Source: Candidatus Thermoflexus tengchongensis (GTDB lineage: Bacteria > Chloroflexota > Anaerolineae > Thermoflexales > Thermoflexaceae). From it: DNA of 48,693 nucleotides. Each line of letters begins with the position of its first letter. Within the stretch, counting starts at the first letter, position 1. Where the stretch lies: assembly GCA_016842085.1 (NCBI GenBank), contig JAEVEX010000009.1, forward strand, positions 1 to 48,693, given 5' to 3'. Under the pieces are notes generated by a model. That model was not told the origin of the DNA. It made no database searches and saw only the letters and a program-made list of their open reading frames with translations. The position numbers and the translations under genes are program-made. Of this stretch, positions 1 through 48,693 are shown piece after piece.

Positions 1-110
1 CCCTTAACCTGCTCAGAGCCCTGGGTTACCGGTTCGTAGTCGATGGATTTCGGGCCTTAAGCGCCTGGCCTGACCGGGGTCTAAGCCTGCTGATCCGCCG
101 AAAGCCATGA
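1..110 (+). CDS. C-terminal fragment of an unidentified protein
   Basis: One frame is open from the window edge to a TGA at 108-110 and gives 35 residues ending in LLIRRKP. The other two forward frames close within the first 40 bases. The piece is too short for a family call. The hydrophobic and basic residues near the end could fit the last strand of a methyltransferase-like fold, but that is a guess. The next gene on the same strand begins 88 bases later with its own ribosome binding site, so the two need not be co-transcribed. Confidence 0.4.
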   Translation, partial: LNLLRALGYRFVVDGFRALSAWPDRGLSLLIRRKP

Positions 111-198
111 AAACTGGAAAGCCCTGCAGCCCGCTCTCACCCCCTTGACAAGAACATAGTTGTCTTTCGGCTTCCAAACTCGATGAACAGGAGATCCC

Positions 199-1773
199 AT
201 GCGAGCCGCCGATTGGATCCTGGAGAACGCCTGGACCTACACGCAGGATCCCGAGCAGCCGATGGCTGAAGCCCTGGCCATTGTCGGCGAAAGGATCGAA
301 GCGGTGGGCTCCATCGATGAGGTGCGCTCCTGGAAGGGTCCGCGCACCCGGGTTCTGGATCTGAAGGGCGCGGCCGTGCTCCCGGGCCTCATCGATGCCC
401 ATTTGCATCTGGAAGGCTATGCCCGCCGTCGGATGGGCGTGGACGTGGATACGCCTGCTCTGGAAGAGGCCCTGGAACGTGTGGCCCGTCGAGCGGCTTA
501 CACCCCGCCGGGGAGCTGGATCACCGGTCGGGGATGGTTGCAGGAACGATGGGGGCGGTTCCCCTCCGCTGACGATCTGGACCGGGTGGCACCCGCGCAT
601 CCGGTGGCCCTCTGGGCCCGCAGCGGGCACGCCCTGTGGGTCAACCGGGAGGCCATGCGCCGGGCCGGCGTCACCCGGGAAACCCCCGATCCCCCCGGCG
701 GGCGGATCGCTCGGGATCCAGCGGGAGAGCCGACAGGTCTCTTCTTCGAACGGGCGATCGATCTCATTGCCCGGGCGATCCCGGAACCCTCTGTGGAGGA
801 GCTCGCCGAGGCCCTCTATGAGGCGCTCCACGAGCTGGCCGCCATGGGTTTAACGGCGGTCCACAACTTCGATGGTCCCCGGTCCTTTGCGGCCCTGCAG
901 ATCCTTCGCGAGCGAGGGGATCTCCCCATACGGGTGGTTCAGCATCTTCCCCTAACGATGCTGGACCAGGCCCTGGCTCTTGGCCTGCGAACCGGTTTCG
1001 GAGATCCATGGCTGCGCATCGGGGCGGTGAAAATCTTCGCGGACGGCGCGCTGGGCCCGCGGACCGCCTGGATGCTGACGCCATATGAGGGTGAACCGGA
1101 AAACCTGGGCATCGCGTTCACGCCTCCGGAGGCCATGCGGGAAGCAGCCCGGCGGGCCACGGCCGCGGGCCTGTGGCTGGCCATTCACGCGATCGGGGAT
1201 CGGGCCAACCGGGAGGTCCTGGATCTCTATATGGAGCTGCGGGAGCTGGAGGGACGGCTGGGGATCCCGCCGGAGGCCCGGCGTCATCGCATCGAGCATG
1301 CACAGCTCGTGCATCCCGACGATCTCCCGCGGCTGGGCCAGCTATGGATCATCGCCTCCATGCAGCCCATCCACGCGATCTCCGATCGCCCCATGGCGGA
1401 GCGCTACTGGGGGAAACGATGCGCCACCGCCTACGCCTGGCGCAGCTTGAAGGACCATGGAGCCCGGCTGGCCTTTGGCTCCGATGCCCCTGTGGAGCCG
1501 CCGAACCCATTCTGGGGACTGCACGCTGCCGTGACCCGCGATGGCTGGTATCCGGAGCAGGCCCTCTCCCTGACGGAGGCCCTGGAAGCCTATACCGTGG
1601 GCCCGGCATGGGCCGCCGGGACGGAGCGCTGGCAGGGCCGCTTGCGGCCCGGGATGTGGGCGGACCTCATCGTGCTCCCGGAGGACCCTTTCCGGATCCC
1701 TGCGGAAAGGCTTCGTGAGCTGGAAGTTTTGGGCACCATGGTGGGCGGGCGCTGGGTTTATCAGCCAATGTAA
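199..1773 (+). CDS. Amidohydrolase family 3 (YtcJ-like) metal-dependent hydrolase
   Basis: This 524-residue protein is a member of the amidohydrolase superfamily (Amidohydro_3, YtcJ-like), which hydrolyses C-N bonds of amides or cyclic ureas with a zinc centre in a TIM barrel. The metal-binding HxH is visible as H68 and H70 in DAHLH. Further along are KIFADGALGPRTA, the histidines of AIHAIGDRA and HRIEHAQL, and the late aspartate in FGSDAPVEP, all in the usual order. Length is normal for the family. There is no signal peptide, so it should be cytosolic. The ATG at 199 follows AGGAG at the right distance. The substrate cannot be told from sequence. The gene stands alone, convergent with the EamA gene. 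Confidence 0.88.
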   Translation: MRAADWILENAWTYTQDPEQPMAEALAIVGERIEAVGSIDEVRSWKGPRTRVLDLKGAAVLPGLIDAHLHLEGYARRRMGVDVDTPALEEALERVARRAAYTPPGSWITGRGWLQERWGRFPSADDLDRVAPAHPVALWARSGHALWVNREAMRRAGVTRETPDPPGGRIARDPAGEPTGLFFERAIDLIARAIPEPSVEELAEALYEALHELAAMGLTAVHNFDGPRSFAALQILRERGDLPIRVVQHLPLTMLDQALALGLRTGFGDPWLRIGAVKIFADGALGPRTAWMLTPYEGEPENLGIAFTPPEAMREAARRATAAGLWLAIHAIGDRANREVLDLYMELRELEGRLGIPPEARRHRIEHAQLVHPDDLPRLGQLWIIASMQPIHAISDRPMAERYWGKRCATAYAWRSLKDHGARLAFGSDAPVEPPNPFWGLHAAVTRDGWYPEQALSLTEALEAYTVGPAWAAGTERWQGRLRPGMWADLIVLPEDPFRIPAERLRELEVLGTMVGGRWVYQPM

Positions 1774-1807
1774 CCGTTCGTTCTTCGCCCGGCAGGCCTG
1801 TATCTCC

Positions 1808-2722
1808 TCACCTTCCCTCGCCCCGGGGCTCTTCGGGCCGTGGAGGGGAGAGCGGGGGCTTCTCCAGCGAAGCGGGGGCCCGGGCGGTCGGGGCCTGGAC
1901 CATCCATACCACCCCCAGGATCACCAGCGCCGCGCCCAGATAGCCCAGCGGTCCGAAGCGCTCGCCCCATATCAGGTAAGAAGCCACGGTCGCCACCACC
2001 GGCTCCAGGGTCGCCACCACCGCTGCCCGGGTTGCTTCCAGCCGTCGAAGACCGGCATAGTAGATCAGGTAGGCCAGATACGTGGAACAGATCGTCAGGA
2101 AGGCGATGGCTCCCCAGGCTGCCGGCTCCGGTCGATGGAACGAGATGAGGGGGAGGAGGCTGAGGGCCCCCGCCGGCATGGCGTAGGCGAACAGGGTTGG
2201 GGTCTCATAGCGCTGAAGATAGATCTTCCCGAAAAGGTAATACAGGGCATACGTGAATCCAGAGACCAGGCCCCACATAATCCCGGCGAGATGGATCCGC
2301 ACCTCCCCACCCTGCAGGCTGACGCCGGCTACTCCGAGGAGGGTCAGGAGCAGGGCGGCCAGCTTATGCGCGCCCATGGGCTCCCGGAGGAAGATCCACG
2401 AGAGGAGGGCCACCCAGGCGGGCGCCGTGTAAAGCAGCACGGCCGCCATCGCTCCGCCCCCGGCCTGCACCGCGAGCTGGAAGGAGGAATAGAACAGCGC
2501 CACTCCGATGGGGCCGAAGCCCAGCATGATCGGGAGATCCCGCCAGGCCACTCGAATCCGGCCGATCAGGAAGGCATGGGCTCCGAACAGAAAGCCTCCG
2601 AAAACCGCTCGCCAGAAAGCGACCTCCAGAGGTGTCAGCCCATGGGCAAAGGCCAGCCGGCTCACGGGGCCGATCAATCCCCACAGGAAGGCTGCAGTCA
2701 GCATATAGAGATAGCCGATCAT
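1808..2722 (-). CDS. EamA/DMT-family transporter
   Basis: This is a drug/metabolite superfamily permease of 304 residues with two EamA repeats and about ten membrane helices. The first repeat begins MIGYLYMLTAAFLWGLIGPVSR and the second near residue 150 with IMWGLVSGFTYALYYL. Motifs such as AFWRAVFGG and YTAPAWVALLSW fit the family. I chose the ATG at 2722 because AGAGG precedes it; an in-frame ATG at 2746 would add eight residues. The hydrophilic tail is proline-rich. The family exports or imports small metabolites, often amino acids, but the substrate is unknown here. It lies 67 bases downstream of an MFS gene on the same strand and may share its transcript. Confidence 0.87.
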   Translation of the reverse strand: MIGYLYMLTAAFLWGLIGPVSRLAFAHGLTPLEVAFWRAVFGGFLFGAHAFLIGRIRVAWRDLPIMLGFGPIGVALFYSSFQLAVQAGGGAMAAVLLYTAPAWVALLSWIFLREPMGAHKLAALLLTLLGVAGVSLQGGEVRIHLAGIMWGLVSGFTYALYYLFGKIYLQRYETPTLFAYAMPAGALSLLPLISFHRPEPAAWGAIAFLTICSTYLAYLIYYAGLRRLEATRAAVVATLEPVVATVASYLIWGERFGPLGYLGAALVILGVVWMVQAPTARAPASLEKPPLSPPRPEEPRGEGR

Positions 2723-2789
2723 GGAGACCTCTGCGGCGACCCCCATGGGTTTAAGGATAAAGGATCTCCAGCGGCTGCATACTCGCTCC

Positions 2790-3956
2790 TCAGCGGGGCA
2801 TGCGAAGAAAGACGCTGAGGGCCATCAGTTCCATCCCGATGGCGAAGGCGATCACCCCTCCCAGGGAGAGATCGTAGAGCGCTCCCATGGCCGCGCTGCC
2901 CAGGAACCAGGCCAGCCCGTAGATCCCGTTGAACAGGCCATAGGCCGTGCCGCGTTCCTCCCGGGCCACCAGCGAAGGGATGGCCGCCCGCATGATGGTC
3001 TCCTGCCCTCCGATCACCGCCCCCCAGAGCATCACGCCGATGAGCAATAGCAGGGGGTAACCGGAGAAGATCAGGGGGGCCGCAACGGCGCTGAAGGCCG
3101 GGATCGTCACCAGAACCCGGAGGCCGAAACGATCATACAGGGCGCCGAAGAGCAGGCCGGCGGCGGCATCCACCAGCATGGCCGCAGCGAACAGCACCGG
3201 GATCACGGGATCCGCCACGAGCCTCATCTGCTTCAGGTGAAACGAGAGCAGCTGGAAGTGAACCAGCCCGGCGACGCTCAGGGCCACGAAGATCAGATAC
3301 TGCCGGAAGCGTGGATCCGCGGTGCCCTTCGGGAGCGCCTTTCCTGGATCCGTGGGGGGGACCTCCAGGTGCTGGGGGGTGGGATAAAGCAGGCGGGCGG
3401 TGATCAGGAGACCCAGGGTGAGCAGCGCGGGGATCAGCAAGATCCCGAAGGCCAGATCATACCGCCCGGATAGCTGAAGGATCAGCGCCATCCCCAGGGG
3501 GCCTCCAACCGCCCCGATCTGGTCCAGGGCTTCGTGGAGGCCGAAGCCCTTTCCCGGCCCGATCTCGCTGGCGGCGTAGGAGAGCATCGTATCCCGGGCT
3601 GGGGTGCGGACGGCCTTTCCCAGCCGCTCGATCAGGATCAGCACGGCAGCGGCCGGCCAGGCACGGGTCAGGGCCAGGAGGGGGATGGCGAGCACGCTCA
3701 TGGCGTATCCGGGGATCGTGAAGATCCATGGCCGGCGCAGGCGATCGGTCAGGTAGCCGTAGAGGGGACGCAGCCCATAGCTGAGGAGCTCCCCGATGCC
3801 GCTGATCATCCCCACGATCGCTCCGCTGGCTCCCAGCAGCGCCAGGTAAGGTCCCAGGATGCTGCGGGCGCCCTCGTAGGTCACATCGGCCATCAGGCTG
3901 ACCAGGCCGAAGAGCACGATCAACCGCAGGGCTCGCTGGCGGTTCGAAGCCGACAT
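2790..3956 (-). CDS. Major facilitator superfamily transporter
   Basis: This 388-residue protein has about twelve hydrophobic segments. The loop between helices 2 and 3 (GYLTDRLRRPW) matches the MFS motif A pattern, and GALYDRFGLR is the matching loop in the second half. The text around ERLGKAVRTPARDTMLS resembles the group of MFS proteins annotated as putative drug or metabolite exporters in Chloroflexota and Deinococcota. The start at 3956 has GGAGGG upstream at a good distance. Substrate is unknown. The EamA gene lies just downstream on the same strand, so the pair may be a two-transporter operon. Confidence 0.87.
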   Translation of the reverse strand: MSASNRQRALRLIVLFGLVSLMADVTYEGARSILGPYLALLGASGAIVGMISGIGELLSYGLRPLYGYLTDRLRRPWIFTIPGYAMSVLAIPLLALTRAWPAAAVLILIERLGKAVRTPARDTMLSYAASEIGPGKGFGLHEALDQIGAVGGPLGMALILQLSGRYDLAFGILLIPALLTLGLLITARLLYPTPQHLEVPPTDPGKALPKGTADPRFRQYLIFVALSVAGLVHFQLLSFHLKQMRLVADPVIPVLFAAAMLVDAAAGLLFGALYDRFGLRVLVTIPAFSAVAAPLIFSGYPLLLLIGVMLWGAVIGGQETIMRAAIPSLVAREERGTAYGLFNGIYGLAWFLGSAAMGALYDLSLGGVIAFAIGMELMALSVFLRMPR

Positions 3957-4138
3957 GGGCTGAACCCTCCGGGACGCATTTGGGGGCTTGGCCCCCAGGG
4001 GGATATTGTCTCACGGTTGACCTCTTCCTGGGAGCTTTTGGGGAATGGCCATCCCGTTGCCCGGATGGAGGCTGAACCCCTAAGCCCGGAGGTGGGGGGT
4101 GGGCAGGGCTTTTTAATGTTCTGAGAGATAGGGGGGTG

Positions 4139-4185
4139 CAGGGGGCAAAAGCCCCCTGCCGGGGGGCTGCGGGGGGTGTCCCCCC
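4139..4185. repeat. Pair of G/C-run hairpins between the MFS gene and gdh
   Basis: Two perfect inverted repeats stand side by side. One has CAGGGGGC and GCCCCCTG arms around AAAA (4139-4158); the other has GGGGGG and CCCCCC arms around TGT (4171-4185). They lie in the roughly 300-base gene-free stretch 3957-4254 between divergent genes. No U-tract follows on either strand, so they are not classical terminators. They look like a short intergenic repeat element. I see no gene in this stretch. Confidence 0.5.
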
Positions 4186-4254
4186 ACCTTCTCCCTCCCC
4201 TTCCTGTCTGGATGGGTAAGATCTTCGAAAAGCCCTGGGGGGTGGGGCTGGAAA

Positions 4255-4284
4255 TTGACGGAAATCCAGATTCCCTGGTAAAAT
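4255..4284 (+). promoter_or_regulatory. Sigma-70-like promoter ahead of the leader or small RNA
   Basis: TTGACG at 4255-4260 and TAAAAT at 4279-4284 are separated by 18 bases. Both boxes match the bacterial consensus in five of six positions. Transcription would start near 4291. There is no start codon with a ribosome site before the terminator at 4369-4404. Confidence 0.65.
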
Positions 4285-4290
4285 GGAAGT

Positions 4291-4404
4291 GAATCCACTG
4301 GAGATCCTCTCTTTCACCGATGAGGCTGTGGAAAATTGTCCGCATAGCGGATCTGGATGGGATTCAGCGGGGCCACCTTGCCCGAGGTGGCCCCGTTTTA
4401 TTTT
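4291..4404 (+). ncRNA. Candidate structured leader or small RNA upstream of gdh
   Basis: The interval from the predicted start site to the terminator is about 114 nt and has no credible coding frame. Bases 4292-4296 (AATCC) can pair with 4360-4364 (GGATT), and 4302-4307 (AGATCC) with 4349-4354 (GGATCT). These enclose a loop in which CCGC at 4340-4343 could pair with GCGG at 4347-4350. The last hairpin and the AGATCC pairing share bases 4349-4350, so the two folds compete. It could be a stand-alone small RNA, or a leader controlling read-through into the glutamate dehydrogenase genes. I do not recognise it as a known riboswitch, SRP RNA or 6S RNA. Confidence 0.5.
4369..4404 (+). terminator. 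Rho-independent terminator in the gdh leader
   Basis: GGGGCCACCT (4369-4378) and AGGTGGCCCC (4385-4394) form a perfect 10-bp stem with a six-base loop. GTTTTATTTT follows directly. This is the clearest intrinsic terminator in the window. No complete plus-strand gene lies upstream of it for more than 2.5 kb, so it must act on the short transcript from the 4255-4284 promoter. Confidence 0.85.
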
Positions 4405-4508
4405 CTGACGGGCCTGTCGAATCCTATCCAGGGCTGTGCGACGGATTCCCCGGCGTAAATCCCGCTCGTGAGGATCCGACCAGGAATCCTTTTTAAGGAG
4501 CGCTTGCC

Positions 4509-5792
4509 ATGGCGGTGGAACAGATCCGGCAGGAGACCCTGAATCCCTTTGAGATTGTTCAGAAGCAGCTGGACGAGGTCGCCCAGGTGATCGGCCTGGA
4601 GCCTCACGTTCATGAGATGCTCCGCTGGCCCAAGCTGGAGATCCAGGTCACCTTCCCCGTCCGCATGGACGATGGGTCGATCCGGATCTTCCGGGGGTTC
4701 CGGGTGCAATATAACGATGCCCGGGGCCCGGCCAAGGGTGGTATCCGTTACCATCCCCAGGAAACCATTGATACAGTGCGGGCCCTGGCGGCGTGGATGA
4801 CATGGAAGACCGCGGTGATGGATCTGCCCCTGGGCGGCGGGAAGGGCGGCGTGGTGTGCGATCCCAAGCATCTCTCTCAGGGGGAGCTGGAGCGGATCAG
4901 CCGGGCCTACATTCGGGCCATCGCCCCCTTCATCGGGCCGGAGCGGGATGTGCCCGCGCCGGATGTTTACACGAACCCTCAGATCATGGCCTAGATGATG
5001 GATGAATACAGCACCATCGTCGGTTACAACGCCCCCGGGGTGATCACGGGCAAGCCGCTGCCCCTGGGCGGAAGCCGGGGGCGGGAAGACGCCACCGCCC
5101 GGGGTGGGATCTATGCCACCCGGGAGGCGGCGAAGGTGCTTGGCCTGGATTTGAACGGGGCTACAGCTGCCATCCAGGGCTATGGGAACGCCGGCCAGCA
5201 TGCCCATCGGCTGGGGGTGGAGCTCCTGGGCCTGAAGGTGGTGGCCGTCAGCGACTCCCAGGGTGGGGTTTACAACCCCAGGGGGCTGGACTTCGCCGCG
5301 CTGTCGGCCTGGAAGCGGGAGCACGGCACCGTCGTGGGCTTCCCGGGGGCCGATACCCTCACCAATGAGGAGCTGCTGGAGCTTCCGGTGACGGTCCTGT
5401 TCCCGGCCGCTCTGGAGAACCAGATCACCGCGGAGAATGCCCCGCGCATCCGGGCCCGTATCGTGGCGGAGCTGGCGAACGGCCCCACCACCCCGGAGGC
5501 CGATCACATCCTCCACGAGAACGGGGTTTACGTCATCCCGGACTTCCTGTGCAACGCGGGCGGGGTCACGGTCTCCTACTTCGAAATGGTGCAGAACGCC
5601 TACGGCTACTACTGGAGCGAGGCGGAGGTCCATCAGCGGCTGGATGAGAAGATGACGGCAGCTTTCCACGCGGTGCATGAGACCGCGCGGCGCTACCGGG
5701 TGCATAACCGGCTGGGTGCTTACATCGTCGCGATCGAGAGGACCATCTCCCCAACCTCAGGCTCTCATCTGCATCCGCTGGAAGGAGGAACT
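4509..5792 (+). pseudogene. First glutamate dehydrogenase, interrupted by an in-frame TAG and lacking its own stop
   Basis: The first 161 codons give a normal Glu/Leu/Phe/Val dehydrogenase N-terminal domain, with [29 protein letters not shown] and [17 protein letters not shown] then stands at 4992-4994 where the neighbouring paralogue has TGG (Trp). Two ATG codons follow, and the same frame continues through the dinucleotide-binding domain ([46 protein letters not shown]). The usual last dozen residues and stop codon after GAYIVAIER are missing, and the frame runs without a stop into the next gene. All catalytic lysines and the aspartate are intact, so the damage looks recent. It could be a sequencing error, a true pseudogene, or a gene read by suppression or re-initiation at 4995. 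Confidence 0.75.
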
Positions 5793-7139
5793 ATGGCGGT
5801 GGAACGCTCGGTGGAGGTTTCCTACAGTGCTTTCTACTCTCCCTCGCCGGAAGCTGTTCGGAAGGGCCTCCAGGCCTGGCATGCGGCGCTGGCTCAGTTC
5901 GATAAGGCCGCCCGGATCCTGGAGGCCTCGGGCCATCCCCTCAAGAAGGGGCTCATTGAATTCCTGCGCCGCCCCAAGCGGGAGCTGATCGTCAACTTCC
6001 CCGTCCAGATGGACGATGGGTCGATTCAGATGTTCACCGGCTACCGGGTGCACCACAATGCCGTCCGCGGCCCAACAAAGGGCGGCATCCGCTACCATCC
6101 GGATGTCACGCTGGAGGAGGTGCGGGCGCTGGCGATGTGGATGACCTGGAAATGCGCGCTGGTGAACATCCCCTACGGAGGGGCCAAGGGCGGCGTGGCG
6201 GTGGATCCCATGAAGCTCTCCCCCCGGGAGCTGGAGCGCCTCACCCGCCGCTATGCCACCGAGATCAGCCTGCTGATGCATCCGGGTGGGGATGTGCCCG
6301 CCCCGGATGTGGGGACCAATCCCCAGATCATGGCCTGGATCATGGACACGTATTCCATGCACACCGGCTTCGCTCAGCCTGCCGTGGTCACCGGGAAGCC
6401 CGTGGAAATCGGCGGGACGGTTGGGCGGGTGGAGGCCACCGGGCGCGGGGTGATGATGGTGGTCGCTGAAGCCCTGAAAGTAAACCGGATCCCCATCGAG
6501 CAGGCCACCATCGCTATCCAGGGCTTCGGGAACGTGGGCTCTCATGCAGCCCTTACCGCCTACCAGATGGGAGCCAAAGTGGTGGCGGTGAGCGATCTCC
6601 ACGGAGGGATTTATAACCCGAAGGGCCTGAATATCCCCCGTCTGGTTGAGCATGTCGGGCAGCATCGAACGGTCATCGGCTTCCCCGAGGCCGAGCCCAT
6701 CACCAACGCCGAGCTCCTGACCCTGAAGGTGGATGTGCTCATCCCCGCCGCCCTGGAGAACCAGATCACCGCGGAGAACGCCCCCCTCATCCAGGCCCGC
6801 ATCCTGGCGGAAGGGGCCAACGGCCCCACCACCCCGGAGGCCGATGAGATCCTGCTGGAGAAAGGCGTGTTCATAGTGCCGGACATCCTGTGCAATGCCG
6901 GCGGGGTGATTGCCTCTTATTTCGAGTGGGTGCAGGATTTGCAGTCGTTCTTCTGGACGGAGGAGGAGATCAACCAGCGGATGGAGCGGATCCTGCAGCG
7001 GGCTTTTTACGAGGTGCTGGCGAAGGAAGAAGAGCTGCGCCGCTATGGCCTGAAGCCGGGGGACTATCGCACGGCCGCCCAGGCGCTGGCGATCTGGCGC
7101 GTCGCCCAGGCGACCCTGATTCGGGGCATTTACCCGTAG
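5793..7139 (+). CDS. gdhA: NAD(P)-dependent glutamate dehydrogenase
   Basis: This enzyme interconverts glutamate with 2-oxoglutarate and ammonia. It has 448 residues, slightly longer than usual because of an N-terminal extension. The substrate domain shows [29 protein letters not shown] and [14 protein letters not shown], which carry the conserved lysines and catalytic aspartate. The Rossmann domain shows [14 protein letters not shown] and the C-terminal [16 protein letters not shown]. The ATG at 5793 is preceded by GGAAGGAGG, an excellent site. The broken paralogue upstream reads into it in the same frame, so a 714-residue fusion starting at 4995 is also possible. Paired GDH genes occur in Thermus, where one partner is regulatory. 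Confidence 0.93.
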
Positions 7140-7191
7140 GCGATACCCCGGGATTCCTCCAGAGGAGCGGGGGGCCTGGCAGGTCATCCTG

Positions 7192-7217
7192 GGGGCCTGT
7201 CAGGCCCCTACGCCTTT
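7192..7217 (+). terminator. Probable terminator after gdh
   Basis: GGGGCCT (7192-7198) and AGGCCCC (7202-7208) form a perfect 7-bp stem with a three-base loop. A TTTT run follows after a few bases (about 7214-7217). It sits 53 bases after the gdh stop codon. The gap before the T run makes it weaker than the terminator at 4369. Confidence 0.5.
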
Positions 7218-7276
7218 TCATTGAGAGAATGTCCTTATGAGGCGTGGCCAGCCTTAGGAGCCGCTGAGGGGAAAGG

Positions 7277-7699
7277 ATGTCCGGAGAAGCGACCCGCGGG
7301 GTTTATGTGCTGTGGCTGGAGGTATCCGGGGAGGTTCAGATCGGCCGCCTGGGGCGCTGGCGCCTGAACGGCGGTTATGCCTATGTGGGCTCCGCGCAGG
7401 GCCCGGGTGGGCTCCGGCGGCTGCAGCGCCATCGGGATGTGGCCGAGGGCCGGAATCCCACCCGCCGCTGGCATATCGATTTCCTGCTGGCCGTCGGCGC
7501 ATGGCGCGGGGCCTTCATCATGGAGACCGATGATCCTCGCATGGAGTGCCAGCTGGCCCGCGCGCTGGCGGAGCGGTTGCCCCCCGCGATCCCCCGGTTT
7601 GGCAGCAGCGATTGCCGCTGCCCGACTCACCTTTTCGCTATCCCCGATGTCGCCCGGTTCCACCAGCTGATGTTTGAACTGGGCCTTCATCCAATTTGA
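7277..7699 (+). CDS. GIY-YIG-like DUF123 protein
   Basis: The 140-residue product belongs to the DUF123 family, a GIY-YIG-related domain seen alone or fused to endonuclease III in archaea and thermophilic bacteria. The family signature is visible as RGVYVLWLEV, YAYVGSAQGPGGLRRLQRH, RRWHIDFLL and the conserved cysteines in MECQLA and SSDCRCPTHLF. The length is that of the stand-alone form. The ATG at 7277 lies behind a purine-rich GAGGGGAAAGG. A role in DNA repair is usually supposed from the fusions but has not been shown for this protein. It is followed by a strong hairpin and a T run. Confidence 0.85.
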   Translation: MSGEATRGVYVLWLEVSGEVQIGRLGRWRLNGGYAYVGSAQGPGGLRRLQRHRDVAEGRNPTRRWHIDFLLAVGAWRGAFIMETDDPRMECQLARALAERLPPAIPRFGSSDCRCPTHLFAIPDVARFHQLMFELGLHPI

Positions 7700-7747
7700 T
7701 CCGAAGTTCCTCCATCGGCCTTTTCCAGAAGGCTCCTGGGGGCGCCG

Positions 7748-7791
7748 GGGCGCCGAAGGTGCCCCGGCCCCAAAAGGGTTTTTTCTCCCCT
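7748..7791 (+). terminator. Terminator after the DUF123 gene
   Basis: A 10-bp stem, CCGGGGCGCC with GGTGCCCCGG around GAA, contains one G-U pair. TTTTTT follows about 12 bases later. It lies some 50 bases past the stop at 7699 and separates this gene from the glycoside hydrolase. Confidence 0.55.
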
Positions 7792-7907
7792 CCTGGAGGT
7801 CCAAAGGGTCCTGGGATAGGAGGTCCGGGAAGATCGCTGGCCCTGCGCTTCTCCGATAACATGGGGGAACAAGCGGGTGCAGATCCTCGCCTTCAGGAAG
7901 GAGTGAA

Positions 7908-9038
7908 GTGCGCGCGCTCACCCCACAAGGCCCATGGGGCGCCGGGCTTCGCGCCGCCGGCCGGATCCTGGCCCTGGCGTTCCTGGTCCTTTCATCCTCC
8001 GCCAGAGGGCCGCTGGCGCTGATGCTGGCTCCCCCTCGTGTGCCGGAGACCCTGAACCCCGTCGTGGGTATCCACACCCGGGTAACGGATGAGGTGGACC
8101 CTTCGCGGATTTACCGCACGTTTGAGATGGCCCGGGCTATGGGAGCCGCGTGGGTGGTGGAGTTCTTCCCATGGCCGTATCTGGAACCGGCACCGGGCCG
8201 CTACGCCTGGGGGCACAGCGATCTGCGGATCTTCCTGGCCCGACGGGAGGGCCTGAAGGTCATCGCCCGCATGGGGATGGTCCCGGCGTGGGCCCGCCCC
8301 TGGCGCGCCCCGGCCACCTACCTGGGGGCCGAGGCGGTTTTCCCCTTCGCCCGCTTCGTGGCCGCCTTTGCCGCCCGCTACCGGGATCAGATCGCCGCCC
8401 TGGTGATCTGGAACGAGCCCAATCTTTACATCGAGTGGGGGGAGCGACCGCCGGACCCGAGCGCCTTTGTCGCCCTGATGAAGGCGGTGTATCCGGCAGT
8501 CAAGCAGGTGGCGCCGGACCTGCCGGTGCTGGCCGGCGGACCAGCGCCCACCCTGGAGGATTCGCTCCACGCGATGAACGATCTGCGGTTCTTGAGAGAG
8601 GTCTACGTTAGGGGGATCGCTGCCTACATCGATGGATGGGCGATGCATCCGTATGGGTTCGGGAACCCACCGGAGGATCCTCCGGATCCTCAGCGTCTGA
8701 ACTTCCGCCGGGTGGAGCTGATGCGGGCGATCATGCGGCTTTACGGCGATGAACGGCCGATCTACATCACCGAGACGGGCTGGAATGAATCGCCGGAATA
8801 CGATCACAGCCTTCCACCGGAGGTGCGGGCGGATTACACGGTGCGGGCCTATGAATACGCGCGGCGGAACTGGCCGTGGTGCCCGGCGGTCGCGATGTGG
8901 GCGTTGCGCTATCCGTGGCGGGAGGATCCGATCCTCGAAGGATACGCCTTCCTCGATCTGGATTTCCGACCCCGGCCGGTCTACGAGGCCGTTCGACGTT
9001 ATGCCCATGGGGAGGGATCCATCGACGCGGATCGATGA
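7908..9038 (+). CDS. Secreted cellulase-fold glycoside hydrolase
   Basis: The 376-residue protein starts at a GTG behind AGGAAGGAG and has a signal-like N-terminus (RILALAFLVLSSSARG). The body is a TIM-barrel glycoside hydrolase of clan GH-A. The general acid/base glutamate is in ALVIWNEPNLYIEW and the nucleophile glutamate in PIYITETGWNESPEYD, the usual spacing for this clan. Other clan features are HPYGFG and the final strand VAMWALRYPW. The exact GH family cannot be fixed by eye; GH39, GH5 or an unclassified beta-glycosidase are possible. It should act outside the membrane on plant or microbial polysaccharide fragments. The neighbours do not define a pathway. Confidence 0.8.
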   Translation: MRALTPQGPWGAGLRAAGRILALAFLVLSSSARGPLALMLAPPRVPETLNPVVGIHTRVTDEVDPSRIYRTFEMARAMGAAWVVEFFPWPYLEPAPGRYAWGHSDLRIFLARREGLKVIARMGMVPAWARPWRAPATYLGAEAVFPFARFVAAFAARYRDQIAALVIWNEPNLYIEWGERPPDPSAFVALMKAVYPAVKQVAPDLPVLAGGPAPTLEDSLHAMNDLRFLREVYVRGIAAYIDGWAMHPYGFGNPPEDPPDPQRLNFRRVELMRAIMRLYGDERPIYITETGWNESPEYDHSLPPEVRADYTVRAYEYARRNWPWCPAVAMWALRYPWREDPILEGYAFLDLDFRPRPVYEAVRRYAHGEGSIDADR

Positions 9039-9119
9039 ATGATCCGGAAGGGATGGCCGGTCGTGGAATGTGGTAAACTGGCCTCCACAATGCGGAGCAT
9101 CGATGGGAGGGAGGAAACG

Positions 9120-10166
9120 ATGACCCCAGCTCTTCAACGCGTGGCCCTCATCGGGTTTGGAGCGGTGGGGCGTGCCCTCGCCCGGCTGCTCCTGAGAAAG
9201 CATGAGGAGATCCGTCAGCGATATGATCTCGACATCCGGGTCACCGGGATCATCACCGCTCGCCGGGGAGCGGCCTGGGATCCGGAGGGACTGGACCTGG
9301 CCGACGCCCTGGAGGCAGTGGAGCGGGGCGGGGATCTGAGCACCCTCAGCCGAAGCCCGGCCCCGCGGGAGACCATAGCCTTCATTGAGCGCTGTCCGGC
9401 GGATGTGGTGGTGGAGATCACTGTCCTGGATCCCCGCACGGGGCAGCCGGCCACCGACCACGTGCGGGCGGCCCTGCGCTCGGGTCGGCATGTGGTGACC
9501 GCCAACAAGGGCCCTCTGGCCTTCGCCTACCGGGAGCTGCGGGAGCTTGCCCGCTCCCTCGGCCGCGCGTTTCTCTTCGAGTCCACGGTCATGGACGGCG
9601 CCCCGCTGTTCAGTCTGGTTCGCGAGGGGTTGCCGGCCACCCGCATCCTGGGGTTCCGGGCCATCCTCAACAGCACCACCAATTTCATCCTCACCCGGAT
9701 GGAGGAGGGGATCCCCTTTGAGGAGGCTGTTCGGCAGGCCCAGGCCATCGGTATCGCCGAGGCGGATCCATCGAACGATATCGATGGCTGGGATGCGGCG
9801 GTCAAGACCTGTGTGCTGGCCAATGTGTGGATGGAGGCCGATCTGCGGCCCGATCAGGTGGAACGGACCGGCATCCGGGGGATCCGGCCGGAGGATCTGG
9901 TGGCGGCGCAACAGGAGGGGCGGCGGATCAAGCTGGTGTGCACGGCGGAGCGGGGCGCGGATGGGGCGGTGCAGGCCCGGGTGGCCCCGGAAGCCGTCCC
10001 GCTGGAGGATCTCCTGGCCCATGTGCGCGGGACCTCGTCGGTGATCACCCTGCGCACGGATACCTTAAAACAGCTCACTCTGATTGAGCATGAGCCCGAG
10101 CCTGCCCAGACGGCCTTCGGGATCCTGGCCGATCTCATCAACGTCGCGCGGGGCCATTGGGGGTAG
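9120..10166 (+). CDS. hom: Homoserine dehydrogenase
   Basis: This enzyme reduces aspartate semialdehyde to homoserine with NAD(P)H in threonine and methionine synthesis. The ATG at 9120 follows GGGAGGGAGG. The product has 348 residues and lacks the C-terminal ACT domain present in feedback-regulated forms. The nucleotide-binding loop is VALIGFGAVGRALA. The catalytic region shows TANKGPLAF, NSTTNFILTRM and EADPSNDIDGWDAAVK, which carry the conserved lysines and acidic residues. No other gene of the pathway is adjacent. The short form suggests control by expression rather than by threonine, but that is an inference. Confidence 0.94.
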   Translation: MTPALQRVALIGFGAVGRALARLLLRKHEEIRQRYDLDIRVTGIITARRGAAWDPEGLDLADALEAVERGGDLSTLSRSPAPRETIAFIERCPADVVVEITVLDPRTGQPATDHVRAALRSGRHVVTANKGPLAFAYRELRELARSLGRAFLFESTVMDGAPLFSLVREGLPATRILGFRAILNSTTNFILTRMEEGIPFEEAVRQAQAIGIAEADPSNDIDGWDAAVKTCVLANVWMEADLRPDQVERTGIRGIRPEDLVAAQQEGRRIKLVCTAERGADGAVQARVAPEAVPLEDLLAHVRGTSSVITLRTDTLKQLTLIEHEPEPAQTAFGILADLINVARGHWG

Positions 10167-10170
10167 GGAA

Positions 10171-10402
10171 CGCCGATTGGAAATCGGCCTCGCGAGGCGC
10201 TTTGCGCCGGGCGTGGGCTTGTGCGCCGATTGAAATCGGCCTGGTTAGGCGCTTCGCGCCGGATGCCGGCCTTCGCCGGCATGAAAACCGCCTTTCGGCC
10301 GGCGCAGGCCGGCCATCGGCCGAAGGCCTCTTGGGGTCGAATTCATTCGACGCTCAGGCCGGCCATTGGCCAAAGGCCTTTGAGGTCGAATTCATTCGAC
10401 GC
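10171..10402. repeat. Palindromic repeat island A (two heads, two tails)
   Basis: The gene-free stretch 10167-10565 begins with modular inverted repeats. Head hairpins CCGAT..ATCGG start near 10172 and 10224. Each is followed by GGCGC/GCGCC arms. A longer hairpin ATGCCGGC-CTTC-GCCGGCAT lies at about 10263-10282. GGCCGGCGCAGGCCGGCC-type palindromes follow, and two copies of GTCGAATTCATTCGAC lie at 10336-10351 and 10385-10400. The same modules recur in the same order at 29161-29579. No protein is coded here. A TATAAT at 10434-10439, just past the island, may be the -10 box of the regulator gene that follows. Confidence 0.85.
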
Positions 10403-10565
10403 CTGTGTAACCCACACCGATATGAGCGTCGGTTATAATAAAAATAACCCGCGCGATCCAATCCGCTGGAGAGGGCGCAGCAGACCCTGCATGATGGCGT
10501 TCATCGGGCGAGATTGGAGTGGGCGGTGAAGGATGAACCAGCTCTGACCCTGGAGGGGCCCAGGG

Positions 10566-13500
10566 ATGGAAGCAAACAGAGTCCTGGCGGTTTTTCAGAT
10601 CCGTCCGCATCTGATCCGGCGAGTACAGGAGGGGCTGCATCAGGGAACGGTATGGGTCTCCGCGCCGCCCGGCTATGGCAAGAGCATGCTCCTGCGGTCC
10701 CTGGAGCTCCACCTCCCCGGCAGTCGATATCTCCCGTTGACCCCCTCCGCGATCGATCCCGGGAACCTGCAGGAGGTCCTGGCGTCGCTGGAGCCGGCCC
10801 GTCTTCGTCTCCTCGATGATGTCCATCTCCTTGCGGATGGCCCGGAGGCCCTGCGCGATCTCCGGGAGGCCATCGCCCGGGCCCCGGATCGCTGGGTGAT
10901 CGCCGGACGCTGGATCCCGGAGCCTCTCTGCGAGGGCCCCTTCCTGCAGACCTGGCTCACGGAAGCGGAGCTGGCCTTTTCGATCCCTGAGGTCGCCATG
11001 GCCCTCGGGGTGGATCGGGAGACGGCTGCCCGGATCCATGCCCGCACCCGGGGCTGGCCGATCGTGATCGCGCTCCTCGCCCAGCCCGATGCGAACCGTC
11101 CTCTCCCGGAGCGCTGGCCGGAAGCCCAGGATCGGCTGTTTGAGGAGCTGGCGCGTTCCCTGCTTCGAGCCCTTCCGGAAGCGCTCCGGATATTTCTCTT
11201 CCGCACCGCGGTTCCCCTGATGTTCAACCTCAGCCTGGCCGCAGCGCTCTTCGAGGACCATCCGGAGCTCCAGGCCCGGCTTCCGAACCTGCTCGCGGAA
11301 GCTCAGCGGCGCCGGTTGTTTCTGGAGCCCGCCAGCCCCCCGGATCGCTGGCGTTACCACGAGCTGTTCCGGGAGTTCCTGTTGCGCCACGGGCCGGAGC
11401 CCCTTCCTCCGCTGTTCGCTCGAGCGATGGCCTGGTTCGAAGGGCAGGGAGATCTGGAGATGGCCATCGAACATGCGCTGGCGGGGAGATTAGAGGCGGA
11501 GGCGGTCCGGTTGCTGCGGGCCCTGCCGGATGCCTTCATCTGGGATCGGGGGCGGCGGCGGACGTTCCAGCGCTGGGTGATGAGCCTCCGGGAACCTGCG
11601 CGCCGGGAGGCTCCGGATCTGATGCTCCGCCTGGGCAAGGAGCTGCATCGGGCCGGCCACTGGGAAGAAGGCCGGGCCGTCCTCCGGGAAGTGCTGACGT
11701 GGGCAGAGCAGCAGGAGGATGCTGCGCTGCGGGATCAGGCCTCTCTGATGCTGGCCTCGGTGCTCTACATTGAAGGCCGATTTGGGGAAAGCCTGGCCTG
11801 GAGCATGCAGAGGCTTCAGCAGATCCATTCCCCCAGGCTCCGCATGCGGTTGCTGAAAACGGCCGCCGACGCCTGCGCCGGCCTGGGACGATTGAGCGAG
11901 GCCCGCCGCCTCTATCGAGAGGCGATGGCCCTGGCGGAGGAGCTGGGAGATCCGCACTATCCGGTCTTCCTCCGCCATAACCGGGCGGTGGGCGTGGAGA
12001 TCCCTGCCGGGCGCTTCAGGGAGGCGCGAGGTTTGCTTGCCGCCAACGCCCCTTACTACGAGGGACGGCCTGCGCAACGGATCACCCACCTCATCGGGTG
12101 GGCCATGCTCGCGATCGAAAGGGGAGCCTGGGCGGAGCTGGAACAGATCCTCGGGGAGATCGAGGCCCTGGCCCGGGAGGTGGAAGAAGGCCAGGCCAGC
12201 AATGATTTCTGGTTCTGGTGGTGCCGGGCGATGGGCGCCATCGGCCAGGGACGATGGGAGGAGGCCGCCTCCGCCTTCACCCATGCGGAGGACCTGGTCC
12301 GCGGGCATCCCGAGCGGGAGGGCTTTCTGGCCCAGGCGCAGGCCTGGCAGGCCCGCCGACAGGGACGCCCGGAGGACGCGATCCGGATCGCAGAGCAGGC
12401 CCTCCCGCGCCTCGATGGCGCTCCCCTCGCCCGGGCCCTGGTCGCCCTGGAACGGGACCTGGCGGCTCAGGCGATGGGACGGGTCGAGAACCATCCCGCC
12501 GTGGAGACCCTCATCGCCGCGCGGGCGGGAGCGTCCTTCCTCCGGCTTCGGGCGTTGCGGGCCCTTCAGGCCCACGCGGTCGGGGATCCCCGCTGGCGCC
12601 GCCACCTCCAGGCGGCCCTCCGCCACCTCAGTCGGGAGGATCTGCTGTCGGCCCGCGATCCGGAGCTGGGAACGGCTTTCTGGCTCCTGTGTCTGAAGGA
12701 AGGAATCGGCGAGGAGGAGGCCATCCGCGCCCTGGGCGGCCTGCGGCCCTTTCCAGCCCTCCGGGAGCTGTTGCGGGATCCCCGGGAACAGGTTCGCCGT
12801 GCGGCGGCGCGGGCCCTGGCGGCCACCCGGGAGGAGGCGGCGATGCTGCTCCTGCAGGACGCTCTGCGCCGGGAGCGCCACCCGGCAATCCGCAAAGCCC
12901 TGGAAGGCGCCCTTCAGTTCCTCGAATCCCTGCCGCCGCCGCCCCTCGAGATCCGGCTGCTCGGCCGCTTTGAGGTCCGGCGGGGTGGAGAACTTCTCCC
13001 GGAGTCCATCTGGCCCCGACCGGCCGTGGCCCGGCTTCTGCAATACTTCGCCCTCCACCGGCGCCAGTGGCTCCCCCGGGAGCGTATCCTGGAGGACCTG
13101 TGGCCCGAGCGGGATCCAGAAGATGCCGGGGAGATCTTCCGGCGGTTGTTCTCATGGCTCCATCAGGTCCTGGAGCCCGCCATGCGCCCCAAAGGGCCTT
13201 TCCGCTATTTTGACGTCAAGGGCGATACCCTGCGCTTCGATCCCCACGACGTGGTAGAGGTGGATGTGGAGCGGATCGAGGCGGAGATCCGGCGGGCGCT
13301 GGTCACCCGCCCGATGCCTCAGGAGACATGGGCAGCTCTGGCGAAGCGACTGGAGGAGTGGCCGCTGCTGCTGCCCGATCGGCCCTACGAAGCCTGGCTG
13401 ATTCCCTATCAGGAACGCTGGCGGGCCCTGCGGACGGAAGCCGCCCAGGCGCTGGCGGAGGATGCCCTGGTCCTCCAGGAGCTGGACGCCGCCATCCGCT

Positions 13501-13706
13501 GGGCGGAGCGCGCCATCGAGGATGCGCCCTGGCTGGAGGAAGGCTATCAGGTTTTGATGCGGGCGTGGGCCCGCCAGGGGCATCGATCACGCGCCCTGTG
13601 GATTTACGAGCAGGCTGTGGAGGCCCTTCGCCGGGAGCTCCAGGCCGCTCCCTCCCCGCTCACCCACTGGCTCGCCGAGCGCCTCCGCCGGGGTGAGCCG
13701 ATCTGA
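10566..13706 (+). CDS. Giant ATPase-TPR-SARP/BTAD transcriptional regulator
   Basis: The 1046-residue product has the layout of MalT/SARP-type regulators. An STAND-like ATPase comes first, with Walker A SAPPGYGKSML (about 32-42) and Walker B LRLLDDVHLL. Helical TPR-like repeats fill roughly residues 290-640 and HEAT-like repeats about 715-790 (DPREQVRRAAARALAATREEA). From about residue 792 there is an OmpR-like winged helix (IRLLGRFEVRRGG) followed by a BTAD domain (VEVDVERIEAEI and its TPR hairpins). The DNA-binding end is thus C-terminal. Such proteins switch on genes when a ligand or partner releases the ATPase. The ATG at 10566 has GGAGGGG upstream. The target genes may be the adjacent membrane-protein genes, which is inference from position only. 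Confidence 0.88.
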   Translation: MEANRVLAVFQIRPHLIRRVQEGLHQGTVWVSAPPGYGKSMLLRSLELHLPGSRYLPLTPSAIDPGNLQEVLASLEPARLRLLDDVHLLADGPEALRDLREAIARAPDRWVIAGRWIPEPLCEGPFLQTWLTEAELAFSIPEVAMALGVDRETAARIHARTRGWPIVIALLAQPDANRPLPERWPEAQDRLFEELARSLLRALPEALRIFLFRTAVPLMFNLSLAAALFEDHPELQARLPNLLAEAQRRRLFLEPASPPDRWRYHELFREFLLRHGPEPLPPLFARAMAWFEGQGDLEMAIEHALAGRLEAEAVRLLRALPDAFIWDRGRRRTFQRWVMSLREPARREAPDLMLRLGKELHRAGHWEEGRAVLREVLTWAEQQEDAALRDQASLMLASVLYIEGRFGESLAWSMQRLQQIHSPRLRMRLLKTAADACAGLGRLSEARRLYREAMALAEELGDPHYPVFLRHNRAVGVEIPAGRFREARGLLAANAPYYEGRPAQRITHLIGWAMLAIERGAWAELEQILGEIEALAREVEEGQASNDFWFWWCRAMGAIGQGRWEEAASAFTHAEDLVRGHPEREGFLAQAQAWQARRQGRPEDAIRIAEQALPRLDGAPLARALVALERDLAAQAMGRVENHPAVETLIAARAGASFLRLRALRALQAHAVGDPRWRRHLQAALRHLSREDLLSARDPELGTAFWLLCLKEGIGEEEAIRALGGLRPFPALRELLRDPREQVRRAAARALAATREEAAMLLLQDALRRERHPAIRKALEGALQFLESLPPPPLEIRLLGRFEVRRGGELLPESIWPRPAVARLLQYFALHRRQWLPRERILEDLWPERDPEDAGEIFRRLFSWLHQVLEPAMRPKGPFRYFDVKGDTLRFDPHDVVEVDVERIEAEIRRALVTRPMPQETWAALAKRLEEWPLLLPDRPYEAWLIPYQERWRALRTEAAQALAEDALVLQELDAAIRWAERAIEDAPWLEEGYQVLMRAWARQGHRSRALWIYEQAVEALRRELQAAPSPLTHWLAERLRRGEPI

Positions 13707-13800
13707 AAACAGCCCCCGTTGTTCACAGCATGTTCCCAGCCCCCGCCTATGCTATGTTCCGCATCCGGAAAACATCCTCAGAACCTTCCGGGAGGGAGCG

Positions 13801-14661
13801 ATGTCGAGCATGGAGTCATCCGGATCTTCAGGAGGAAGCCGGCTGCCGCTGCTGGTGGGGGGCGGATGCGCCGGGTTGCTCTTCCTCGGGCTGGCGATCC
13901 TCGGCCTGGTGATCTGTGGGGTCGGTGTTCTGGCCCTCCAGGGCCAGAACCGGCAGCCCGTGCGGCCGGCCACCCCGGCCGTCCGACCAGCTGGCACGCC
14001 CGGTGTGTCGGGCGGAGGGCCTAGCGGCGGAGGTCCGGGGGGCGGGCCGGTCGTCCCTGCCCCCTCGCCCGGGCCCGGCGGCGGGCCGATGGGCGGCGGG
14101 CCCCAGGGCGGCCCCGGCGGGCCGGTCGCACCCGCGCCGGGTGGGCCCTCAGGGATGCCCCCTGAAGGGCCTTCCGCAACAGGGGGTGAAGGGTTCACGC
14201 TGGTTCAAACGGGCGGCTACACCTGCGATGTCAACGCCAACCAGTGCCAGCCCCTGACCTCCGGGGCCGGATCCGCCATCCAGGTCCGTGCCATGGGGGA
14301 TGGGAGCATCCAGGTGCAGTTCCCCTTCGGCGGCCTGCGGATCAACCGGGATTGCTCCCTGGTGGACCAGCCGGGCTACACCCTGTTCCCATGCCCCTTC
14401 TTCCCCAACGTGCAGGGGTTCCAGGGGCTGCTGGTCACCGCCCAGGGCGCCCAGCCGATCCACACGCCGTTCCAATACGCGCTGATCGATACGGATTTCG
14501 ATCAGGACGGTGTGGTAAACGAGCCCGGCTACTTCAGCCACAGCAGCGGGAGCATGGCCTTTGAGGCCTACCGGGAGGACGGCACCCTGAAGTTCGCCGG
14601 CTACATCGTCGACACCGGGAACTACACCTACCTGTATGTGTTCACCTATGCCGCCCGCTGA
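13801..14661 (+). CDS. Membrane-anchored protein with Gly/Pro-rich linker, unknown family
   Basis: I do not recognise this family. The ATG at 13801 follows GGGAGGGAG and gives 286 residues. A single membrane helix lies at about 18-42 (LPLLVGGGCAGLLFLGLAIL and on), probably with the C-terminus outside. A long glycine- and proline-rich linker runs to about residue 120. A globular domain of about 165 residues follows, with four cysteines (YTCDVNANQCQPL, INRDCSLV, LFPCPFF) and several YxYxYxF-like strands, which suggests a beta-rich extracellular domain held by disulfides. It lies 39 bases ahead of the first PrsW-like gene and may be its partner or substrate, which is inference. Confidence 0.75.
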   Translation: MSSMESSGSSGGSRLPLLVGGGCAGLLFLGLAILGLVICGVGVLALQGQNRQPVRPATPAVRPAGTPGVSGGGPSGGGPGGGPVVPAPSPGPGGGPMGGGPQGGPGGPVAPAPGGPSGMPPEGPSATGGEGFTLVQTGGYTCDVNANQCQPLTSGAGSAIQVRAMGDGSIQVQFPFGGLRINRDCSLVDQPGYTLFPCPFFPNVQGFQGLLVTAQGAQPIHTPFQYALIDTDFDQDGVVNEPGYFSHSSGSMAFEAYREDGTLKFAGYIVDTGNYTYLYVFTYAAR

Positions 14662-14700
14662 GGGAGGACATCCCTTCGCCGCACGGAAAGGAGGTGCGCA

Positions 14701-15675
14701 ATGGCTGCATCCGGGATCGCGGCGCTGGGGGTCGCGATGGTCGGCGCGCTGATCCCCACCGCCGTCTTCGCGGGCGTGATGTGGTGGTTCGATCGCTATG
14801 AAAAAGAGCCGTTGACCCTCATGGGCGTGGCGGCCCTCTGGGGCAGCCTTTCGGCGATGGCCATCGTCCTGCTGCGGCCGCTGATCCTCGCGGGAGGGGC
14901 CGCGCTCTTCGATCCGCTGGCCACAGGGACCTGGGGGAACGCGGTTCTGCTGCCGGCGCTGGAGGAGATCGTGAAGGGGCTGTTTCTTCTGGGGTTCTTC
15001 CTGCTGTATGCCCGGGAGATCGACAGCCTCTACGATGGCTTCCTTTACGGCGCGCTGACGGGCTTCGCCTTCGCCGCCGCGGACACGATCCTGGGGGCCC
15101 CAGCCCGAGGCTGGGGTCTGGGCGAGGCCCTGGGGCGGACCGCCGTGCTGGGCCTGGCGCAGGCGTTCTTCACCGCCTGGATCGGCCTGGGGCTCACCGC
15201 AGCGCGGTTGAGCCGGGGACCCTCCCGGTGGGCGTGGCCGGTCCTGGGCCTTCTGGCGGCGATCGGTTTCCACAGCCTGCGAGAGCTGGCCATCATCCCC
15301 ACCCTCTGGAACCCGGGGCTGGCCGGGCTGCGGACGCTGGTGAACACCCTGGGGGTTCTGCTGTTGATCGGCATTGTGGTTTACGGGATGGGCCGGGAGC
15401 GGGCCTGGATCGCCCGGTATCTGGCGGAGGAAGTCTCCGCCGGCGTCCTCCCGGCGGCCCTGTATGAGACCCTCCGATCGCCGACCGGCTGGCTCGCCTA
15501 TCGCTGGGGTCCGCTCCTCCGGGGCGACACGACGACCTGGCGGCGGCGCGGGCAGCAGCTCCAGGTCGCCGCCGAGCTGGCCTTCCGCAAGCACCAGCGG
15601 GCCATCCTCGGCGAGGCCCGCTGGGAGAGCGAGATCCAGCGCCTGCGGGAGGTCCTGCGCCGCCTGACCCCATAG
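14701..15675 (+). CDS. PrsW-family membrane protein with degenerate active-site motifs
   Basis: The 324-residue polytopic protein is clearly a paralogue of the next gene. Both share WWFDRxEKEPL, REIDSLYDGFLYG and a near-identical cytosolic tail (LAFRKHQR, LGEARWE, EIQRLRE). PrsW proteins are intramembrane metalloproteases that cleave anti-sigma factors. This copy keeps the EExxK motif (E88, E89, K92) and H191. The conserved EN pair is D128-T129 and the first conserved histidine is Q154. The fourth motif reads FHSLREL rather than FHALHNT. It is therefore probably inactive, or it works as a pseudoprotease that binds substrate or the active partner. AAGGAGG precedes the start. Confidence 0.85.
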   Translation: MAASGIAALGVAMVGALIPTAVFAGVMWWFDRYEKEPLTLMGVAALWGSLSAMAIVLLRPLILAGGAALFDPLATGTWGNAVLLPALEEIVKGLFLLGFFLLYAREIDSLYDGFLYGALTGFAFAAADTILGAPARGWGLGEALGRTAVLGLAQAFFTAWIGLGLTAARLSRGPSRWAWPVLGLLAAIGFHSLRELAIIPTLWNPGLAGLRTLVNTLGVLLLIGIVVYGMGRERAWIARYLAEEVSAGVLPAALYETLRSPTGWLAYRWGPLLRGDTTTWRRRGQQLQVAAELAFRKHQRAILGEARWESEIQRLREVLRRLTP

Positions 15676-15712
15676 GGATTCGGGGCTCACCTTTTTCGTT
15701 CGGAGACTGGCC

Positions 15713-16744
15713 ATGGAGAACCAGAGCGGATTCCCGCTCATTGCCCTCTGTCTGGCACCGTTGCTGGCCTTCGGGCCGATGGTGCTCTATGCCGCCTTCG
15801 CCTGGTGGTTCGATCGCTTCGAGAAGGAGCCCCTCTGGCTGATCGGGGCGGCTTTCCTGTGGGGCAGCGTCCCCACCGTATTGCTCGCCCTGTGCGCCCA
15901 GATCCCGACCTTCGGCGTGCTGGGCGCCGTCCTCGGAAAGGGCGCGGGGAGCGCGATGGGCAGCATCCTTGTCGCTCCCTTCACCGAGGAGCTCTTCAAG
16001 GGCCTTTTCGTCTTCCTGCTTTTCCTCCTGTATCGCCGGGAGATCGACAGTCTCTATGACGGCTTCCTCTACGGCTCCCTGGTGGGCTTCGGCTTCGCCG
16101 CCACGGAGAACGTCCTCTACTTCCTGAGCGCCGCCTCCGCGGGCGGGCTCTCCGGGATGTTCGGCAATTTCATCGCCCGGGCGATCGTCTTCGGCCTGAA
16201 CCACGCGGCCTACACGGCCCTCACCGGCCTGGGGTTCGCCGCCGCCCGCCTGTCGCGCTCGACGCTGACCCGCCTCGCCGCTCCGGTCCTGGGCCTGGGC
16301 GGGGCCATGGCCTTCCACGCCCTGCACAACACCACCGCCACGCTGACCGAAGCCACGGGATCCCTGCTGTTCTGCCTGCTGTGGATCCCCTTCGACTGGC
16401 TGGGGGCGCTGCTGATCTTCGCCATCGCCCTCTATGGGCTGACGCGGGAGCGGCGCTGGCTGCAGCAGTATCTTCGGGAGGAAGTGAGCGCCGGGGTGCT
16501 CCCGGAGGCCCTCTACCGGCAGTGTGCCTCGATCTTCGGGCGGATCGGCGGACGGTGGGGGGCGTTGCTGCGGGGCGATATGGCGACCTTCTGGCGGCTC
16601 GGGCGGATCTACGCGCTGGCGACGGAGCTGGCTTTCCGCAAGCACCAGCGGATCGTCCTCGGGGAAGCCCGCTGGGAGCCGGAGATCCAGCGCCTGCGGG
16701 AGGCCCTGCGCCGGGAGATCGGAATGGCCGCGGAAGCCCGTTGA
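15713..16744 (+). CDS. PrsW-family intramembrane metalloprotease
   Basis: This 343-residue copy keeps all visible family motifs: EExxK as E92-E93-K96, GFGFAATEN with E132-N133, H164 in NHAAYTA, and H202 with N206 in FHALHN. About eight to nine membrane helices precede a soluble tail of about 90 residues. PrsW of Bacillus subtilis cleaves the anti-sigma factor RsiW; the substrate here is unknown, and no sigma/anti-sigma pair is in the window. It starts 37 bases after the degenerate copy. The pair most likely arose by tandem duplication and may form a heterodimer. Confidence 0.9.
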   Translation: MENQSGFPLIALCLAPLLAFGPMVLYAAFAWWFDRFEKEPLWLIGAAFLWGSVPTVLLALCAQIPTFGVLGAVLGKGAGSAMGSILVAPFTEELFKGLFVFLLFLLYRREIDSLYDGFLYGSLVGFGFAATENVLYFLSAASAGGLSGMFGNFIARAIVFGLNHAAYTALTGLGFAAARLSRSTLTRLAAPVLGLGGAMAFHALHNTTATLTEATGSLLFCLLWIPFDWLGALLIFAIALYGLTRERRWLQQYLREEVSAGVLPEALYRQCASIFGRIGGRWGALLRGDMATFWRLGRIYALATELAFRKHQRIVLGEARWEPEIQRLREALRREIGMAAEAR

Positions 16745-16745
16745 A

Positions 16746-16808
16746 GGCTCACACGGAGGCACTGAGCGCACAAAGGTTTTTCCCGCGTTCTCCGTGCCTC
16801 CGTGTGAG
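16746..16808. repeat. Long inverted repeat between convergent genes
   Basis: The stretch opens with CTCACACGGAGGCAC and closes with GTGCCTCCGTGTGAG, a perfect 15-bp stem around about 30 bases. It fills the gap between the PrsW gene and the minus-strand gene that ends at 16816. No clear T run is seen, but a stem of this length could stop transcription from both sides. Confidence 0.7.
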
Positions 16809-16815
16809 ATCCCCC

Positions 16816-17019
16816 TCAATCCCCTGATGTCGCTACCGGGGGACCCTCCATCCATAGCCGGAGGATGCGGGGCAGATCCCCAAGGTCCCGGAAGATCCAC
16901 TGGCGCATGGTGGCCGGCTCCGTCACGCGGCCGTAGAGCGCCCCGTCGGGCTCCTGGAAGAGCTGCACCACATAGATCCGCACGATCCGCCGCTGGGGCG
17001 TGGGCTCCATCCCGTTCAT
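16816..17019 (-). CDS. Small conserved-looking protein of unknown function (67 aa)
   Basis: I do not recognise it. The ATG at 17019 follows GGGAGG. The 67-residue product begins MNGMEPTPQRRIVRIYVVQL and continues as a small alpha/beta protein with a motif-like stretch FQEPDGALYGRVTEP and a helix DLPRILRLWME. It carries no membrane segment. The frame extends upstream as a shadow of the next gene, but the clean ribosome site and sensible composition begin here. It is the last gene of the minus-strand cluster that starts near 23415, and shares its direction. Confidence 0.7.
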   Translation of the reverse strand: MNGMEPTPQRRIVRIYVVQLFQEPDGALYGRVTEPATMRQWIFRDLGDLPRILRLWMEGPPVATSGD

Positions 17020-17102
17020 CGGAACCTCCCGAAGAGGGGATCTCTTCCCCTCCGATTTTCCCCGAAAGGTCGGAACAGCCCGGGAACAGAAGGGTGGCCA
17101 GC

Positions 17103-18980
17103 TCAGGCCGACAGTCCTCTGGCCCAGAGCCCCCACAGGAGGGCGCCGAGAAGCCCCCCGACCCGCCCGCGCCATCCCGAACCGCGAATCCCGAGGAAGG
17201 GGAGGGCGGCCAGGAGGGCCCCGGCGGCCTGAAGGAAATACGCCCCGCTCAGAAACTCCACGGGGGTCCGACCGTAGAGGCGCTCCAGCCATCCCCCGGC
17301 GAAGGGAAGCGCCGGTAGGGGGACGATCCACGGGGCCACCCGGAAGCCCACCGCCCCCAGGCCAATCCAGGCCCCGTGCATCCAGCGGGCGACTCGGGAG
17401 CCCTCCGGGGGCGGGAGGAGCATGCTTCCGATCAGGAAGGCCATGGGAGGCAGCCAGCGATCCTCCAGAGGCAGGATCGCCGTCAGCGGGACCATCAACC
17501 CGTAGCCCAGCAGGAAGGGCCGAATGGGAGAGATCTCGCCCGCCTCTTCCAGCCCCCGGGCCGTCTGAAGGGCCGTGAACACGAGATAGGGGAAGCCCCA
17601 TACGGTGGCCCCCAGCAACGGCCAGAGGGCGCTCACCCGGATGAGCGCCTCCGGATCGGTAAGCTGCTGAACCATAACGATGGTGAGCAGAAGCAGCGCG
17701 GCGGCGACGATCCACTCCAGCAGATCCTCGGCGTCCTCCCGGAGCTCCTGCAGGCCCTTCAACGGCTCCCACGTCCACGCCAGGATCACCAGCAGCAGCG
17801 GCCACCATTGCTGGGGGAGATCCAGATCGAGGGCGCCGAAGAAGGCCTGATAGAAGGCGAACAGGAAGGCGACCGCCCCCACCGCGAGGGCCACATATCG
17901 CCGCCCGAAAGCGAGCGGATCCATCCGCCGTCGCATCCAGATCCCGGCCGCCCCCAGGAGGAACAGCACCCCCACCGCGGTCCGGGCCGCCAGGTAGGCA
18001 TCCGGAGGCCATTCGCGGATCCGATGCCAGAGCTCTCGATAAAGCGAGAATACGACCATCATCCCCGGGATACGGATCAGAAACCCGGCCCAGAGCTCGG
18101 GCCAGAAGGCGGGAAGGGCCAGGACGCCCAGGGCCAGGGTCAGGAAGGGCAGAAGCTGGAAGAGACGGGGACGCGTCCGGAGGATCTCCATCCGCCGGCT
18201 CCAGAACCGGCCCAGGCGGGCCCCATCCTCCACCAGGTTGGCCCCCAGCCACAGCCAGACGGGGACGCTCAGGCCCCACACCGCCTGCAGCATCCCCCGG
18301 ATACCCTCCCCCACCGCCCCGGGCGAGGCCCCCCACGCAATGAGATAGGGCCCGACCAGGCCCAGGGCAAGGAGAAGGCCCCGGATGGTCCGGGACAGGC
18401 GGAGGCGCCGCCAGAGCGGCAGGGCAGCGATTCCGATGCCGATCAGGGCCTTCATGGCCAGGCTGAGGAACAGCGGGCGGATCGGATGGGGCGGGAACTG
18501 CGTTAGGGCCAGCGCCCACAGGATCCGTCCGGGCCACCCCTCCAGGACCGAGCGGGGATGGGTTCGCTCGAAAAGGAAAAGGGTGAGGACGGGGATCAGA
18601 ACCCACTCCAGGGAGGGGCCGGCGAGAAGAGGGAAGCCGAAATAATAGAGGCCATACACCCCCGTCAGAAACCGAAAAGCCGCTGGCAGATCCCCCGCGG
18701 TGGCCATGAGCAGCGTCCAGAGGAAGGCAACCCAGAGGGCGAGGAGCCCGGTCCCCACCGGCCGTTCCAGCCCCGCGCGGGCGGCGGCTCCCACCCCGGG
18801 GATGGTGAGGGCGAAGGCCAGGCCAATGGTCCCCCCCAGCAACAGGATCCACGCCCATCCCCGCATCCCCATCCGGCGCAGGTCCGCCAGCAGGCCGACG
18901 CCGCTCTGCTGGGGCTCCAGCGTGAAGATCCGGACCGCGTCCACAAGGGCCTGACGGAGCTCCATCAGCCAGGCGGACAT
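17103..18980 (-). CDS. Large polytopic membrane protein of unknown family
   Basis: The 625-residue protein is hydrophobic throughout, with about 13-15 candidate helices and charged loops. After a 40-residue amphipathic N-terminus comes WAWILLLGGTIGLAFALTIP. I see no transporter, glycosyltransferase or protease motif. One loop of interest is WEPLKGLQELREDAEDLLEW. It begins nine bases after the upstream propeller gene ends, so the two are almost certainly co-transcribed. The overlapping 725-residue frame on the same strand is rejected because it is Pro/Gly/Arg-rich and has no coherent membrane pattern. Function is unknown. The first 40 residues look cytosolic and may bind a partner. Confidence 0.82.
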   Translation of the reverse strand: MSAWLMELRQALVDAVRIFTLEPQQSGVGLLADLRRMGMRGWAWILLLGGTIGLAFALTIPGVGAAARAGLERPVGTGLLALWVAFLWTLLMATAGDLPAAFRFLTGVYGLYYFGFPLLAGPSLEWVLIPVLTLFLFERTHPRSVLEGWPGRILWALALTQFPPHPIRPLFLSLAMKALIGIGIAALPLWRRLRLSRTIRGLLLALGLVGPYLIAWGASPGAVGEGIRGMLQAVWGLSVPVWLWLGANLVEDGARLGRFWSRRMEILRTRPRLFQLLPFLTLALGVLALPAFWPELWAGFLIRIPGMMVVFSLYRELWHRIREWPPDAYLAARTAVGVLFLLGAAGIWMRRRMDPLAFGRRYVALAVGAVAFLFAFYQAFFGALDLDLPQQWWPLLLVILAWTWEPLKGLQELREDAEDLLEWIVAAALLLLTIVMVQQLTDPEALIRVSALWPLLGATVWGFPYLVFTALQTARGLEEAGEISPIRPFLLGYGLMVPLTAILPLEDRWLPPMAFLIGSMLLPPPEGSRVARWMHGAWIGLGAVGFRVAPWIVPLPALPFAGGWLERLYGRTPVEFLSGAYFLQAAGALLAALPFLGIRGSGWRGRVGGLLGALLWGLWARGLSA

Positions 18981-18989
18981 GGTTTCCCC

Positions 18990-20231
18990 TCACCGGGAAG
19001 GGAGCTCGTAGAGCTGAACACGATACCCGGATGGCCCGGATCCGAGGAGCACCGCGGCCAGATGGCCCTCCTCCAGGAGCGCCATCTGCCAGGGACGCGG
19101 CGGCAGGACGGCCCGCCCGCGCATCCGCCCGCTTTCTGTCTCCCAGATGTAGAGCCGCCCGTTCATGTCGCCCTCCCCCACCCAGTCAGCCAGCCCGACG
19201 ACCCACCGCCCATCGGGGGTGAACTGCAGCGCCTTCAAGGGCAGTGGGAACTTCCCCTCCATCTCCGGCTGTAGCTCCAGCTCCACCTGCAGGTCCAGAC
19301 GCACATTTCGCCGATCCGGATCGATGGAGACCCGCCACAGGGCGACGCGGGTCGGGAAGGGGCCTTCATAGCCTTCGTCCTCGATGGGCCGCATCTCGTT
19401 CTCCGCCGCCGTCAGGAGGCGGCCGTCGGGCGAGAGGGCGATCGCCGTCAGCGGATCGAACGAGATGGATCCCCACCGTTCCCCGGTATGGGTATCCCAT
19501 ACCTCCAGATCCGGGCTGAGGTCGCTCATCTGGAAGATCAGGCGCTCGTCCGGCGTCATCGCGAAAGCATCCGCGGGGCCGTGGAGTTCGAAGGCGAAGG
19601 CCCTTCGCCCGGTTTCCACATAGTAACCGCTCAGGGTGGATTCGCCGCCAACCAGCAGCAGGGTGCTCTGGGGGGAGAACGCGATCCGCCGCACCGCTTC
19701 CTCCGGAGTCAGCCCAAAAGCCATCTGCTGGCCCTCGATATCCCACACCTGCACTTCCTCGCTGACCGTGCGCAGGGCGAAGAACCGCCCATCGGGGGCG
19801 AACACCAGCTCATCGATGCCTTCCGGAGCGGTGGGCCCCTCCGCGATCTCCCCGGTCCGGGGATCCAGGAACCCGGTCTGGCCGTTCGCCGTGAACAGCG
19901 ATAGGCGGCCGTCGGGGGCCGCGGCGATGGCGGTCACGCCTTCCACCCGAAGATCATGCCGGAGGGTCAGCGCCCCCGGCGGGGCCGGTGCCCGGGTGGG
20001 CGTCGGGGCCGGCGCCGGCTGGGGCGGCCGGGTGGGAGCGACCGTCGGTGCCCGGCCGGGCGTGGGCGAGGATGGCGGTGCGCAACAGACGAGCACAGGG
20101 GTGGGCGATGGGCGAAGCAGGGTCGGAAGGAATCGATAGGCCAGGAACCCGCCGCCCCCCAGGGCGATGCAAGCGCACAGGGCGCCGAAGGCCAGCGTTA
20201 AACCGCCGATCAGAACCGTGCGTCCACGCAT
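18990..20231 (-). CDS. Membrane-anchored beta-propeller (WD40-like) protein
   Basis: Starting at the ATG at 20231 (AGGAGGACGTGG ahead), the product has 413 residues. A single helix (TVLIGGLTLAFGALCACIAL) is followed by a proline/threonine-rich spacer to about residue 85. A WD40/YVTN-like propeller follows: IAAAPDGRLSLF, LVFAPDGRFFAL, VWDIEGQQMAF, IAFSPQSTLLLVG, VWDTHTGERWGS and ALSPDGRLL are successive blade strands. Such proteins usually serve as scaffolds or sensors outside the membrane. The reading frame extends to 20360, but that part lacks a start signal. It lies between an arrestin-like gene and the large membrane protein gene in a tight operon. Confidence 0.8.
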   Translation of the reverse strand: MRGRTVLIGGLTLAFGALCACIALGGGGFLAYRFLPTLLRPSPTPVLVCCAPPSSPTPGRAPTVAPTRPPQPAPAPTPTRAPAPPGALTLRHDLRVEGVTAIAAAPDGRLSLFTANGQTGFLDPRTGEIAEGPTAPEGIDELVFAPDGRFFALRTVSEEVQVWDIEGQQMAFGLTPEEAVRRIAFSPQSTLLLVGGESTLSGYYVETGRRAFAFELHGPADAFAMTPDERLIFQMSDLSPDLEVWDTHTGERWGSISFDPLTAIALSPDGRLLTAAENEMRPIEDEGYEGPFPTRVALWRVSIDPDRRNVRLDLQVELELQPEMEGKFPLPLKALQFTPDGRWVVGLADWVGEGDMNGRLYIWETESGRMRGRAVLPPRPWQMALLEEGHLAAVLLGSGPSGYRVQLYELPSR

Positions 20232-20252
20232 CCACGTCCTCCTATCGGATTC

Positions 20253-20272
20253 GGCAACCGCTTGCGGTTGCC
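20253..20272. repeat. Short perfect palindrome, variant of the GGCAACTGC repeat
   Basis: GGCAACCGCTTGCGGTTGCC is a perfect 9-bp inverted repeat with TT at the centre. It lies just after the stop of the arrestin-like gene, in the minus-strand operon. It matches the core of the repeats at 33287-33320 and 38759-38786, except that a T-A pair of the stem has become a C-G pair on both sides. Confidence 0.75.
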
Positions 20273-21322
20273 CTATGGGGAACCCGGAACCACCCGCACG
20301 GCGACCTCGGCCGAGAGATCCGGGGCATGGGGACGGTCCGCGATCCCCCGGACGAACCATCGGATGTCATAAAGGTCGCCGGAGTGCGTGATCGGGCCAT
20401 CGGCAGGGATCTCAAAAGCAAACCCTTCCTCCTGGCCGGGGTCGAGCGCATAAACGGCGCGGCCGATGAGGCTCGTCCAGGTCCGCCCCCCGGCGAGGAT
20501 CCGGTAGCCGGCCTCCACCTGCACCCGCTGCCGCATCTCGCCCTCCCAGCGGACCCATCCCCGCAGGGCCGAGCCCACCGGGAAAGCCCATGCGGCCAGA
20601 GCGATCCGCAGAGGGTCGGAGGACGGGAGGTCCGAAACAGGCTCCGCCGCCGGGGCCTCCGGAGCCGGCGATACCCGAACGGGCCGGACGTGGAGCGGGA
20701 TTTTCTCATACGCGTCCGGCCATCCCTGCAGGCCAACTTCCAGCTCCACCCACCATTCGAAGGCGTGGACGTCGGGGCCGAGGCGGCCTCGCTCCTCCCG
20801 CCGGAACGAGGCCATCCCATCGATCGGGATGGTGAGGGCGGCAATGTAGCGCTGGGGAAGCCCGGGGAGGAGCTCGACGCGGTCGGCGATCGGGATCTCC
20901 TGGACCACCCGCGTCTGCTCCCGCTCCTCCCTCCGCCGGTGGGTTTTACGGAACCAGTCCCACACCCAGAAGGCCATGGATTCCTTCGTCATCAGCCGGA
21001 GGCGGATGGGGCCGGCGATCAGGGGGCGATGGGCCTCCACGGCGATCTGAACCGCGAGGGTCTCTCCCAGGCGGGCCGTGCGGGGCTCGACTTCGAAATG
21101 CACGGTGGCGGCCATACGGGTGAGCCCTTCCGACACGAACGCGACCCCCAGGAACAGCAGGAAAAGGGCCGCCAGCCCTCCTCCACATCCCCCGATCAGC
21201 GCCATTTCCAGATCCCCCGCCCGCCCGGCACGAACAGAAAACCATCCCCCCAGGCCGACGGCCCCCAGACCCAGGGCGATCAGCGTTCCACCGATAAGGA
21301 TCTCCGGAACCCCTCGCCGCAT
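20273..21322 (-). CDS. Membrane-anchored arrestin-like-fold protein, unknown
   Basis: I call a 349-residue protein from the ATG at 21322, chosen because it begins the first membrane helix (VPEILIGGTLIALGLGAVGL). No strong ribosome site is visible, so the start is less sure than for neighbours. A second helix is at about 40-65. The rest is beta-rich and resembles an arrestin/Spo0M-like sandwich: VHFEVEPRTARLGETLAVQI and a second similar half near ALAAWAFPVGSALRGWVRWE. There are no enzyme motifs. The upstream zinc-ribbon gene ends at 21366, so the order in the operon is zinc-ribbon, arrestin-like, propeller. Confidence 0.7.
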   Translation of the reverse strand: MRRGVPEILIGGTLIALGLGAVGLGGWFSVRAGRAGDLEMALIGGCGGGLAALFLLFLGVAFVSEGLTRMAATVHFEVEPRTARLGETLAVQIAVEAHRPLIAGPIRLRLMTKESMAFWVWDWFRKTHRRREEREQTRVVQEIPIADRVELLPGLPQRYIAALTIPIDGMASFRREERGRLGPDVHAFEWWVELEVGLQGWPDAYEKIPLHVRPVRVSPAPEAPAAEPVSDLPSSDPLRIALAAWAFPVGSALRGWVRWEGEMRQRVQVEAGYRILAGGRTWTSLIGRAVYALDPGQEEGFAFEIPADGPITHSGDLYDIRWFVRGIADRPHAPDLSAEVAVRVVPGSP

Positions 21323-21365
21323 CGGTGGATCGAAGAAGGTCGGAACGCTCAGCCCGACGATGCCC

Positions 21366-21851
21366 TTACCGGTTCCCTTCCCAGGCCGCCGGGAGAGCGG
21401 CCCGACAGGCCGGGCAGCGCCGCCATCCCGGATCCACCTCGCGGGCGCAGTAGGGGCAGTGGAATCGGGCGGGCTGGCCACACCCGGCGCAGCGGACCGC
21501 TTCTCGCTCCAGCCGCCGGCCGCAACCCGGGCAGCGGAACGCTACCGGGGGTTCGGACGGGAGAGTGGGCGGCGGTCCCTCCAGCGCCCGGGCGAGGGTT
21601 CGAGCCACGGCCCCGGCCTCCTCGCGGGCTCGCGCCCTCAGGCCCGGCGGCGGAGCGAGCCGGGGGAGGCGAGGCCGCCAGCTCCCGAAGGCGCGCCCCA
21701 GGGCCCGGGGGAGGAGCCAGAGGTTCAGGGCCAGCGAGAGGGTCAGCAGCCCAAGCAGCCCCAGCGCCCCGCCCCGCCCCCCGAGCGCCAGATCGAGGGC
21801 GATGGCCCCCAGCCCCCCGATCGCCAGACCCCAGCGGACCGTCCGCAGCAT
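21366..21851 (-). CDS. Membrane protein with double zinc ribbon
   Basis: The 161-residue protein has two N-terminal membrane helices (about 5-55), a basic/proline-rich linker, and a C-terminal double zinc ribbon. The four metal-binding knuckles are CPGC, CAGC, CPYC and CPAC between about residues 107 and 152, so two zinc ions are expected. Double zinc ribbons of this type often mediate protein-protein contacts in the cytosol. No enzyme motif is present. The start at 21851 lies nine bases after the stop of the pilin-like gene, with GAGGGCGAG ahead of it. Confidence 0.8.
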   Translation of the reverse strand: MLRTVRWGLAIGGLGAIALDLALGGRGGALGLLGLLTLSLALNLWLLPRALGRAFGSWRPRLPRLAPPPGLRARAREEAGAVARTLARALEGPPPTLPSEPPVAFRCPGCGRRLEREAVRCAGCGQPARFHCPYCAREVDPGWRRCPACRAALPAAWEGNR

Positions 21852-21860
21852 CGCTCGCCC

Positions 21861-22151
21861 TCATGCGGTGGGCGGGAGAGGCGGGAACGGCAGAAAAGGC
21901 GAGAGGATCGGCCCAAAGGTCTCGGTCAGGCGAGCGAAGAACGAGCGGATGGCCTCCGCGACCGCCCCGCCCACTACATCGGGATGACTGCGGATGTAGG
22001 CGGCGATGGCCCCGAGCAGGGCCAGGATCACCACGGCCAGGGCGACCCATTCCAGCGTCTGCAGCCCCCGGGCATCCCGGAAGAGATCGAAGGGAAGGAT
22101 CCGCCCCGGCCAATGAATGAGTTCCTCCCGCAGGGTCCTCCGGTGAAGCAT
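21861..22151 (-). CDS. Small Flp-pilin-like membrane protein
   Basis: The 96-residue product has a basic N-terminus and then DARGLQTLEWVALAVVILALL. The glycine followed by four residues and a glutamate-aromatic pair, ahead of a hydrophobic helix, resembles the processing site of class III (Flp/Tad) prepilins. A hydrophilic stretch and a proline-rich tail follow. The match is by pattern only: no TadA, TadB/C, or prepilin peptidase gene lies in the window, and the leader is longer than in most Flp pilins. AAGGAGGGG precedes the start. It is placed between two zinc-ribbon protein genes. Confidence 0.6.
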   Translation of the reverse strand: MLHRRTLREELIHWPGRILPFDLFRDARGLQTLEWVALAVVILALLGAIAAYIRSHPDVVGGAVAEAIRSFFARLTETFGPILSPFLPFPPLPPTA

Positions 22152-22199
22152 CGGCCCCTCCTTAAGAAGTTTGTCCGATAACGGCCGGCGCGGTCCGGC

Positions 22200-22796
22200 T
22201 TATCCGCCGATCTTCGCCCCGCAGGCGGGGCAGAAGCGGGCGCCGGCGGGGAGCTCCGCGCCGCACTGGGGGCAGAACCGATACGCGCCGCCGGGGGCCG
22301 CTTCCCCACCCGATGCGGTGGGGGTAGTCGTGGACTGGACCGCGCTGACGTAGCGCTGGGCCTCCGCATAGCGGCCGGCCACCCAGGCCGCGGTATCCGC
22401 CGGCAGCGCCGCCCCGGTGGCGATGAAATACTGGATGAACTCGAAGGTTCGCTGGGGGAGCTTGCTCTGCTGCCAGGCCCCGTAGGCGGCGGTGAACAGC
22501 AGGGGCCAGAGGAGGAACAGCCCTGCCCCGGCCGCCACCGCCTTATCCACCCACTTGCCGGCTCCGATCTCCACCTGGAGGCTGTCGCCCTGCCGGCGAA
22601 GGGCCACATTGAGCGCTGAGGACACCCCCAGCAGATTCCGCCAGGTTTCGTCCTGGCGGGCCTGGATCACCACCCCACCCTGGGGGAGATCCAGCACCTG
22701 CACATCGAACTTCTGGGCTCGATACCAGTCGGCCAGGGCCTGCACCAGCCGGCCCATATCCAGGTTCGGGGCATGGAACACGCGCTGATCGGGCAT
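22200..22796 (-). CDS. Membrane-associated protein with C-terminal zinc ribbon
   Basis: The 198-residue product begins with a soluble alpha/beta domain of about 85 residues (LVQALADWYRAQKFDVQVL, GGVVIQARQDETWRNLLG, SLQVEIGAGKW). A single helix follows (AGAGLFLLWPLLFTAAYGAW), then an amphipathic stretch, and a CPQC...CPAC zinc ribbon at the very end. The order matches uncharacterised zinc-ribbon proteins of actinobacteria and Chloroflexota. No enzyme motif is visible. GAGGAGG precedes the start at 22796, and the next upstream gene ends 12 bases before it. Confidence 0.8.
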   Translation of the reverse strand: MPDQRVFHAPNLDMGRLVQALADWYRAQKFDVQVLDLPQGGVVIQARQDETWRNLLGVSSALNVALRRQGDSLQVEIGAGKWVDKAVAAGAGLFLLWPLLFTAAYGAWQQSKLPQRTFEFIQYFIATGAALPADTAAWVAGRYAEAQRYVSAVQSTTTPTASGGEAAPGGAYRFCPQCGAELPAGARFCPACGAKIGG

Positions 22797-22808
22797 GGTT
22801 TCGCCTCC

Positions 22809-23078
22809 TCAGGCCGGGGTCTGGAGGAACAGGGTGGTCTGCATGGCGTTCAGCACCGCCAGCTCCAGCAACAGCTGGGTGACCTGCTCATGGAGGGCAT
22901 CGCTGAGCTGGGGCTCGATCTCCCGCAGCAGGGCCGCCACCCGCTCGGCCTGGGCCCGCACCTCCTCCGGGTCGATGCGGCCGTCGGCGATGGCCTGCTG
23001 CCAGGACTCCATCCGATCCACATACCGCTGGAAGAAGAGGGCATCCCCCTCCTCGCTGAACCAGCTGATCCGACCCAT
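22809..23078 (-). CDS. Small helical protein of unknown function (89 aa)
   Basis: I do not recognise it. The ATG at 23078 follows AGGAGG. The product is nearly all helix, with acidic and leucine-rich stretches (QRYVDRMESWQQAIADGRID, RVAALLREIEPQLSDALHEQ, VTQLLLELAVLNAMQT). It lacks membrane segments and cysteines. It could be a four-helix bundle or a coiled-coil partner of the zinc-ribbon protein encoded 12 bases downstream, which is inference from position. Confidence 0.75.
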   Translation of the reverse strand: MGRISWFSEEGDALFFQRYVDRMESWQQAIADGRIDPEEVRAQAERVAALLREIEPQLSDALHEQVTQLLLELAVLNAMQTTLFLQTPA

Positions 23079-23157
23079 AGGCGCCTCCTGGGCCTGAAAT
23101 GCAGAAGGATTTTCCGCCTTGCCTGGGAACAAGCTGGGAACAACATCTGATCTCCGA

Positions 23158-23415
23158 TCACTTCTCACCCCTGGGGGGAGGAGCTGCGCCGGGCAATTCC
23201 TCCGAGAGCTTTCGCTCTTCCAGCTCCATCCGGAGCTGAAACCGCCGGGCGATCTCCCCCGGCCCCGTCCCGGTCTGTGATTCCTCCCCTCCTTTCTTCT
23301 TATCGCCCTCCTCTTCTTCTTCCACCTGCTTCTTCCACAGCTCTTCCGTCTTCATCACCCCTGCCCACACGGAGGCCGGCGCGCAAACGCCTCCAACGCA
23401 GAACCCATCGGACAT
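23158..23415 (-). CDS. Small acidic/basic low-complexity protein (85 aa)
   Basis: The start at 23415 has GGGAGGGGG ahead. The product begins MSDGFCVGGVCAPASVWAGV, with two cysteines five residues apart. It then becomes highly charged, with a run of glutamates and lysines (KKQVEEEEEGDKKK) and a helical end (RRFQLRMELEERKLSEELPG). I do not know the family. The cysteine-containing head and charged tail suggest a small cytosolic adaptor. It is the first gene of the run of small genes and lies 32 bases after the secreted-protein gene upstream. Confidence 0.6.
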   Translation of the reverse strand: MSDGFCVGGVCAPASVWAGVMKTEELWKKQVEEEEEGDKKKGGEESQTGTGPGEIARRFQLRMELEERKLSEELPGAAPPPRGEK

Positions 23416-23447
23416 AGCACCCCCTCCCGGCGATCGCGGAAATCCCC

Positions 23448-25427
23448 TCACGGCCCCTTCACCACCAGGGGCAGGTAAAGCCGATTTCCAACTGGAAGGC
23501 GGAACGAACCGATGCGCGTGTGCCAGCAAGCGGTGGTGGAACAGCCAGCGGGGTTGCTGGTCGTGTAATACTCGTGGACGGCCCAGAAGGTGACATCATC
23601 TACAGGATCGATGCTGAGCATGCTGTAATCGCCCCACCGGGACCCCGTGGATGTCTGAGCGGCGGAGCCCGCCTGCAGCGTGGCCTCTGGCCCCAGGGTC
23701 CCAGGGGGGTCACTGGGCGTGCGGCATGCATACCGGATGCTGGGATAAACGCTGGCGCTCGAGACGGTATAGCTGATGCAAAAGTCCCCATACTTATCGA
23801 AAGTCGCACTGGCCATCCACCGGCTGTGGGAATCTGGCGGATTGCCGGTGTAGGTGCCCTGGTCGAGGATGGAGACGGCACCTGTGGTATTGTCATACGT
23901 CAGGATATACCACCGCACAGCGGCCTGATACTGGCCAGCCGTCTGACACCGCGTGGGCGTCAGGCCGGGGGCACACACCGTATGGTTGGCTCCGATTAGA
24001 GAATAGCTCCCCATATTGCGGATGGTGACCCGGTGCATGAAGCGGTCCGAAATGGAATCCAGGTAGGCCGCCGTGGCGACACCGGGTTGGGGAATGTCGT
24101 CCCTCCCACTGGGATTCGAGGGATCGAAGGGGGCGACGGGCAGGGTCGCATCCTGCACGAAATCGGCGGCCGCCGGATTCGACCAATCGAGACTGAACTT
24201 GTACACGCGGATGGCATCTGCTGGGAAACCCCACTCATCGGCGATCCATTCCAGGAAGATCCCGGGGGCTGGCTGACCTCCGATGGGAGGCAGTGGAGAG
24301 GGTCCCTCGATGTCCGCCGCCAGGACGCCCCCGACCTGCGTCAGGTCCACGCCCGAGGGAGGGGCAGCCATGCGGCCGAAGTAGATCATCCGGGCCGTGG
24401 GGTCCCCAACGAGCATCTTGTTGCGCTCCAGGGCGGCGACGGCCTGGGCCAGATAGGAAGGGACGCTGAGGTCGAACTCGTGGGCCGTCATCCAGTAGGC
24501 CTCCGGCGAGATGGCGTGGTGCGGGTAATCCATGAAAATGTGGGCGCCCGACCCCGCCGGGAAGTCAGGCCAGATAAATTCGTATACGTAGTAGGGGCCG
24601 AGGGGATCGCCCGTCTGGGAGACAGCGACGCAGTGCCGGCTGGGGCCAGTATTGTTGCGGGCATCTTGGACATAGAACTGGGAGAGGAACCAGCGGTCGG
24701 CGAACTGGTCGTAGAGCGCGATAACGTCGCCGTCATTGGCGGAGGCACAGGGACCGCTAAAGCCGGCCGAGGCGAACAGGGCGCTGAGAGGAAAGGGGGC
24801 GGAGAGGGGGTTGCCGTTTTTATCGTAGACGCGGAGGACCAGGTTCACGAACTCAACATAGTGGGAAGGACCGACATCACCGTTCACGTCCGGCGGCAAG
24901 ACCTGCCGGCCGATTCCTCCCAGGATGTTATCGTAATTGTTGAGCCCTTCAAAGGAAAGGAGAGGCGGGGGTGCCGGGAGGGCAGGGGCCGGGGTGACGA
25001 GGGAGGGGGCCAGGGACTGAACCCCGGACGGGCCGGGGCGGATCCCCTGAGACCGGGGAGGAACCGGGAGAGGAAGCCACTGCTCCCGCCAGCGCTGGAA
25101 AGCCGGATCTGGGGCAGCACTGGGGAAGCGTTCCTTCCAGTGCTGGGCCACGTAGCCAGCAGACCGGGAGATTCCATGCTGAGCCGGGAAGAGAATCCGC
25201 GGCCCTTTCGGGGTGGAAGCCGCAAGGGGCTGGGGCTGCCTCGGGTTAGAGGGGCTTGGAGCTCCGGCAGTGCTCTCAGGGCTCAGATCCAGCGCATGAA
25301 TGGAAAAGGGCGACGGTTGTCCGACGGCTCCGCGAGCAGAGGGGATGGAAACGCCCAGCGCCGCGAGCGCCAGGATGCCCGCCACCAGCCCGCGCATCAT
25401 CCGTCGTCCTGCCTGCGTCATCCTCAT
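23448..25427 (-). CDS. Large secreted protein with YLPLVV C-terminal tail
   Basis: The ATG at 25427 follows AGGAGG, and the 659-residue product begins with a signal peptide (MMRGLVAGILALAALGVSIPSARG). A proline-rich pre-region runs to about residue 150. The globular part contains DVNGDVGPSHYVEFVNLVLRVYDKNG, FSGPCASANDGDVIALYDQFADRWFLSQF and RWMASATFDKYGDFCISYTVSS, all reminiscent of secreted beta-propeller or sialidase-like domains of unknown function. The extreme C-terminus is NRLYLPLVVKGP, which also occurs, slightly changed, in the next gene. There is no membrane helix at the end, so the tail may be a sorting or surface-attachment signal. Confidence 0.85.
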   Translation of the reverse strand: MRMTQAGRRMMRGLVAGILALAALGVSIPSARGAVGQPSPFSIHALDLSPESTAGAPSPSNPRQPQPLAASTPKGPRILFPAQHGISRSAGYVAQHWKERFPSAAPDPAFQRWREQWLPLPVPPRSQGIRPGPSGVQSLAPSLVTPAPALPAPPPLLSFEGLNNYDNILGGIGRQVLPPDVNGDVGPSHYVEFVNLVLRVYDKNGNPLSAPFPLSALFASAGFSGPCASANDGDVIALYDQFADRWFLSQFYVQDARNNTGPSRHCVAVSQTGDPLGPYYVYEFIWPDFPAGSGAHIFMDYPHHAISPEAYWMTAHEFDLSVPSYLAQAVAALERNKMLVGDPTARMIYFGRMAAPPSGVDLTQVGGVLAADIEGPSPLPPIGGQPAPGIFLEWIADEWGFPADAIRVYKFSLDWSNPAAADFVQDATLPVAPFDPSNPSGRDDIPQPGVATAAYLDSISDRFMHRVTIRNMGSYSLIGANHTVCAPGLTPTRCQTAGQYQAAVRWYILTYDNTTGAVSILDQGTYTGNPPDSHSRWMASATFDKYGDFCISYTVSSASVYPSIRYACRTPSDPPGTLGPEATLQAGSAAQTSTGSRWGDYSMLSIDPVDDVTFWAVHEYYTTSNPAGCSTTACWHTRIGSFRLPVGNRLYLPLVVKGP

Positions 25428-25510
25428 AAGACACCTCCTGTTTAAAGTTGGATCTCTTCTGGCGAGCACTGGGTGGGCTTTCATCCACCTGTCCTACGCA
25501 CCCGGCCTCC

Positions 25511-27010
25511 TCATGGCCCCCTCACCACCAGGGGCAGGTAAAGCCGATACCGGCAGCGGTTCTCCGTCTGCGTCTCCGGAACCGCGCTCGGGAACGCGAT
25601 CGTTCCAACAGTCAGCGGAGCCGGGCTGCTGTCCACCCCAAACGTCTGCACGGCGATCGCCGGCGTCGCCATCACCGTCGTTGCCGGCGCCGAGTTACAC
25701 GTGCCCTCGCCGAGGTCATCCGTCCGCACGACATACATGTCATCATAGGCGGTAGAGTCCGGCCATGTATCGCCTGCCAGGAGAAAGCCTCCGTCCGCGG
25801 CCATCACTGCTGTGGCGATACCTTCGCCTCCGCCGCCGTCATAGGTCCGGCTCCACTGGACGTTCCCCGCCCCATCGATCTTCACCGCATAGGCATCGAA
25901 ACCCGAACTGGAATTGTGGGTATTTCCGACCAGCAGAAAGCCTCCATCCGGCGTCCGCACCACGGCCGTGCCTGCCTCATCCAGGACGCCAGGCCGCCCG
26001 TAGGTCCGGCTCCACTGCACGTTCCCCGCGCTATCCAGTTTCACCGCCAGCATATCGTCGTCTGACACGTTCCCGTCCATCCCAACTACGGTGGTCCCTA
26101 CCAGCAGAACACCGCCGTCGAAGGTGGTCACCATATCCCCCAGGCTAACGCTTCCGAAGCTGGGATTCGTTAGCTCCCAGCCCTGCTGAACCGTTCCATC
26201 CGCGTTCAATTTCAACAGGACAATGGAATACGTATACTGACCTGTCCGATAGTCGTAGAAGGATCGGTCGCCTCCCACCAGGAATCCCCCGTCCGCGGTC
26301 TGAACCACGGAAAACAGGAATGTTTGCGCTGTGGAAGATGAGAGCGTATAGGTGCGGCTCCACTGCACGCTGCCTGAGCCGTCCAGCTTCACCACCAGCG
26401 GCTGAGAAGGAGAGAGGTCGCCAGGCGAAGTGCTGCCCACCAGCAGAAAACCACCGTCGGAGGTGGCCAGGATGGTTCCTGCTCCCTCCAAGGCGCCTCC
26501 ATCGTAGGTGATGGCCCGCTGCACGTTCCCATCCGCATCCATCTTCACCAAGTAGATGTCGCGGTCGGTAGAGCCGGCCAGCCAGAACCCCCCATCCGCG
26601 GCGGCTACGGCGCCACCGGTCCATGCGTTCCCATCCCCATACGTCCGGCTCCACTGCACATTCCCGGCGGCGTCTACCTTAATGACGTAAGGATAAGTGG
26701 GGGGAGTAAGAGAAACTGTCCCGACAAGCAGGAAGCCCCCATCTGAGGAGGGCACCACAGTCCTGGCGCGCTCATCACTCCCTTGCAGTCCATAGGACCG
26801 CTGGAAGCGGGTCCCGGCTGCGGCGGCGCTCGCCGCGGCCCGGCAGACGGCCCCTGGCCCGTCGGGGGTTCCCGGAAGGGTCAACCCCCATTCTCCCAGC
26901 ATCAGCACAAGCAGGGCCACGATGGCCCGCACGGCTCCTGATCGCCTCCCCCGCACGCTATAACCCGTATGGTTCGGTCCCTTTCGATGCCGAAACACCG
27001 TCCACCTCAT
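25511..27010 (-). CDS. Secreted repeat protein (DGGFLLVG propeller repeats) with YLPLVV tail
   Basis: The product has about 499 residues from the ATG at 27010; a second ATG at 27049 and a GTG at 27064 are alternatives because no start has a perfect ribosome site. A hydrophobic segment (AVRAIVALLVLMLGEWGLTL) should act as a signal peptide. The body holds about seven repeats of 45-60 residues, each with DGGFLLVG-like and GNVQWSRTY-like strands, a pattern found in secreted beta-propeller proteins. The end is YRLYLPLVVRGP, as in the neighbour. No catalytic motif is visible. It is probably a cell-surface binding protein. Confidence 0.82.
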   Translation of the reverse strand: MRWTVFRHRKGPNHTGYSVRGRRSGAVRAIVALLVLMLGEWGLTLPGTPDGPGAVCRAAASAAAAGTRFQRSYGLQGSDERARTVVPSSDGGFLLVGTVSLTPPTYPYVIKVDAAGNVQWSRTYGDGNAWTGGAVAAADGGFWLAGSTDRDIYLVKMDADGNVQRAITYDGGALEGAGTILATSDGGFLLVGSTSPGDLSPSQPLVVKLDGSGSVQWSRTYTLSSSTAQTFLFSVVQTADGGFLVGGDRSFYDYRTGQYTYSIVLLKLNADGTVQQGWELTNPSFGSVSLGDMVTTFDGGVLLVGTTVVGMDGNVSDDDMLAVKLDSAGNVQWSRTYGRPGVLDEAGTAVVRTPDGGFLLVGNTHNSSSGFDAYAVKIDGAGNVQWSRTYDGGGGEGIATAVMAADGGFLLAGDTWPDSTAYDDMYVVRTDDLGEGTCNSAPATTVMATPAIAVQTFGVDSSPAPLTVGTIAFPSAVPETQTENRCRYRLYLPLVVRGP

Positions 27011-27208
27011 CTCTGAAGAGAGCTCCGGGGATCGCCGAGGAGGAACCATGCCCCCGTGAAGCACGGTGCGGACGAAAGGACCCCCTCACAACCCTGGATC
27101 AGAATCTACCGGAGGCGTGGGAACAAATTGTGAACAGGCCGCGCTCATGAGGAGGCGGGAGGGGACCGGGGAGGATGGAGAATCGGAGGGAAACCGGCGG
27201 GGGCCAGC

Positions 27209-29014
27209 TCAGGCTTCGCGGCCCATCCGGAGGACGGCCAGGAAGGCCTCCTGGGGGACCTCCACACGGCCGATCATCTTGAGGCGCTTCTTCCCTTCCT
27301 TCTGCTTCTCCAGGAGTTTGCGCTTGCGGGTGACATCGCCGCCATAGCATTTGGCCAGCACATCCTTCCGCATGGCTTTGATGGTCGCCCGGGCGATGAT
27401 CCGCCCGCCCACCGCGGCCTGGATGGCGACGTCGAAGAGCTGGCGGGGGATCACTTCCTTCAGCTTTTCCACCAGCGCATGACCTTTGGGATACGCCTGC
27501 TCCCGATGCACGATCAGCGCCAAGGCGTCCACCGGCTGGCCGTGCACCAGGATGTCCAGCTTCACCAGATCCCCCGCCCGATAGCCGATGAAGGTGTAAT
27601 CCATCGAGGCATAGCCCCGGGTGCGGCTCTTGAGGGCATCGTAGAAATCGATGATCAGCTCGGCCAGCGGCACCTCCGCCTCGATCATCACCCGCCGGGG
27701 ATCCAGATAGGTCATGTTCTGATACACCCCCCGCCGCGAGGTGATGAGGTCCATCACCGGCCCGATGGAATCGGCCGGGGTGATGATCGTGACCTTCATC
27801 CACGGCTCCCGGATCTCCTCGATTCGCGAGGGATCCGGCAGATCCGAAGGACGGGTGATGGTTTTCACCGTCCCATCCCGCAGGGCCACCTCATACTCCA
27901 CGCTGGGGGCCGTGGCCACGATGTCCAGCCCGTATTCCCGTTCCAGGCGCTCCTGGACGATCTCCATATGGAACATCCCCAGGAAGCCGCAGCGAAAGCC
28001 GAATCCCAGGGCCTGGGAGGTCTCCGGCTGGAAGACCAGGGCGGCGTCGTTGAGTTGCAGCTTCTCCAGGGCCTCCCGCAGCAGCTCGTAATCCTCGCCT
28101 TCCGAGGGATAGAAGCTGGCAAAGACCATGGGCTTGGGCGGGCGGAACCCGGGAAGCGGCTCCGGGGCCGGGCGATCGGCCGTGGTCAGGGTGTCCCCCA
28201 CCCGGCACTCCCGCACGGATTTCAAGCCCGTGGCCACGTAGCCCACCTCGCCGGCCTCCAGGCGGCCCGTTGGGGTGAAGTCCGGGGTGAAGACCCCGAT
28301 CTCCACCGGCTCGCTGGTCACCCCGGTGGACATCACCATGATCTTCCGCCCCATGGCGAGGGTCCCGTTGACCACGCGAACATAGGCGATGACGCCCTTG
28401 TAGGGATCGTAGTGGCTGTCGAAGATCAGGGCCTGGAGAGGGGCCTCCGGATCGCCGCGGGGCGGTGGGATGCGCTGCACTACCGCCTCCAGCACCTCCT
28501 CCACCCCGATCCCCAGCTTGGCGGAGATCCGCAGGACCTCGGAGTCGGGGACGCCCAGGAGCTCGGCGATCTCCCCGGCCACCTCGTCGGGCCGCGCGGC
28601 GGGCAGGTCGATCTTGTTGACCACCGGGATGATGACGAGATCGTGCTCCAGGGCCAGATACAGGTTGGCCAGGGTCTGGGCCTCGATCCCCTGAGTGGCG
28701 TCGACCAGCAAAACGGCCCCCTCGCAGGCGGCCATCGCCCGGCCCACCTCGTAGGAGAAATCCACGTGGCCCGGCGTGTCGATCAGGTTCAGCACATAGG
28801 TCCGGCCATCCCGCGCCGTATACCGCATCCGGACGGCCGAAGCCTTGATGGTGACCCCGCGCTCCCGTTCCAGATCCATGGAATCCAGCACCAGCTCCAC
28901 TCCGTTCCGCGGCTGGATGGTGCCGGTGCGCTCCAGGAGCCGGTCCGCCAGGGTGGTCTTGCCGTGATCCACGTGGGCGATGATGCAGAAATTCCGGATA
29001 TGCTCCAGCCCCAT
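27209..29014 (-). CDS. lepA: Elongation factor 4 (LepA), ribosomal back-translocase
   Basis: LepA is a ribosome-bound GTPase that remodels stalled translation complexes. The ATG at 29014 gives 601 residues, the standard length. The P-loop is [12 protein letters not shown] (residues 11-22). The switch [10 protein letters not shown] and the NKID motif follow. LepA-specific C-terminal signatures are [11 protein letters not shown]-like and the [14 protein letters not shown]-like basic tail (read here as [10 protein letters not shown] and [20 protein letters not shown]). The frame extends to a GTG at 29053, but the conserved N-terminus begins at 29014. It has no operon partner: the upstream side is a gene-free repeat island and the downstream side is the secreted-protein gene. 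Confidence 0.97.
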
Positions 29015-29160
29015 GGCTTCTTTGCTCCAGCCCGGTGGAAAACCGTCATTCACAGATGGAGGAGTCTTTCAGGAGCCCACATCCTTGGAAAGATTGCCCG
29101 GACCCGAAGCCCGCATCGCTGTGCATCATACCCGGGGCGGGAAAAAGGTGTCAAATGGTC

Positions 29161-29579
29161 CCGCCGATGGAAATCGGCCTCCCGAGGCGCTGCGCGCCTT
29201 CCGTCGGCCGATTGCACCGATGGAAATCGGCCTCGGGAGGCGCTTCCGCGTTAGGTGCCGACCTTCGCCGGCACGAAAACTCCTCTTCCGGCCCATCGCG
29301 CCGATGGAAATCGGCCTTTCAAGGCCCCTTCGCGCCCCGCGTTGGCCTTCGCCAACGCGAAAGGCTCTTTTGGCCGGCGCAGGCCGGCCATCGGCCCAAG
29401 GCCTCTCCAGGTCGAATTCATTCGACACCCCACCGCGCCCGGCCACCGGCCTTCCACGCCGATGGAAATCGGCCTCCCGAGGCGCTGCGCGCCTTCCGTC
29501 GGCCTCCGCCGACGGGAAAACCCCCGGCCGGCGCAGGCCGGCCATCGGCCCAAGGCCCATGAGGTCGAATTCATTCGGC
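29161..29579. repeat. Palindromic repeat island B (four heads, two tails)
   Basis: The 698-base gene-free stretch 29015-29712 contains four head units CGCCGATGGAAATCGGCCT (starts near 29162, 29215, 29300, 29458; one begins ACCGAT). Each is a CCGAT-GGAA-ATCGG hairpin with a GNRA-type loop. They are followed by GGCGC/GCGCC arms. Hairpins with different but paired arms follow: CGTTGGC-CTTC-GCCAACG at 29339-29356, and CGTCGGC-CTCC-GCCGACG near 29497-29514. GGCCGGCGCAGGCCGGCC palindromes then lead to GTCGAATTCATTCGAC at 29411-29426 and a one-base variant at 29563-29578. The order equals island A. No gene is seen in the flanks 29015-29160. Confidence 0.88.
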
Positions 29580-29712
29580 CCACGCCTCCATTCCACATGC
29601 GAACCGGTCCCGGGGTAGGATAAAGAAACCGTGCTGCCGGCATCCGGGGAGAATTCCGCCCTCCCGTCGCATGCCCGAGATCCGGCCGGACATCTCTCCG
29701 AGGAGGCTTGCC

Positions 29713-32163
29713 ATGCGCCGACGCCTGCTGCTTGGGATCATCCTGGGATTGGGAATCGGGCTCCTGCTCCTTCTCGCGGGAGGCGCCTTCGCCTTCTACC
29801 GGGCTTCCCGTCAGCCGTTCCCTCCGAGCCACGGAACCCTCCGCCTCCCCGGCCTCCAGGCCCCCGTCACGGTGATCCGGGATCGCTGGGGCGTGCCCCA
29901 TATCTACGCCTCGAATCTTCACGACCTCTTCATGGCCCAGGGCTTCGTTCACGCTCAGGATCGCTTCTGGCAGATGGAGTTCTGGCGCCACATCGGAACC
30001 GGCCGTCTCTCCGAAATGCTGGGGAAGACCACCCTCAACCAGGATCGCTTCATCCGCACGCTGGGATGGCATCGGGCCGCGCGACAGGATCTGGAAGCCC
30101 TGGGGCCCGAGGAGCGGGCCATCCTGGAAGCCTATGCGGCCGGGGTGAACGCTTACCTGGAACAGCATCGCGATCGCCTGCCCCTCGAGTTCACCCTCTT
30201 CCGCCTCTTCGGACGACGATGGGAAATCGAGCCATGGCAACCGCTCCATACCGTGGCCTGGGCCAAGGTGATGGCATGGGATCTGGGTGGGAACTGGGAT
30301 GACGAGCTCCTCAACGCGCGGATCGTCCAGAAGATCGGCCCGGAGCGCCTGCCGGAGATTGTCCTCCCTTATCCCGCCGACCGGCCGATCATCGTGCCGA
30401 CCGCTGTCGTCGAAACCCCGCTCCCCGAGGAAACGGCCCGCCTCTGGCTGGACCTCGGGCATGCGCTGCGACGGATCACGCTGGGCGACGCCCCGGACCT
30501 GGGGTCCAACAACTGGGTGGTGGCGGGATCGCGCTCGGTCACCGGGAAGCCGATCCTGGCCAACGATCCCCACCTCAGCATCCAGATGCCCAGCATCTGG
30601 TATGAAGTGGCCCTGCACTGCGAGCCCGTCACGCCCGAATGCCCCCTTCAGGTCGCCGGCGCCTCGTTCCCCGGCGTCCCGGGGGTGGTGATCGGCCACA
30701 ACGACCGCATCGCCTGGGGCGTGACCAACCTGGGGCCGGATGTGCAGGACCTTTATATGGAGCGGGTCAACCCGCAGAACCCGCTGGAGGTGGAATTCCA
30801 GGGGAAGTGGGAGCCTGTGCAGGTGATCACCGAGGAAATCCGCATCGCCGGGCAGGCGGAGCCCCTGCTCCTCCCGGTGCGGATCACCCGCCACGGGCCG
30901 GTGATCAACGATGTGGTGGAAGCCCTCACCCGCACCCAGACCCTCTACGCCTTCCGCTGGACCGCCCTGGAGCCTTCGCGGATCGTGCGGGCCCTCCTGC
31001 GGTTGAACCGCGCCCGGGACTGGGAGGAATTCCACGAGGCCCTGGCGGATTGGGATGTGCCCGGCCAGAACTTCGTCTATGCCGATGTGGACGGCCACAT
31101 CGGCTACCAGGCCACCGGCCGCGTTCCCATCCGGGCGAAGGGGAACGGCCTGCTCCCGGTCCCGGGCTGGAGCGGGGAGTATGAGTGGGTGGGGTATGTT
31201 CCGTATGAGGAAATGCCCCGGCGGCTGGATCCGCCGGAGGGATTCATCGTCACCGCGAACAACGCCGTGGTGGATCCTTCCTATCCCCACTTCCTGGCCG
31301 CCGTGTGGGATTACGGAGACCGGGCCCAGCGGATCGTGGACCTCCTCCGGATGAAGGATCGCCTCTCCATGGAGGACATGGCCGCCATCCAGAACGATAC
31401 CTTCTCCCTGGCAGCGCGGGACATCGTGCCATATGTCCTCCAGATTTCCTTTACGGATCCCCTGGCCCGTCAGGCTCAGGAGATCCTGCGGGCCTGGGAT
31501 TTCCGGGCCACGCCGGATCAGGCCGGGCCTGCGATCTTCGAGACCTTCCTGAAACATCTGCTCCACGAAGCATGGGTCGATGAGCTGGGCGAGGAGATCC
31601 TCCAGGATCTGCTGACCGGCGGCAGCCACAACCGCTACTGGGCCCGCTGGGCGCTGGCCCAGCCGGAGCTTTCATGGTGGGATGACCTCCGCACGCCTCA
31701 GCGGGAGACCCGGGATGAGATCGTGCGGCGGGCCTTCGAGCAGGCGGTGGCCGAGCTGCGCGCGCGCCTGGGTTCCGATCCCCGCGCGTGGACCTGGGGG
31801 AAGATCCACACGGCCACATTCACCCACGGCACCCTGGGGCAGTCCGGGATCCGGCCGATCGAGGCGATCTTCAACCGCGGGCCCTATCCAGCCCCTGGGA
31901 CCAGCGCAGCCGTGAACAACATTGGTTTCAACGTCCAGAAGGGGTTCGCCGTGCGCAGCCTGCCCTCCCTGCGCTTCATCGCCTCGACGGCCAACTGGTC
32001 CGACAGCCGCTTCATCCACACCACCGGCCAGTCCGGGCTTCCTTATCACCCGCATTACGACGATTTCATCCCGATGTGGCTGAAAGGGGAATATCACCCC
32101 ATGCTCTGGCCCCGGGAGGAAGTGGAGCGGAACGCCGAAGGGATCCTGAGGTTGCAACCGTAG
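29713..32163 (+). CDS. Penicillin acylase family (peptidase S45) secreted amidase
   Basis: The 816-residue precursor starts at 29713 behind GAGGAGG and has a signal anchor (LLLGIILGLGIGLLLLLAGGA). It is an N-terminal nucleophile hydrolase that cuts itself into alpha and beta chains. The new N-terminal Ser is S265 in LGSNNWVVAGSRSVTGKP, preceded by Gly. Family landmarks VIRDRWGVPHIYA, GFVHAQDRFWQMEFWR and the beta-chain motif NDPHL are present. Typical substrates are N-acyl amides: penicillins, acyl-homoserine lactones, or acylated peptides. The true substrate is unknown. The stop codon lies in a decayed copy of an intergenic palindrome that starts at 32161. Confidence 0.92.
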   Translation: MRRRLLLGIILGLGIGLLLLLAGGAFAFYRASRQPFPPSHGTLRLPGLQAPVTVIRDRWGVPHIYASNLHDLFMAQGFVHAQDRFWQMEFWRHIGTGRLSEMLGKTTLNQDRFIRTLGWHRAARQDLEALGPEERAILEAYAAGVNAYLEQHRDRLPLEFTLFRLFGRRWEIEPWQPLHTVAWAKVMAWDLGGNWDDELLNARIVQKIGPERLPEIVLPYPADRPIIVPTAVVETPLPEETARLWLDLGHALRRITLGDAPDLGSNNWVVAGSRSVTGKPILANDPHLSIQMPSIWYEVALHCEPVTPECPLQVAGASFPGVPGVVIGHNDRIAWGVTNLGPDVQDLYMERVNPQNPLEVEFQGKWEPVQVITEEIRIAGQAEPLLLPVRITRHGPVINDVVEALTRTQTLYAFRWTALEPSRIVRALLRLNRARDWEEFHEALADWDVPGQNFVYADVDGHIGYQATGRVPIRAKGNGLLPVPGWSGEYEWVGYVPYEEMPRRLDPPEGFIVTANNAVVDPSYPHFLAAVWDYGDRAQRIVDLLRMKDRLSMEDMAAIQNDTFSLAARDIVPYVLQISFTDPLARQAQEILRAWDFRATPDQAGPAIFETFLKHLLHEAWVDELGEEILQDLLTGGSHNRYWARWALAQPELSWWDDLRTPQRETRDEIVRRAFEQAVAELRARLGSDPRAWTWGKIHTATFTHGTLGQSGIRPIEAIFNRGPYPAPGTSAAVNNIGFNVQKGFAVRSLPSLRFIASTANWSDSRFIHTTGQSGLPYHPHYDDFIPMWLKGEYHPMLWPREEVERNAEGILRLQP

Positions 32164-32216
32164 GACAACTGCTCGCAGCCATCCTGTTCTCCATAACCTG
32201 CGGGGCAGGAGCCACC

Positions 32217-32269
32217 GGTAGGAGCCGCTTCAGCGGCGACGCCGGTCGGGGCTGAAGCCCCCTCCTACC
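32217..32269. repeat. REP-like element with GGTAGGAG/CTCCTACC ends
   Basis: The outer arms GGTAGGAG (32217-32224) and CTCCTACC (32262-32269) are inverted. Inside are GCCGCTTCAGCGGC and GGGGCTGAAGCCCC hairpins. The layout strongly recalls the GTAGGAGCGGCTTCAGCCGCGA type of REP elements of gamma-proteobacteria. It fills the gap between the acylase and the epimerase genes. Confidence 0.75.
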
Positions 32270-32303
32270 ATCCATGGGGAAAGCAGCACTGAGGAGGTCT
32301 CCG

Positions 32304-33206
32304 ATGCGTGTGCTGATCACCGGAGGGACCGGGTTCCTGGGCCGGGCGCTGGCGGCGCGTCTGCAGGAGGCCGGTTATGAGGTGATCGTCCTCTCCCGAC
32401 GGCCGGAGCAGGCCAGGCTTCCTCCCGGCGTGCAGGCGACGCGCTGGGATGGACGCACCGCGACCGGATGGGCCCACCTGGCAGACGGTGCCTTCGCCCT
32501 GATCAACCTGGCGGGTGAAAGCATCGGACAGCGGTGGACGGCAGCCACCAAACAGCGCATTCGAGAAAGCCGGCTGAACGCAGGCCGCGCGGTGGTGGAG
32601 GCGATCGCCGCCGCCCGCACCAAACCCCAGGTCCTGCTGCAGGCCTCAGCGGTCGGATATTACGGCCCCCGGGGCGATGAGCGGCTGACGGAGGAGGATC
32701 CGCCCGGAAACGACTTCCTGGCCCGGCTGGCCGTGGATTGGGAAGCCAGCACCCAGCCCGTGGAAGCGATGGGGGTTCGCCGGGTGATCCTGCGCACCGG
32801 ACTGGTCCTGGAACGGGACGGCGGCGCCCTGGCCCGGTTGTTGCTGCCGTTCCGTCTGTTCGTGGGCGGGCCGCTGGGGAACGGGCGCCAGGGCTGGTCA
32901 TGGATCCATCGGGCGGACTGGGTGGAGGCCGTGAAGTTCCTGATGGAGCGTCCGGATGCCCGTGGGCCTTATAACCTGACCGCCCCCCAGCCGGTCAGCA
33001 ACGCCGAGTTCTCCCGCATCCTGGGCCGGGTGCTGGGGCGGCCCTCGTGGCTTCCGGTGCCGGCGATCGCCCTCCGGCTCGTCTTCGGCGAGGGAGCGGA
33101 CTTCCTGCTCACCGGGCAGTTCGTGCTCCCCCAGCGGCTGCTAAAAGCGGGCTTCACGTTCCGGTACCCGGATCTCGAATCGGCGCTGCGGGCCATCCTG
33201 GGCTGA
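32304..33206 (+). CDS. TIGR01777/YfcH-family NAD-dependent epimerase-like protein
   Basis: The ATG at 32304 has GAGGAGG ahead; the 300-residue product belongs to the SDR39U1/YfcH group of extended short-chain dehydrogenases. The NAD-binding loop is VLITGGTGFLGRAL. The family pattern NLAGESI, RWTAATKQRIRESR, ASAVGYYGP and RTGLVLERDGGALARLL follows in order, and the DUF1731-like end is LPQRLLKAGFTFRYPDLESALR. The role is uncertain; homologues are linked with cell division or chlorophyll-related metabolism in other lineages. No operon partner is evident. Confidence 0.92.
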   Translation: MRVLITGGTGFLGRALAARLQEAGYEVIVLSRRPEQARLPPGVQATRWDGRTATGWAHLADGAFALINLAGESIGQRWTAATKQRIRESRLNAGRAVVEAIAAARTKPQVLLQASAVGYYGPRGDERLTEEDPPGNDFLARLAVDWEASTQPVEAMGVRRVILRTGLVLERDGGALARLLLPFRLFVGGPLGNGRQGWSWIHRADWVEAVKFLMERPDARGPYNLTAPQPVSNAEFSRILGRVLGRPSWLPVPAIALRLVFGEGADFLLTGQFVLPQRLLKAGFTFRYPDLESALRAILG

Positions 33207-33217
33207 GATGCATAGCA

Positions 33218-33320
33218 CTACAGCCGCACCGGGCCTTCCAGTGGGGCCACCACCCCACCTGGAGGCTCATTCAGAGTATCAGCGTGGACGTAGGGCAACT
33301 GCTTGCAGTTGCCCTACGTC
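33218..33320 (+). repeat. Dispersed intergenic repeat, copy 1
   Basis: The element starts with CTACAGCCGCACC and contains GGGGCCACCACCCCACC. It ends in a perfect 16-bp inverted repeat with TT at the centre (33287-33320, core GGGCAACTGCTTGCAGTT). A second copy in opposite orientation lies at 38759-38836, and the core alone recurs at 20253-20272. A G/C-rich hairpin follows at about 33370-33410 (CCGCCGCGCAGCGGCG). No gene is seen between 33207 and 33504. Confidence 0.85.
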
Positions 33321-33432
33321 GTAAATTAGGAAGGGGGGGTGAGTGGGGATGCCTACCTGCCTGAAAAGCCTCCCCCCGCCGCGCAGCGGCGCGGAGAGGG
33401 GAAGGGGCCCTGAGGTTTTCCACTTAACCTCT

Positions 33433-33462
33433 CCGACAATCGGGCAGCGGCTCGGTTAAAAT
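33433..33462 (+). promoter_or_regulatory. Possible promoter of the Ser/Thr kinase gene
   Basis: CCGACA at 33433-33438 and TAAAAT at 33457-33462 are 18 bases apart, with the same -10 box and spacing as the promoter at 4255-4284. The kinase start codon follows 42 bases later. The -35 box is weak. Confidence 0.4.
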
Positions 33463-33504
33463 GAAACCGGTACCGATGGAAAGGTTCCGGAGAAGAGGAC
33501 CGCC

Positions 33505-34488
33505 ATGCTCAAGCCGGGGACCATGCTCCACGGCCGCTATAAGATCCTGCGTCCCATCGGACGGGGAGGAATGGGTGCCGTCTATGAAGCGGAGGACACC
33601 TTGCTGGAAGGCCGCCGCTGCGCCATCAAGGAGATCCTCTTCAGCTTCGAGGCCGACCCGGCTTATCGGGAACAGGCCCGCCTGCAGTTCTACCGCGAGG
33701 CGAGCGTCCTGGCCCGACTGGATCATCCCAACCTTCCCAAGGTTTCCGACTATTTCTCGGAGGGCGATCGCGATTACCTGGTGATGGATTTCGTCCCCGG
33801 CCGGGATCTGCGGGAGATCATTGAGGAAGCGAAGGCGAGCGGACGGTTCCTCGATGAGCGGATGGTGCTGAACTGGGCGGAGCAGCTCTGCGATGCGCTG
33901 GACTATCTGCACCGTCAGGAGCCTCCCATTGTGCACCGGGACATCAAGCCTTCCAACATCAAACTGACACCGGATGGCCGCATCAAGCTGGTGGACTTTG
34001 GGCTGGTGAAGCTCCTGGCACCCGATGAGGATCGGACCATCACCATCCTTCAGGGGCGAGGCACAGCCGCGTATACGCCGCTGGAGCAGTATGGCGGCGA
34101 CGTGGGCCATACCGATGTCCGCTCCGACATCTACGCCCTGGGGGCGACCCTTTACCACTTGCTGACCAACACGCCCCCTCCGGATGCCCGGCAACGCTTT
34201 CTGAAGCCCGACTCCCTGGTCCCACCCCGGGCGATCAACCCGCGGATCTCCCCCCGGGTGGAGCGGGCCATCCTGAACGCGATGGCCATGCATCCGGATG
34301 ACCGCCCGCCCAGCATCGCTGCCTTCCGGGCGGAGTTGCTGGGGGCTGCCCCGACCGGCCGCTCGATCGAAGTCTGGGCGCCGCCGGAGAGCGCGGGGGA
34401 GATCCTCTGGCGCCGGCATCGGCTTCTGGCCCTCGCCGCCCTGGGGACCTTCCTGATCGCCCTGATCGCCACGCTGTTGAACGGTTAG
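33505..34488 (+). CDS. Membrane-anchored Hanks-type Ser/Thr protein kinase
   Basis: The 327-residue product has a full eukaryote-like kinase domain. The glycine loop is GRGGMGAVYEAED (from residue 19), the lysine is in CAIKEIL, the catalytic loop HRDIKPSN starts at residue 144, and DFG is at 164-166. The activation-loop end RGTAAYTPLEQYGGDVGHTDVRSDIYALG also fits the family. A single membrane helix (LLALAALGTFLIALIATLL) ends the protein with only a few residues outside. There is no PASTA or other sensor domain, so partner proteins would have to give it specificity. GGAGAAGAGG precedes the start. The convergent neighbour is ptsI. Confidence 0.94.
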   Translation: MLKPGTMLHGRYKILRPIGRGGMGAVYEAEDTLLEGRRCAIKEILFSFEADPAYREQARLQFYREASVLARLDHPNLPKVSDYFSEGDRDYLVMDFVPGRDLREIIEEAKASGRFLDERMVLNWAEQLCDALDYLHRQEPPIVHRDIKPSNIKLTPDGRIKLVDFGLVKLLAPDEDRTITILQGRGTAAYTPLEQYGGDVGHTDVRSDIYALGATLYHLLTNTPPPDARQRFLKPDSLVPPRAINPRISPRVERAILNAMAMHPDDRPPSIAAFRAELLGAAPTGRSIEVWAPPESAGEILWRRHRLLALAALGTFLIALIATLLNG

Positions 34489-34581
34489 GGCTCGCGTCAC
34501 TGGGCTCCGAGCGGGAAGGCCGGAGGGCCGTTCCGGGGAGGCGAAAACGCCAGATCACTGCATGCCGTTGTCCGGCGGAAG

Positions 34582-36312
34582 TCATCCCGTATTCGCAGGG
34601 ATTCGGGAACGCGCTTCCGCAACCAGGGAGCGGACGGCGGCCGCATCGGCCTGGCGGAGCGCTTCCTCGGCCAGGGCACGGGCCTCCGCCATCGACCAGC
34701 GGCGGATCGTTGCCTTCACTTCCGGCACCCGCACCGGGTTCACGCTGAGCTCCTGCACCCCCAGTCCGATCAGCACCGGCACCGCCGAAAGATCCCCCGC
34801 CAGCTCCCCGCAGACGCCGACCCATTTCCCGGTTCCTTCGGTCGCAGCCGTCACGTGGCGGATCAGGCGCAGCACCGCGGGGTGCAACCCATCGGCCAGC
34901 CCGGCCACCGCCGGGTTGGTCCGATCCGCCGCCAGCGTGTATTGGGCCAGATCGTTCGTCCCGATGCTGAAAAAATCCACCCAGGGCATAAAATGCTCCG
35001 TGAGCAGCGCAGCGGCCGGCACCTCCACCATCATCCCCACCTGCAGATCCTGCGGCGGAGGATGGCCTTCCGCCGCAAGGGCAGAGCGCACTTCCTCGAA
35101 GAACTCTCGGAGCCAGCGGATTTCCTCCACCGTGCTCACCATGGGGAACATAATCCGCAGGGGGAACCCCACCCCGGCGCGGAGCAATGCGCGAAGCTGC
35201 TGGCGCAACAGGTCGGGATGCTGCCGGGAGAGCCGCACGCCCCGCACGCCCAGGAACGGATTCGCCTCGGGAGGCATCGGGAGATAGGGCAACGGCTTAT
35301 CGCCCCCCACATCCAGGGTGCGCACCACCACCGGCCTTCCCCCCATCGTCTCCAGCAGGGCCCGGTAGACCGCCACCTCCTCTTCCTCCGTCGGCGCAGC
35401 CGTCCGGCCCAGGTAGAGGAACTCGGTGCGCAACAGGCCAATGCCATCCGCCCCCTTCTGGAAAGCCTCCCGGGCATCCTCCATGCTTCCCACATTGGCC
35501 GCCACCTCAATCCGTACGCCATCCCGGGTTCGGGCCGGCTCATGGGCAACGGCCTCCGCCTGGGCTCGCTCCTGGAGCCACACCGCCCGCCGGGCCTGGG
35601 CCTGGCGCACCACTTCCGGGTCCGGCTCCACTTCCACCCACCCGGCCTCGCCGTCCACCAGCACCTGCACGCCATCGGAGACCGTTCGGAGCTCCGCGCC
35701 GATGGCGACGACCGCCGGGACCCCCAGACGACGGGCCAGGATCGCGGCATGGGCGGTCGGCCCTCCCCCTTCCATGACGAACGCCAGCACCCGTCGGGGG
35801 TCCAGGCTGACCGTTTCGGAAGGCAACAGATCATCGGCCGCCACAACCACCGGGCTCTCCGGCATGGTGGGCGTCTCCAGGCTGCCCGTGAGATGGCGCA
35901 GCACCCGGTTCCCCACATCCCGCACATCCGCTGCGCGGGCCTGGAAATAGGGGTCGGGCAGCGCGGCCAGCTGCGCTGCGAAAGCCTCCACGGCTTTCAC
36001 CCATGCCGCCTCCGCGGAGGCACCCGCGGCCAGCTCTGCTTCCACCGCAGCCATCAGCTCCGGATCCTGGAGCATCAGCTCCTGGGCCTCGAAGATCGCC
36101 AGCTCCTCCGGAGACAGACGATCCCGCTGGGCCTCCCGGAGCGCCGCGAGCTCCGCCGCCGCCCGCTCCCGGGCCCTCTGCAGCCGCATCCGTTCGACCG
36201 CCGCGTCCTCCCCGCGCGTCCGCATCGCAACCGGAAGAGCCCGCCGGAACCACCAGACCGGGCCTACGGCGATCCCCGGGGAAGCCGGGAGACCCTGCAG
36301 GCGACGGCTCAT
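34582..36312 (-). CDS. ptsI: PTS enzyme I (phosphoenolpyruvate-protein phosphotransferase)
   Basis: Enzyme I takes phosphate from PEP and passes it to HPr. The 576-residue protein has the N-terminal HPr-binding and swivelling domain with the phospho-histidine in GGPTAHAAILARRLGVPAVV (about residue 187). The PEP-binding barrel shows RTEFLYLGR, RTLDVGGDKPLPYL and the active cysteine in VGVCGELAGD. Length is standard. Its ATG overlaps the stop of the HPr gene as ATGA (36309-36312). As no sugar EIIBC gene is in the locus, this PTS is likely to feed DhaM only, although EII genes elsewhere cannot be excluded. It is the last gene of the glycerol/DHA locus. Confidence 0.96.
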   Translation of the reverse strand: MSRRLQGLPASPGIAVGPVWWFRRALPVAMRTRGEDAAVERMRLQRARERAAAELAALREAQRDRLSPEELAIFEAQELMLQDPELMAAVEAELAAGASAEAAWVKAVEAFAAQLAALPDPYFQARAADVRDVGNRVLRHLTGSLETPTMPESPVVVAADDLLPSETVSLDPRRVLAFVMEGGGPTAHAAILARRLGVPAVVAIGAELRTVSDGVQVLVDGEAGWVEVEPDPEVVRQAQARRAVWLQERAQAEAVAHEPARTRDGVRIEVAANVGSMEDAREAFQKGADGIGLLRTEFLYLGRTAAPTEEEEVAVYRALLETMGGRPVVVRTLDVGGDKPLPYLPMPPEANPFLGVRGVRLSRQHPDLLRQQLRALLRAGVGFPLRIMFPMVSTVEEIRWLREFFEEVRSALAAEGHPPPQDLQVGMMVEVPAAALLTEHFMPWVDFFSIGTNDLAQYTLAADRTNPAVAGLADGLHPAVLRLIRHVTAATEGTGKWVGVCGELAGDLSAVPVLIGLGVQELSVNPVRVPEVKATIRRWSMAEARALAEEALRQADAAAVRSLVAEARSRIPANTG

Positions 36313-36632
36313 CCCCCATCCTCCCCGAACCGGGATTCCACCAGCGCTTTCAGCGTGGCGATGGCATCCGCCTCGTCCGGCCCCTCCGCGGCGATCTCAA
36401 TGACATGGCCGTGTTCCGCGCCCAGGGTGAGCACCGCCAGGATCGCCTTGGCGTTCACCGGGGGCGTTCCGCGGGTGACATTCCGCACCGTGATGTTCGA
36501 GCGAAACCGGGCAGCCGTCTGCACGAAGAGGGCCGCCGGCCGCGCATGTAAACCGACCGCGTTCGTTAACGTCAATGTGACCTGTTGCATCCCTCCTGCC
36601 TCAGGTCGCGTAGATTCCGGCGCGTTCTTCAT
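36309..36632 (-). CDS. ptsH: HPr phosphocarrier protein
   Basis: HPr carries phosphate on a histidine from enzyme I to EIIA-type proteins. The active site is NAVGLHARPAA. If translation starts at the inner ATG at 36590, this histidine is residue 15 as in classical HPr, and the protein has 93 residues. From 36632 it has 107 residues. The outer start makes an ATGA overlap with the dhaM stop and has AAGGTG ahead; the inner one has AGGAGGG but almost no spacing. Where Gram-positive HPr has the regulatory Ser46 (NxKS), this protein has NAKAIL, so regulation by HPr kinase is not expected. Confidence 0.93.
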   Translation of the reverse strand: MKNAPESTRPEAGGMQQVTLTLTNAVGLHARPAALFVQTAARFRSNITVRNVTRGTPPVNAKAILAVLTLGAEHGHVIEIAAEGPDEADAIATLKALVESRFGEDGG

Positions 36633-37033
36633 CCCTGGGGCACCTTGGGCATCCGGCAGGCTTCGACCGCCGAGGCCTCGATCTCCGCCGCGGTTTTACC
36701 GATGGAGGCCTCCACGGCGGCGACGATCGCGCCCTCCACCAGCGGCGCCTGGCTCAATCGGATGCGGGGGCGAACCTCCGGGGCCAGCATCTCAATCGCC
36801 ATCTGGGCCCCCATCACCGCGCTGCCCAGATCCATCAAAACCAGGACCTCATCCGCCCGGGCGAGGGCCATCTCCAGCGCCTGACGGATCTGTTCCACAT
36901 TGGTGCCCAGGGTGTGCTCATCCAGGCCGCCGGCCGCAAAGATCGGAACCCGGCCTTGCACCATCTGCTCGGCCAGCTCTTTCACCCCTTCCGCCAGTTT
37001 CGCGCTATGGGCCACGATCACCAGAGCAACCAT
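36629..37033 (-). CDS. dhaM: DhaM, PTS EIIA-type phosphotransfer subunit of DHA kinase
   Basis: DhaM passes phosphate from HPr to the ADP bound in DhaL. The 134-residue protein is the EIIA-Man fold alone. The phospho-histidine is H9 in LVIVAHSAKLAEG. LMDLGSAVMGAQMAIE and LVEGAIVAAVEAS match DhaM proteins. E. coli DhaM is fused with HPr- and EI-like domains; here those functions are separate genes directly downstream. AAGGGG precedes the ATG at 37033. The DJ-1 gene ends nine bases upstream. Confidence 0.92.
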   Translation of the reverse strand: MVALVIVAHSAKLAEGVKELAEQMVQGRVPIFAAGGLDEHTLGTNVEQIRQALEMALARADEVLVLMDLGSAVMGAQMAIEMLAPEVRPRIRLSQAPLVEGAIVAAVEASIGKTAAEIEASAVEACRMPKVPQG

Positions 37034-37042
37034 AAAAACCCC

Positions 37043-37594
37043 TTACCGGGAAGGGGATGCAGGAACCGGCTCGCCGACCAGAGCAGCCACCAGCTCCCGG
37101 CAGAAGGCCGGGATATCCGGAACCACACGGCCCCAGACCAGATTGCCATCCCGGAAAGCCGGCTCGTCCACCCAGATGGCTCCCGCGTTGATCAGGTCAT
37201 CTTTGATCCCCAGGCTTCCGGTCGCCCGATGCCCCCGCACGATGCCCGCGGAGATCCCCACCTGGCCGCCATGACAGATCATCGCCACGATCTTCCCCTG
37301 CTGGTAAGCTTCCCGGACCAGGCGGAGGACCGCCTCGTAGCGCCGCAGCTTATCGGGCGCCCAGCCGCCGGGGACCACCACCGCATCGAAATCCGCAGCG
37401 GAAACCTGATCAGCGGCTACATCCGCTTTCGCTGTGAGCCCCCCGCTCTTGCTGCGGACGACCTTCCCGGCTTCCAGCCCTACCACCGTCACAGAGGCCC
37501 CTTCCTCCTGAAGGCGCATCAACGGGACCCAGAACTCCAGGTCCTCAAAGCCTTCCTCCACCAGGATCGCCACCTTCCGGCCGTTCAGTCGCAT
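37043..37594 (-). CDS. DJ-1/PfpI family protein (possible methylglyoxal-detoxifying enzyme)
   Basis: The 183-residue product belongs to the DJ-1/PfpI superfamily, whose members act as glyoxalase III, deglycases or proteases. The nucleophile is C107 in MICHGGQVG, with H108 beside it, and acidic residues are in EEGFEDLEF near the start. The ATG at 37594 has AGGTGGAG ahead; the frame extends to 37690 but without a signal. The position within a glycerol/DHA locus suggests removal of methylglyoxal formed from dihydroxyacetone phosphate. That is an inference, as the PfpI subgroup is functionally mixed. Confidence 0.88.
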   Translation of the reverse strand: MRLNGRKVAILVEEGFEDLEFWVPLMRLQEEGASVTVVGLEAGKVVRSKSGGLTAKADVAADQVSAADFDAVVVPGGWAPDKLRRYEAVLRLVREAYQQGKIVAMICHGGQVGISAGIVRGHRATGSLGIKDDLINAGAIWVDEPAFRDGNLVWGRVVPDIPAFCRELVAALVGEPVPASPSR

Positions 37595-37723
37595 GGCCAC
37601 TCCACCTCGCTCAAGGATCCAAAGGGCTCGCCGAATCCATGGTTTCCAGTGAGCGCTCTGGGGAACGAGCGGGCGCCTCCGGCATCGCACCCGCCCCCTG
37701 CCTGTATGCTGGAGGGCAAGCCC

Positions 37724-38341
37724 TCATCCACCCTCATGGGGCTCCTGCCATTGGGCCGGCCTGCACGCCGGGCATTCCTCTACTTCCCAAACCCGTTCCA
37801 GGACCGTCGCATCGATTTGCTCCGGCGGACCCTCGCGAAAACCGACCGCTCCGCACCGGCAAGCATACCAGCCCAGCGGGACCTTTTCAAAAGAAAGGGC
37901 AGGTCCCAGATCGATCTCCTCCACCCCCATCCGCCATCGGGCATTGGTGAAGAGACGACGGCAACCCGCGGCGCGAAGTTTGCGAAGGTAAAGGGAAAAG
38001 GCCGTGCAGTGCCGCATCAGGAGGACCGCCGTTTCCACCGGGGGAAAAGGCCAGGTTCGCGCGTCCGCCCAGACGATCACCAACCGGTCCGAGAGCGAGA
38101 GGGGCTGCCCCCATCGCAGGGCTCCAGGGAGCATCCCCAGGGTGCGTATCCCCCTGGCCAGCAGGGCCCATTGACGTTCCACCGCGACCACCTGGCACCC
38201 CCGCTCGGCCATCCGGAGCGACAGACGAAGATCTCCAGCCCCGATGTCCAGCACCCGCTCCCCTGGCCTGAGCCGGGCCAGGATCCGATCGTAAACCTCC
38301 TCCTCATAAGGAGCCCACACCAGCTCCCAGTCGCGGATCAT
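37724..38341 (-). CDS. Class I SAM-dependent methyltransferase-like protein
   Basis: The 205-residue product has a Rossmann-type SAM-binding loop, RVLDIGAGDLRLSLRMAERG (about 29-48), then VVAVERQ as the acidic end of strand 2. The usual active-site strand is unclear, and the C-terminal part has CRCGAVGF and CPAC, which may bind a metal. The ATG at 38341 overlaps the stop of the cytochrome b-like gene as ATGA, so translation is coupled to it. The substrate is unknown. No other protein-modification gene is near. Its place in the run between a respiratory anchor and the DJ-1 gene is odd. Confidence 0.75.
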   Translation of the reverse strand: MIRDWELVWAPYEEEVYDRILARLRPGERVLDIGAGDLRLSLRMAERGCQVVAVERQWALLARGIRTLGMLPGALRWGQPLSLSDRLVIVWADARTWPFPPVETAVLLMRHCTAFSLYLRKLRAAGCRRLFTNARWRMGVEEIDLGPALSFEKVPLGWYACRCGAVGFREGPPEQIDATVLERVWEVEECPACRPAQWQEPHEGG

Positions 38342-38667
38342 GCGCCCCGCGATCGAATCCACCACGAAAGCCACACCCCATAACCGATGATCCCCAGGCC
38401 GACCAGGGTCAGGCCCCGTTTCAGCCACCGATCCGTTCCCGGCCCGATCCCCAGATCCAGGAGGATGGCTCGCACCCCCATCAGCGCGTGGGCGGTGACC
38501 ACCACCAGGAAGAGGATCTCCCATGTGAACACCACCGGATGGGACAGATACGCCACCACATCCCGATAGGTTCGCAGGCCGCCTTCAACCACGAAATGGT
38601 TGAAGACCATATGGAGCGTCAGCAGGATCAGCAGGAGCAATCCGGTGAATGCTTGCCAGATCCACAT
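38338..38667 (-). CDS. Second cytochrome b-like membrane anchor (SdhC/D family)
   Basis: The 109-residue protein has three membrane helices, as complex II anchors do. Histidines that may bind haem are in LTLHMVFNHF and TAHALMGVRAILLDLGIG. The last motif is nearly the same as HALNGVRVTLLGLGIG in the neighbouring SdhC-like protein, so the two anchors are paralogues. AGAGG precedes the ATG at 38667. A dispersed repeat lies in the 246-base gap to the upstream gene. The anchor should join the Fe-S protein to the quinone pool in the membrane. Confidence 0.82.
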   Translation of the reverse strand: MWIWQAFTGLLLLILLTLHMVFNHFVVEGGLRTYRDVVAYLSHPVVFTWEILFLVVVTAHALMGVRAILLDLGIGPGTDRWLKRGLTLVGLGIIGYGVWLSWWIRSRGA

Positions 38668-38758
38668 CTTCAGGCCTCTGGAAGTTCAGGATATGGGCGA
38701 CCTGGATCCTCAGGAAGGCGAACCGCCTCTTCTCTGCTGGTCCTTAATACGACAACCG

Positions 38759-38836
38759 CGTAGGGCAACTGCAAGCAGTTGCCCTGCACCTCCAGGTGGG
38801 ATGGTGGCCCCCCTTGAAGGCCGGGTGCGGCTGTAG
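38759..38836 (-). repeat. Dispersed intergenic repeat, copy 2 (inverted orientation)
   Basis: Read on the minus strand this is CTACAGCCGCACC, then GGGGCCACCATCCCACC, then the GGGCAACTGCTTGCAGTT palindrome, as in copy 1 (33218-33320) but about 23 bases shorter between the two parts. It lies inside the operon, between the sdhC-like and second anchor genes. The surrounding gap (38668-38913) holds no gene. Confidence 0.85.
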
Positions 38837-38913
38837 GATTAACCCCGGAATCCCCGGGGTGGATAACGCCCTGGGGGTCTGCCCCGGGGAAGGTGGACCC
38901 GCTGCCGATCTGC

Positions 38914-39303
38914 TCATCCTGCGATCGTGAAGATGGCGTATGCAGCGATCGCGGTCATCAGCAGGGTCAGGGCCATGACCCCCCAGAACAGCCGCGCCTG
39001 GTGGGGCACGCCGATCCCCAGGCCCAGCAGCGTCACGCGGACCCCGTTCAACGCGTGATACAGGATCCCCAGGATCAGGAGGCCGTCCAGCGCCAGAAAG
39101 AGCGGGGACTTCGCCATCGCGATGAAAGCATCCCAGGCCTCCGGCCCCTGGGCGAGCAACCGCAGCACATACAGATGGAGGAACAGGTAAATCACCAGGC
39201 CGATGCCCGTTAGGCGCATGAGCAGGAAGGCCAGCCCTCCCTCCCGGCGGCCCCGCAGGTCGATCCATCCGCTGGCACGCTTCCAGCGTGGCACTTCCCT
39301 CAT
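38914..39303 (-). CDS. sdhC: Cytochrome b556-like membrane anchor (SdhC family)
   Basis: The 129-residue product has three helices (FLLMRLTGIGLVIYLFLHLY, PLFLALDGLLILGILYHALN, ARLFWGVMALTLLMTAIAAYAIF) after a basic N-terminus. Family features are the RxTG at the first helix, the histidine of LFLHLYVL, and HALNGVR, the usual haem ligand and quinone-site residues. The ATG at 39303 has AGGAGG and overlaps the sdhB stop as ATGA. It should form the membrane part of a complex II-like enzyme. The partner flavoprotein may be GlpA rather than SdhA, as argued in the findings. Confidence 0.87.
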   Translation of the reverse strand: MREVPRWKRASGWIDLRGRREGGLAFLLMRLTGIGLVIYLFLHLYVLRLLAQGPEAWDAFIAMAKSPLFLALDGLLILGILYHALNGVRVTLLGLGIGVPHQARLFWGVMALTLLMTAIAAYAIFTIAG

Positions 39304-40019
39304 CGCCCGCCTCCTATCCAGCGCCGGAGCTTTTCCACGATCAGGCGACGGCGCAGACGTCCGATCGCGGAGGCCGGATCCACATTCGATGGGCAGACCG
39401 CCGTGCATTCCATCGCGGAATGACAGCGCCAGGCCCCATGCGGATCATCGGCCAGTGTTAGCAATCGGGCGGTATCCCCGCCGCGGGGCTCCGCCAGCAT
39501 TCGTTCGATGGCGGCCAGGGTCGCCGGCCCCAGGTAAGCTTCATCAGCTGCCATCACCGGGCAGGCTGAGAGACACAGCCCACATTCAATGCAATCCTCA
39601 AAGCGGGTGATCTGCTCGATTCCCTCCGGCAACGGGCGATCCGCGGTGAGCTCATCCCGACGGATGATGGCGAATCCCACCTCCGCCATCCGTCGCATCA
39701 TGGGCGAGACATCCACGAGGAGATCGCCCAGCCAGGGGAAATGCCGCAACGGCTCCACCTGGATCACCCCGTCCGGGGAGAACTCCCGAAGTGGGGTGAT
39801 ACACATAAGGCGTTCGCGGCCGTTCACCCGAACCCCGCAGGCGCCACAGGAGGCGTGGTGGCATGCGTGTCGGAAGAGCAGGCTGCGATCCTGCTCGGCC
39901 CAGATCTTCTCCACCGCATCAATGAGATAGGCTTCCGCGGGAAGCTCCACCCGATAGGTTTCCAGCCGGGGGGAGCTTCCCGGACGCCCCCGGAGCAGAC
40001 GCAGCTGCCATGTGGGCAT
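39300..40019 (-). CDS. sdhB: Complex II-type iron-sulfur subunit (SdhB/FrdB-like)
   Basis: The 239-residue protein carries the full set of cysteines of a succinate dehydrogenase or fumarate reductase Fe-S subunit. The [2Fe-2S] set is C53, C58, C61 and C73 (ACHHASCGACG, LMC). The cysteines of the [4Fe-4S] and [3Fe-4S] clusters are C143, C146, C149, C153, C199, C205 and C209 (CIECGLCLSACP, CHSAMECTAVCP). GGAGG precedes the ATG at 40019. No sdhA lies in the window; the next gene upstream is the flavoprotein glpA, 138 bases away. It transfers electrons from the flavin to the haem/quinone anchors. Confidence 0.93.
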   Translation of the reverse strand: MPTWQLRLLRGRPGSSPRLETYRVELPAEAYLIDAVEKIWAEQDRSLLFRHACHHASCGACGVRVNGRERLMCITPLREFSPDGVIQVEPLRHFPWLGDLLVDVSPMMRRMAEVGFAIIRRDELTADRPLPEGIEQITRFEDCIECGLCLSACPVMAADEAYLGPATLAAIERMLAEPRGGDTARLLTLADDPHGAWRCHSAMECTAVCPSNVDPASAIGRLRRRLIVEKLRRWIGGGR

Positions 40020-40086
40020 TCGCGGGTTCCTCCAGATCTGGAATCCGATCTGCGCCGTCGAGCTTCGATCGAGAAGACGGGATGAT

Positions 40087-40120
40087 CCCTCCGGATGGCC
40101 CACAGGGCCATCCCGGAGGG
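40087..40120 (-). promoter_or_regulatory. Hairpin between glpA and the Fe-S gene
   Basis: CCCTCCGGATGGCCC (40087-40101) pairs with GGGCCATCCCGGAGGG (40105-40120) with one bulged base. No T run follows in either direction. It may mark a processing site or partly terminate the message between glpA and sdhB. Confidence 0.6.
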
Positions 40121-40157
40121 GGGAAATCCTTTGGGGCTGGGCCGGCCCCGCTCCGAC

Positions 40158-41315
40158 TTAGAAAAACGCTCGATAGGAAAGCAGAGGCACCTCCCGGGTC
40201 CGGCATGGGATTTCCAGCCCCAGCTTGGCGCACACGACATCGACCGCTTTCTCCGCCATCGCCCGCGCGGTGGTCATCTTCCCCCCGGTGATGGTCACAA
40301 AGCCCTCCACCCCGTCGACCGCGTGATCGAAGCACTCAAAAGTGCGCGAGAGCTCCCGCCCATCTGCAGCGACCCCTCGCCGCCCCACCAGCGGCCGGGC
40401 CACCGCGAAGACCCCCCGGATCCCTCCCCGGGTATACCCGGGGATGAAGCGCTCCGCCCGATCCAGCAGCAGGCGCACGTGATCCTCCGGGATCGGGATG
40501 AAATCCGGATCCTCCACCCGCCATGAGGTGGTCCCGATGATCGCAGTGCGACGCTGGGGGACAATGATATCGCCATCGCCGGGCATGTTCAGGCGATTGA
40601 TCACCATGCGGTTCCATCGTCGACCCACCGAGATCATCACCCCCGCCGTGGGCACCACGGGGACATCCACCCCGGCCATGGCGGCGATCTTGCCGGACCA
40701 TGGTCCGGCAGCGTTCACCACGATATCGCCCCCGATCACTCGCTCCTCCCCGGTTCGACGATCCCGCACCCGAACGCCCACCACCGTCCGACCCTGAAAG
40801 ACGAAATCCACGACCTCCGTATAGGTGAGGACCGTGGCGCCGTTGTGCTTAGCCGTCGCCAGGAAGGAGAGGCAGAACCGGAAGGGCTCGAAGACCCCAT
40901 CGGGAACCTGGACGGCCGCCAGGATGTGGGGGTTGAGATGCGGCTCCAGGGCCAGGGCCTGCTTCACCGGGATCTCCCGGGCAGGGATGCCGCACTCCTC
41001 ACAGGCGGCCAGGAACCGCTCCTTAAACGAGAGGTCCTGTTCATCCAGGGCGACAAACAGGCCATCGTTCAGCTCCAGGGCCTCCGGCATAATGCGCCGC
41101 AGGATCATGTTCTCCTCAATGCACTCCCGGGCCGACTCCGGATCCCGCATCGCATACCGTCCCCCGGAGTGCAACAAGCAGTGATTCCGCCCCGAGGTCC
41201 CCGAGGCGACTTCCCCCCGTTCCACCACCGTCACCCGGAACCCTCGAAGGGCCAGGTCATGCGCGACAGCCGCTCCGGTCGATCCTGCGCCGATCACAAC
41301 GACGTGATAGGACAT
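40158..41315 (-). CDS. glpA: FAD-dependent glycerol-3-phosphate dehydrogenase (GlpA type), short form
   Basis: This flavoprotein oxidises glycerol 3-phosphate to dihydroxyacetone phosphate. The FAD loop is VVVIGAGSTGAAVAHDLALRG at the N-terminus, and ERGEVASGTSGRNHCLLHSGGRY is typical of GlpA. The family motifs VVNAAGPWSGKIA and FVTITGGKMTTARAMAEKAVD are present. At 385 residues it stops where classical GlpA continues with a Bfd-like Fe-S domain, so electrons must leave through another subunit. The ATG at 41315 has AGGAGG-like purines ahead; an in-frame GTG lies one codon earlier. The three complex II-like genes follow directly. Confidence 0.9.
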   Translation of the reverse strand: MSYHVVVIGAGSTGAAVAHDLALRGFRVTVVERGEVASGTSGRNHCLLHSGGRYAMRDPESARECIEENMILRRIMPEALELNDGLFVALDEQDLSFKERFLAACEECGIPAREIPVKQALALEPHLNPHILAAVQVPDGVFEPFRFCLSFLATAKHNGATVLTYTEVVDFVFQGRTVVGVRVRDRRTGEERVIGGDIVVNAAGPWSGKIAAMAGVDVPVVPTAGVMISVGRRWNRMVINRLNMPGDGDIIVPQRRTAIIGTTSWRVEDPDFIPIPEDHVRLLLDRAERFIPGYTRGGIRGVFAVARPLVGRRGVAADGRELSRTFECFDHAVDGVEGFVTITGGKMTTARAMAEKAVDVVCAKLGLEIPCRTREVPLLSYRAFF

Positions 41316-41340
41316 CACCGAGACCTTCCTCCTCCAGAGG

Positions 41341-41376
41341 CGCGTTCGGGCGGGCCCGCGGGCCCGCCCGAACGCG
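41341..41376. repeat. Perfect 36-base palindrome between glpK and glpA
   Basis: Bases 41341-41358 (CGCGTTCGGGCGGGCCCG) are exactly the reverse complement of 41359-41376. The RNA can form a stem of about 16 bp with a minimal loop. It contains only a TT pair in each arm as AT-rich bases and has no U tract. It is centred in the 102-base gap between the glpK stop and the glpA start. Confidence 0.9.
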
Positions 41377-41417
41377 GAACACGATGGGTCTGGCTTCCTG
41401 ACCGGTGCTCCCCTGGT

Positions 41418-42932
41418 TCAGAGCTCCACCCAGCCGAAGGAGCGCTCGACTGCCTTCTTCCACCCGGCATAGAGCTTCTCCCGGGTCTCCGGATCCATCT
41501 TCGGCAGCCAGCGCTTGTCCTCCTTCCAGTACTGGCGGATCTGCTCCGGACCGCTCCAGAAGCCCACCGCCATCCCGGCGGCATAGGCCGCGCCCAGGGA
41601 AGTCGTCTCCGCGATCACCGGCCGGACCACCGGCACGCCCAGGATGTCGGCCTGGAACTGCATCAGCAATTCATTGTAGACCATCCCGCCATCCACCCGG
41701 AGCTCAGCCAGCTTGATCCCGGAATCCGCATACATGGCGTCGAATACATCCCGGGTCTGATAGGCCGTGGCCTCCAGGACCGCGCGGGCGAGATGGCCTT
41801 TGTTGATGTAACGGGTGAGGCCGACGATCACCCCCCGGGCGTCCAGCCGCCAGTAAGGCGCGAAAGCGCCGGAGAAGAAGGGGACAAAGTAGATGCCCCC
41901 ATTGTCCTCCACCGTCCGCGCCAGATCCTCGATCTCCGCCGACCGGGAGATCAGGCCCAGATTGTCCCGCATCCACTGAACCAGGGCGCCGGTGATGGCG
42001 ATGGAGCCTTCCAGCGCGTAAATGCACGGACCCTTGCCGAACTGATAGGCCACCGTGGTGAGCAAACCGCTCTTGGAGGGGACGATGTTCGTGCCGGTGT
42101 TCAGGAGCAGGAAGCAACCGGTGCCGTAGGTGTTCTTGGCCATCCCCACCTCCAGCCCGGCCTGGCCCACCAGAGCGGCCTGCTGATCGCCCAGGTCTCC
42201 GCACACCGGAACCTCCGCGCCGAAGAGGCCGCCCTTCGGGGTCCTGCCGTAAAGATCCGGGTCCGAGGAGGGGCGGATCTGCGGCAGCATCTGGCGCGGG
42301 ATGCGGTGGATCTTGAGGATGTCATCATCCCAGTCCAGCGTGCGCAGGTTCATCAGCATGGTGCGACTGGCATTGGAGACGTCGGTGACATGGGCGCCGC
42401 CCTCCGGCCCGCCGGTCAGCCACCAGATCAGCCAGGTGTCGATGTTGCCGAAGAGGGCCTCGCCCTTCTCCGCATCCTCCCGCACGCCGGGGACGTTATC
42501 CAGGATCCACTGGAGCTTGGGGCCGGAGAAGTAGGTGGCGATGGGAAGCCCCGTCTTCTCCCGATACATCGCCTCATAGCCCTCGCGCTGGAGCTGGGCG
42601 CAGATCGGGGCAGTGCGGGTATCCTGCCACACAATGGCGTTGTAATACGGCTTGCCGGTGCGCTTGTTCCAGACGATGGTGGTCTCCCGCTGGTTGGTCA
42701 CCCCGATGGCGGCGATGTCCGCCCCGGTGATCCCGGCCTTGGCCAGGGCGTTCTTCACCACCTCCTGGGTCCGCTCCCAGATCTCCAGCGGGTTGTGTTC
42801 CACCCAGCCGGGCTGCGGGTAGATCTGCTCATGCTCCTTCTGATCCCACGCGACCACATTGCTCTCGTGGTCGAAGATCATGGCCCGGGTGCTGGTGGTC
42901 CCCTGATCGATCGCCATCACATACTTCGCCAT
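41418..42932 (-). CDS. glpK: Glycerol kinase
   Basis: GlpK phosphorylates glycerol with ATP to glycerol 3-phosphate and so traps it after entry through GlpF. The 504-residue protein has the FGGY-kinase N-terminus [21 protein letters not shown] and family motifs: [46 protein letters not shown], and the C-terminal [24 protein letters not shown]. Length and motifs are complete. AGGGAGG precedes the ATG at 42932. It lies between dhaL and glpA in the locus. Confidence 0.97.
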
Positions 42933-43008
42933 GGCGGTTCCTCCCTGTTATTGTTTGTCAGGAAAAGGATGGCCTTCGATTATCTGCCTGGGCATCTGAG
43001 CCGACCGT

Positions 43009-43647
43009 TCAGGTCGCGTTGGCCCACGTGTCGGCGGCCGCTTTCAGAATAAGATAAGAGGAAGTGGCCCCTGGATCCTGATGACCCGCGGAGCGCTCTC
43101 CAAGATAGCTGGCGCGCCCCTTGCGGGCCACCATAGGGATCGTGGCCTTCATCCCCTGCTCCGCCGCCTCGGCCATCCGCTGGAGGGCCTTTCCAAACGA
43201 GTCGCCGTTGCGGATGGCCTCCTTAAAAGCCTCCAGGGCGGGCAGCAGGGCGTCGACCATCGTCTTATCGCCCGGGCGGGCCTGGCCACGGGCGATCACC
43301 CCGTTGATGCCCGCCTCCAGGGCCTCCGTCCAGTCCTCCGGAGTCAGCATGAGCTTGTTGGCGGTCTTCACACCCAGCTGCAGGAAGAACGTGCCGTAAA
43401 GCGGCCCGCCGGCCCCGCCCACCGTGGCTACCAGGGTCATCCCCAGGGTCTTGAGGATGGTCCCGATGTCCTTGTCCGCAACCGAGGGCAGCTTGGCCAT
43501 GAAGGCCTTGAAGCCGCGGTCCATGTTGGCTCCGTGATCCGCGTCCCCGATCGCCGCATCCAGCTGGGTCAGGTAATCCCGGTTCTCCTCCAGCACTGCC
43601 GCACAGCGCTCCAGCCAGGCCACGACATCATCCCGCATCACCGGCAT
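43009..43647 (-). CDS. dhaL: DhaL, ADP-binding subunit of PTS-dependent dihydroxyacetone kinase
   Basis: DhaL holds a tightly bound ADP that is phosphorylated by DhaM, and hands the phosphate to dihydroxyacetone in DhaK. The 212-residue protein shows the metal and nucleotide-binding DAAIGDADHGANMDRG, then GGAGGPLYGTFFL, and the C-terminal GRASYLGERSAGHQDPGATSS, all typical of DhaL. The start at 43647 has GGAGG ahead; the ATG at 43638 is also possible. It follows dhaK with a gap of 77 bases that contains a hairpin. Confidence 0.96.
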   Translation of the reverse strand: MPVMRDDVVAWLERCAAVLEENRDYLTQLDAAIGDADHGANMDRGFKAFMAKLPSVADKDIGTILKTLGMTLVATVGGAGGPLYGTFFLQLGVKTANKLMLTPEDWTEALEAGINGVIARGQARPGDKTMVDALLPALEAFKEAIRNGDSFGKALQRMAEAAEQGMKATIPMVARKGRASYLGERSAGHQDPGATSSYLILKAAADTWANAT

Positions 43648-43692
43648 CGTCCAGGCACCTCCATTTCAGGTTTAGATCATGGGGAAGGGGAA

Positions 43693-43713
43693 GTGGCGGC
43701 TGCCTGCCGCCAC
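43693..43713 (-). promoter_or_regulatory. Hairpin between dhaK and dhaL
   Basis: GTGGCGGC (43693-43700) and GCCGCCAC (43706-43713) form a perfect 8-bp stem around TGCCT. Pairing can extend a little outward (GGGAA and CTCCC). No T run follows, so it is more likely a message-stabilising or processing element than a terminator. Confidence 0.6.
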
Positions 43714-43724
43714 CTCCCGGACGC

Positions 43725-44726
43725 TCACATTCCCCAGCGCAGCGCCGGGGTCTTGACCGGATGATCCCACAGCTCCAGCATCTCATCATCCGCCCGGAGC
43801 AGGGTGATGGACGTCCCGGCCATCTCCAGGGAGGTGATGTAGGCTCCTACCAGGTTGCGGACGATCTGGATGCCGGACTTTTCGCAGATCTCCGCGACCT
43901 TGCGGTAGACGATGTAGAGCTCGCTCAGCGGGGTGCCGCCCATGGAGTTCACCATGCAGATCACCCGGTCGCCGGCTTTGAAGGGGAGATCCTTCAGGAT
44001 GGGCTCCATCAACCGTTCGACGATCTCATCGGCCTTCTTCAGGGGTTCGCGGTAACGGCCGGGCTCTCCGTGGATGCCAATGCCGATCTCCATCTCGTCC
44101 TCGCCCAGCTCGAAGGTCGGCTTGCCCACGTGGGGCACCGTGCACGAGGTCAGGGCCATCCCCATCGAGCGACCGTTCTCCGCCACCCGGCGGCCCAGGG
44201 CGGCCAGGCGCTGGAGATCGTAGCCGCGCTCGGCGGCCGCCCCCAGGATCTTCTCCGCCAGCACCGTGGTGCCGGTGCCCCGGCGGCCCTGGGAGTAGAG
44301 GCTGCTCTCCACGGCCACGTCGTCGGCGATCAGCACGCTCTCCACCTGGAAGCCCTCGCCCCGCAGGAGATCCGCCGCCATATCGAAGTTCATCACGTCC
44401 CCAGCATAGTTCTTCACGATCATCAGGATCCCGGCGCCCCCATGGACCGTCTTGGCCGCCTCATACATCTGATCGGGGGTGGGGGAGGTGAACACCGCCC
44501 CGGGGCATGCGGCGTCCAGCATCCCGTAGCCCACAAAGCCCACGTGCATGGGCTCATGGCCGCTCCCCCCACCGGAGATCACCGCCACCTTCCCCGGCCG
44601 GGGCGCATCGGCGCGGTAAACGAAGTTAGGGTTGAAGTGCACCTTGATCAAATCCGGATGGGCCTTCGCCATCCCTTCGAGCGCTTCCGGGACTACGTTC
44701 ATCGGATCGTTAATCAATTTCTTCAT
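43725..44726 (-). CDS. dhaK: DhaK, substrate-binding subunit of dihydroxyacetone kinase
   Basis: DhaK binds dihydroxyacetone covalently to a histidine and receives phosphate from DhaL, giving dihydroxyacetone phosphate. The 333-residue protein has [18 protein letters not shown] with the acid-base histidine, [15 protein letters not shown] with the aspartate, and [10 protein letters not shown] with the covalent histidine. AAGGAGG precedes the ATG at 44726; the frame extends to 44804 without a signal. It lies between glpF and dhaL. Confidence 0.97.
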
Positions 44727-44759
44727 GACCGCCCTCCTTGGAGATCCGCGGGGAAGCCG

Positions 44760-44786
44760 GTGGGGGAGGCAAGACGCCTCCCCCAC
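44760..44786 (-). promoter_or_regulatory. Hairpin between glpF and dhaK
   Basis: GTGGGGGAGGC (44760-44770) and GCCTCCCCCAC (44776-44786) form a perfect 11-bp stem with a five-base loop AAGAC. No T run follows. It fills most of the 74-base gap between the two genes. Confidence 0.65.
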
Positions 44787-44800
44787 CCACAGCAGGGCCT

Positions 44801-45514
44801 TCACATCCCCAACGCCACGAACAGGAAGGCGCCGATCAGGCCGCCCACGATGGGGCCAACCACCGGCACCCAGCTGTAGCCCCAGTCGGAGTCGCCTTTG
44901 CCCGGAATAGGAAGGACCGCATGGGCGATCCGCGGCCCGAGGTCACGGGCCGGGTTGATGGCATAGCCCGTGGGCCCGCCCAGGGAGAGGCCGATGGCCC
45001 AAACCAGGAAGCCCACGAGCAGGGGAACCCAGCCGGCGGGAAGATTGTTCGCCCCGATGGCCAGGACCCCGAAGACCAGCATGAAGGTCCCGATGACCTC
45101 GGTGATGAAGTTCAGCGCGTAATTGCGGATGTTCGGGGCCGTGCAGAACACCGCGCGCTTGAGGGCCGGATCGGGCGTCTCCGCCCAGTGAGGGAGATAC
45201 GCCAGCCACACCAGCACCGCACCGATGAAGGCGCCGATGAACTGGCCAATGATATAGATATAGAGAGGAACATCGGACCATGGGAACCTACCGACGGCAG
45301 CAAGGGCGATGGTCACGGCCGGGTTGATGTGGGCCCCGCTGATACGGCCCACCGCATACACGGCCATGGCCACCGCCATGGCCCACCCCGTGGTGATCAC
45401 AATCCACCCCGAGGCCTGGCCTTTGGTCTTGCCCAGGACGACGTTGGCCACCACGCCGTCGCCCAGGAGGATGAGGATCATCGTCCCGATGATCTCCGCC
45501 ACCCAGGGTGCCAT
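44801..45514 (-). CDS. glpF: Glycerol facilitator (aquaglyceroporin)
   Basis: GlpF lets glycerol enter by diffusion. The 237-residue protein has six membrane helices and two NPA boxes, [11 protein letters not shown] (N64-A66) and [13 protein letters not shown] (N187-A189). The RD pair after the second box is the glycerol-channel type rather than the water-channel type. AAAGGAG precedes the ATG at 45514. It is the first gene of the glycerol/DHA locus, so the promoter must lie in the 396 bases up to 45910. Confidence 0.96.
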
Positions 45515-45725
45515 GGTTGCGCTCCTTTCGTGAATGAGGGGTTCCGATCTCTGGTTCCACACTGACCCCACGGCGCAGGACGGTGGATCCGTCCGCCAGC
45601 CCGCACCACCTGGCGATCCTTCCGCCGATCGCGCTCCATGCACCTCCTTCCCGCAAATCTGGACCTACAAGTCCACCTTCTATCTTTAGCCACCTGCCCC
45701 CATTCCGGCAAGCCTTTTCACCGAA

Positions 45726-45774
45726 ATGTTTCAATCTGAAACATCCTTAACTCAAAATCGTTTCATAATGAAAC
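45726..45774. promoter_or_regulatory. Two palindromic operator-like sites, GTTTCA-N3-TGAAAC
   Basis: ATGTTTCAATCTGAAACAT at 45726-45744 is a perfect 8-3-8 palindrome. A second site, GTTTCATAATGAAAC, lies at 45760-45774. Both share GTTTCA-N3-TGAAAC, with centres 32 bases apart, that is about three helical turns. The 396-base gap 45515-45910 between divergent glpF and pncA is unusually AT-rich here and holds no gene. The sites probably bind a dimeric repressor or activator of glpF or pncA transcription. Confidence 0.7.
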
Positions 45775-45856
45775 AATCTGGTGTGGAGCGGCGGTATGTC
45801 GTTTTCTGACGCTGGGACGGTATGGGGGGTTGAATCCTGGAGAGCTCGAAGGGGTG

Positions 45857-45895
45857 TGGTATAATATGACTTGACAGTTGACAGGACATCTGTCC
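45857..45895 (+). promoter_or_regulatory. Extended -10 promoter and possible NiaR operator ahead of pncA
   Basis: TGGTATAAT (45857-45865) is an extended -10 box without an evident -35 box. Transcription would begin near 45872. From there come two direct TTGACAG repeats (45871-45884) and a GGACATCTGTCC inverted repeat (45884-45895), then the ribosome site AGGAGG. The placement over the start site would suit a repressor such as the NiaR encoded in this operon. I do not claim a match to a published NiaR motif. Confidence 0.5.
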
Positions 45896-45910
45896 GAACA
45901 GGAGGTCCCC

Positions 45911-46525
45911 ATGGCGCGGATGGTGGAGGTTCCGGAGTATTCCCTGGCCCCCTCGGTGGAGATCGATCCCCGGACTTCGGCGCTGATCATCGTGGATATG
46001 CAGAACGATTTCGTCCACCCCCAGGGCAAGCTCTTCGTCCCGGACGCCCCGGCCACGGTTCCGAAGATCCGCAAGCTCCTGGATCTGGCCCGCTCCAGCG
46101 GGATGTTCGTGGTCTTCACTCAGGACACCCATTATCCGGGGGATCCCGAGTTCCCGATCTGGGGAGAGCACTGCCTGGCGGGCACGTGGGGCTGGGAGAT
46201 CGTGGACGATCTGAAGCCCCAGGAGGGGGAGCTGATCCTCCCGAAGCGGCGCTATGACGCGTTCTACGGCACCCCCCTGGAGCACGAGCTCCGGCTGCGG
46301 GGGATCCGCGATCTGGTCATCTGCGGCACGGTGGCCAGCATCTGCGTGCACTACACGGCGGCCAGCGCGGCCCTACGCTGGTTCCATGTGATCCTCCCCG
46401 TCGACGCGACTTCCGCCCTTCATCCTTTCGATATGGAGGCGGCCAACCGCCAGACCGCGTTCCTGTTCCGGGGCACGCTGACGACGGTGGATGCCATCCG
46501 GGTGCGCTCGCCGGTGGCCGCCTGA
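45911..46525 (+). CDS. pncA: Nicotinamidase (isochorismatase family)
   Basis: The enzyme deamidates nicotinamide to nicotinate in NAD salvage. The 204-residue protein has the cysteine-hydrolase triad D29 (IIVDMQNDF), K112 (LPKRRYDAF) and C145 (VASICVHYTA). The metal-binding residues D72, H74 and H87 are in TQDTHYPGD and WGEHCLAGT, the feature that separates nicotinamidases from isochorismatases. CAGGAGG precedes the ATG at 45911. It is followed after 11 bases by the NiaR repressor gene and then by a niacin transporter. Confidence 0.88.
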   Translation: MARMVEVPEYSLAPSVEIDPRTSALIIVDMQNDFVHPQGKLFVPDAPATVPKIRKLLDLARSSGMFVVFTQDTHYPGDPEFPIWGEHCLAGTWGWEIVDDLKPQEGELILPKRRYDAFYGTPLEHELRLRGIRDLVICGTVASICVHYTAASAALRWFHVILPVDATSALHPFDMEAANRQTAFLFRGTLTTVDAIRVRSPVAA

Positions 46526-46536
46526 AGGAGGCCCGC

Positions 46537-47079
46537 ATGGCCATTCGGGGGAAGCCCACTGAGCGCCTCGTGGGCCCGGAGGCGCGCCGGGCGCAGATCC
46601 TGGAGCTGTTGCGAACAGCCGGCCGGCCGCTCACCGGTTCGGAGCTGGCCCAGTGCCTGGGGACCAGCCGACAGATCATCGTGCAGGACATCGCTGTGCT
46701 GCGGGCGGCCGGGGTGGAGATCCTGGCCACGCCCCGGGGATACTGTCTCCCCAGCACCCGGCCGGCCCATCGGATGCTGGTGGCGGTCCGCCACAGCCCG
46801 GATCAGACCGAGGATGAGCTGACGCTCCTGGTGGATCTGGGCGTCGAAGTGGTGGACGTGATCGTGGAGCACGCGATCTACGGGGAGCTGCGGGGAAGCC
46901 TGCACATCGCCTCCCGTGAGGATGTCCGCCAGTTCATGGAAGCCCTGCAGCGGACAGGGGCCCGGTTGTTGAGCGAGCTGACCGGCGGGCTGCATCTGCA
47001 CACCCTGGAGGCGCGGAACCCGGAGATCCTGGAACGGGCGCGAGAGGCGCTGCGACAACGAGGATATCTGGTGGAATGA
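46537..47079 (+). CDS. niaR: NiaR, nicotinate-responsive transcriptional repressor
   Basis: The 180-residue protein has an N-terminal winged helix of the HTH_11 type (RRAQILELLRTAGRPLTGSE through RQIIVQDIAVLRAAG) and a C-terminal 3H domain. The three-histidine signature is seen in VEHAIYGEL, SLHIASREDV and GGLHLHTLEA; these bind a metal and sense nicotinate. NiaR represses niacin uptake and salvage genes when nicotinate is plentiful. AAGGAGG precedes the ATG. Its place between pncA and niaP makes local autoregulation likely. Confidence 0.92.
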   Translation: MAIRGKPTERLVGPEARRAQILELLRTAGRPLTGSELAQCLGTSRQIIVQDIAVLRAAGVEILATPRGYCLPSTRPAHRMLVAVRHSPDQTEDELTLLVDLGVEVVDVIVEHAIYGELRGSLHIASREDVRQFMEALQRTGARLLSELTGGLHLHTLEARNPEILERAREALRQRGYLVE

Positions 47080-47190
47080 GGCCATGGATTCCGGGATGGT
47101 GGGCAGGCGGTGGGGTCGCCCATCCCATCCTTCCGGGTTCTCCTTTGCATCAGCCCGATCTGCATCCCATCAGGAATGGAGGCGCTTCCC

Positions 47191-48522
47191 ATGGCCGCTC
47201 TGACGCTGACTTTCGAGGAAGCCATCGATCGGGTGGGCCTGGGCCGGTTTCAATACAAGCTGATGGCGATCTGCGGCGCGGGATGGGCGGCGGACGCGAT
47301 GGAGGTGCTGCTGATCTCCTTTGCCCTGCCAGCGATCCGGCAGGAGTGGGGATTGACAACGGCCCAGGCGGGTCTGCTGGGCACGGCTATTTTCCTGGGG
47401 ATGCTGGCCGGTGCCTGGTTCTGGGGAACGCTCTCCGACCGCATCGGACGCAAGCTGGGGTTCATCCTGACGGTGCTGATCGACTCCGGATTCGGCCTGC
47501 TCTCCGCCCTTTCCCCGAATTTCGCCACGCTGATCCTCCTGCGCGCCCTGACCGGCTTCGGGGTGGGCGGCACGCTGCCGGTGGACTACGCCATCTTCGC
47601 CGAGTATCTGCCCCGCCAGAAGCGAGGGCGTTACCTGGTTTATCTGGAGGCCTTCTGGGCACTGGGGGCGCTGATCGCCGCGGGACTGGCCTGGCTGATC
47701 GTGCCGCGGGTGGGGTGGCGGCCTCTCCTGGCGATCTCCGCCTTGCCCGGCCTCATCGTCTTCTGGATCCGCCGGTATGTCCCCGAATCCCCGCGTTTCC
47801 TGCTGGTCCATGGGCGCGAGGAGGAGGCCCGCGCCATCCTGGCCCAGGTCGCCCGGGAAAACGGTGCCTCCCTCCCGGACGGGATCCGGCTGGTGGCGCC
47901 GCCAGCGCCGCCGGTCACCGTAGGGGATCTGTGGCGCCGGCCTTACACGCGGACCACGGCGCTGCTGTGGCTGATCTGGTTTGGGATCTCCCTGGGCTAC
48001 TACGGCGTCTTCACCTGGCTGCCTACCCTGTTCGTGCAGCGTGGATTGACCTTCCTCCGTTCCTATGAATACATCTTCATCCTGACTCTGGCGCAGCTCC
48101 CGGGCTATTTCTCGGCGGCCTATCTGGTCGAGCAGATCGGGCGGCGGAGGACCCTGGGGCTGTATCTGATCGCCAGCGGGGTCTTCACCTATCTGTTCGC
48201 CGCGGCGGTCTCCCTGCCCGCCTACGTGGCGGCGGCGATCTGGATGTCGTTCTTCGCCCTGGGGGCCTGGGGCGCGCTTTACGCTTACACGCCGGAGGCC
48301 TATCCCACCCAGCTGCGCACGACGGGCATGGGCGCGGCCAGCGGGATGACCCGGATCGCGGGGGCCCTCGCGCCGACCCTCGGAGGATACCTGCTGGGGG
48401 TCTCCATGCCGCTGGCCCTGACGGTGTTCGCGGCGGCGTATCTGATCTCGGGGCTGGCGGCCTTATCGCTGCCCTATGAAACGAAAGGCCGGCCCCTGGC
48501 CGATGTGGTGGGGGAGGTGTAA
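47191..48522 (+). CDS. niaP: NiaP-type niacin MFS transporter
   Basis: The 443-residue MFS protein has 12 helices with the sugar-porter-like motifs GTLSDRIGRKLG, PESPRFLLVHGR and EQIGRRRTLGLY. The beginning FQYKLMAICGAGWAADAMEVLLISFALPAI matches NiaP proteins, which take up nicotinate. The ATG at 47191 has GGAGG at a good distance; the ORF extends to 47110 without support. The niaR gene ends 111 bases earlier, with a hairpin-like GGGATGGTGGGC...GCCCATCCCATCC near 47094-47132 in the gap. Transport of niacin agrees with the NiaR/PncA neighbours. Confidence 0.87.
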   Translation: MAALTLTFEEAIDRVGLGRFQYKLMAICGAGWAADAMEVLLISFALPAIRQEWGLTTAQAGLLGTAIFLGMLAGAWFWGTLSDRIGRKLGFILTVLIDSGFGLLSALSPNFATLILLRALTGFGVGGTLPVDYAIFAEYLPRQKRGRYLVYLEAFWALGALIAAGLAWLIVPRVGWRPLLAISALPGLIVFWIRRYVPESPRFLLVHGREEEARAILAQVARENGASLPDGIRLVAPPAPPVTVGDLWRRPYTRTTALLWLIWFGISLGYYGVFTWLPTLFVQRGLTFLRSYEYIFILTLAQLPGYFSAAYLVEQIGRRRTLGLYLIASGVFTYLFAAAVSLPAYVAAAIWMSFFALGAWGALYAYTPEAYPTQLRTTGMGAASGMTRIAGALAPTLGGYLLGVSMPLALTVFAAAYLISGLAALSLPYETKGRPLADVVGEV

Positions 48523-48527
48523 CGGGC

Positions 48528-48556
48528 TTGACAAACCCCTCCGGCCGTGTTAGATA
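48528..48556 (+). promoter_or_regulatory. Promoter of the tRNA genes
   Basis: TTGACA at 48528-48533 and TAGATA at 48551-48556 are spaced by 17 bases. The tRNA-Phe gene begins 12 bases after the -10 box, a usual distance for a stable RNA gene. Confidence 0.75.
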
Positions 48557-48567
48557 TTAAGTGGATA

Positions 48568-48640
48568 GCCGAGATAGCTCAGTTGGTAGAGCACCCGGCT
48601 GAAAACCGGGGGGTCGGCGGTTCGATTCCGCCTCTCGGCA
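48568..48640 (+). tRNA. tRNA-Phe (anticodon GAA)
   Basis: The 73-nt gene folds as a standard cloverleaf. The acceptor arm is GCCGAGA with TCTCGGC plus A at 48640. The anticodon stem is CCCGG with CCGGG around CTGAAAA, which puts GAA at 48601-48603. The T arm contains GTTCGATTC. CCA is not encoded. Confidence 0.97.
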
Positions 48641-48646
48641 CTGCAG

Positions 48647-48693
48647 GCGGGCGTAGCTCAGCTGGTGGAGCGCCTCCTTGCCATGGAGGAGGT
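48647..48693 (+). tRNA. tRNA-Gly (anticodon GCC), cut by the window end
   Basis: The gene begins GCGGGCG and has a D arm AGCTCAGCTGGTGGAGC. The anticodon stem CCTCC/GGAGG holds loop TTGCCAT, so the anticodon is GCC at 48680-48682. The T arm and 3' acceptor strand lie beyond the window. It follows tRNA-Phe after six bases and is probably in the same transcript. Confidence 0.93.

Follow-up and report, generated by a model that had tools for sequence, protein, structure and literature searches.

The palindromic islands in the window, which is the whole 48,693-nucleotide stretch of Candidatus Thermoflexus tengchongensis DNA that we analysed (contig JAEVEX010000009.1), are probably arrays of non-autonomous REP-like elements processed in trans by a TnpA transposase of the IS200/IS605 type. 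We observed the structure of the repeat unit, its copy numbers, the position of tnpA inside arrays, the class of the enzyme and the presence or absence of islands at orthologous sites. Recognition of the units by the enzyme, their cleavage and their mobility in trans are inferences from these observations.

Results

The repeat unit is a row of six short hairpins

Island A occupies positions 10171-10402 on the + strand. An earlier note on this DNA had described it as a modular repeat with a head hairpin, GGCGC arms, a variable hairpin, a palindrome and a tail in fixed order, and had reported the same order 19 kb away. All of these modules are present in that order, and the units recovered at the second site, island B, contain the same modules and paired stems. 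The observation is thus confirmed, with the refinement that 10171-10402 comprises three parts and is not a single unit. A truncated unit (10171-10221, +), which retains the head hairpin, the GGCGC arms and a 5′ remnant of the variable hairpin, is followed by a complete unit running head to tail (10222-10355, +) and by a duplicated tail module (10352-10402, +) with a second GTCGAATTCATTCGAC tail hairpin at 10385-10400.

Units are about 133 bases long (range 127-138 bp) and consist of six short local hairpins in a row. In the complete unit of island A, all on the + strand, these are the head hairpin GCCGATTGAAATCGGC (10225-10240), a GGCGC-TTC-GCGCC hairpin (10248-10260), the variable hairpin ATGCCGGC-CTTC-GCCGGCAT (10263-10282), a GGYCGGC/GCCGRCC hairpin whose copy in the window reads GGCCGGC-GCAG-GCCGGCC (10297-10314), a GGCC-GAA-GGCC hairpin (10318-10328) and the tail hairpin GTCGAATTCATTCGAC (10336-10351). 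All six are supported by covariation. The strand in the sense of tnpA is the opposite of the + strand for this unit.

Island B (29160-29583, +) consists of a degenerate unit (29160-29276, +) followed by two complete units (29297-29430 and 29455-29583, both +). Its variable stems, which the earlier note had listed as differing from those of island A, are GCGTTGGC/GCCAACGC and CCGTCGGC/GCCGACGG, and each has its matching arm. With R1, a covariance model described below, the complete unit of island A scored 150.4 bits and the three units of island B scored 50.4, 131.7 and 129.2 bits; the remainder of the window outside these four units gave nothing above 7.9 bits. Allowing up to three mismatches, the tail matched eight times in the window (four places, both strands), compared to 0.34 matches expected. 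At the Rfam gathering score, no family matched the islands and the only match in the window was a tRNA gene at 48568-48640; the best of the weak matches at the island had E values of 0.43 and 0.6. Elsewhere in the window, 4613-6935 and 14701-16744 contain diverged tandem duplications in or between neighbouring ORFs (71-77% identity over 130-290 nt).

Paired substitutions maintain the hairpins within and beyond the genus

A pattern search of islands in the window's genome (G000) and three congeners (G004, G008 and G003) yielded 145 units, of which 141 were distinct. Alignment A1 was made from the 133 units of length 127-138 by removing near-duplicates, leaving 86. In the six local hairpins of A1, 98.4% of cells paired, compared to 96.4% in shuffles and only 20.8-41.8% in slid controls. 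Changes on both sides were found in eight pairs, a number reached by 1 of 500 shuffles, and in 92 cells, which none of the 500 reached. The third pair of the GGYCGGC/GCCGRCC hairpin is C-G in 42 of the 86 units and T-A in 44.

We built the covariance model R1 from A1 and used 35 loci (177 kb, among them RAYT loci, empty sites and loci of other bacteria rich in REPs) as a control, in which the highest score was 35.2 bits. The 34 non-genus units that we took forward scored 86-118 bits. These units, from four genomes of other genera (G486, G466, G052 and G020), were aligned with eight genus units using MAFFT without structure to give A3 (42 units). Pairing in A3 extended to 95.8% of cells, compared to 86.5% in shuffles and 18-46% in slid controls; both sides had changed in 16 of 36 pairs (shuffles, 10.0) and in 140 cells (shuffles, 40.2), and none of 500 shuffles reached any of these three values. 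Further pair types in A3 were not unusual (86 of 500 shuffles). The stem of the variable hairpin carries both-side changes in five of its eight pairs in A1 and in seven of eight in A3. Covariation support for the six hairpins is stronger in A3 than within the genus, with the caveats that R1 itself served to find the non-genus units, that several come from one genome and that kinship inflates the counts. These data bear out the proposal in the earlier note that arms change together with their partners, and they support its interpretation that structure, and not sequence, is kept.

In the minimum-energy DNA fold, modules of the window unit that lie far apart pair with one another. This long-range fold paired 89.7% of cells, compared to 89.5% in shuffles, and 144 of 500 shuffles reached its value. 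Since long-range pairing gained nothing over shuffles, we retained the six local hairpins.

Units are numerous and arranged head to tail

The window's genome (3.89 Mb, 100 contigs) contains 82 exact copies of the tail 16-mer, in tandem islands of uniform orientation; a reversed-pattern control gave none. A lack of further copies would have refuted the earlier note. The exact tail was found in 6 of the 60 genomes searched, including G000. Four of eight congeners have it (G003, 26 copies; G004, 26; G008, 46; G006, 6), the other four have none, and one copy lies outside the genus in G046, a member of the same class. With at most one mismatch, the head 16-mer occurs 58 times in G000, 41 in G003, 139 in G004, 53 in G008, 10 in G006 and 3 in G002, and was absent from G001, G005 and G007. 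Tail positions on contig C149 of G008 match the record BEHY01000149 (Candidatus Thermoflexus japonica). The tail 16-mer also occurs in 12 stretches of viral contigs.

Units follow one another head to tail, and tails with and against the majority orientation of their island number 96:1 in G000 and 101:1 in G004. Adjacent units are more alike (identity 0.907) than units of different islands (0.819 in G000, 0.857 in G004), and identity between G000 and G004 units is 0.792. Islands lie between called genes; one tail in G000 and three in G004 overlap a gene end. At 1e-10, R1 matched 31 of 120 sampled genomes of the class, five in the genus and 26 outside it. We had considered that the repeats of G002 were unamplified and confined to its tnpA; this idea was dropped, as R1 gives 41 matches in that genome (a count over both strands, with no more than 150 candidates scored in any genome).

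An IS200-type tnpA lies inside arrays of four genomes

A search of nine genus genomes for the Y1_Tnp family matched nine places in five genomes. A tnpA gene located inside a unit array accounts for the sole match in G002, for the sole match in G008 and, of the four matches in G004, for one. Read in the sense of tnpA, the layout in these three genomes is tail...head - tnpA - tail...head. In G466, which belongs to another family, a TnpA homologue with 58% identity is encoded in the head/tail slot of an R1-type array, the units of which differ in sequence and form the same six hairpins. The gene is single-copy in all four genomes, and G004 contains one tnpA relative at 1e-20. The G004 and G466 proteins scored 58.3 and 68.5 bits with the NCBIfam IS200/IS605 model (cut-off 55), the array TnpAs scored 25.4 and 28 bits with the RAYT model (cut-off 80), and PDB relatives of the array TnpA include ISHp608 TnpA.

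Relatives of this TnpA at E ≤ 1e-20 were present in 32 of 400 sampled Chloroflexota genomes, at one or two copies each, and in only two plasmid records. We examined 32 tnpA loci, 29 from the Chloroflexota sample and three from congeners. By a simple pattern, the proteins contain HUH in 26 of the 32 and Y---Q--HH in 29. Repeated words occurred in the 600-nt flanks at 25 loci and were near zero in shuffles; this count holds at a threshold of 40, after subtraction of 20 spacer-derived bases from the joint count. The remaining seven loci had no repeat in these flanks. Words common to the left and right flanks were mainly direct at 10 loci and mainly inverted at nine, and 13 loci had hardly any or none in common. 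Repeats around most of the distant homologues matched R1 weakly, and four loci outside the genus (L324, L313, L307 and L306) exceeded the control maximum of 35.2 bits. At L306 (G218), a tnpA sharing 63% identity with the G004 gene lies between two long arrays built of different units, one with units of ~62/80 bp and the other with units of ~120 bp.

We detected no array-type tnpA at E ≤ 1e-20 in G000, whose only two Y1_Tnp matches are RAYT genes, and no Y1_Tnp match at all in G003. Both are draft assemblies, and arrays break assemblies. The gene was not found in the six other genus genomes, with the reservation that the 1e-20 search sampled part of the genus.

The RAYT genes of the genome have their own repeats

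The earlier note had suggested a RAYT-type transposase as partner. The two RAYT genes of G000 (83.4 and 95.2 bits; cut-off 80) each have different repeats of their own, and we rejected RAYT as the partner of the six-hairpin units since both loci are flanked by these other repeats. The gene on contig C77 (L189) is flanked by GTAGGGCAACTGC...GCAGTTGCCCTAC repeats, with which it forms a conventional GTAG REP/RAYT pair. The same repeat is the second one in the window, with copies at 33289-33315, 38759-38785 and 32159-32185. The other RAYT gene (L190, 1330-2190, on contig C97 of G000) has flanking repeats of ~70 bp with GGGAGTGCGGCGCC and lies ~4.5 kb from a six-hairpin island on the same contig.

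No known REP family had come to mind in the earlier note, and the whole unit does not meet the definition of a GTAG-type REP. Its tail 16-mer GTCGAATTCATTCGAC is identical to a GTAG-type REP hairpin widespread in Gammaproteobacteria and other bacteria (L030-L145), so that this module, at least, is similar to a known REP. The feet differ: GT[AG]GG adjoins 134 of 173 external copies of GTCGAATTCATTCGAC, and GT[AG]G lies within 2 nt of only 1 of the 82 exact tails in G000.

Islands differ between orthologous sites and mark a breakpoint

The homoserine dehydrogenase gene (hom, 9039-10166, +) ends with its stop codon 4 nt before island A, and a 1046-aa gene with BTAD and TPR domains (10566-13706, +) lies beyond the island. 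G000, G003 and G008 have an island behind hom; G004, G005, G006, G002, G001 and G007 have none. In G005, hom and a gene that we call X converge across a short gap; in G008 the two flank the tnpA-bearing array, and G003 carries hom, island, Uma2, island and X in succession. Since hom and X/Uma2 are on separate contigs in G000, both with islands, island A marks a breakpoint. The adjacency of hom and the 1046-aa gene is likewise unique to G000, their homologues being apart in congeners that have both, which also indicates that island A is a site of rearrangement. In G008 and G000 the TGA stop codon of gene X is inside a tail hairpin, and the protein ends in RRKVE, compared to RRKEFSP in G005.

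Island B lies between divergent genes, with a lepA-type gene (27209-29053, −) on its head side and a penicillin-amidase family gene (29671-32163, +) on its tail side. It is present in G000, G003, G004 and G008, with differing numbers of units, and absent from G005, G002 and G007. The two flanks of this site are on different contigs in G001, where the left one is not followed by a unit.

Using a simple codon-usage gene finder, we classed 26 of the 31 islands in G000 (three at edges and two with distant genes were omitted) and 17 of the 23 in G004 (six omitted). In G000 the 3′ end of the neighbouring gene faced the island on the tail side in 21 of 26 cases and on the head side in nine (discordant islands 14:2, p=0.004); the corresponding numbers in G004 were 13 and 4 of 17 (10:1, p=0.012). 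The two tests are not independent, since the islands are partly orthologous. Tail ends lay within 30 nt of the stop codon for 13 of the 21 tail-side genes in G000 and 9 of the 13 in G004. Island A is an exception, as hom abuts its head side. The polarity was not reproduced in four other genomes, outside the genus (3:6 in 13 classed islands), where gene calls were rough, the sample was small and seven further islands fell at locus edges.

Directly 5′ of the tail hairpin in the sense of tnpA, the foot GNGY is conserved. Among internal copies, 134 of 143 have G at position −4 and 125 of 143 have G at −2; among the outermost copies the counts are 39 of 54 and 43 of 54. No clear motif emerged among island flanks that could serve as an external target site, and the exact cleavage site cannot be derived from these data. 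A lagging-strand bias, which would be expected, was not visible in G004, where by hand count, with dnaA taken as the origin, ~16 of 32 islands are co-directional with replication; the GC skew of this genome is weak.

Discussion

If TnpA acts on these arrays in trans, the unit would fold as single-stranded DNA into its six hairpins and the enzyme would bind hairpins, its contacts probably being the hairpins at the two ends of the unit, the head hairpin and the tail hairpin with its conserved 5′ foot GNGY. TnpA would then cut beside the bound hairpins and insert the unit at another site, in many cases immediately downstream of a stop codon, to judge from the two Thermoflexus genomes examined. 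Arrays may grow head to tail by insertion beside existing ends together with local recombination, and recombination between arrays could rearrange the chromosome. Loss of tnpA would leave arrays behind, as has probably happened in the window's genome. Like the growth mechanism, this loss is inferred, as is any function for the host.

Several observations are also compatible with passive repeats, spread and homogenised by recombination, gene conversion and slippage, in which tnpA is a chance passenger. Such repeats would be tandem, adjacent units would be most alike, arrays would be found at rearrangement breakpoints, and genomes such as G000 and G003 could carry many units without a detected tnpA. 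Chance does not readily place tnpA in the same head/tail slot in G002, G004, G008 and G466 despite differing repeat sequences, nor its homologues in other lineages among repeats as well (25 of 32), and related units are dispersed over many sites. We consider this explanation unlikely, although it remains a credible one. Paired changes by themselves could also reflect mutational correction within palindromes, by template switching, and not selection on structure. Perfect inverted repeats are known to undergo correction of one arm against the other, and the units do exchange sequence within islands. Arm correction leaves the conserved loops, order and spacing unexplained, however, and the six hairpins are kept across families; we therefore view it as a rather doubtful account of the covariation.

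A functional 3′-UTR structure, such as a terminator or stabiliser of mRNA ends maintained by selection, with a merely historical link to tnpA, would account for the tail-side polarity in G000 and G004 and for the tails close to stop codons, and covariation suits RNA as well as DNA. We have no transcript data. The polarity was not reproduced in the small sample from four other genomes, close relatives lack an island behind the same gene, no Rfam family matched and island B separates divergent genes, so that we regard this possibility as quite improbable. Least plausible is a lengthened GTAG-type REP family with a RAYT partner. The exact match of the tail 16-mer to the REP hairpin of other bacteria and the presence of two RAYT genes in G000 would be expected; the near absence of the GT[AG]G foot (1 of 82 copies), the other repeats around both RAYT genes and array enzymes far below the RAYT cut-off leave very little room for it.

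Processing of REP-like arrays by TnpA, the reading that we prefer, provides a candidate substrate for subclass 1.2-like proteins in Chloroflexota, and the lineages and paired changes described here suffice to guide tests of binding and cleavage. It also points to more than one origin of REP-like repeats: HUH-Y1 transposases would have given rise to them on at least two occasions, one on the RAYT side and the other on the IS200 side. Given their location at chromosome breakpoints and downstream of stop codons, the arrays could influence how genes are ordered and where mRNAs end in thermophilic Chloroflexota. By inference, draft assemblies of these genomes are also prone to break at such arrays. 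A literature search, confined to titles and abstracts and leaving most subscription papers uncovered, returned no report linking an IS200-type TnpA to a compound palindromic repeat in Chloroflexota.

Among known systems, enterobacterial BIMEs resemble the islands in being intergenic mosaics of several palindromic modules. BIMEs alternate in orientation, whereas tails within our islands are uniform. GTAG-type REPs are likewise high-copy and mostly extragenic, a criterion that the 82 exact tails of G000 meet. The other criteria are not met: the foot in the sense of tnpA is GNGY and not GT[AG]G, the unit measures 127-138 bp and comprises six covarying hairpins, not a single palindrome of 20-40 bp, and the array TnpA falls below the RAYT cut-off and scores as an IS200 TnpA. 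With IS200/IS605 elements the units have in common a Y1 HUH transposase and, as we infer, hairpin ends processed by single-strand chemistry. They do not form autonomous, near-identical multi-copy elements. G002, G004 and G008 have one tnpA each, units of the same type flank it on both sides in direct orientation, and tandem arrays occur elsewhere. PATEs are non-autonomous derivatives of IS200/IS605 insertion sequences.

Two groups of TnpAY1 proteins also bear comparison. In the available part of the published classification, class 3 comprises Y1 genes flanked by several atypical high-copy structures, ~600 of them in Solibacter usitatus, with a Y----Q protein class and a CnGA foot, in Planctomycetes, Acidobacteria and Proteobacteria (Quentin et al., 2018, PMC6006769). 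Our arrays also combine a Y1 gene with atypical high-copy structures; protein class and foot differ, and a six-hairpin tandem unit is not described in that part. Subclass 1.2, as far as the same part extends, contains IS200-like TnpA proteins with the signature Y---Q--HH, at low copy and without IS properties, mostly in Cyanobacteria and Bacteroidetes and generally without IS200-type terminal structures, and the section on it mentions no REP partner (Quentin et al., 2018, PMC6006769). The array enzyme matches on signature (29 of 32 loci) and on low copy number (one or two per matching genome, 32 of 400 Chloroflexota genomes); its membership is suggested by signature only, as we did not place it by clustering or a tree. 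Compared to subclass 1.2 as portrayed in that section, it occurs in Chloroflexota and is associated with a compound repeat present in many copies.

The unit works most like the REP of a REPtron. As in REP/RAYT (TnpAREP) REPtrons, high-copy extragenic palindromes surround a single-copy HUH-Y1 gene, and the repeat sequences are lineage-specific and often near gene ends; REP/RAYT REPtrons form inverted dimers, whereas six-hairpin units form head-to-tail arrays. Since the unit fails the definitions of both GTAG REPs and insertion sequences, and the enzyme carries the subclass 1.2 signature, we propose a REPtron variant. It may even be, and we hold this to be nearly as likely as not, that the arrays represent a second, independently evolved kind of REPtron, in which a domesticated TnpA of subclass 1.2, a group otherwise without a partner, acts on a compound, single-stranded six-hairpin substrate and enzyme and substrate have co-diversified across families within a single class, with the architecture kept through paired substitutions.

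Follow-up and report, generated by a model that had tools for sequence, protein, structure and literature searches.

The site-1 protease of the RsiW/SigW system is PrsW, and the locus described here includes two proteases of the same family (PF13367) with scores above the Pfam cut-off, but no recognised anti-sigma or sigma factor gene among the scanned neighbours. Another point of comparison is the ydj/PSP group of operons. The Bacillus subtilis proteins YdjG and YdjL are described as bearing zinc ribbons beside PspA (PMC11237479). These are small operons encoding membrane-associated zinc-ribbon proteins with membrane anchors, as is the case here, and their products are proposed to bring proteins together on the membrane's inner face. 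In contrast to them, our locus has no PspA, PspC, band-7 or SHOCT protein, and its genes b and c have no sequence counterpart there. A third relationship is to the BTAD (SARP-type) ATPase/TPR regulators. The regulator found in this locus likewise has a BTAD domain (PF03704), TPR and HEAT parts and a P-loop-like GYGK[ST] motif, but it represents a particular subgroup that is tied to b-c and has a putative function. No paper describing the locus was found in a literature search that drew mostly on listings with the starts of abstracts, and a term search of the Thermoflexus genome paper (PMC8129789) found none of six envelope terms.

The stretch of DNA analysed (the window, 48,693 nucleotides) comes from a genome of Thermoflexus, a hot-spring member of the Anaerolineae in the phylum Chloroflexota. 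The Anaerolineae are an environmentally common class with a poorly understood cell surface. In the following, the window genome is G000, its eight genus-mates are G001 to G008, and the class set comprises 396 Anaerolineae genomes. With a probability of about 40%, we read the locus as a module in the membrane for sensing or controlling how surface proteins are produced or assembled, attached to genes for large secreted surface proteins. Its stable core is gene b followed by gene c, and not the nine-gene unit that a preliminary description of this DNA had proposed.

Organization of the cluster and its neighbours

All nine open reading frames previously placed on the minus strand at 16816-23415 are present there, and are transcribed in the order a, b, c, d, e, f, g, h, i. 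The cluster and its neighbours are as follows.

BTAD regulator: 10566..13706, plus strand, with P-loop, TPR, HEAT, winged-helix and BTAD parts.
LPG: 13801..14661, plus strand, one membrane segment, a Gly/Pro linker and an outer domain without a Pfam match.
PrsW1: 14701..15675, plus strand, PrsW-family intramembrane protease (PF13367).
PrsW2: 15713..16744, plus strand, PrsW-family intramembrane protease (PF13367).
Gene i: 16816..17019, minus strand, 67 aa, adjoins h here and BTAD in the other subclade.
Gene h: 17103..18980, minus strand, 625-aa polytopic protein of no known family.
Gene g: 18990..20231, minus strand, N-terminal membrane anchor, Pro/Thr linker and WD40-type propeller.
Gene f: 20273..21322, minus strand, two hydrophobic segments and weak arrestin/Spo0M-like sandwich domains.
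Gene e: 21366..21851, minus strand, two hydrophobic segments and a double zinc ribbon.
Gene d: 21861..22151, minus strand, one hydrophobic segment and a G/E5/W6 motif resembling that of Flp, one subclade only.
Gene c: 22200..22796, minus strand, predicted KA1/helix-grip-like domain, hydrophobic WP segment and C-terminal zinc ribbon; core.
Gene b: 22809..23078, minus strand, 89-aa helical charged protein; core.
Gene a remnant: 23158..23415, minus strand, 85 aa, retains the two ends of a membrane protein of 410-442 aa, with the middle missing in frame.
adh1: 23448..25400, minus strand, secreted, 650 aa, ending LYLPLVVKGP.
adh2: 25511..26932, minus strand, secreted DGGF-repeat protein ending LYLPLVVRGP, with relatives that adjoin b-c in G058 and G128.

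Every one of the nine frames starts with ATG, and eight of them look like genes, with GC3 values of 0.80-0.92; gene a has the lowest value (0.73). The GC content over the window is about 0.60-0.73. The gaps from a to i measure 79, 12, 48, 9, 43, 41, 9 and 83 bases, so they are tight as first described, although over a range of 9-83 and not 9-70 bases. The end of adh1 (23448-25400) lies only 32 bases upstream of gene a. A promoter scan of the locus gave no consensus sites, and a terminator scan gave 8 sites where 5.9 were expected, with no end terminator delimiting an operon.

Within the cluster, Pfam recognises zinc ribbons in c and e and WD40-type repeats in g; for f it gives an arrestin match that stays below the threshold. 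The NCBIfam scan added nothing to these, and the earlier observation that none of the proteins has an enzyme motif holds in both databases. Plain hydropathy counts gave one hydrophobic segment each for c, d and g, two each for e and f, and eleven for h. A role in anti-phage defence was considered and rejected, as nine of ten proteins had no PADLOC match, and the single match, to g, was weak (E 7e-4) and covered 7% of the profile.

Gene a is a shortened form of a longer membrane protein

The product of gene a had been taken for a charged mini-protein. That assignment is rejected, as about 20 residues at its start and about 60 at its end align with the respective ends of longer proteins, one of 442 aa in G008 and one of 410 aa in G004, both of which are intact and occupy the same place upstream of b. 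Roughly 350 residues from the middle of the G008/G004 membrane protein are missing from the window copy, which is a deletion remnant or mini-derivative and not an independent gene family. A profile search of the window genome found no intact or other copy of gene a. The family occurs in eight of the 396 class genomes, four within the genus and four outside it (two of the latter being short matches); long copies are found in G004, G008, G001, G007 and G117, and in G117 gene a directly precedes b-c.

Genes b and c are a conserved pair

Profile searches found b in 17 of the 396 genomes, seven of them in the genus and ten elsewhere. In the six-frame neighbourhood map, b and c are adjacent in all nine non-genus genomes in which both are complete, with c directly after b (G014, G029, G058, G059, G080, G081, G117, G128 and G171). 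In G024, b is reduced to a fragment joined to c and the order is c-e-h. The b-c pair is conserved in nine Anaerolineae families, that of Thermoflexus included. Gene e follows c in six of ten non-genus genomes (G014, G081, G024, G029, G059 and G080), and h follows e in two of them, G024 and G080. The expectation that gene order would be kept in relatives is met to this extent.

The c protein exists in two forms. The long form has zinc ribbons and is followed by e, while the short form, found in other families, has no zinc ribbons and lies beside BTAD or a. Thermoflexus combines the long form with the partners of the short one. The zinc ribbon of c (Zn_Ribbon_1, 40.9 bits, cut-off 25) and the DZR domain of e (29.3 bits, cut-off 27.3) both score above their Pfam cut-offs, which bears out the zinc ribbons of the preliminary description; their cytosolic placement is plausible. 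A model of c built from 16 sequences had moderate confidence (mean pLDDT 68.4) and shows a strand, a helix and four strands, followed by helices, by a linker that is predicted poorly and by the zinc ribbon. Foldseek gave the N-terminal domain a probability of 1.00 for the Chk1 KA1 and METTL16 VCR domains at E 0.003-0.006, with no match at or below 0.001. In VIA comparisons the best scores were to METTL16 VCR (Z 9.2, rmsd 4.1 over 103) and SAD-kinase KA1 (Z 9.1, rmsd 2.6 over 87). As modelled, the domain has the strand-helix-four-strand order of KA1/helix-grip proteins, with Z values of 9.2-8.3 to METTL16 VCR, SAD and Chk1 KA1, but differs from them in being bacterial and in preceding a hydrophobic segment and zinc ribbons. 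We treat the predicted likeness as a lead and not as membership of that family.

Accessory genes have differing distributions

Gene h is found in 18 of the 396 genomes by profile search, nine of them in the genus. Solid matches outside the genus occur in G024, G029, G080, G117, G254 and G292, and partial or weak ones in G087, G110 and G176; in G029, G117, G254 and G292, h lies away from b-c. Using solid h matches, b and h occur together in four of 387 non-genus genomes where 0.16 would be expected (p 3e-6), and in three against 0.12 when G024, whose h seeded the profile, is removed (p 9e-5), with the statistic inflated by genome kinship and by this seeding. The corresponding co-occurrences of b with f and of b with a were not significant, each being one of 387 non-genus genomes. 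The preliminary description gave h 13-15 helices; the protein is polytopic, and its AF2 model has more helices than the hydropathy count given above. This model, from 13 sequences, was of moderate quality (mean pLDDT 69.6, pTM 0.63). No PDB sequence matched h at E <= 1, the model had no Foldseek match at E <= 0.001, and its best VIA score (Z 6.3) was within the chance range for helical bundles. Membership of a solved family was rejected, as none of these comparisons gave an outstanding relative; given the moderate quality of the model, the absence of a structural match does not indicate a new fold.

Gene d had been described as Flp-pilin-like. The type IVb prepilin motif requires G before the cleavage site, E at +5 and an aromatic residue at +6, and the G-LQTLEW motif in the window, G008 and G004 copies of d fits this rule. 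The likeness stops at the motif. No Pfam match was obtained, PF04964 included, and the d profile did not match the Flp genes of the same genome, which themselves match PF04964, so d is not accepted as a proven Flp pilin. It was not found in G001, G002, G005 or G007.

The anchored arrestin-like protein proposed for f is plausible and weakly supported. It has two hydrophobic segments, but the match of the window copy to Arrestin_N (E 0.057) falls below the Pfam cut-off. The match to a Spo0M structure is also weak (E 0.16). A relative in G171 weakly resembles Spo0M/arrestin-like proteins, with matches to Arrestin_N, Spo0M and Arrestin_C at E 3.6e-4, 8.9e-4 and 1.1e-3, all below the cut-offs; f differs from such proteins in having its two hydrophobic segments at the N-terminus. 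Matches to f occur in 22 of the 396 genomes. Seven are strong (G000, G003, G004, G171, G141, G265 and G322) and the remaining 15 are short or weak, and in G141, G322 and G265 f stands alone. It was not found in six of the nine genus genomes, namely the closest relative G008 together with G001, G002, G005, G007 and G006, and a single-sequence query of the genome contigs with f found no relative. The anchored beta-propeller proposed for g is plausible; g has a good WD40-type Pfam match and a single N-terminal hydrophobic segment.

Gene order within the genus and travelling neighbours

Two arrangements are found in Thermoflexus. In G000, G008, G004 and G003 the order is LepA, one or more secreted genes, a, b, c, d, e, (f), g, h and i, followed on the opposite strand by PrsW2, PrsW1, LPG and BTAD; a, b and c were unreadable in G003, and G008 has a different open reading frame between LepA and a. 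In the second subclade (G002 and G005), LepA, b, c, e, g, h, LPG, PrsW1 and PrsW2 lie on one strand. Parts of this second order are seen in G001 and G007, and in G002 i and BTAD face the block from the other side; the contig of G006 is too short for most of the genes. A single inversion of the block LPG-PrsW1-PrsW2-i would interconvert the two orders. LepA and penicillin-amidase genes are kept across the genus as well, so background synteny is high and order at this level is weak evidence.

The preliminary description had omitted the neighbours that travel with the cluster, namely LPG, PrsW1, PrsW2, the BTAD regulator and the secreted proteins. Both proteases exceed the PF13367 cut-off of 23.5 bits (PrsW1 70.4, PrsW2 138.5). 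Outside the genus, neither PrsW nor LPG was found adjoining b-c in the six-frame neighbourhood map. The regulator matches PF03704 at 46.5 bits (cut-off 22.1), has further TPR, HEAT and winged-helix-like matches, and carries a P-loop-like motif that begins at residue 33 and ends in GYGKS. BTAD lies directly before b in G058, where the copy is cut by the contig end, and in G128, and the order in G171 is BTAD, f, two short open reading frames, b, c. In these three genomes the BTAD gene at the b-c locus is also the best match in the genome to the window regulator. The best copy in G117 is on another contig, G080 has a weak match only, and no BTAD match was obtained in G014 or G024, though b/c are present there.

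The secreted proteins have ordinary N-terminal hydrophobic signals. No Pfam match above cut-off was found for adh2, and its relatives at the b-c locus of G128 contain DUF5122 propeller and SdrD_B-like domains; the first of them overlaps c by 4 bases. Secreted propeller proteins of the adh2 type, otherwise rare, adjoin b-c in three genomes. In a genome-wide search, the pieces located at the b-c locus were 1 of 1 in G000, 7 of 7 in G128 and 3 of 5 in G058. One of the two contigs concerned in G058 is away from b-c, as are both in G117, where none of four pieces is at a-b-c, and the type was not found in G004, G014, G024, G080 or G171. A secreted gene of a different kind immediately precedes a in G004 and G007; in G292 it is a fragment of a that such a gene precedes.

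Proposed role and alternatives

Genes e, h, a and f, the P-loop/TPR/HEAT/BTAD regulator and secreted propeller proteins join b-c in varied combinations, and Thermoflexus has the fullest set, together with LPG and two PrsW-type proteases. In the proposed module, c would be docked on the cytoplasmic membrane's inner face through its KA1/helix-grip-like domain and its hydrophobic segment with a conserved Trp-Pro, and its zinc ribbon would therefore remain cytoplasmic. The e protein may be held at the inner face likewise, by two short membrane segments. Since b and c are encoded together everywhere, b probably binds c. Where present, h would be the integral hub, with g and LPG facing outward and f supplying arrestin-like sandwich domains near the membrane. 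Such a module could signal the condition of the envelope or the surface proteins; PrsW would free or reset a membrane component by proteolysis, and surface-protein genes would be switched on by the BTAD ATPase regulator. Here we infer the signalling steps, the direction of control, the action of PrsW on a member of the locus and its substrate, for which the single-pass LPG is a candidate. A more specific version, in which b-c(-e-h) is an undescribed inner-face signalling core whose KA1-like, lipid-reading domain and zinc-ribbon adaptors link the P-loop/BTAD regulator to the production of surface propellers across the Anaerolineae, is tentative and somewhat doubtful.

Export or assembly of the secreted neighbours would give the same genes another role, with h as a channel for translocation or flipping, c, e and b as cytosolic adaptors handing over substrates, and g as an outer chaperone. 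Secreted propeller genes do immediately follow c in G058 and G128, and they precede b in the window; h is polytopic without an enzyme motif. We consider this machine rather unlikely, as the b-c loci of G058 and G128 have the secreted genes with no e or h in the part read, the set has no ATPase or translocase family in Pfam or NCBIfam, and the secreted proteins already carry ordinary signals. It is unlikely that the locus is instead an envelope-stress module of the Bacillus ydj/phage-shock type, with zinc-ribbon membrane adaptors and surface genes that are neighbours by position only. The zinc ribbons on membrane proteins and the PrsW-type genes would suit such a module, as would the YdjG and YdjL zinc ribbons beside PspA described in PMC11237479; on the other hand, Pfam and NCBIfam scans find no PspA, PspC, band-7 or SHOCT domain in the cluster, and other families have a c without a zinc ribbon.

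The remaining alternatives concern whether the genes belong together at all. A single nine-protein assembly, as first proposed, would account for the tight gaps and for the order kept within the subclade, but it is very improbable: gene a is a remnant, d (in one subclade), f, g and i have narrow or differing distributions, and h and f occur alone elsewhere. The distribution of the genes across the 396 class genomes largely refutes it. The two PrsW-type genes and the secreted neighbours do speak for the envelope-sensing role that was suggested along with it. At the other extreme, the region between LepA and BTAD could be a loose, fast-changing island with no single function beyond b-c(-e). Gene loss, a remnant and an inversion inside one genus are what such an island would show, as is the location of h away from b-c in four genomes. 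Against it stand the co-occurrence of b and h beyond chance and the repeated joining of the same partners to b-c in unrelated families, and we regard it as improbable.

For a, b, h and the c domain no convincing Pfam match was found, nor any NCBIfam or PDB sequence match where these were tried, and yet these unmatched families travel together in unrelated families of a common class. If the proposed link is true, it provides a testable route by which the Chloroflexota envelope is coupled to surface-protein genes, as well as a bacterial use of a KA1-like fold.

Traces of the set are also seen where it is incomplete. Both G110 and G087 have a piece of h next to what we take to be a radC-like gene; in G110 a presumed rtcB-like gene adjoins the piece as well. 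An rtcB-like gene, named on the same assumption, flanks b-c-e in G059, which is from the same family as G110 and G087. The position of the h pieces beside genes of this kind suggests that they derive from decay of an older b-c-e-h set.

Secreted proteins and PrsW-family proteases beside the cluster

The two secreted proteins encoded 5' of gene a end alike, and this kind of C-terminal end is possibly a sorting or anchoring tail of Chloroflexota.

23448-25400, minus strand: adh1, C-terminal end LYLPLVV[KR]GP
25511-26932, minus strand: adh2, C-terminal end LYLPLVV[KR]GP
14701-16744, plus strand: two tandem PrsW-family genes, related to each other

Similar ends were seen in secreted proteins of related loci, namely LYLPLVIRER (L164), HYLPAVIR (L225), and QYIPAAVR (L038). 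Across genomes, the PrsW types share about 44-55% identity with each other, and the orientation of the tandem genes differs between the two Thermoflexus subclades.

Possible variants in genomes outside Thermoflexus

In G257, relatives of gene a lie inside an 801-residue open frame (L197, L200), which may be a fusion or a tandem arrangement. G024 lacks the last part of b and the first part of c (L041:9700-9800); the remaining parts are joined there, reflecting either a deletion or an assembly fault. A 57-aa protein of G171 (L219:4423-4596), encoded beside a gene for a secreted protein and one for a second BTAD regulator, had no HMM match; compared by eye, it resembles the 67-aa product of gene i, with a DxxGxxxGxxxxP-like pattern.

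Follow-up and report, generated by a model that had tools for sequence, protein, structure and literature searches.

A short GlpA beside a second set of complex II-like subunits: a probable hybrid glycerol-3-phosphate:quinone oxidoreductase in Chloroflexota

Enzymes that oxidize glycerol-3-phosphate (G3P) through the flavoprotein GlpA have been described in several arrangements. The pertinent sections of Schmerling et al. 2025 (PMC11962113) describe a Bfd-like Fe-S domain in canonical GlpA and say that bacterial glpA goes consistently with glpB and glpC. They also report that Sulfolobus GlpA-type enzymes reduce quinone without a partner, CoxG acting only as an anchor, and that in Thermofilum pendens and its relatives glpA is followed by counterparts of SdhB, SdhC and SdhD. 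From that synteny a membrane complex, GlpA-SdhBCD, was proposed, in which electrons pass through succinate dehydrogenase (SDH)-like subunits. The bacterial locus described here has the same order, with glpA followed directly by counterparts of sdhB, sdhC and sdhD (the latter two being cytochrome b anchors) both in our window and in 87 of 90 paired loci, and we propose the same kind of complex for it. The kind is therefore not new, although the Thermofilum version is archaeal and the likeness is one of gene order and of an unusual GlpA C-terminus; what is new is its wide occurrence in bacteria, together with evidence on partner exclusivity and docking. A search of the open-access literature for a bacterial GlpA-SdhBCD returned PMC11962113 as its sole match and no report of such a system; a subscription paper may exist.

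The window (the whole stretch of 48,693 nucleotides that was analysed) belongs to contig C10 in a Thermoflexus genome of 3.9 Mb and carries a glycerol/dihydroxyacetone operon on the minus strand, from 45643 to 34582. It opens with a glpF-like aquaglyceroporin gene (44801..45643, PF00230), two dihydroxyacetone (DHA) kinase subunit genes, dhaK (43725..44804, PF02733) and dhaL (43009..43647, PF02734), and the glycerol kinase gene glpK (41418..42932, FGGY_N and FGGY_C), which stands directly upstream of glpA (40158..41318). The sdhB-like gene and the two cytochrome b genes follow, and then a small methyltransferase-like gene (37724..38341) that has a weak PF00398 match under the cut-off and holds the same place in relatives. 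Its start overlaps the stop of the second cytochrome b gene (ATGA), and 38341 was accordingly preferred to an earlier choice of 38524. The operon closes with a DJ-1/PfpI family gene (37043..37690, PF01965), dhaM, the phosphoryl donor subunit of a PEP-dependent DHA kinase (36629..37033, TIGR02364, 133 bits), an HPr-like phosphocarrier (36309..36632, TIGR01003) and a ptsI-like enzyme I (34582..36312, TIGR01417, 539 bits). A first-pass annotation had picked out of this operon a short GlpA without its Bfd-like domain, an SdhB-like subunit on the same strand in which none of the 11 cluster cysteines is missing, and a pair of cytochrome b anchors, had noted that sdhA, glpB and glpC were absent, and had read the group as a possible hybrid G3P:quinone oxidoreductase. 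Its description proved accurate on each point, and its reading is supported by what follows. The consulted portions of the Thermoflexus genome paper list SDH, and one figure legend names menaquinone and G3P; no glycerol physiology was found in those portions.

GlpA, 386 aa from a GTG or 385 aa from the ATG at 41315, consists of the DAO domain only (PF01266, 1e-53). The GlpA equivalog TIGR03377 is matched at profile positions 1-377 of 530, and because the last third, the Bfd-like region, is missing, the score of 457 bits falls under the cut-off of 552.8 bits. Short GlpA forms stop about 10 residues or less from profile position 377. Short and long forms alike keep Arg308 (ARPL), Arg321/325 (SR motif) and GGK347, which sit in the substrate region when aligned to solved G3P dehydrogenase/oxidase. 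The protein thus shares with E. coli GlpABC a homologous flavoprotein domain and the same substrate, and its position after glpK is that of the canonical form in Chloroflexota, but it lacks the Bfd-like domain, GlpB and GlpC, in whose place stand a homologue of SdhB and a pair of cytochrome b anchors. In Thermofilum, too, the GlpA C-terminus is reported to be unlike the canonical one (PMC11962113). The DAO fold and substrate site are also those of GlpD (2qcu, 2r45); unlike that self-standing monotopic enzyme, however, the window protein ends without a GlpD C-terminal domain, and it scores 100 bits against the GlpD equivalog PRK12266, for which the cut-off is 360.

The sdhB-like gene (39300..40019) probably starts at the ATG at 40019, judging by relatives, which gives a protein of 239 aa; a start at 40103 was dropped. 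The product matches PF13085, Fer4_8 and TIGR00384 (178 bits, cut-off 88), matches solved FrdB/SdhB along its length, and is 84-95% identical to SdhB of named Thermoflexus records. Its cysteines C53, C58, C61, C73, C143, C146, C149, C153, C199, C205 and C209 complete the ligand sets of the [2Fe-2S], [4Fe-4S] and [3Fe-4S] clusters, as in complex II (succinate:quinone and quinol:fumarate reductases, SQR/QFR), and all 11 are invariant across 18 aligned relatives. Two Sdh_cyt proteins (PF01127) follow, each with three transmembrane helices. Anchor 1 (38914..39303, 129 aa) has a PF01127 match of 3e-11, scored on a longer open reading frame at 38914-39408; its start at 39303, which overlaps the sdhB stop (ATGA), was preferred to 39408. 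Anchor 2 (38338..38667, 109 aa) matches at 2.5e-9. Across 85 of 85 loci, His43 and His83 of anchor 1 and His19, His24 and His60 of anchor 2 are invariant, so that in each anchor helix 2 contributes a single invariant histidine and helix 1 contributes one or two. This is the pattern of di-heme complex II, and by analogy with known di-heme SQR/QFR it suggests two bis-His hemes and hence a menaquinone-type base. The invariant residues also bear on the idea that GlpA alone reduces quinone or oxygen, as GlpD/GlpO do, and that SdhBCD is only a membrane anchor. That idea has a precedent in the partner-free Sulfolobus GlpA-type enzymes, as PMC11962113 presents them, and some loci consist of GlpA and SdhB without anchors. 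The invariant cysteines and histidines are nonetheless more than selection for anchoring would need, and we regard the idea as very improbable.

What distinguishes this base from complex II is its flavoprotein, a DAO-family GlpA rather than SdhA (FAD_binding_2/Succ_DH_flav_C), and the question is whether the sdhB and cytochrome b genes might nevertheless be a spare base serving the genome's SdhA, placed after glpA through mere co-regulation. Both SdhB and the anchors are, after all, true complex II homologues. The genome, however, encodes one true sdhA (TIGR01816, 882 bits, cut-off 727), and it belongs to a separate, complete complex II on contig C86 (sdhC, sdhD, sdhA, sdhB), whose sdhB scores 351 bits against PRK05950 (cut-off 228) and has two Sdh_cyt genes alongside. 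Since this complex has its own sdhB, the glp-linked copy is surplus to SDH, and an orphan sdhA lacking a partner, which the first-pass annotation had named as the finding that would speak against its reading, is not what the genome holds. The contig of the window has no sdhA, the only Succ_DH_flav_C matches in the genome lying on other contigs. A genome-wide search with PF13085 gave seven matches, five of which, at no more than 30 bits and confined to positions 44-90, were too weak and partial to count as SdhB. The pattern recurs across a set of 23 related genomes: in those with a clear sdhA, the strong sdhA matches adjoin a separate canonical SdhB, and a second SdhB adjoins glpA.

The usual GlpA partners are likewise missing. 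No GlpB exceeds the cut-off anywhere in the Thermoflexus genome, and no GlpC lies beside glpA, the slot being taken by sdhB and the anchors; of CCG-domain proteins encoded elsewhere, the one examined resembles GlcF and scores 112 bits, where the GlpC cut-off is 278. Were the sdhB set to serve SdhA, nothing would be left to accept electrons from a GlpA that lacks both the Bfd domain and GlpB. The same genome also encodes a GlpD-like protein, which counts against the hybrid reading.

Surveying 400 Chloroflexota genomes, we found the short GlpA and the glp-type SdhB in the same 22 genomes, counts that are phylogenetically non-independent though spread over many families; a 23rd genome (73% complete) has only a short GlpA, cut off where its contig ends. 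The two classes of GlpA match are well separated: short forms are 54-91% identical and align to residues 375-386, whereas long forms are 38-50% identical in frames mostly above 510 aa, with a score gap from 436 to 349 bits. Glp-type SdhB scores at least 266 bits and others at most 232, apart from one split copy at 228. The pairing does not depend on linkage, because three genomes of one family, and three further named genomes, carry glpA and sdhB unlinked but both present; that the set tracks the presence or absence of short GlpA even when unlinked argues against mere co-regulation. All 20 long-GlpA controls have a GlpB above its cut-off; of the short-GlpA genomes just four do, and each of these has a long GlpA too. 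At the long-form loci examined, glpB-glpC fill the slot after glpK-glpA that sdhB and the anchors hold here. GlpB/GlpC and SdhB plus anchors are thus mutually exclusive partners that track the GlpA type.

Gene order tells the same story among named loci, taken as the best 80 of 244 relatives in a scan of genome contigs. In 73 of these 80, the gene immediately upstream, in the same orientation, is glpA; of the other seven, five are unlinked, one begins at a contig edge and one shows the end of glpA at such an edge. Direct linkage thus holds in 74 of the 79 readable loci, a recurrence that makes a chance grouping untenable, and a conserved glpA-sdhB neighbourhood, on which the first-pass reading had also been staked, is plainly there. 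Four loci (L149 and L219 among them) have no cytochrome b beside sdhB, and seven unlinked sdhB copies have none adjoining, so quinone reduction through the anchors would not be universal. The best 80 relatives are all bacterial and almost all Chloroflexota, with one genome (L103) labelled Bacillota. A search of its phylum gave two further loci, extending glpA-sdhB-cytb-cytb to another phylum label: L220 reads glpK-glpA-sdhB-cytb-cytb, and L219 reads glpF-dhaKL-glpK-glpA-sdhB followed by a CCG-domain protein in place of cytochrome b.

Phylogeny separates the glp-linked subunit from that of SDH. In the SdhB tree a single branch (SH-aLRT 100) divides 95 glp-type rows from 40 others, the latter including four GlpC-like fragments, and the window SdhB falls, as the first-pass annotation had suggested it might, with the glpA-linked copies of other Chloroflexota. 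Short and long forms also separate in the GlpA tree once L149 is set aside, its 'long' label having come from a split phmmer match; the window GlpA is closest there to a record of Candidatus Thermoflexus sinensis. Both trees are built from bacterial sequences. Distances in SdhB follow those in GlpA (correlation 0.84) more closely than GlpA distances follow those in GlpK (0.49), and the partial correlation of GlpA with SdhB given GlpK, 0.81, was reached by 0 of 2000 permutations. Short GlpA and glp-type SdhB co-evolve. With SDH's own SdhB in a different clade and the glp-type distances following GlpA more than GlpK, a spare base for SdhA seems to us extremely improbable.

In the window and at 32 other loci, glpA and sdhB share a reading frame, so that read-through translation gives a GlpA-linker-SdhB chain from unaltered DNA. 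Five AlphaFold2 models of this chain, from 28 paired and 50 unpaired rows, have a mean pLDDT of 87.0 and a pTM of 0.89, with the linker disordered. A GlpK-GlpA control joined in the same way reached a pLDDT of 87.4 but a pTM of 0.57, as expected for two domains without fixed mutual placement, although it had only 15 paired rows against 28. The placement of SdhB on GlpA, whose interface the first-pass annotation had proposed to model, is thus predicted confidently, as judged by pTM. In Foldseek the GlpA half of the model matches G3P oxidase/dehydrogenase, best 2qcu and 2r45, and the SdhB half matches the iron-sulfur subunit (Ip) of complex II. When the fusion is compared with GlpD by VIA-align, the matches extend to model residue 532. 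There is a hint, on which we do not rely, that the [2Fe-2S] domain of SdhB may be placed where the C-terminal domain of GlpD lies.

From computed gene content, conserved linkage, exclusive partners, co-inheritance and the predicted GlpA-SdhB placement, we infer that the four genes very probably encode one membrane-bound GlpA-SdhBCD G3P:(mena)quinone oxidoreductase. Glycerol would enter through GlpF and be phosphorylated to G3P by GlpK, and the FAD of GlpA would oxidize G3P to dihydroxyacetone phosphate (DHAP). The [2Fe-2S], [4Fe-4S] and [3Fe-4S] clusters of an SdhB docked on GlpA would then receive the electrons and deliver them to quinone at the pair of cytochrome b anchors, so that SdhB and the anchors would replace the role of E. 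coli GlpB and GlpC. DHAP would join central metabolism, while the DHA kinase, which has a phosphoryl chain of its own, would handle DHA in parallel. The same complex could in principle run in reverse, as a quinol:DHAP reductase supplying G3P for lipids, given that the reaction is reversible and that the complex II relatives SQR and QFR work in both directions. The operon, however, is a catabolic set of glycerol uptake and kinase genes (glpF, glpK, dhaKLM), and menaquinone has a higher potential than the G3P/DHAP couple, which favours oxidation; we consider the reverse role very unlikely.

If GlpA-SdhBCD does oxidize G3P, it offers a way in which these Chloroflexota could respire glycerol. In many of them the G3P-oxidizing enzyme has apparently lost its usual partners and sits on parts of a second SDH-like complex. 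A hybrid respiratory enzyme that gene order had earlier suggested for a few archaea thus appears in many bacterial genomes, contrary to the consulted text of PMC11962113, in which glpB and glpC accompany bacterial glpA in every case. It also offers an example from nature of a complex II base whose flavoprotein has been exchanged, and cautions that counts of SdhB overestimate complex II. More tentatively, and with some doubt, the complex II base (SdhB with a di-heme anchor, replaced by a CCG-domain protein in one lineage) might be an exchangeable quinone-reductase module that adopted a DAO-family flavoprotein, forming a bacterial respiratory class independent of the archaeal one, and G3P oxidation could be coupled, through its two hemes, to transmembrane charge movement. 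Directly linked glpA-sdhB is also present in a cultured isolate, Thermanaerothrix daxensis GNS-1, so that the complex can be sought directly.

Behind glpA-sdhB pairs, the genes that follow are not always those of cytochrome b anchors. At L219 (contig C13 of genome G571; 6654-8515 and downstream), the order glpF-dhaKL-glpK-glpA-sdhB is followed by the gene for a CCG-domain (HdrB/SdhE-like) protein, which stands in place of the anchors and possibly represents a further anchor exchange. Cytochrome b genes are absent behind the short glpA-sdhB pairs of loci L075, L149 and L152, and the gene after glpA-sdhB there resembles ketopantoate reductase (panE-like). The glp-type sdhB, of the clade linked to short GlpA, also occurs on its own, distant from glpA (L088, L089, L090, L122, L123, L125 and L130); no homologues of the window's anchors were found near sdhB at these loci, and short GlpA is still present in those of the genomes that were checked.

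The window's own genome encodes a second, GlpD-like glycerol-3-phosphate dehydrogenase (L019, G000:C74:27000-38000; 2790-7385 for the set), which scores 286 bits against PRK12266, under the cut-off of 360, and has a GlcD-like FAD oxidase on one side and a GlcF-like CCG/Fe-S protein on the other. In the canonical complex II operon of the same genome, on contig C86, a small retropepsin-like aspartyl protease gene (L017, 7424-7777) separates sdhD from sdhA. An SdhA-SdhB fusion protein of ~870 aa (L059, 12310-14919) lies ~5 kb away from a glpA-sdhB module, on the same contig as L170, in a MAG labelled Dormiibacterota.

Within the glycerol/DHA operon, a small methyltransferase-like gene (window 37724-38341) overlaps the stop codon of anchor 2 (ATGA), and many relatives also carry it close to the module. 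In the window, three separate genes encode DhaM, HPr and enzyme I, whereas in a relative (L091, 3838-6363) they are apparently fused into one 841-aa protein.
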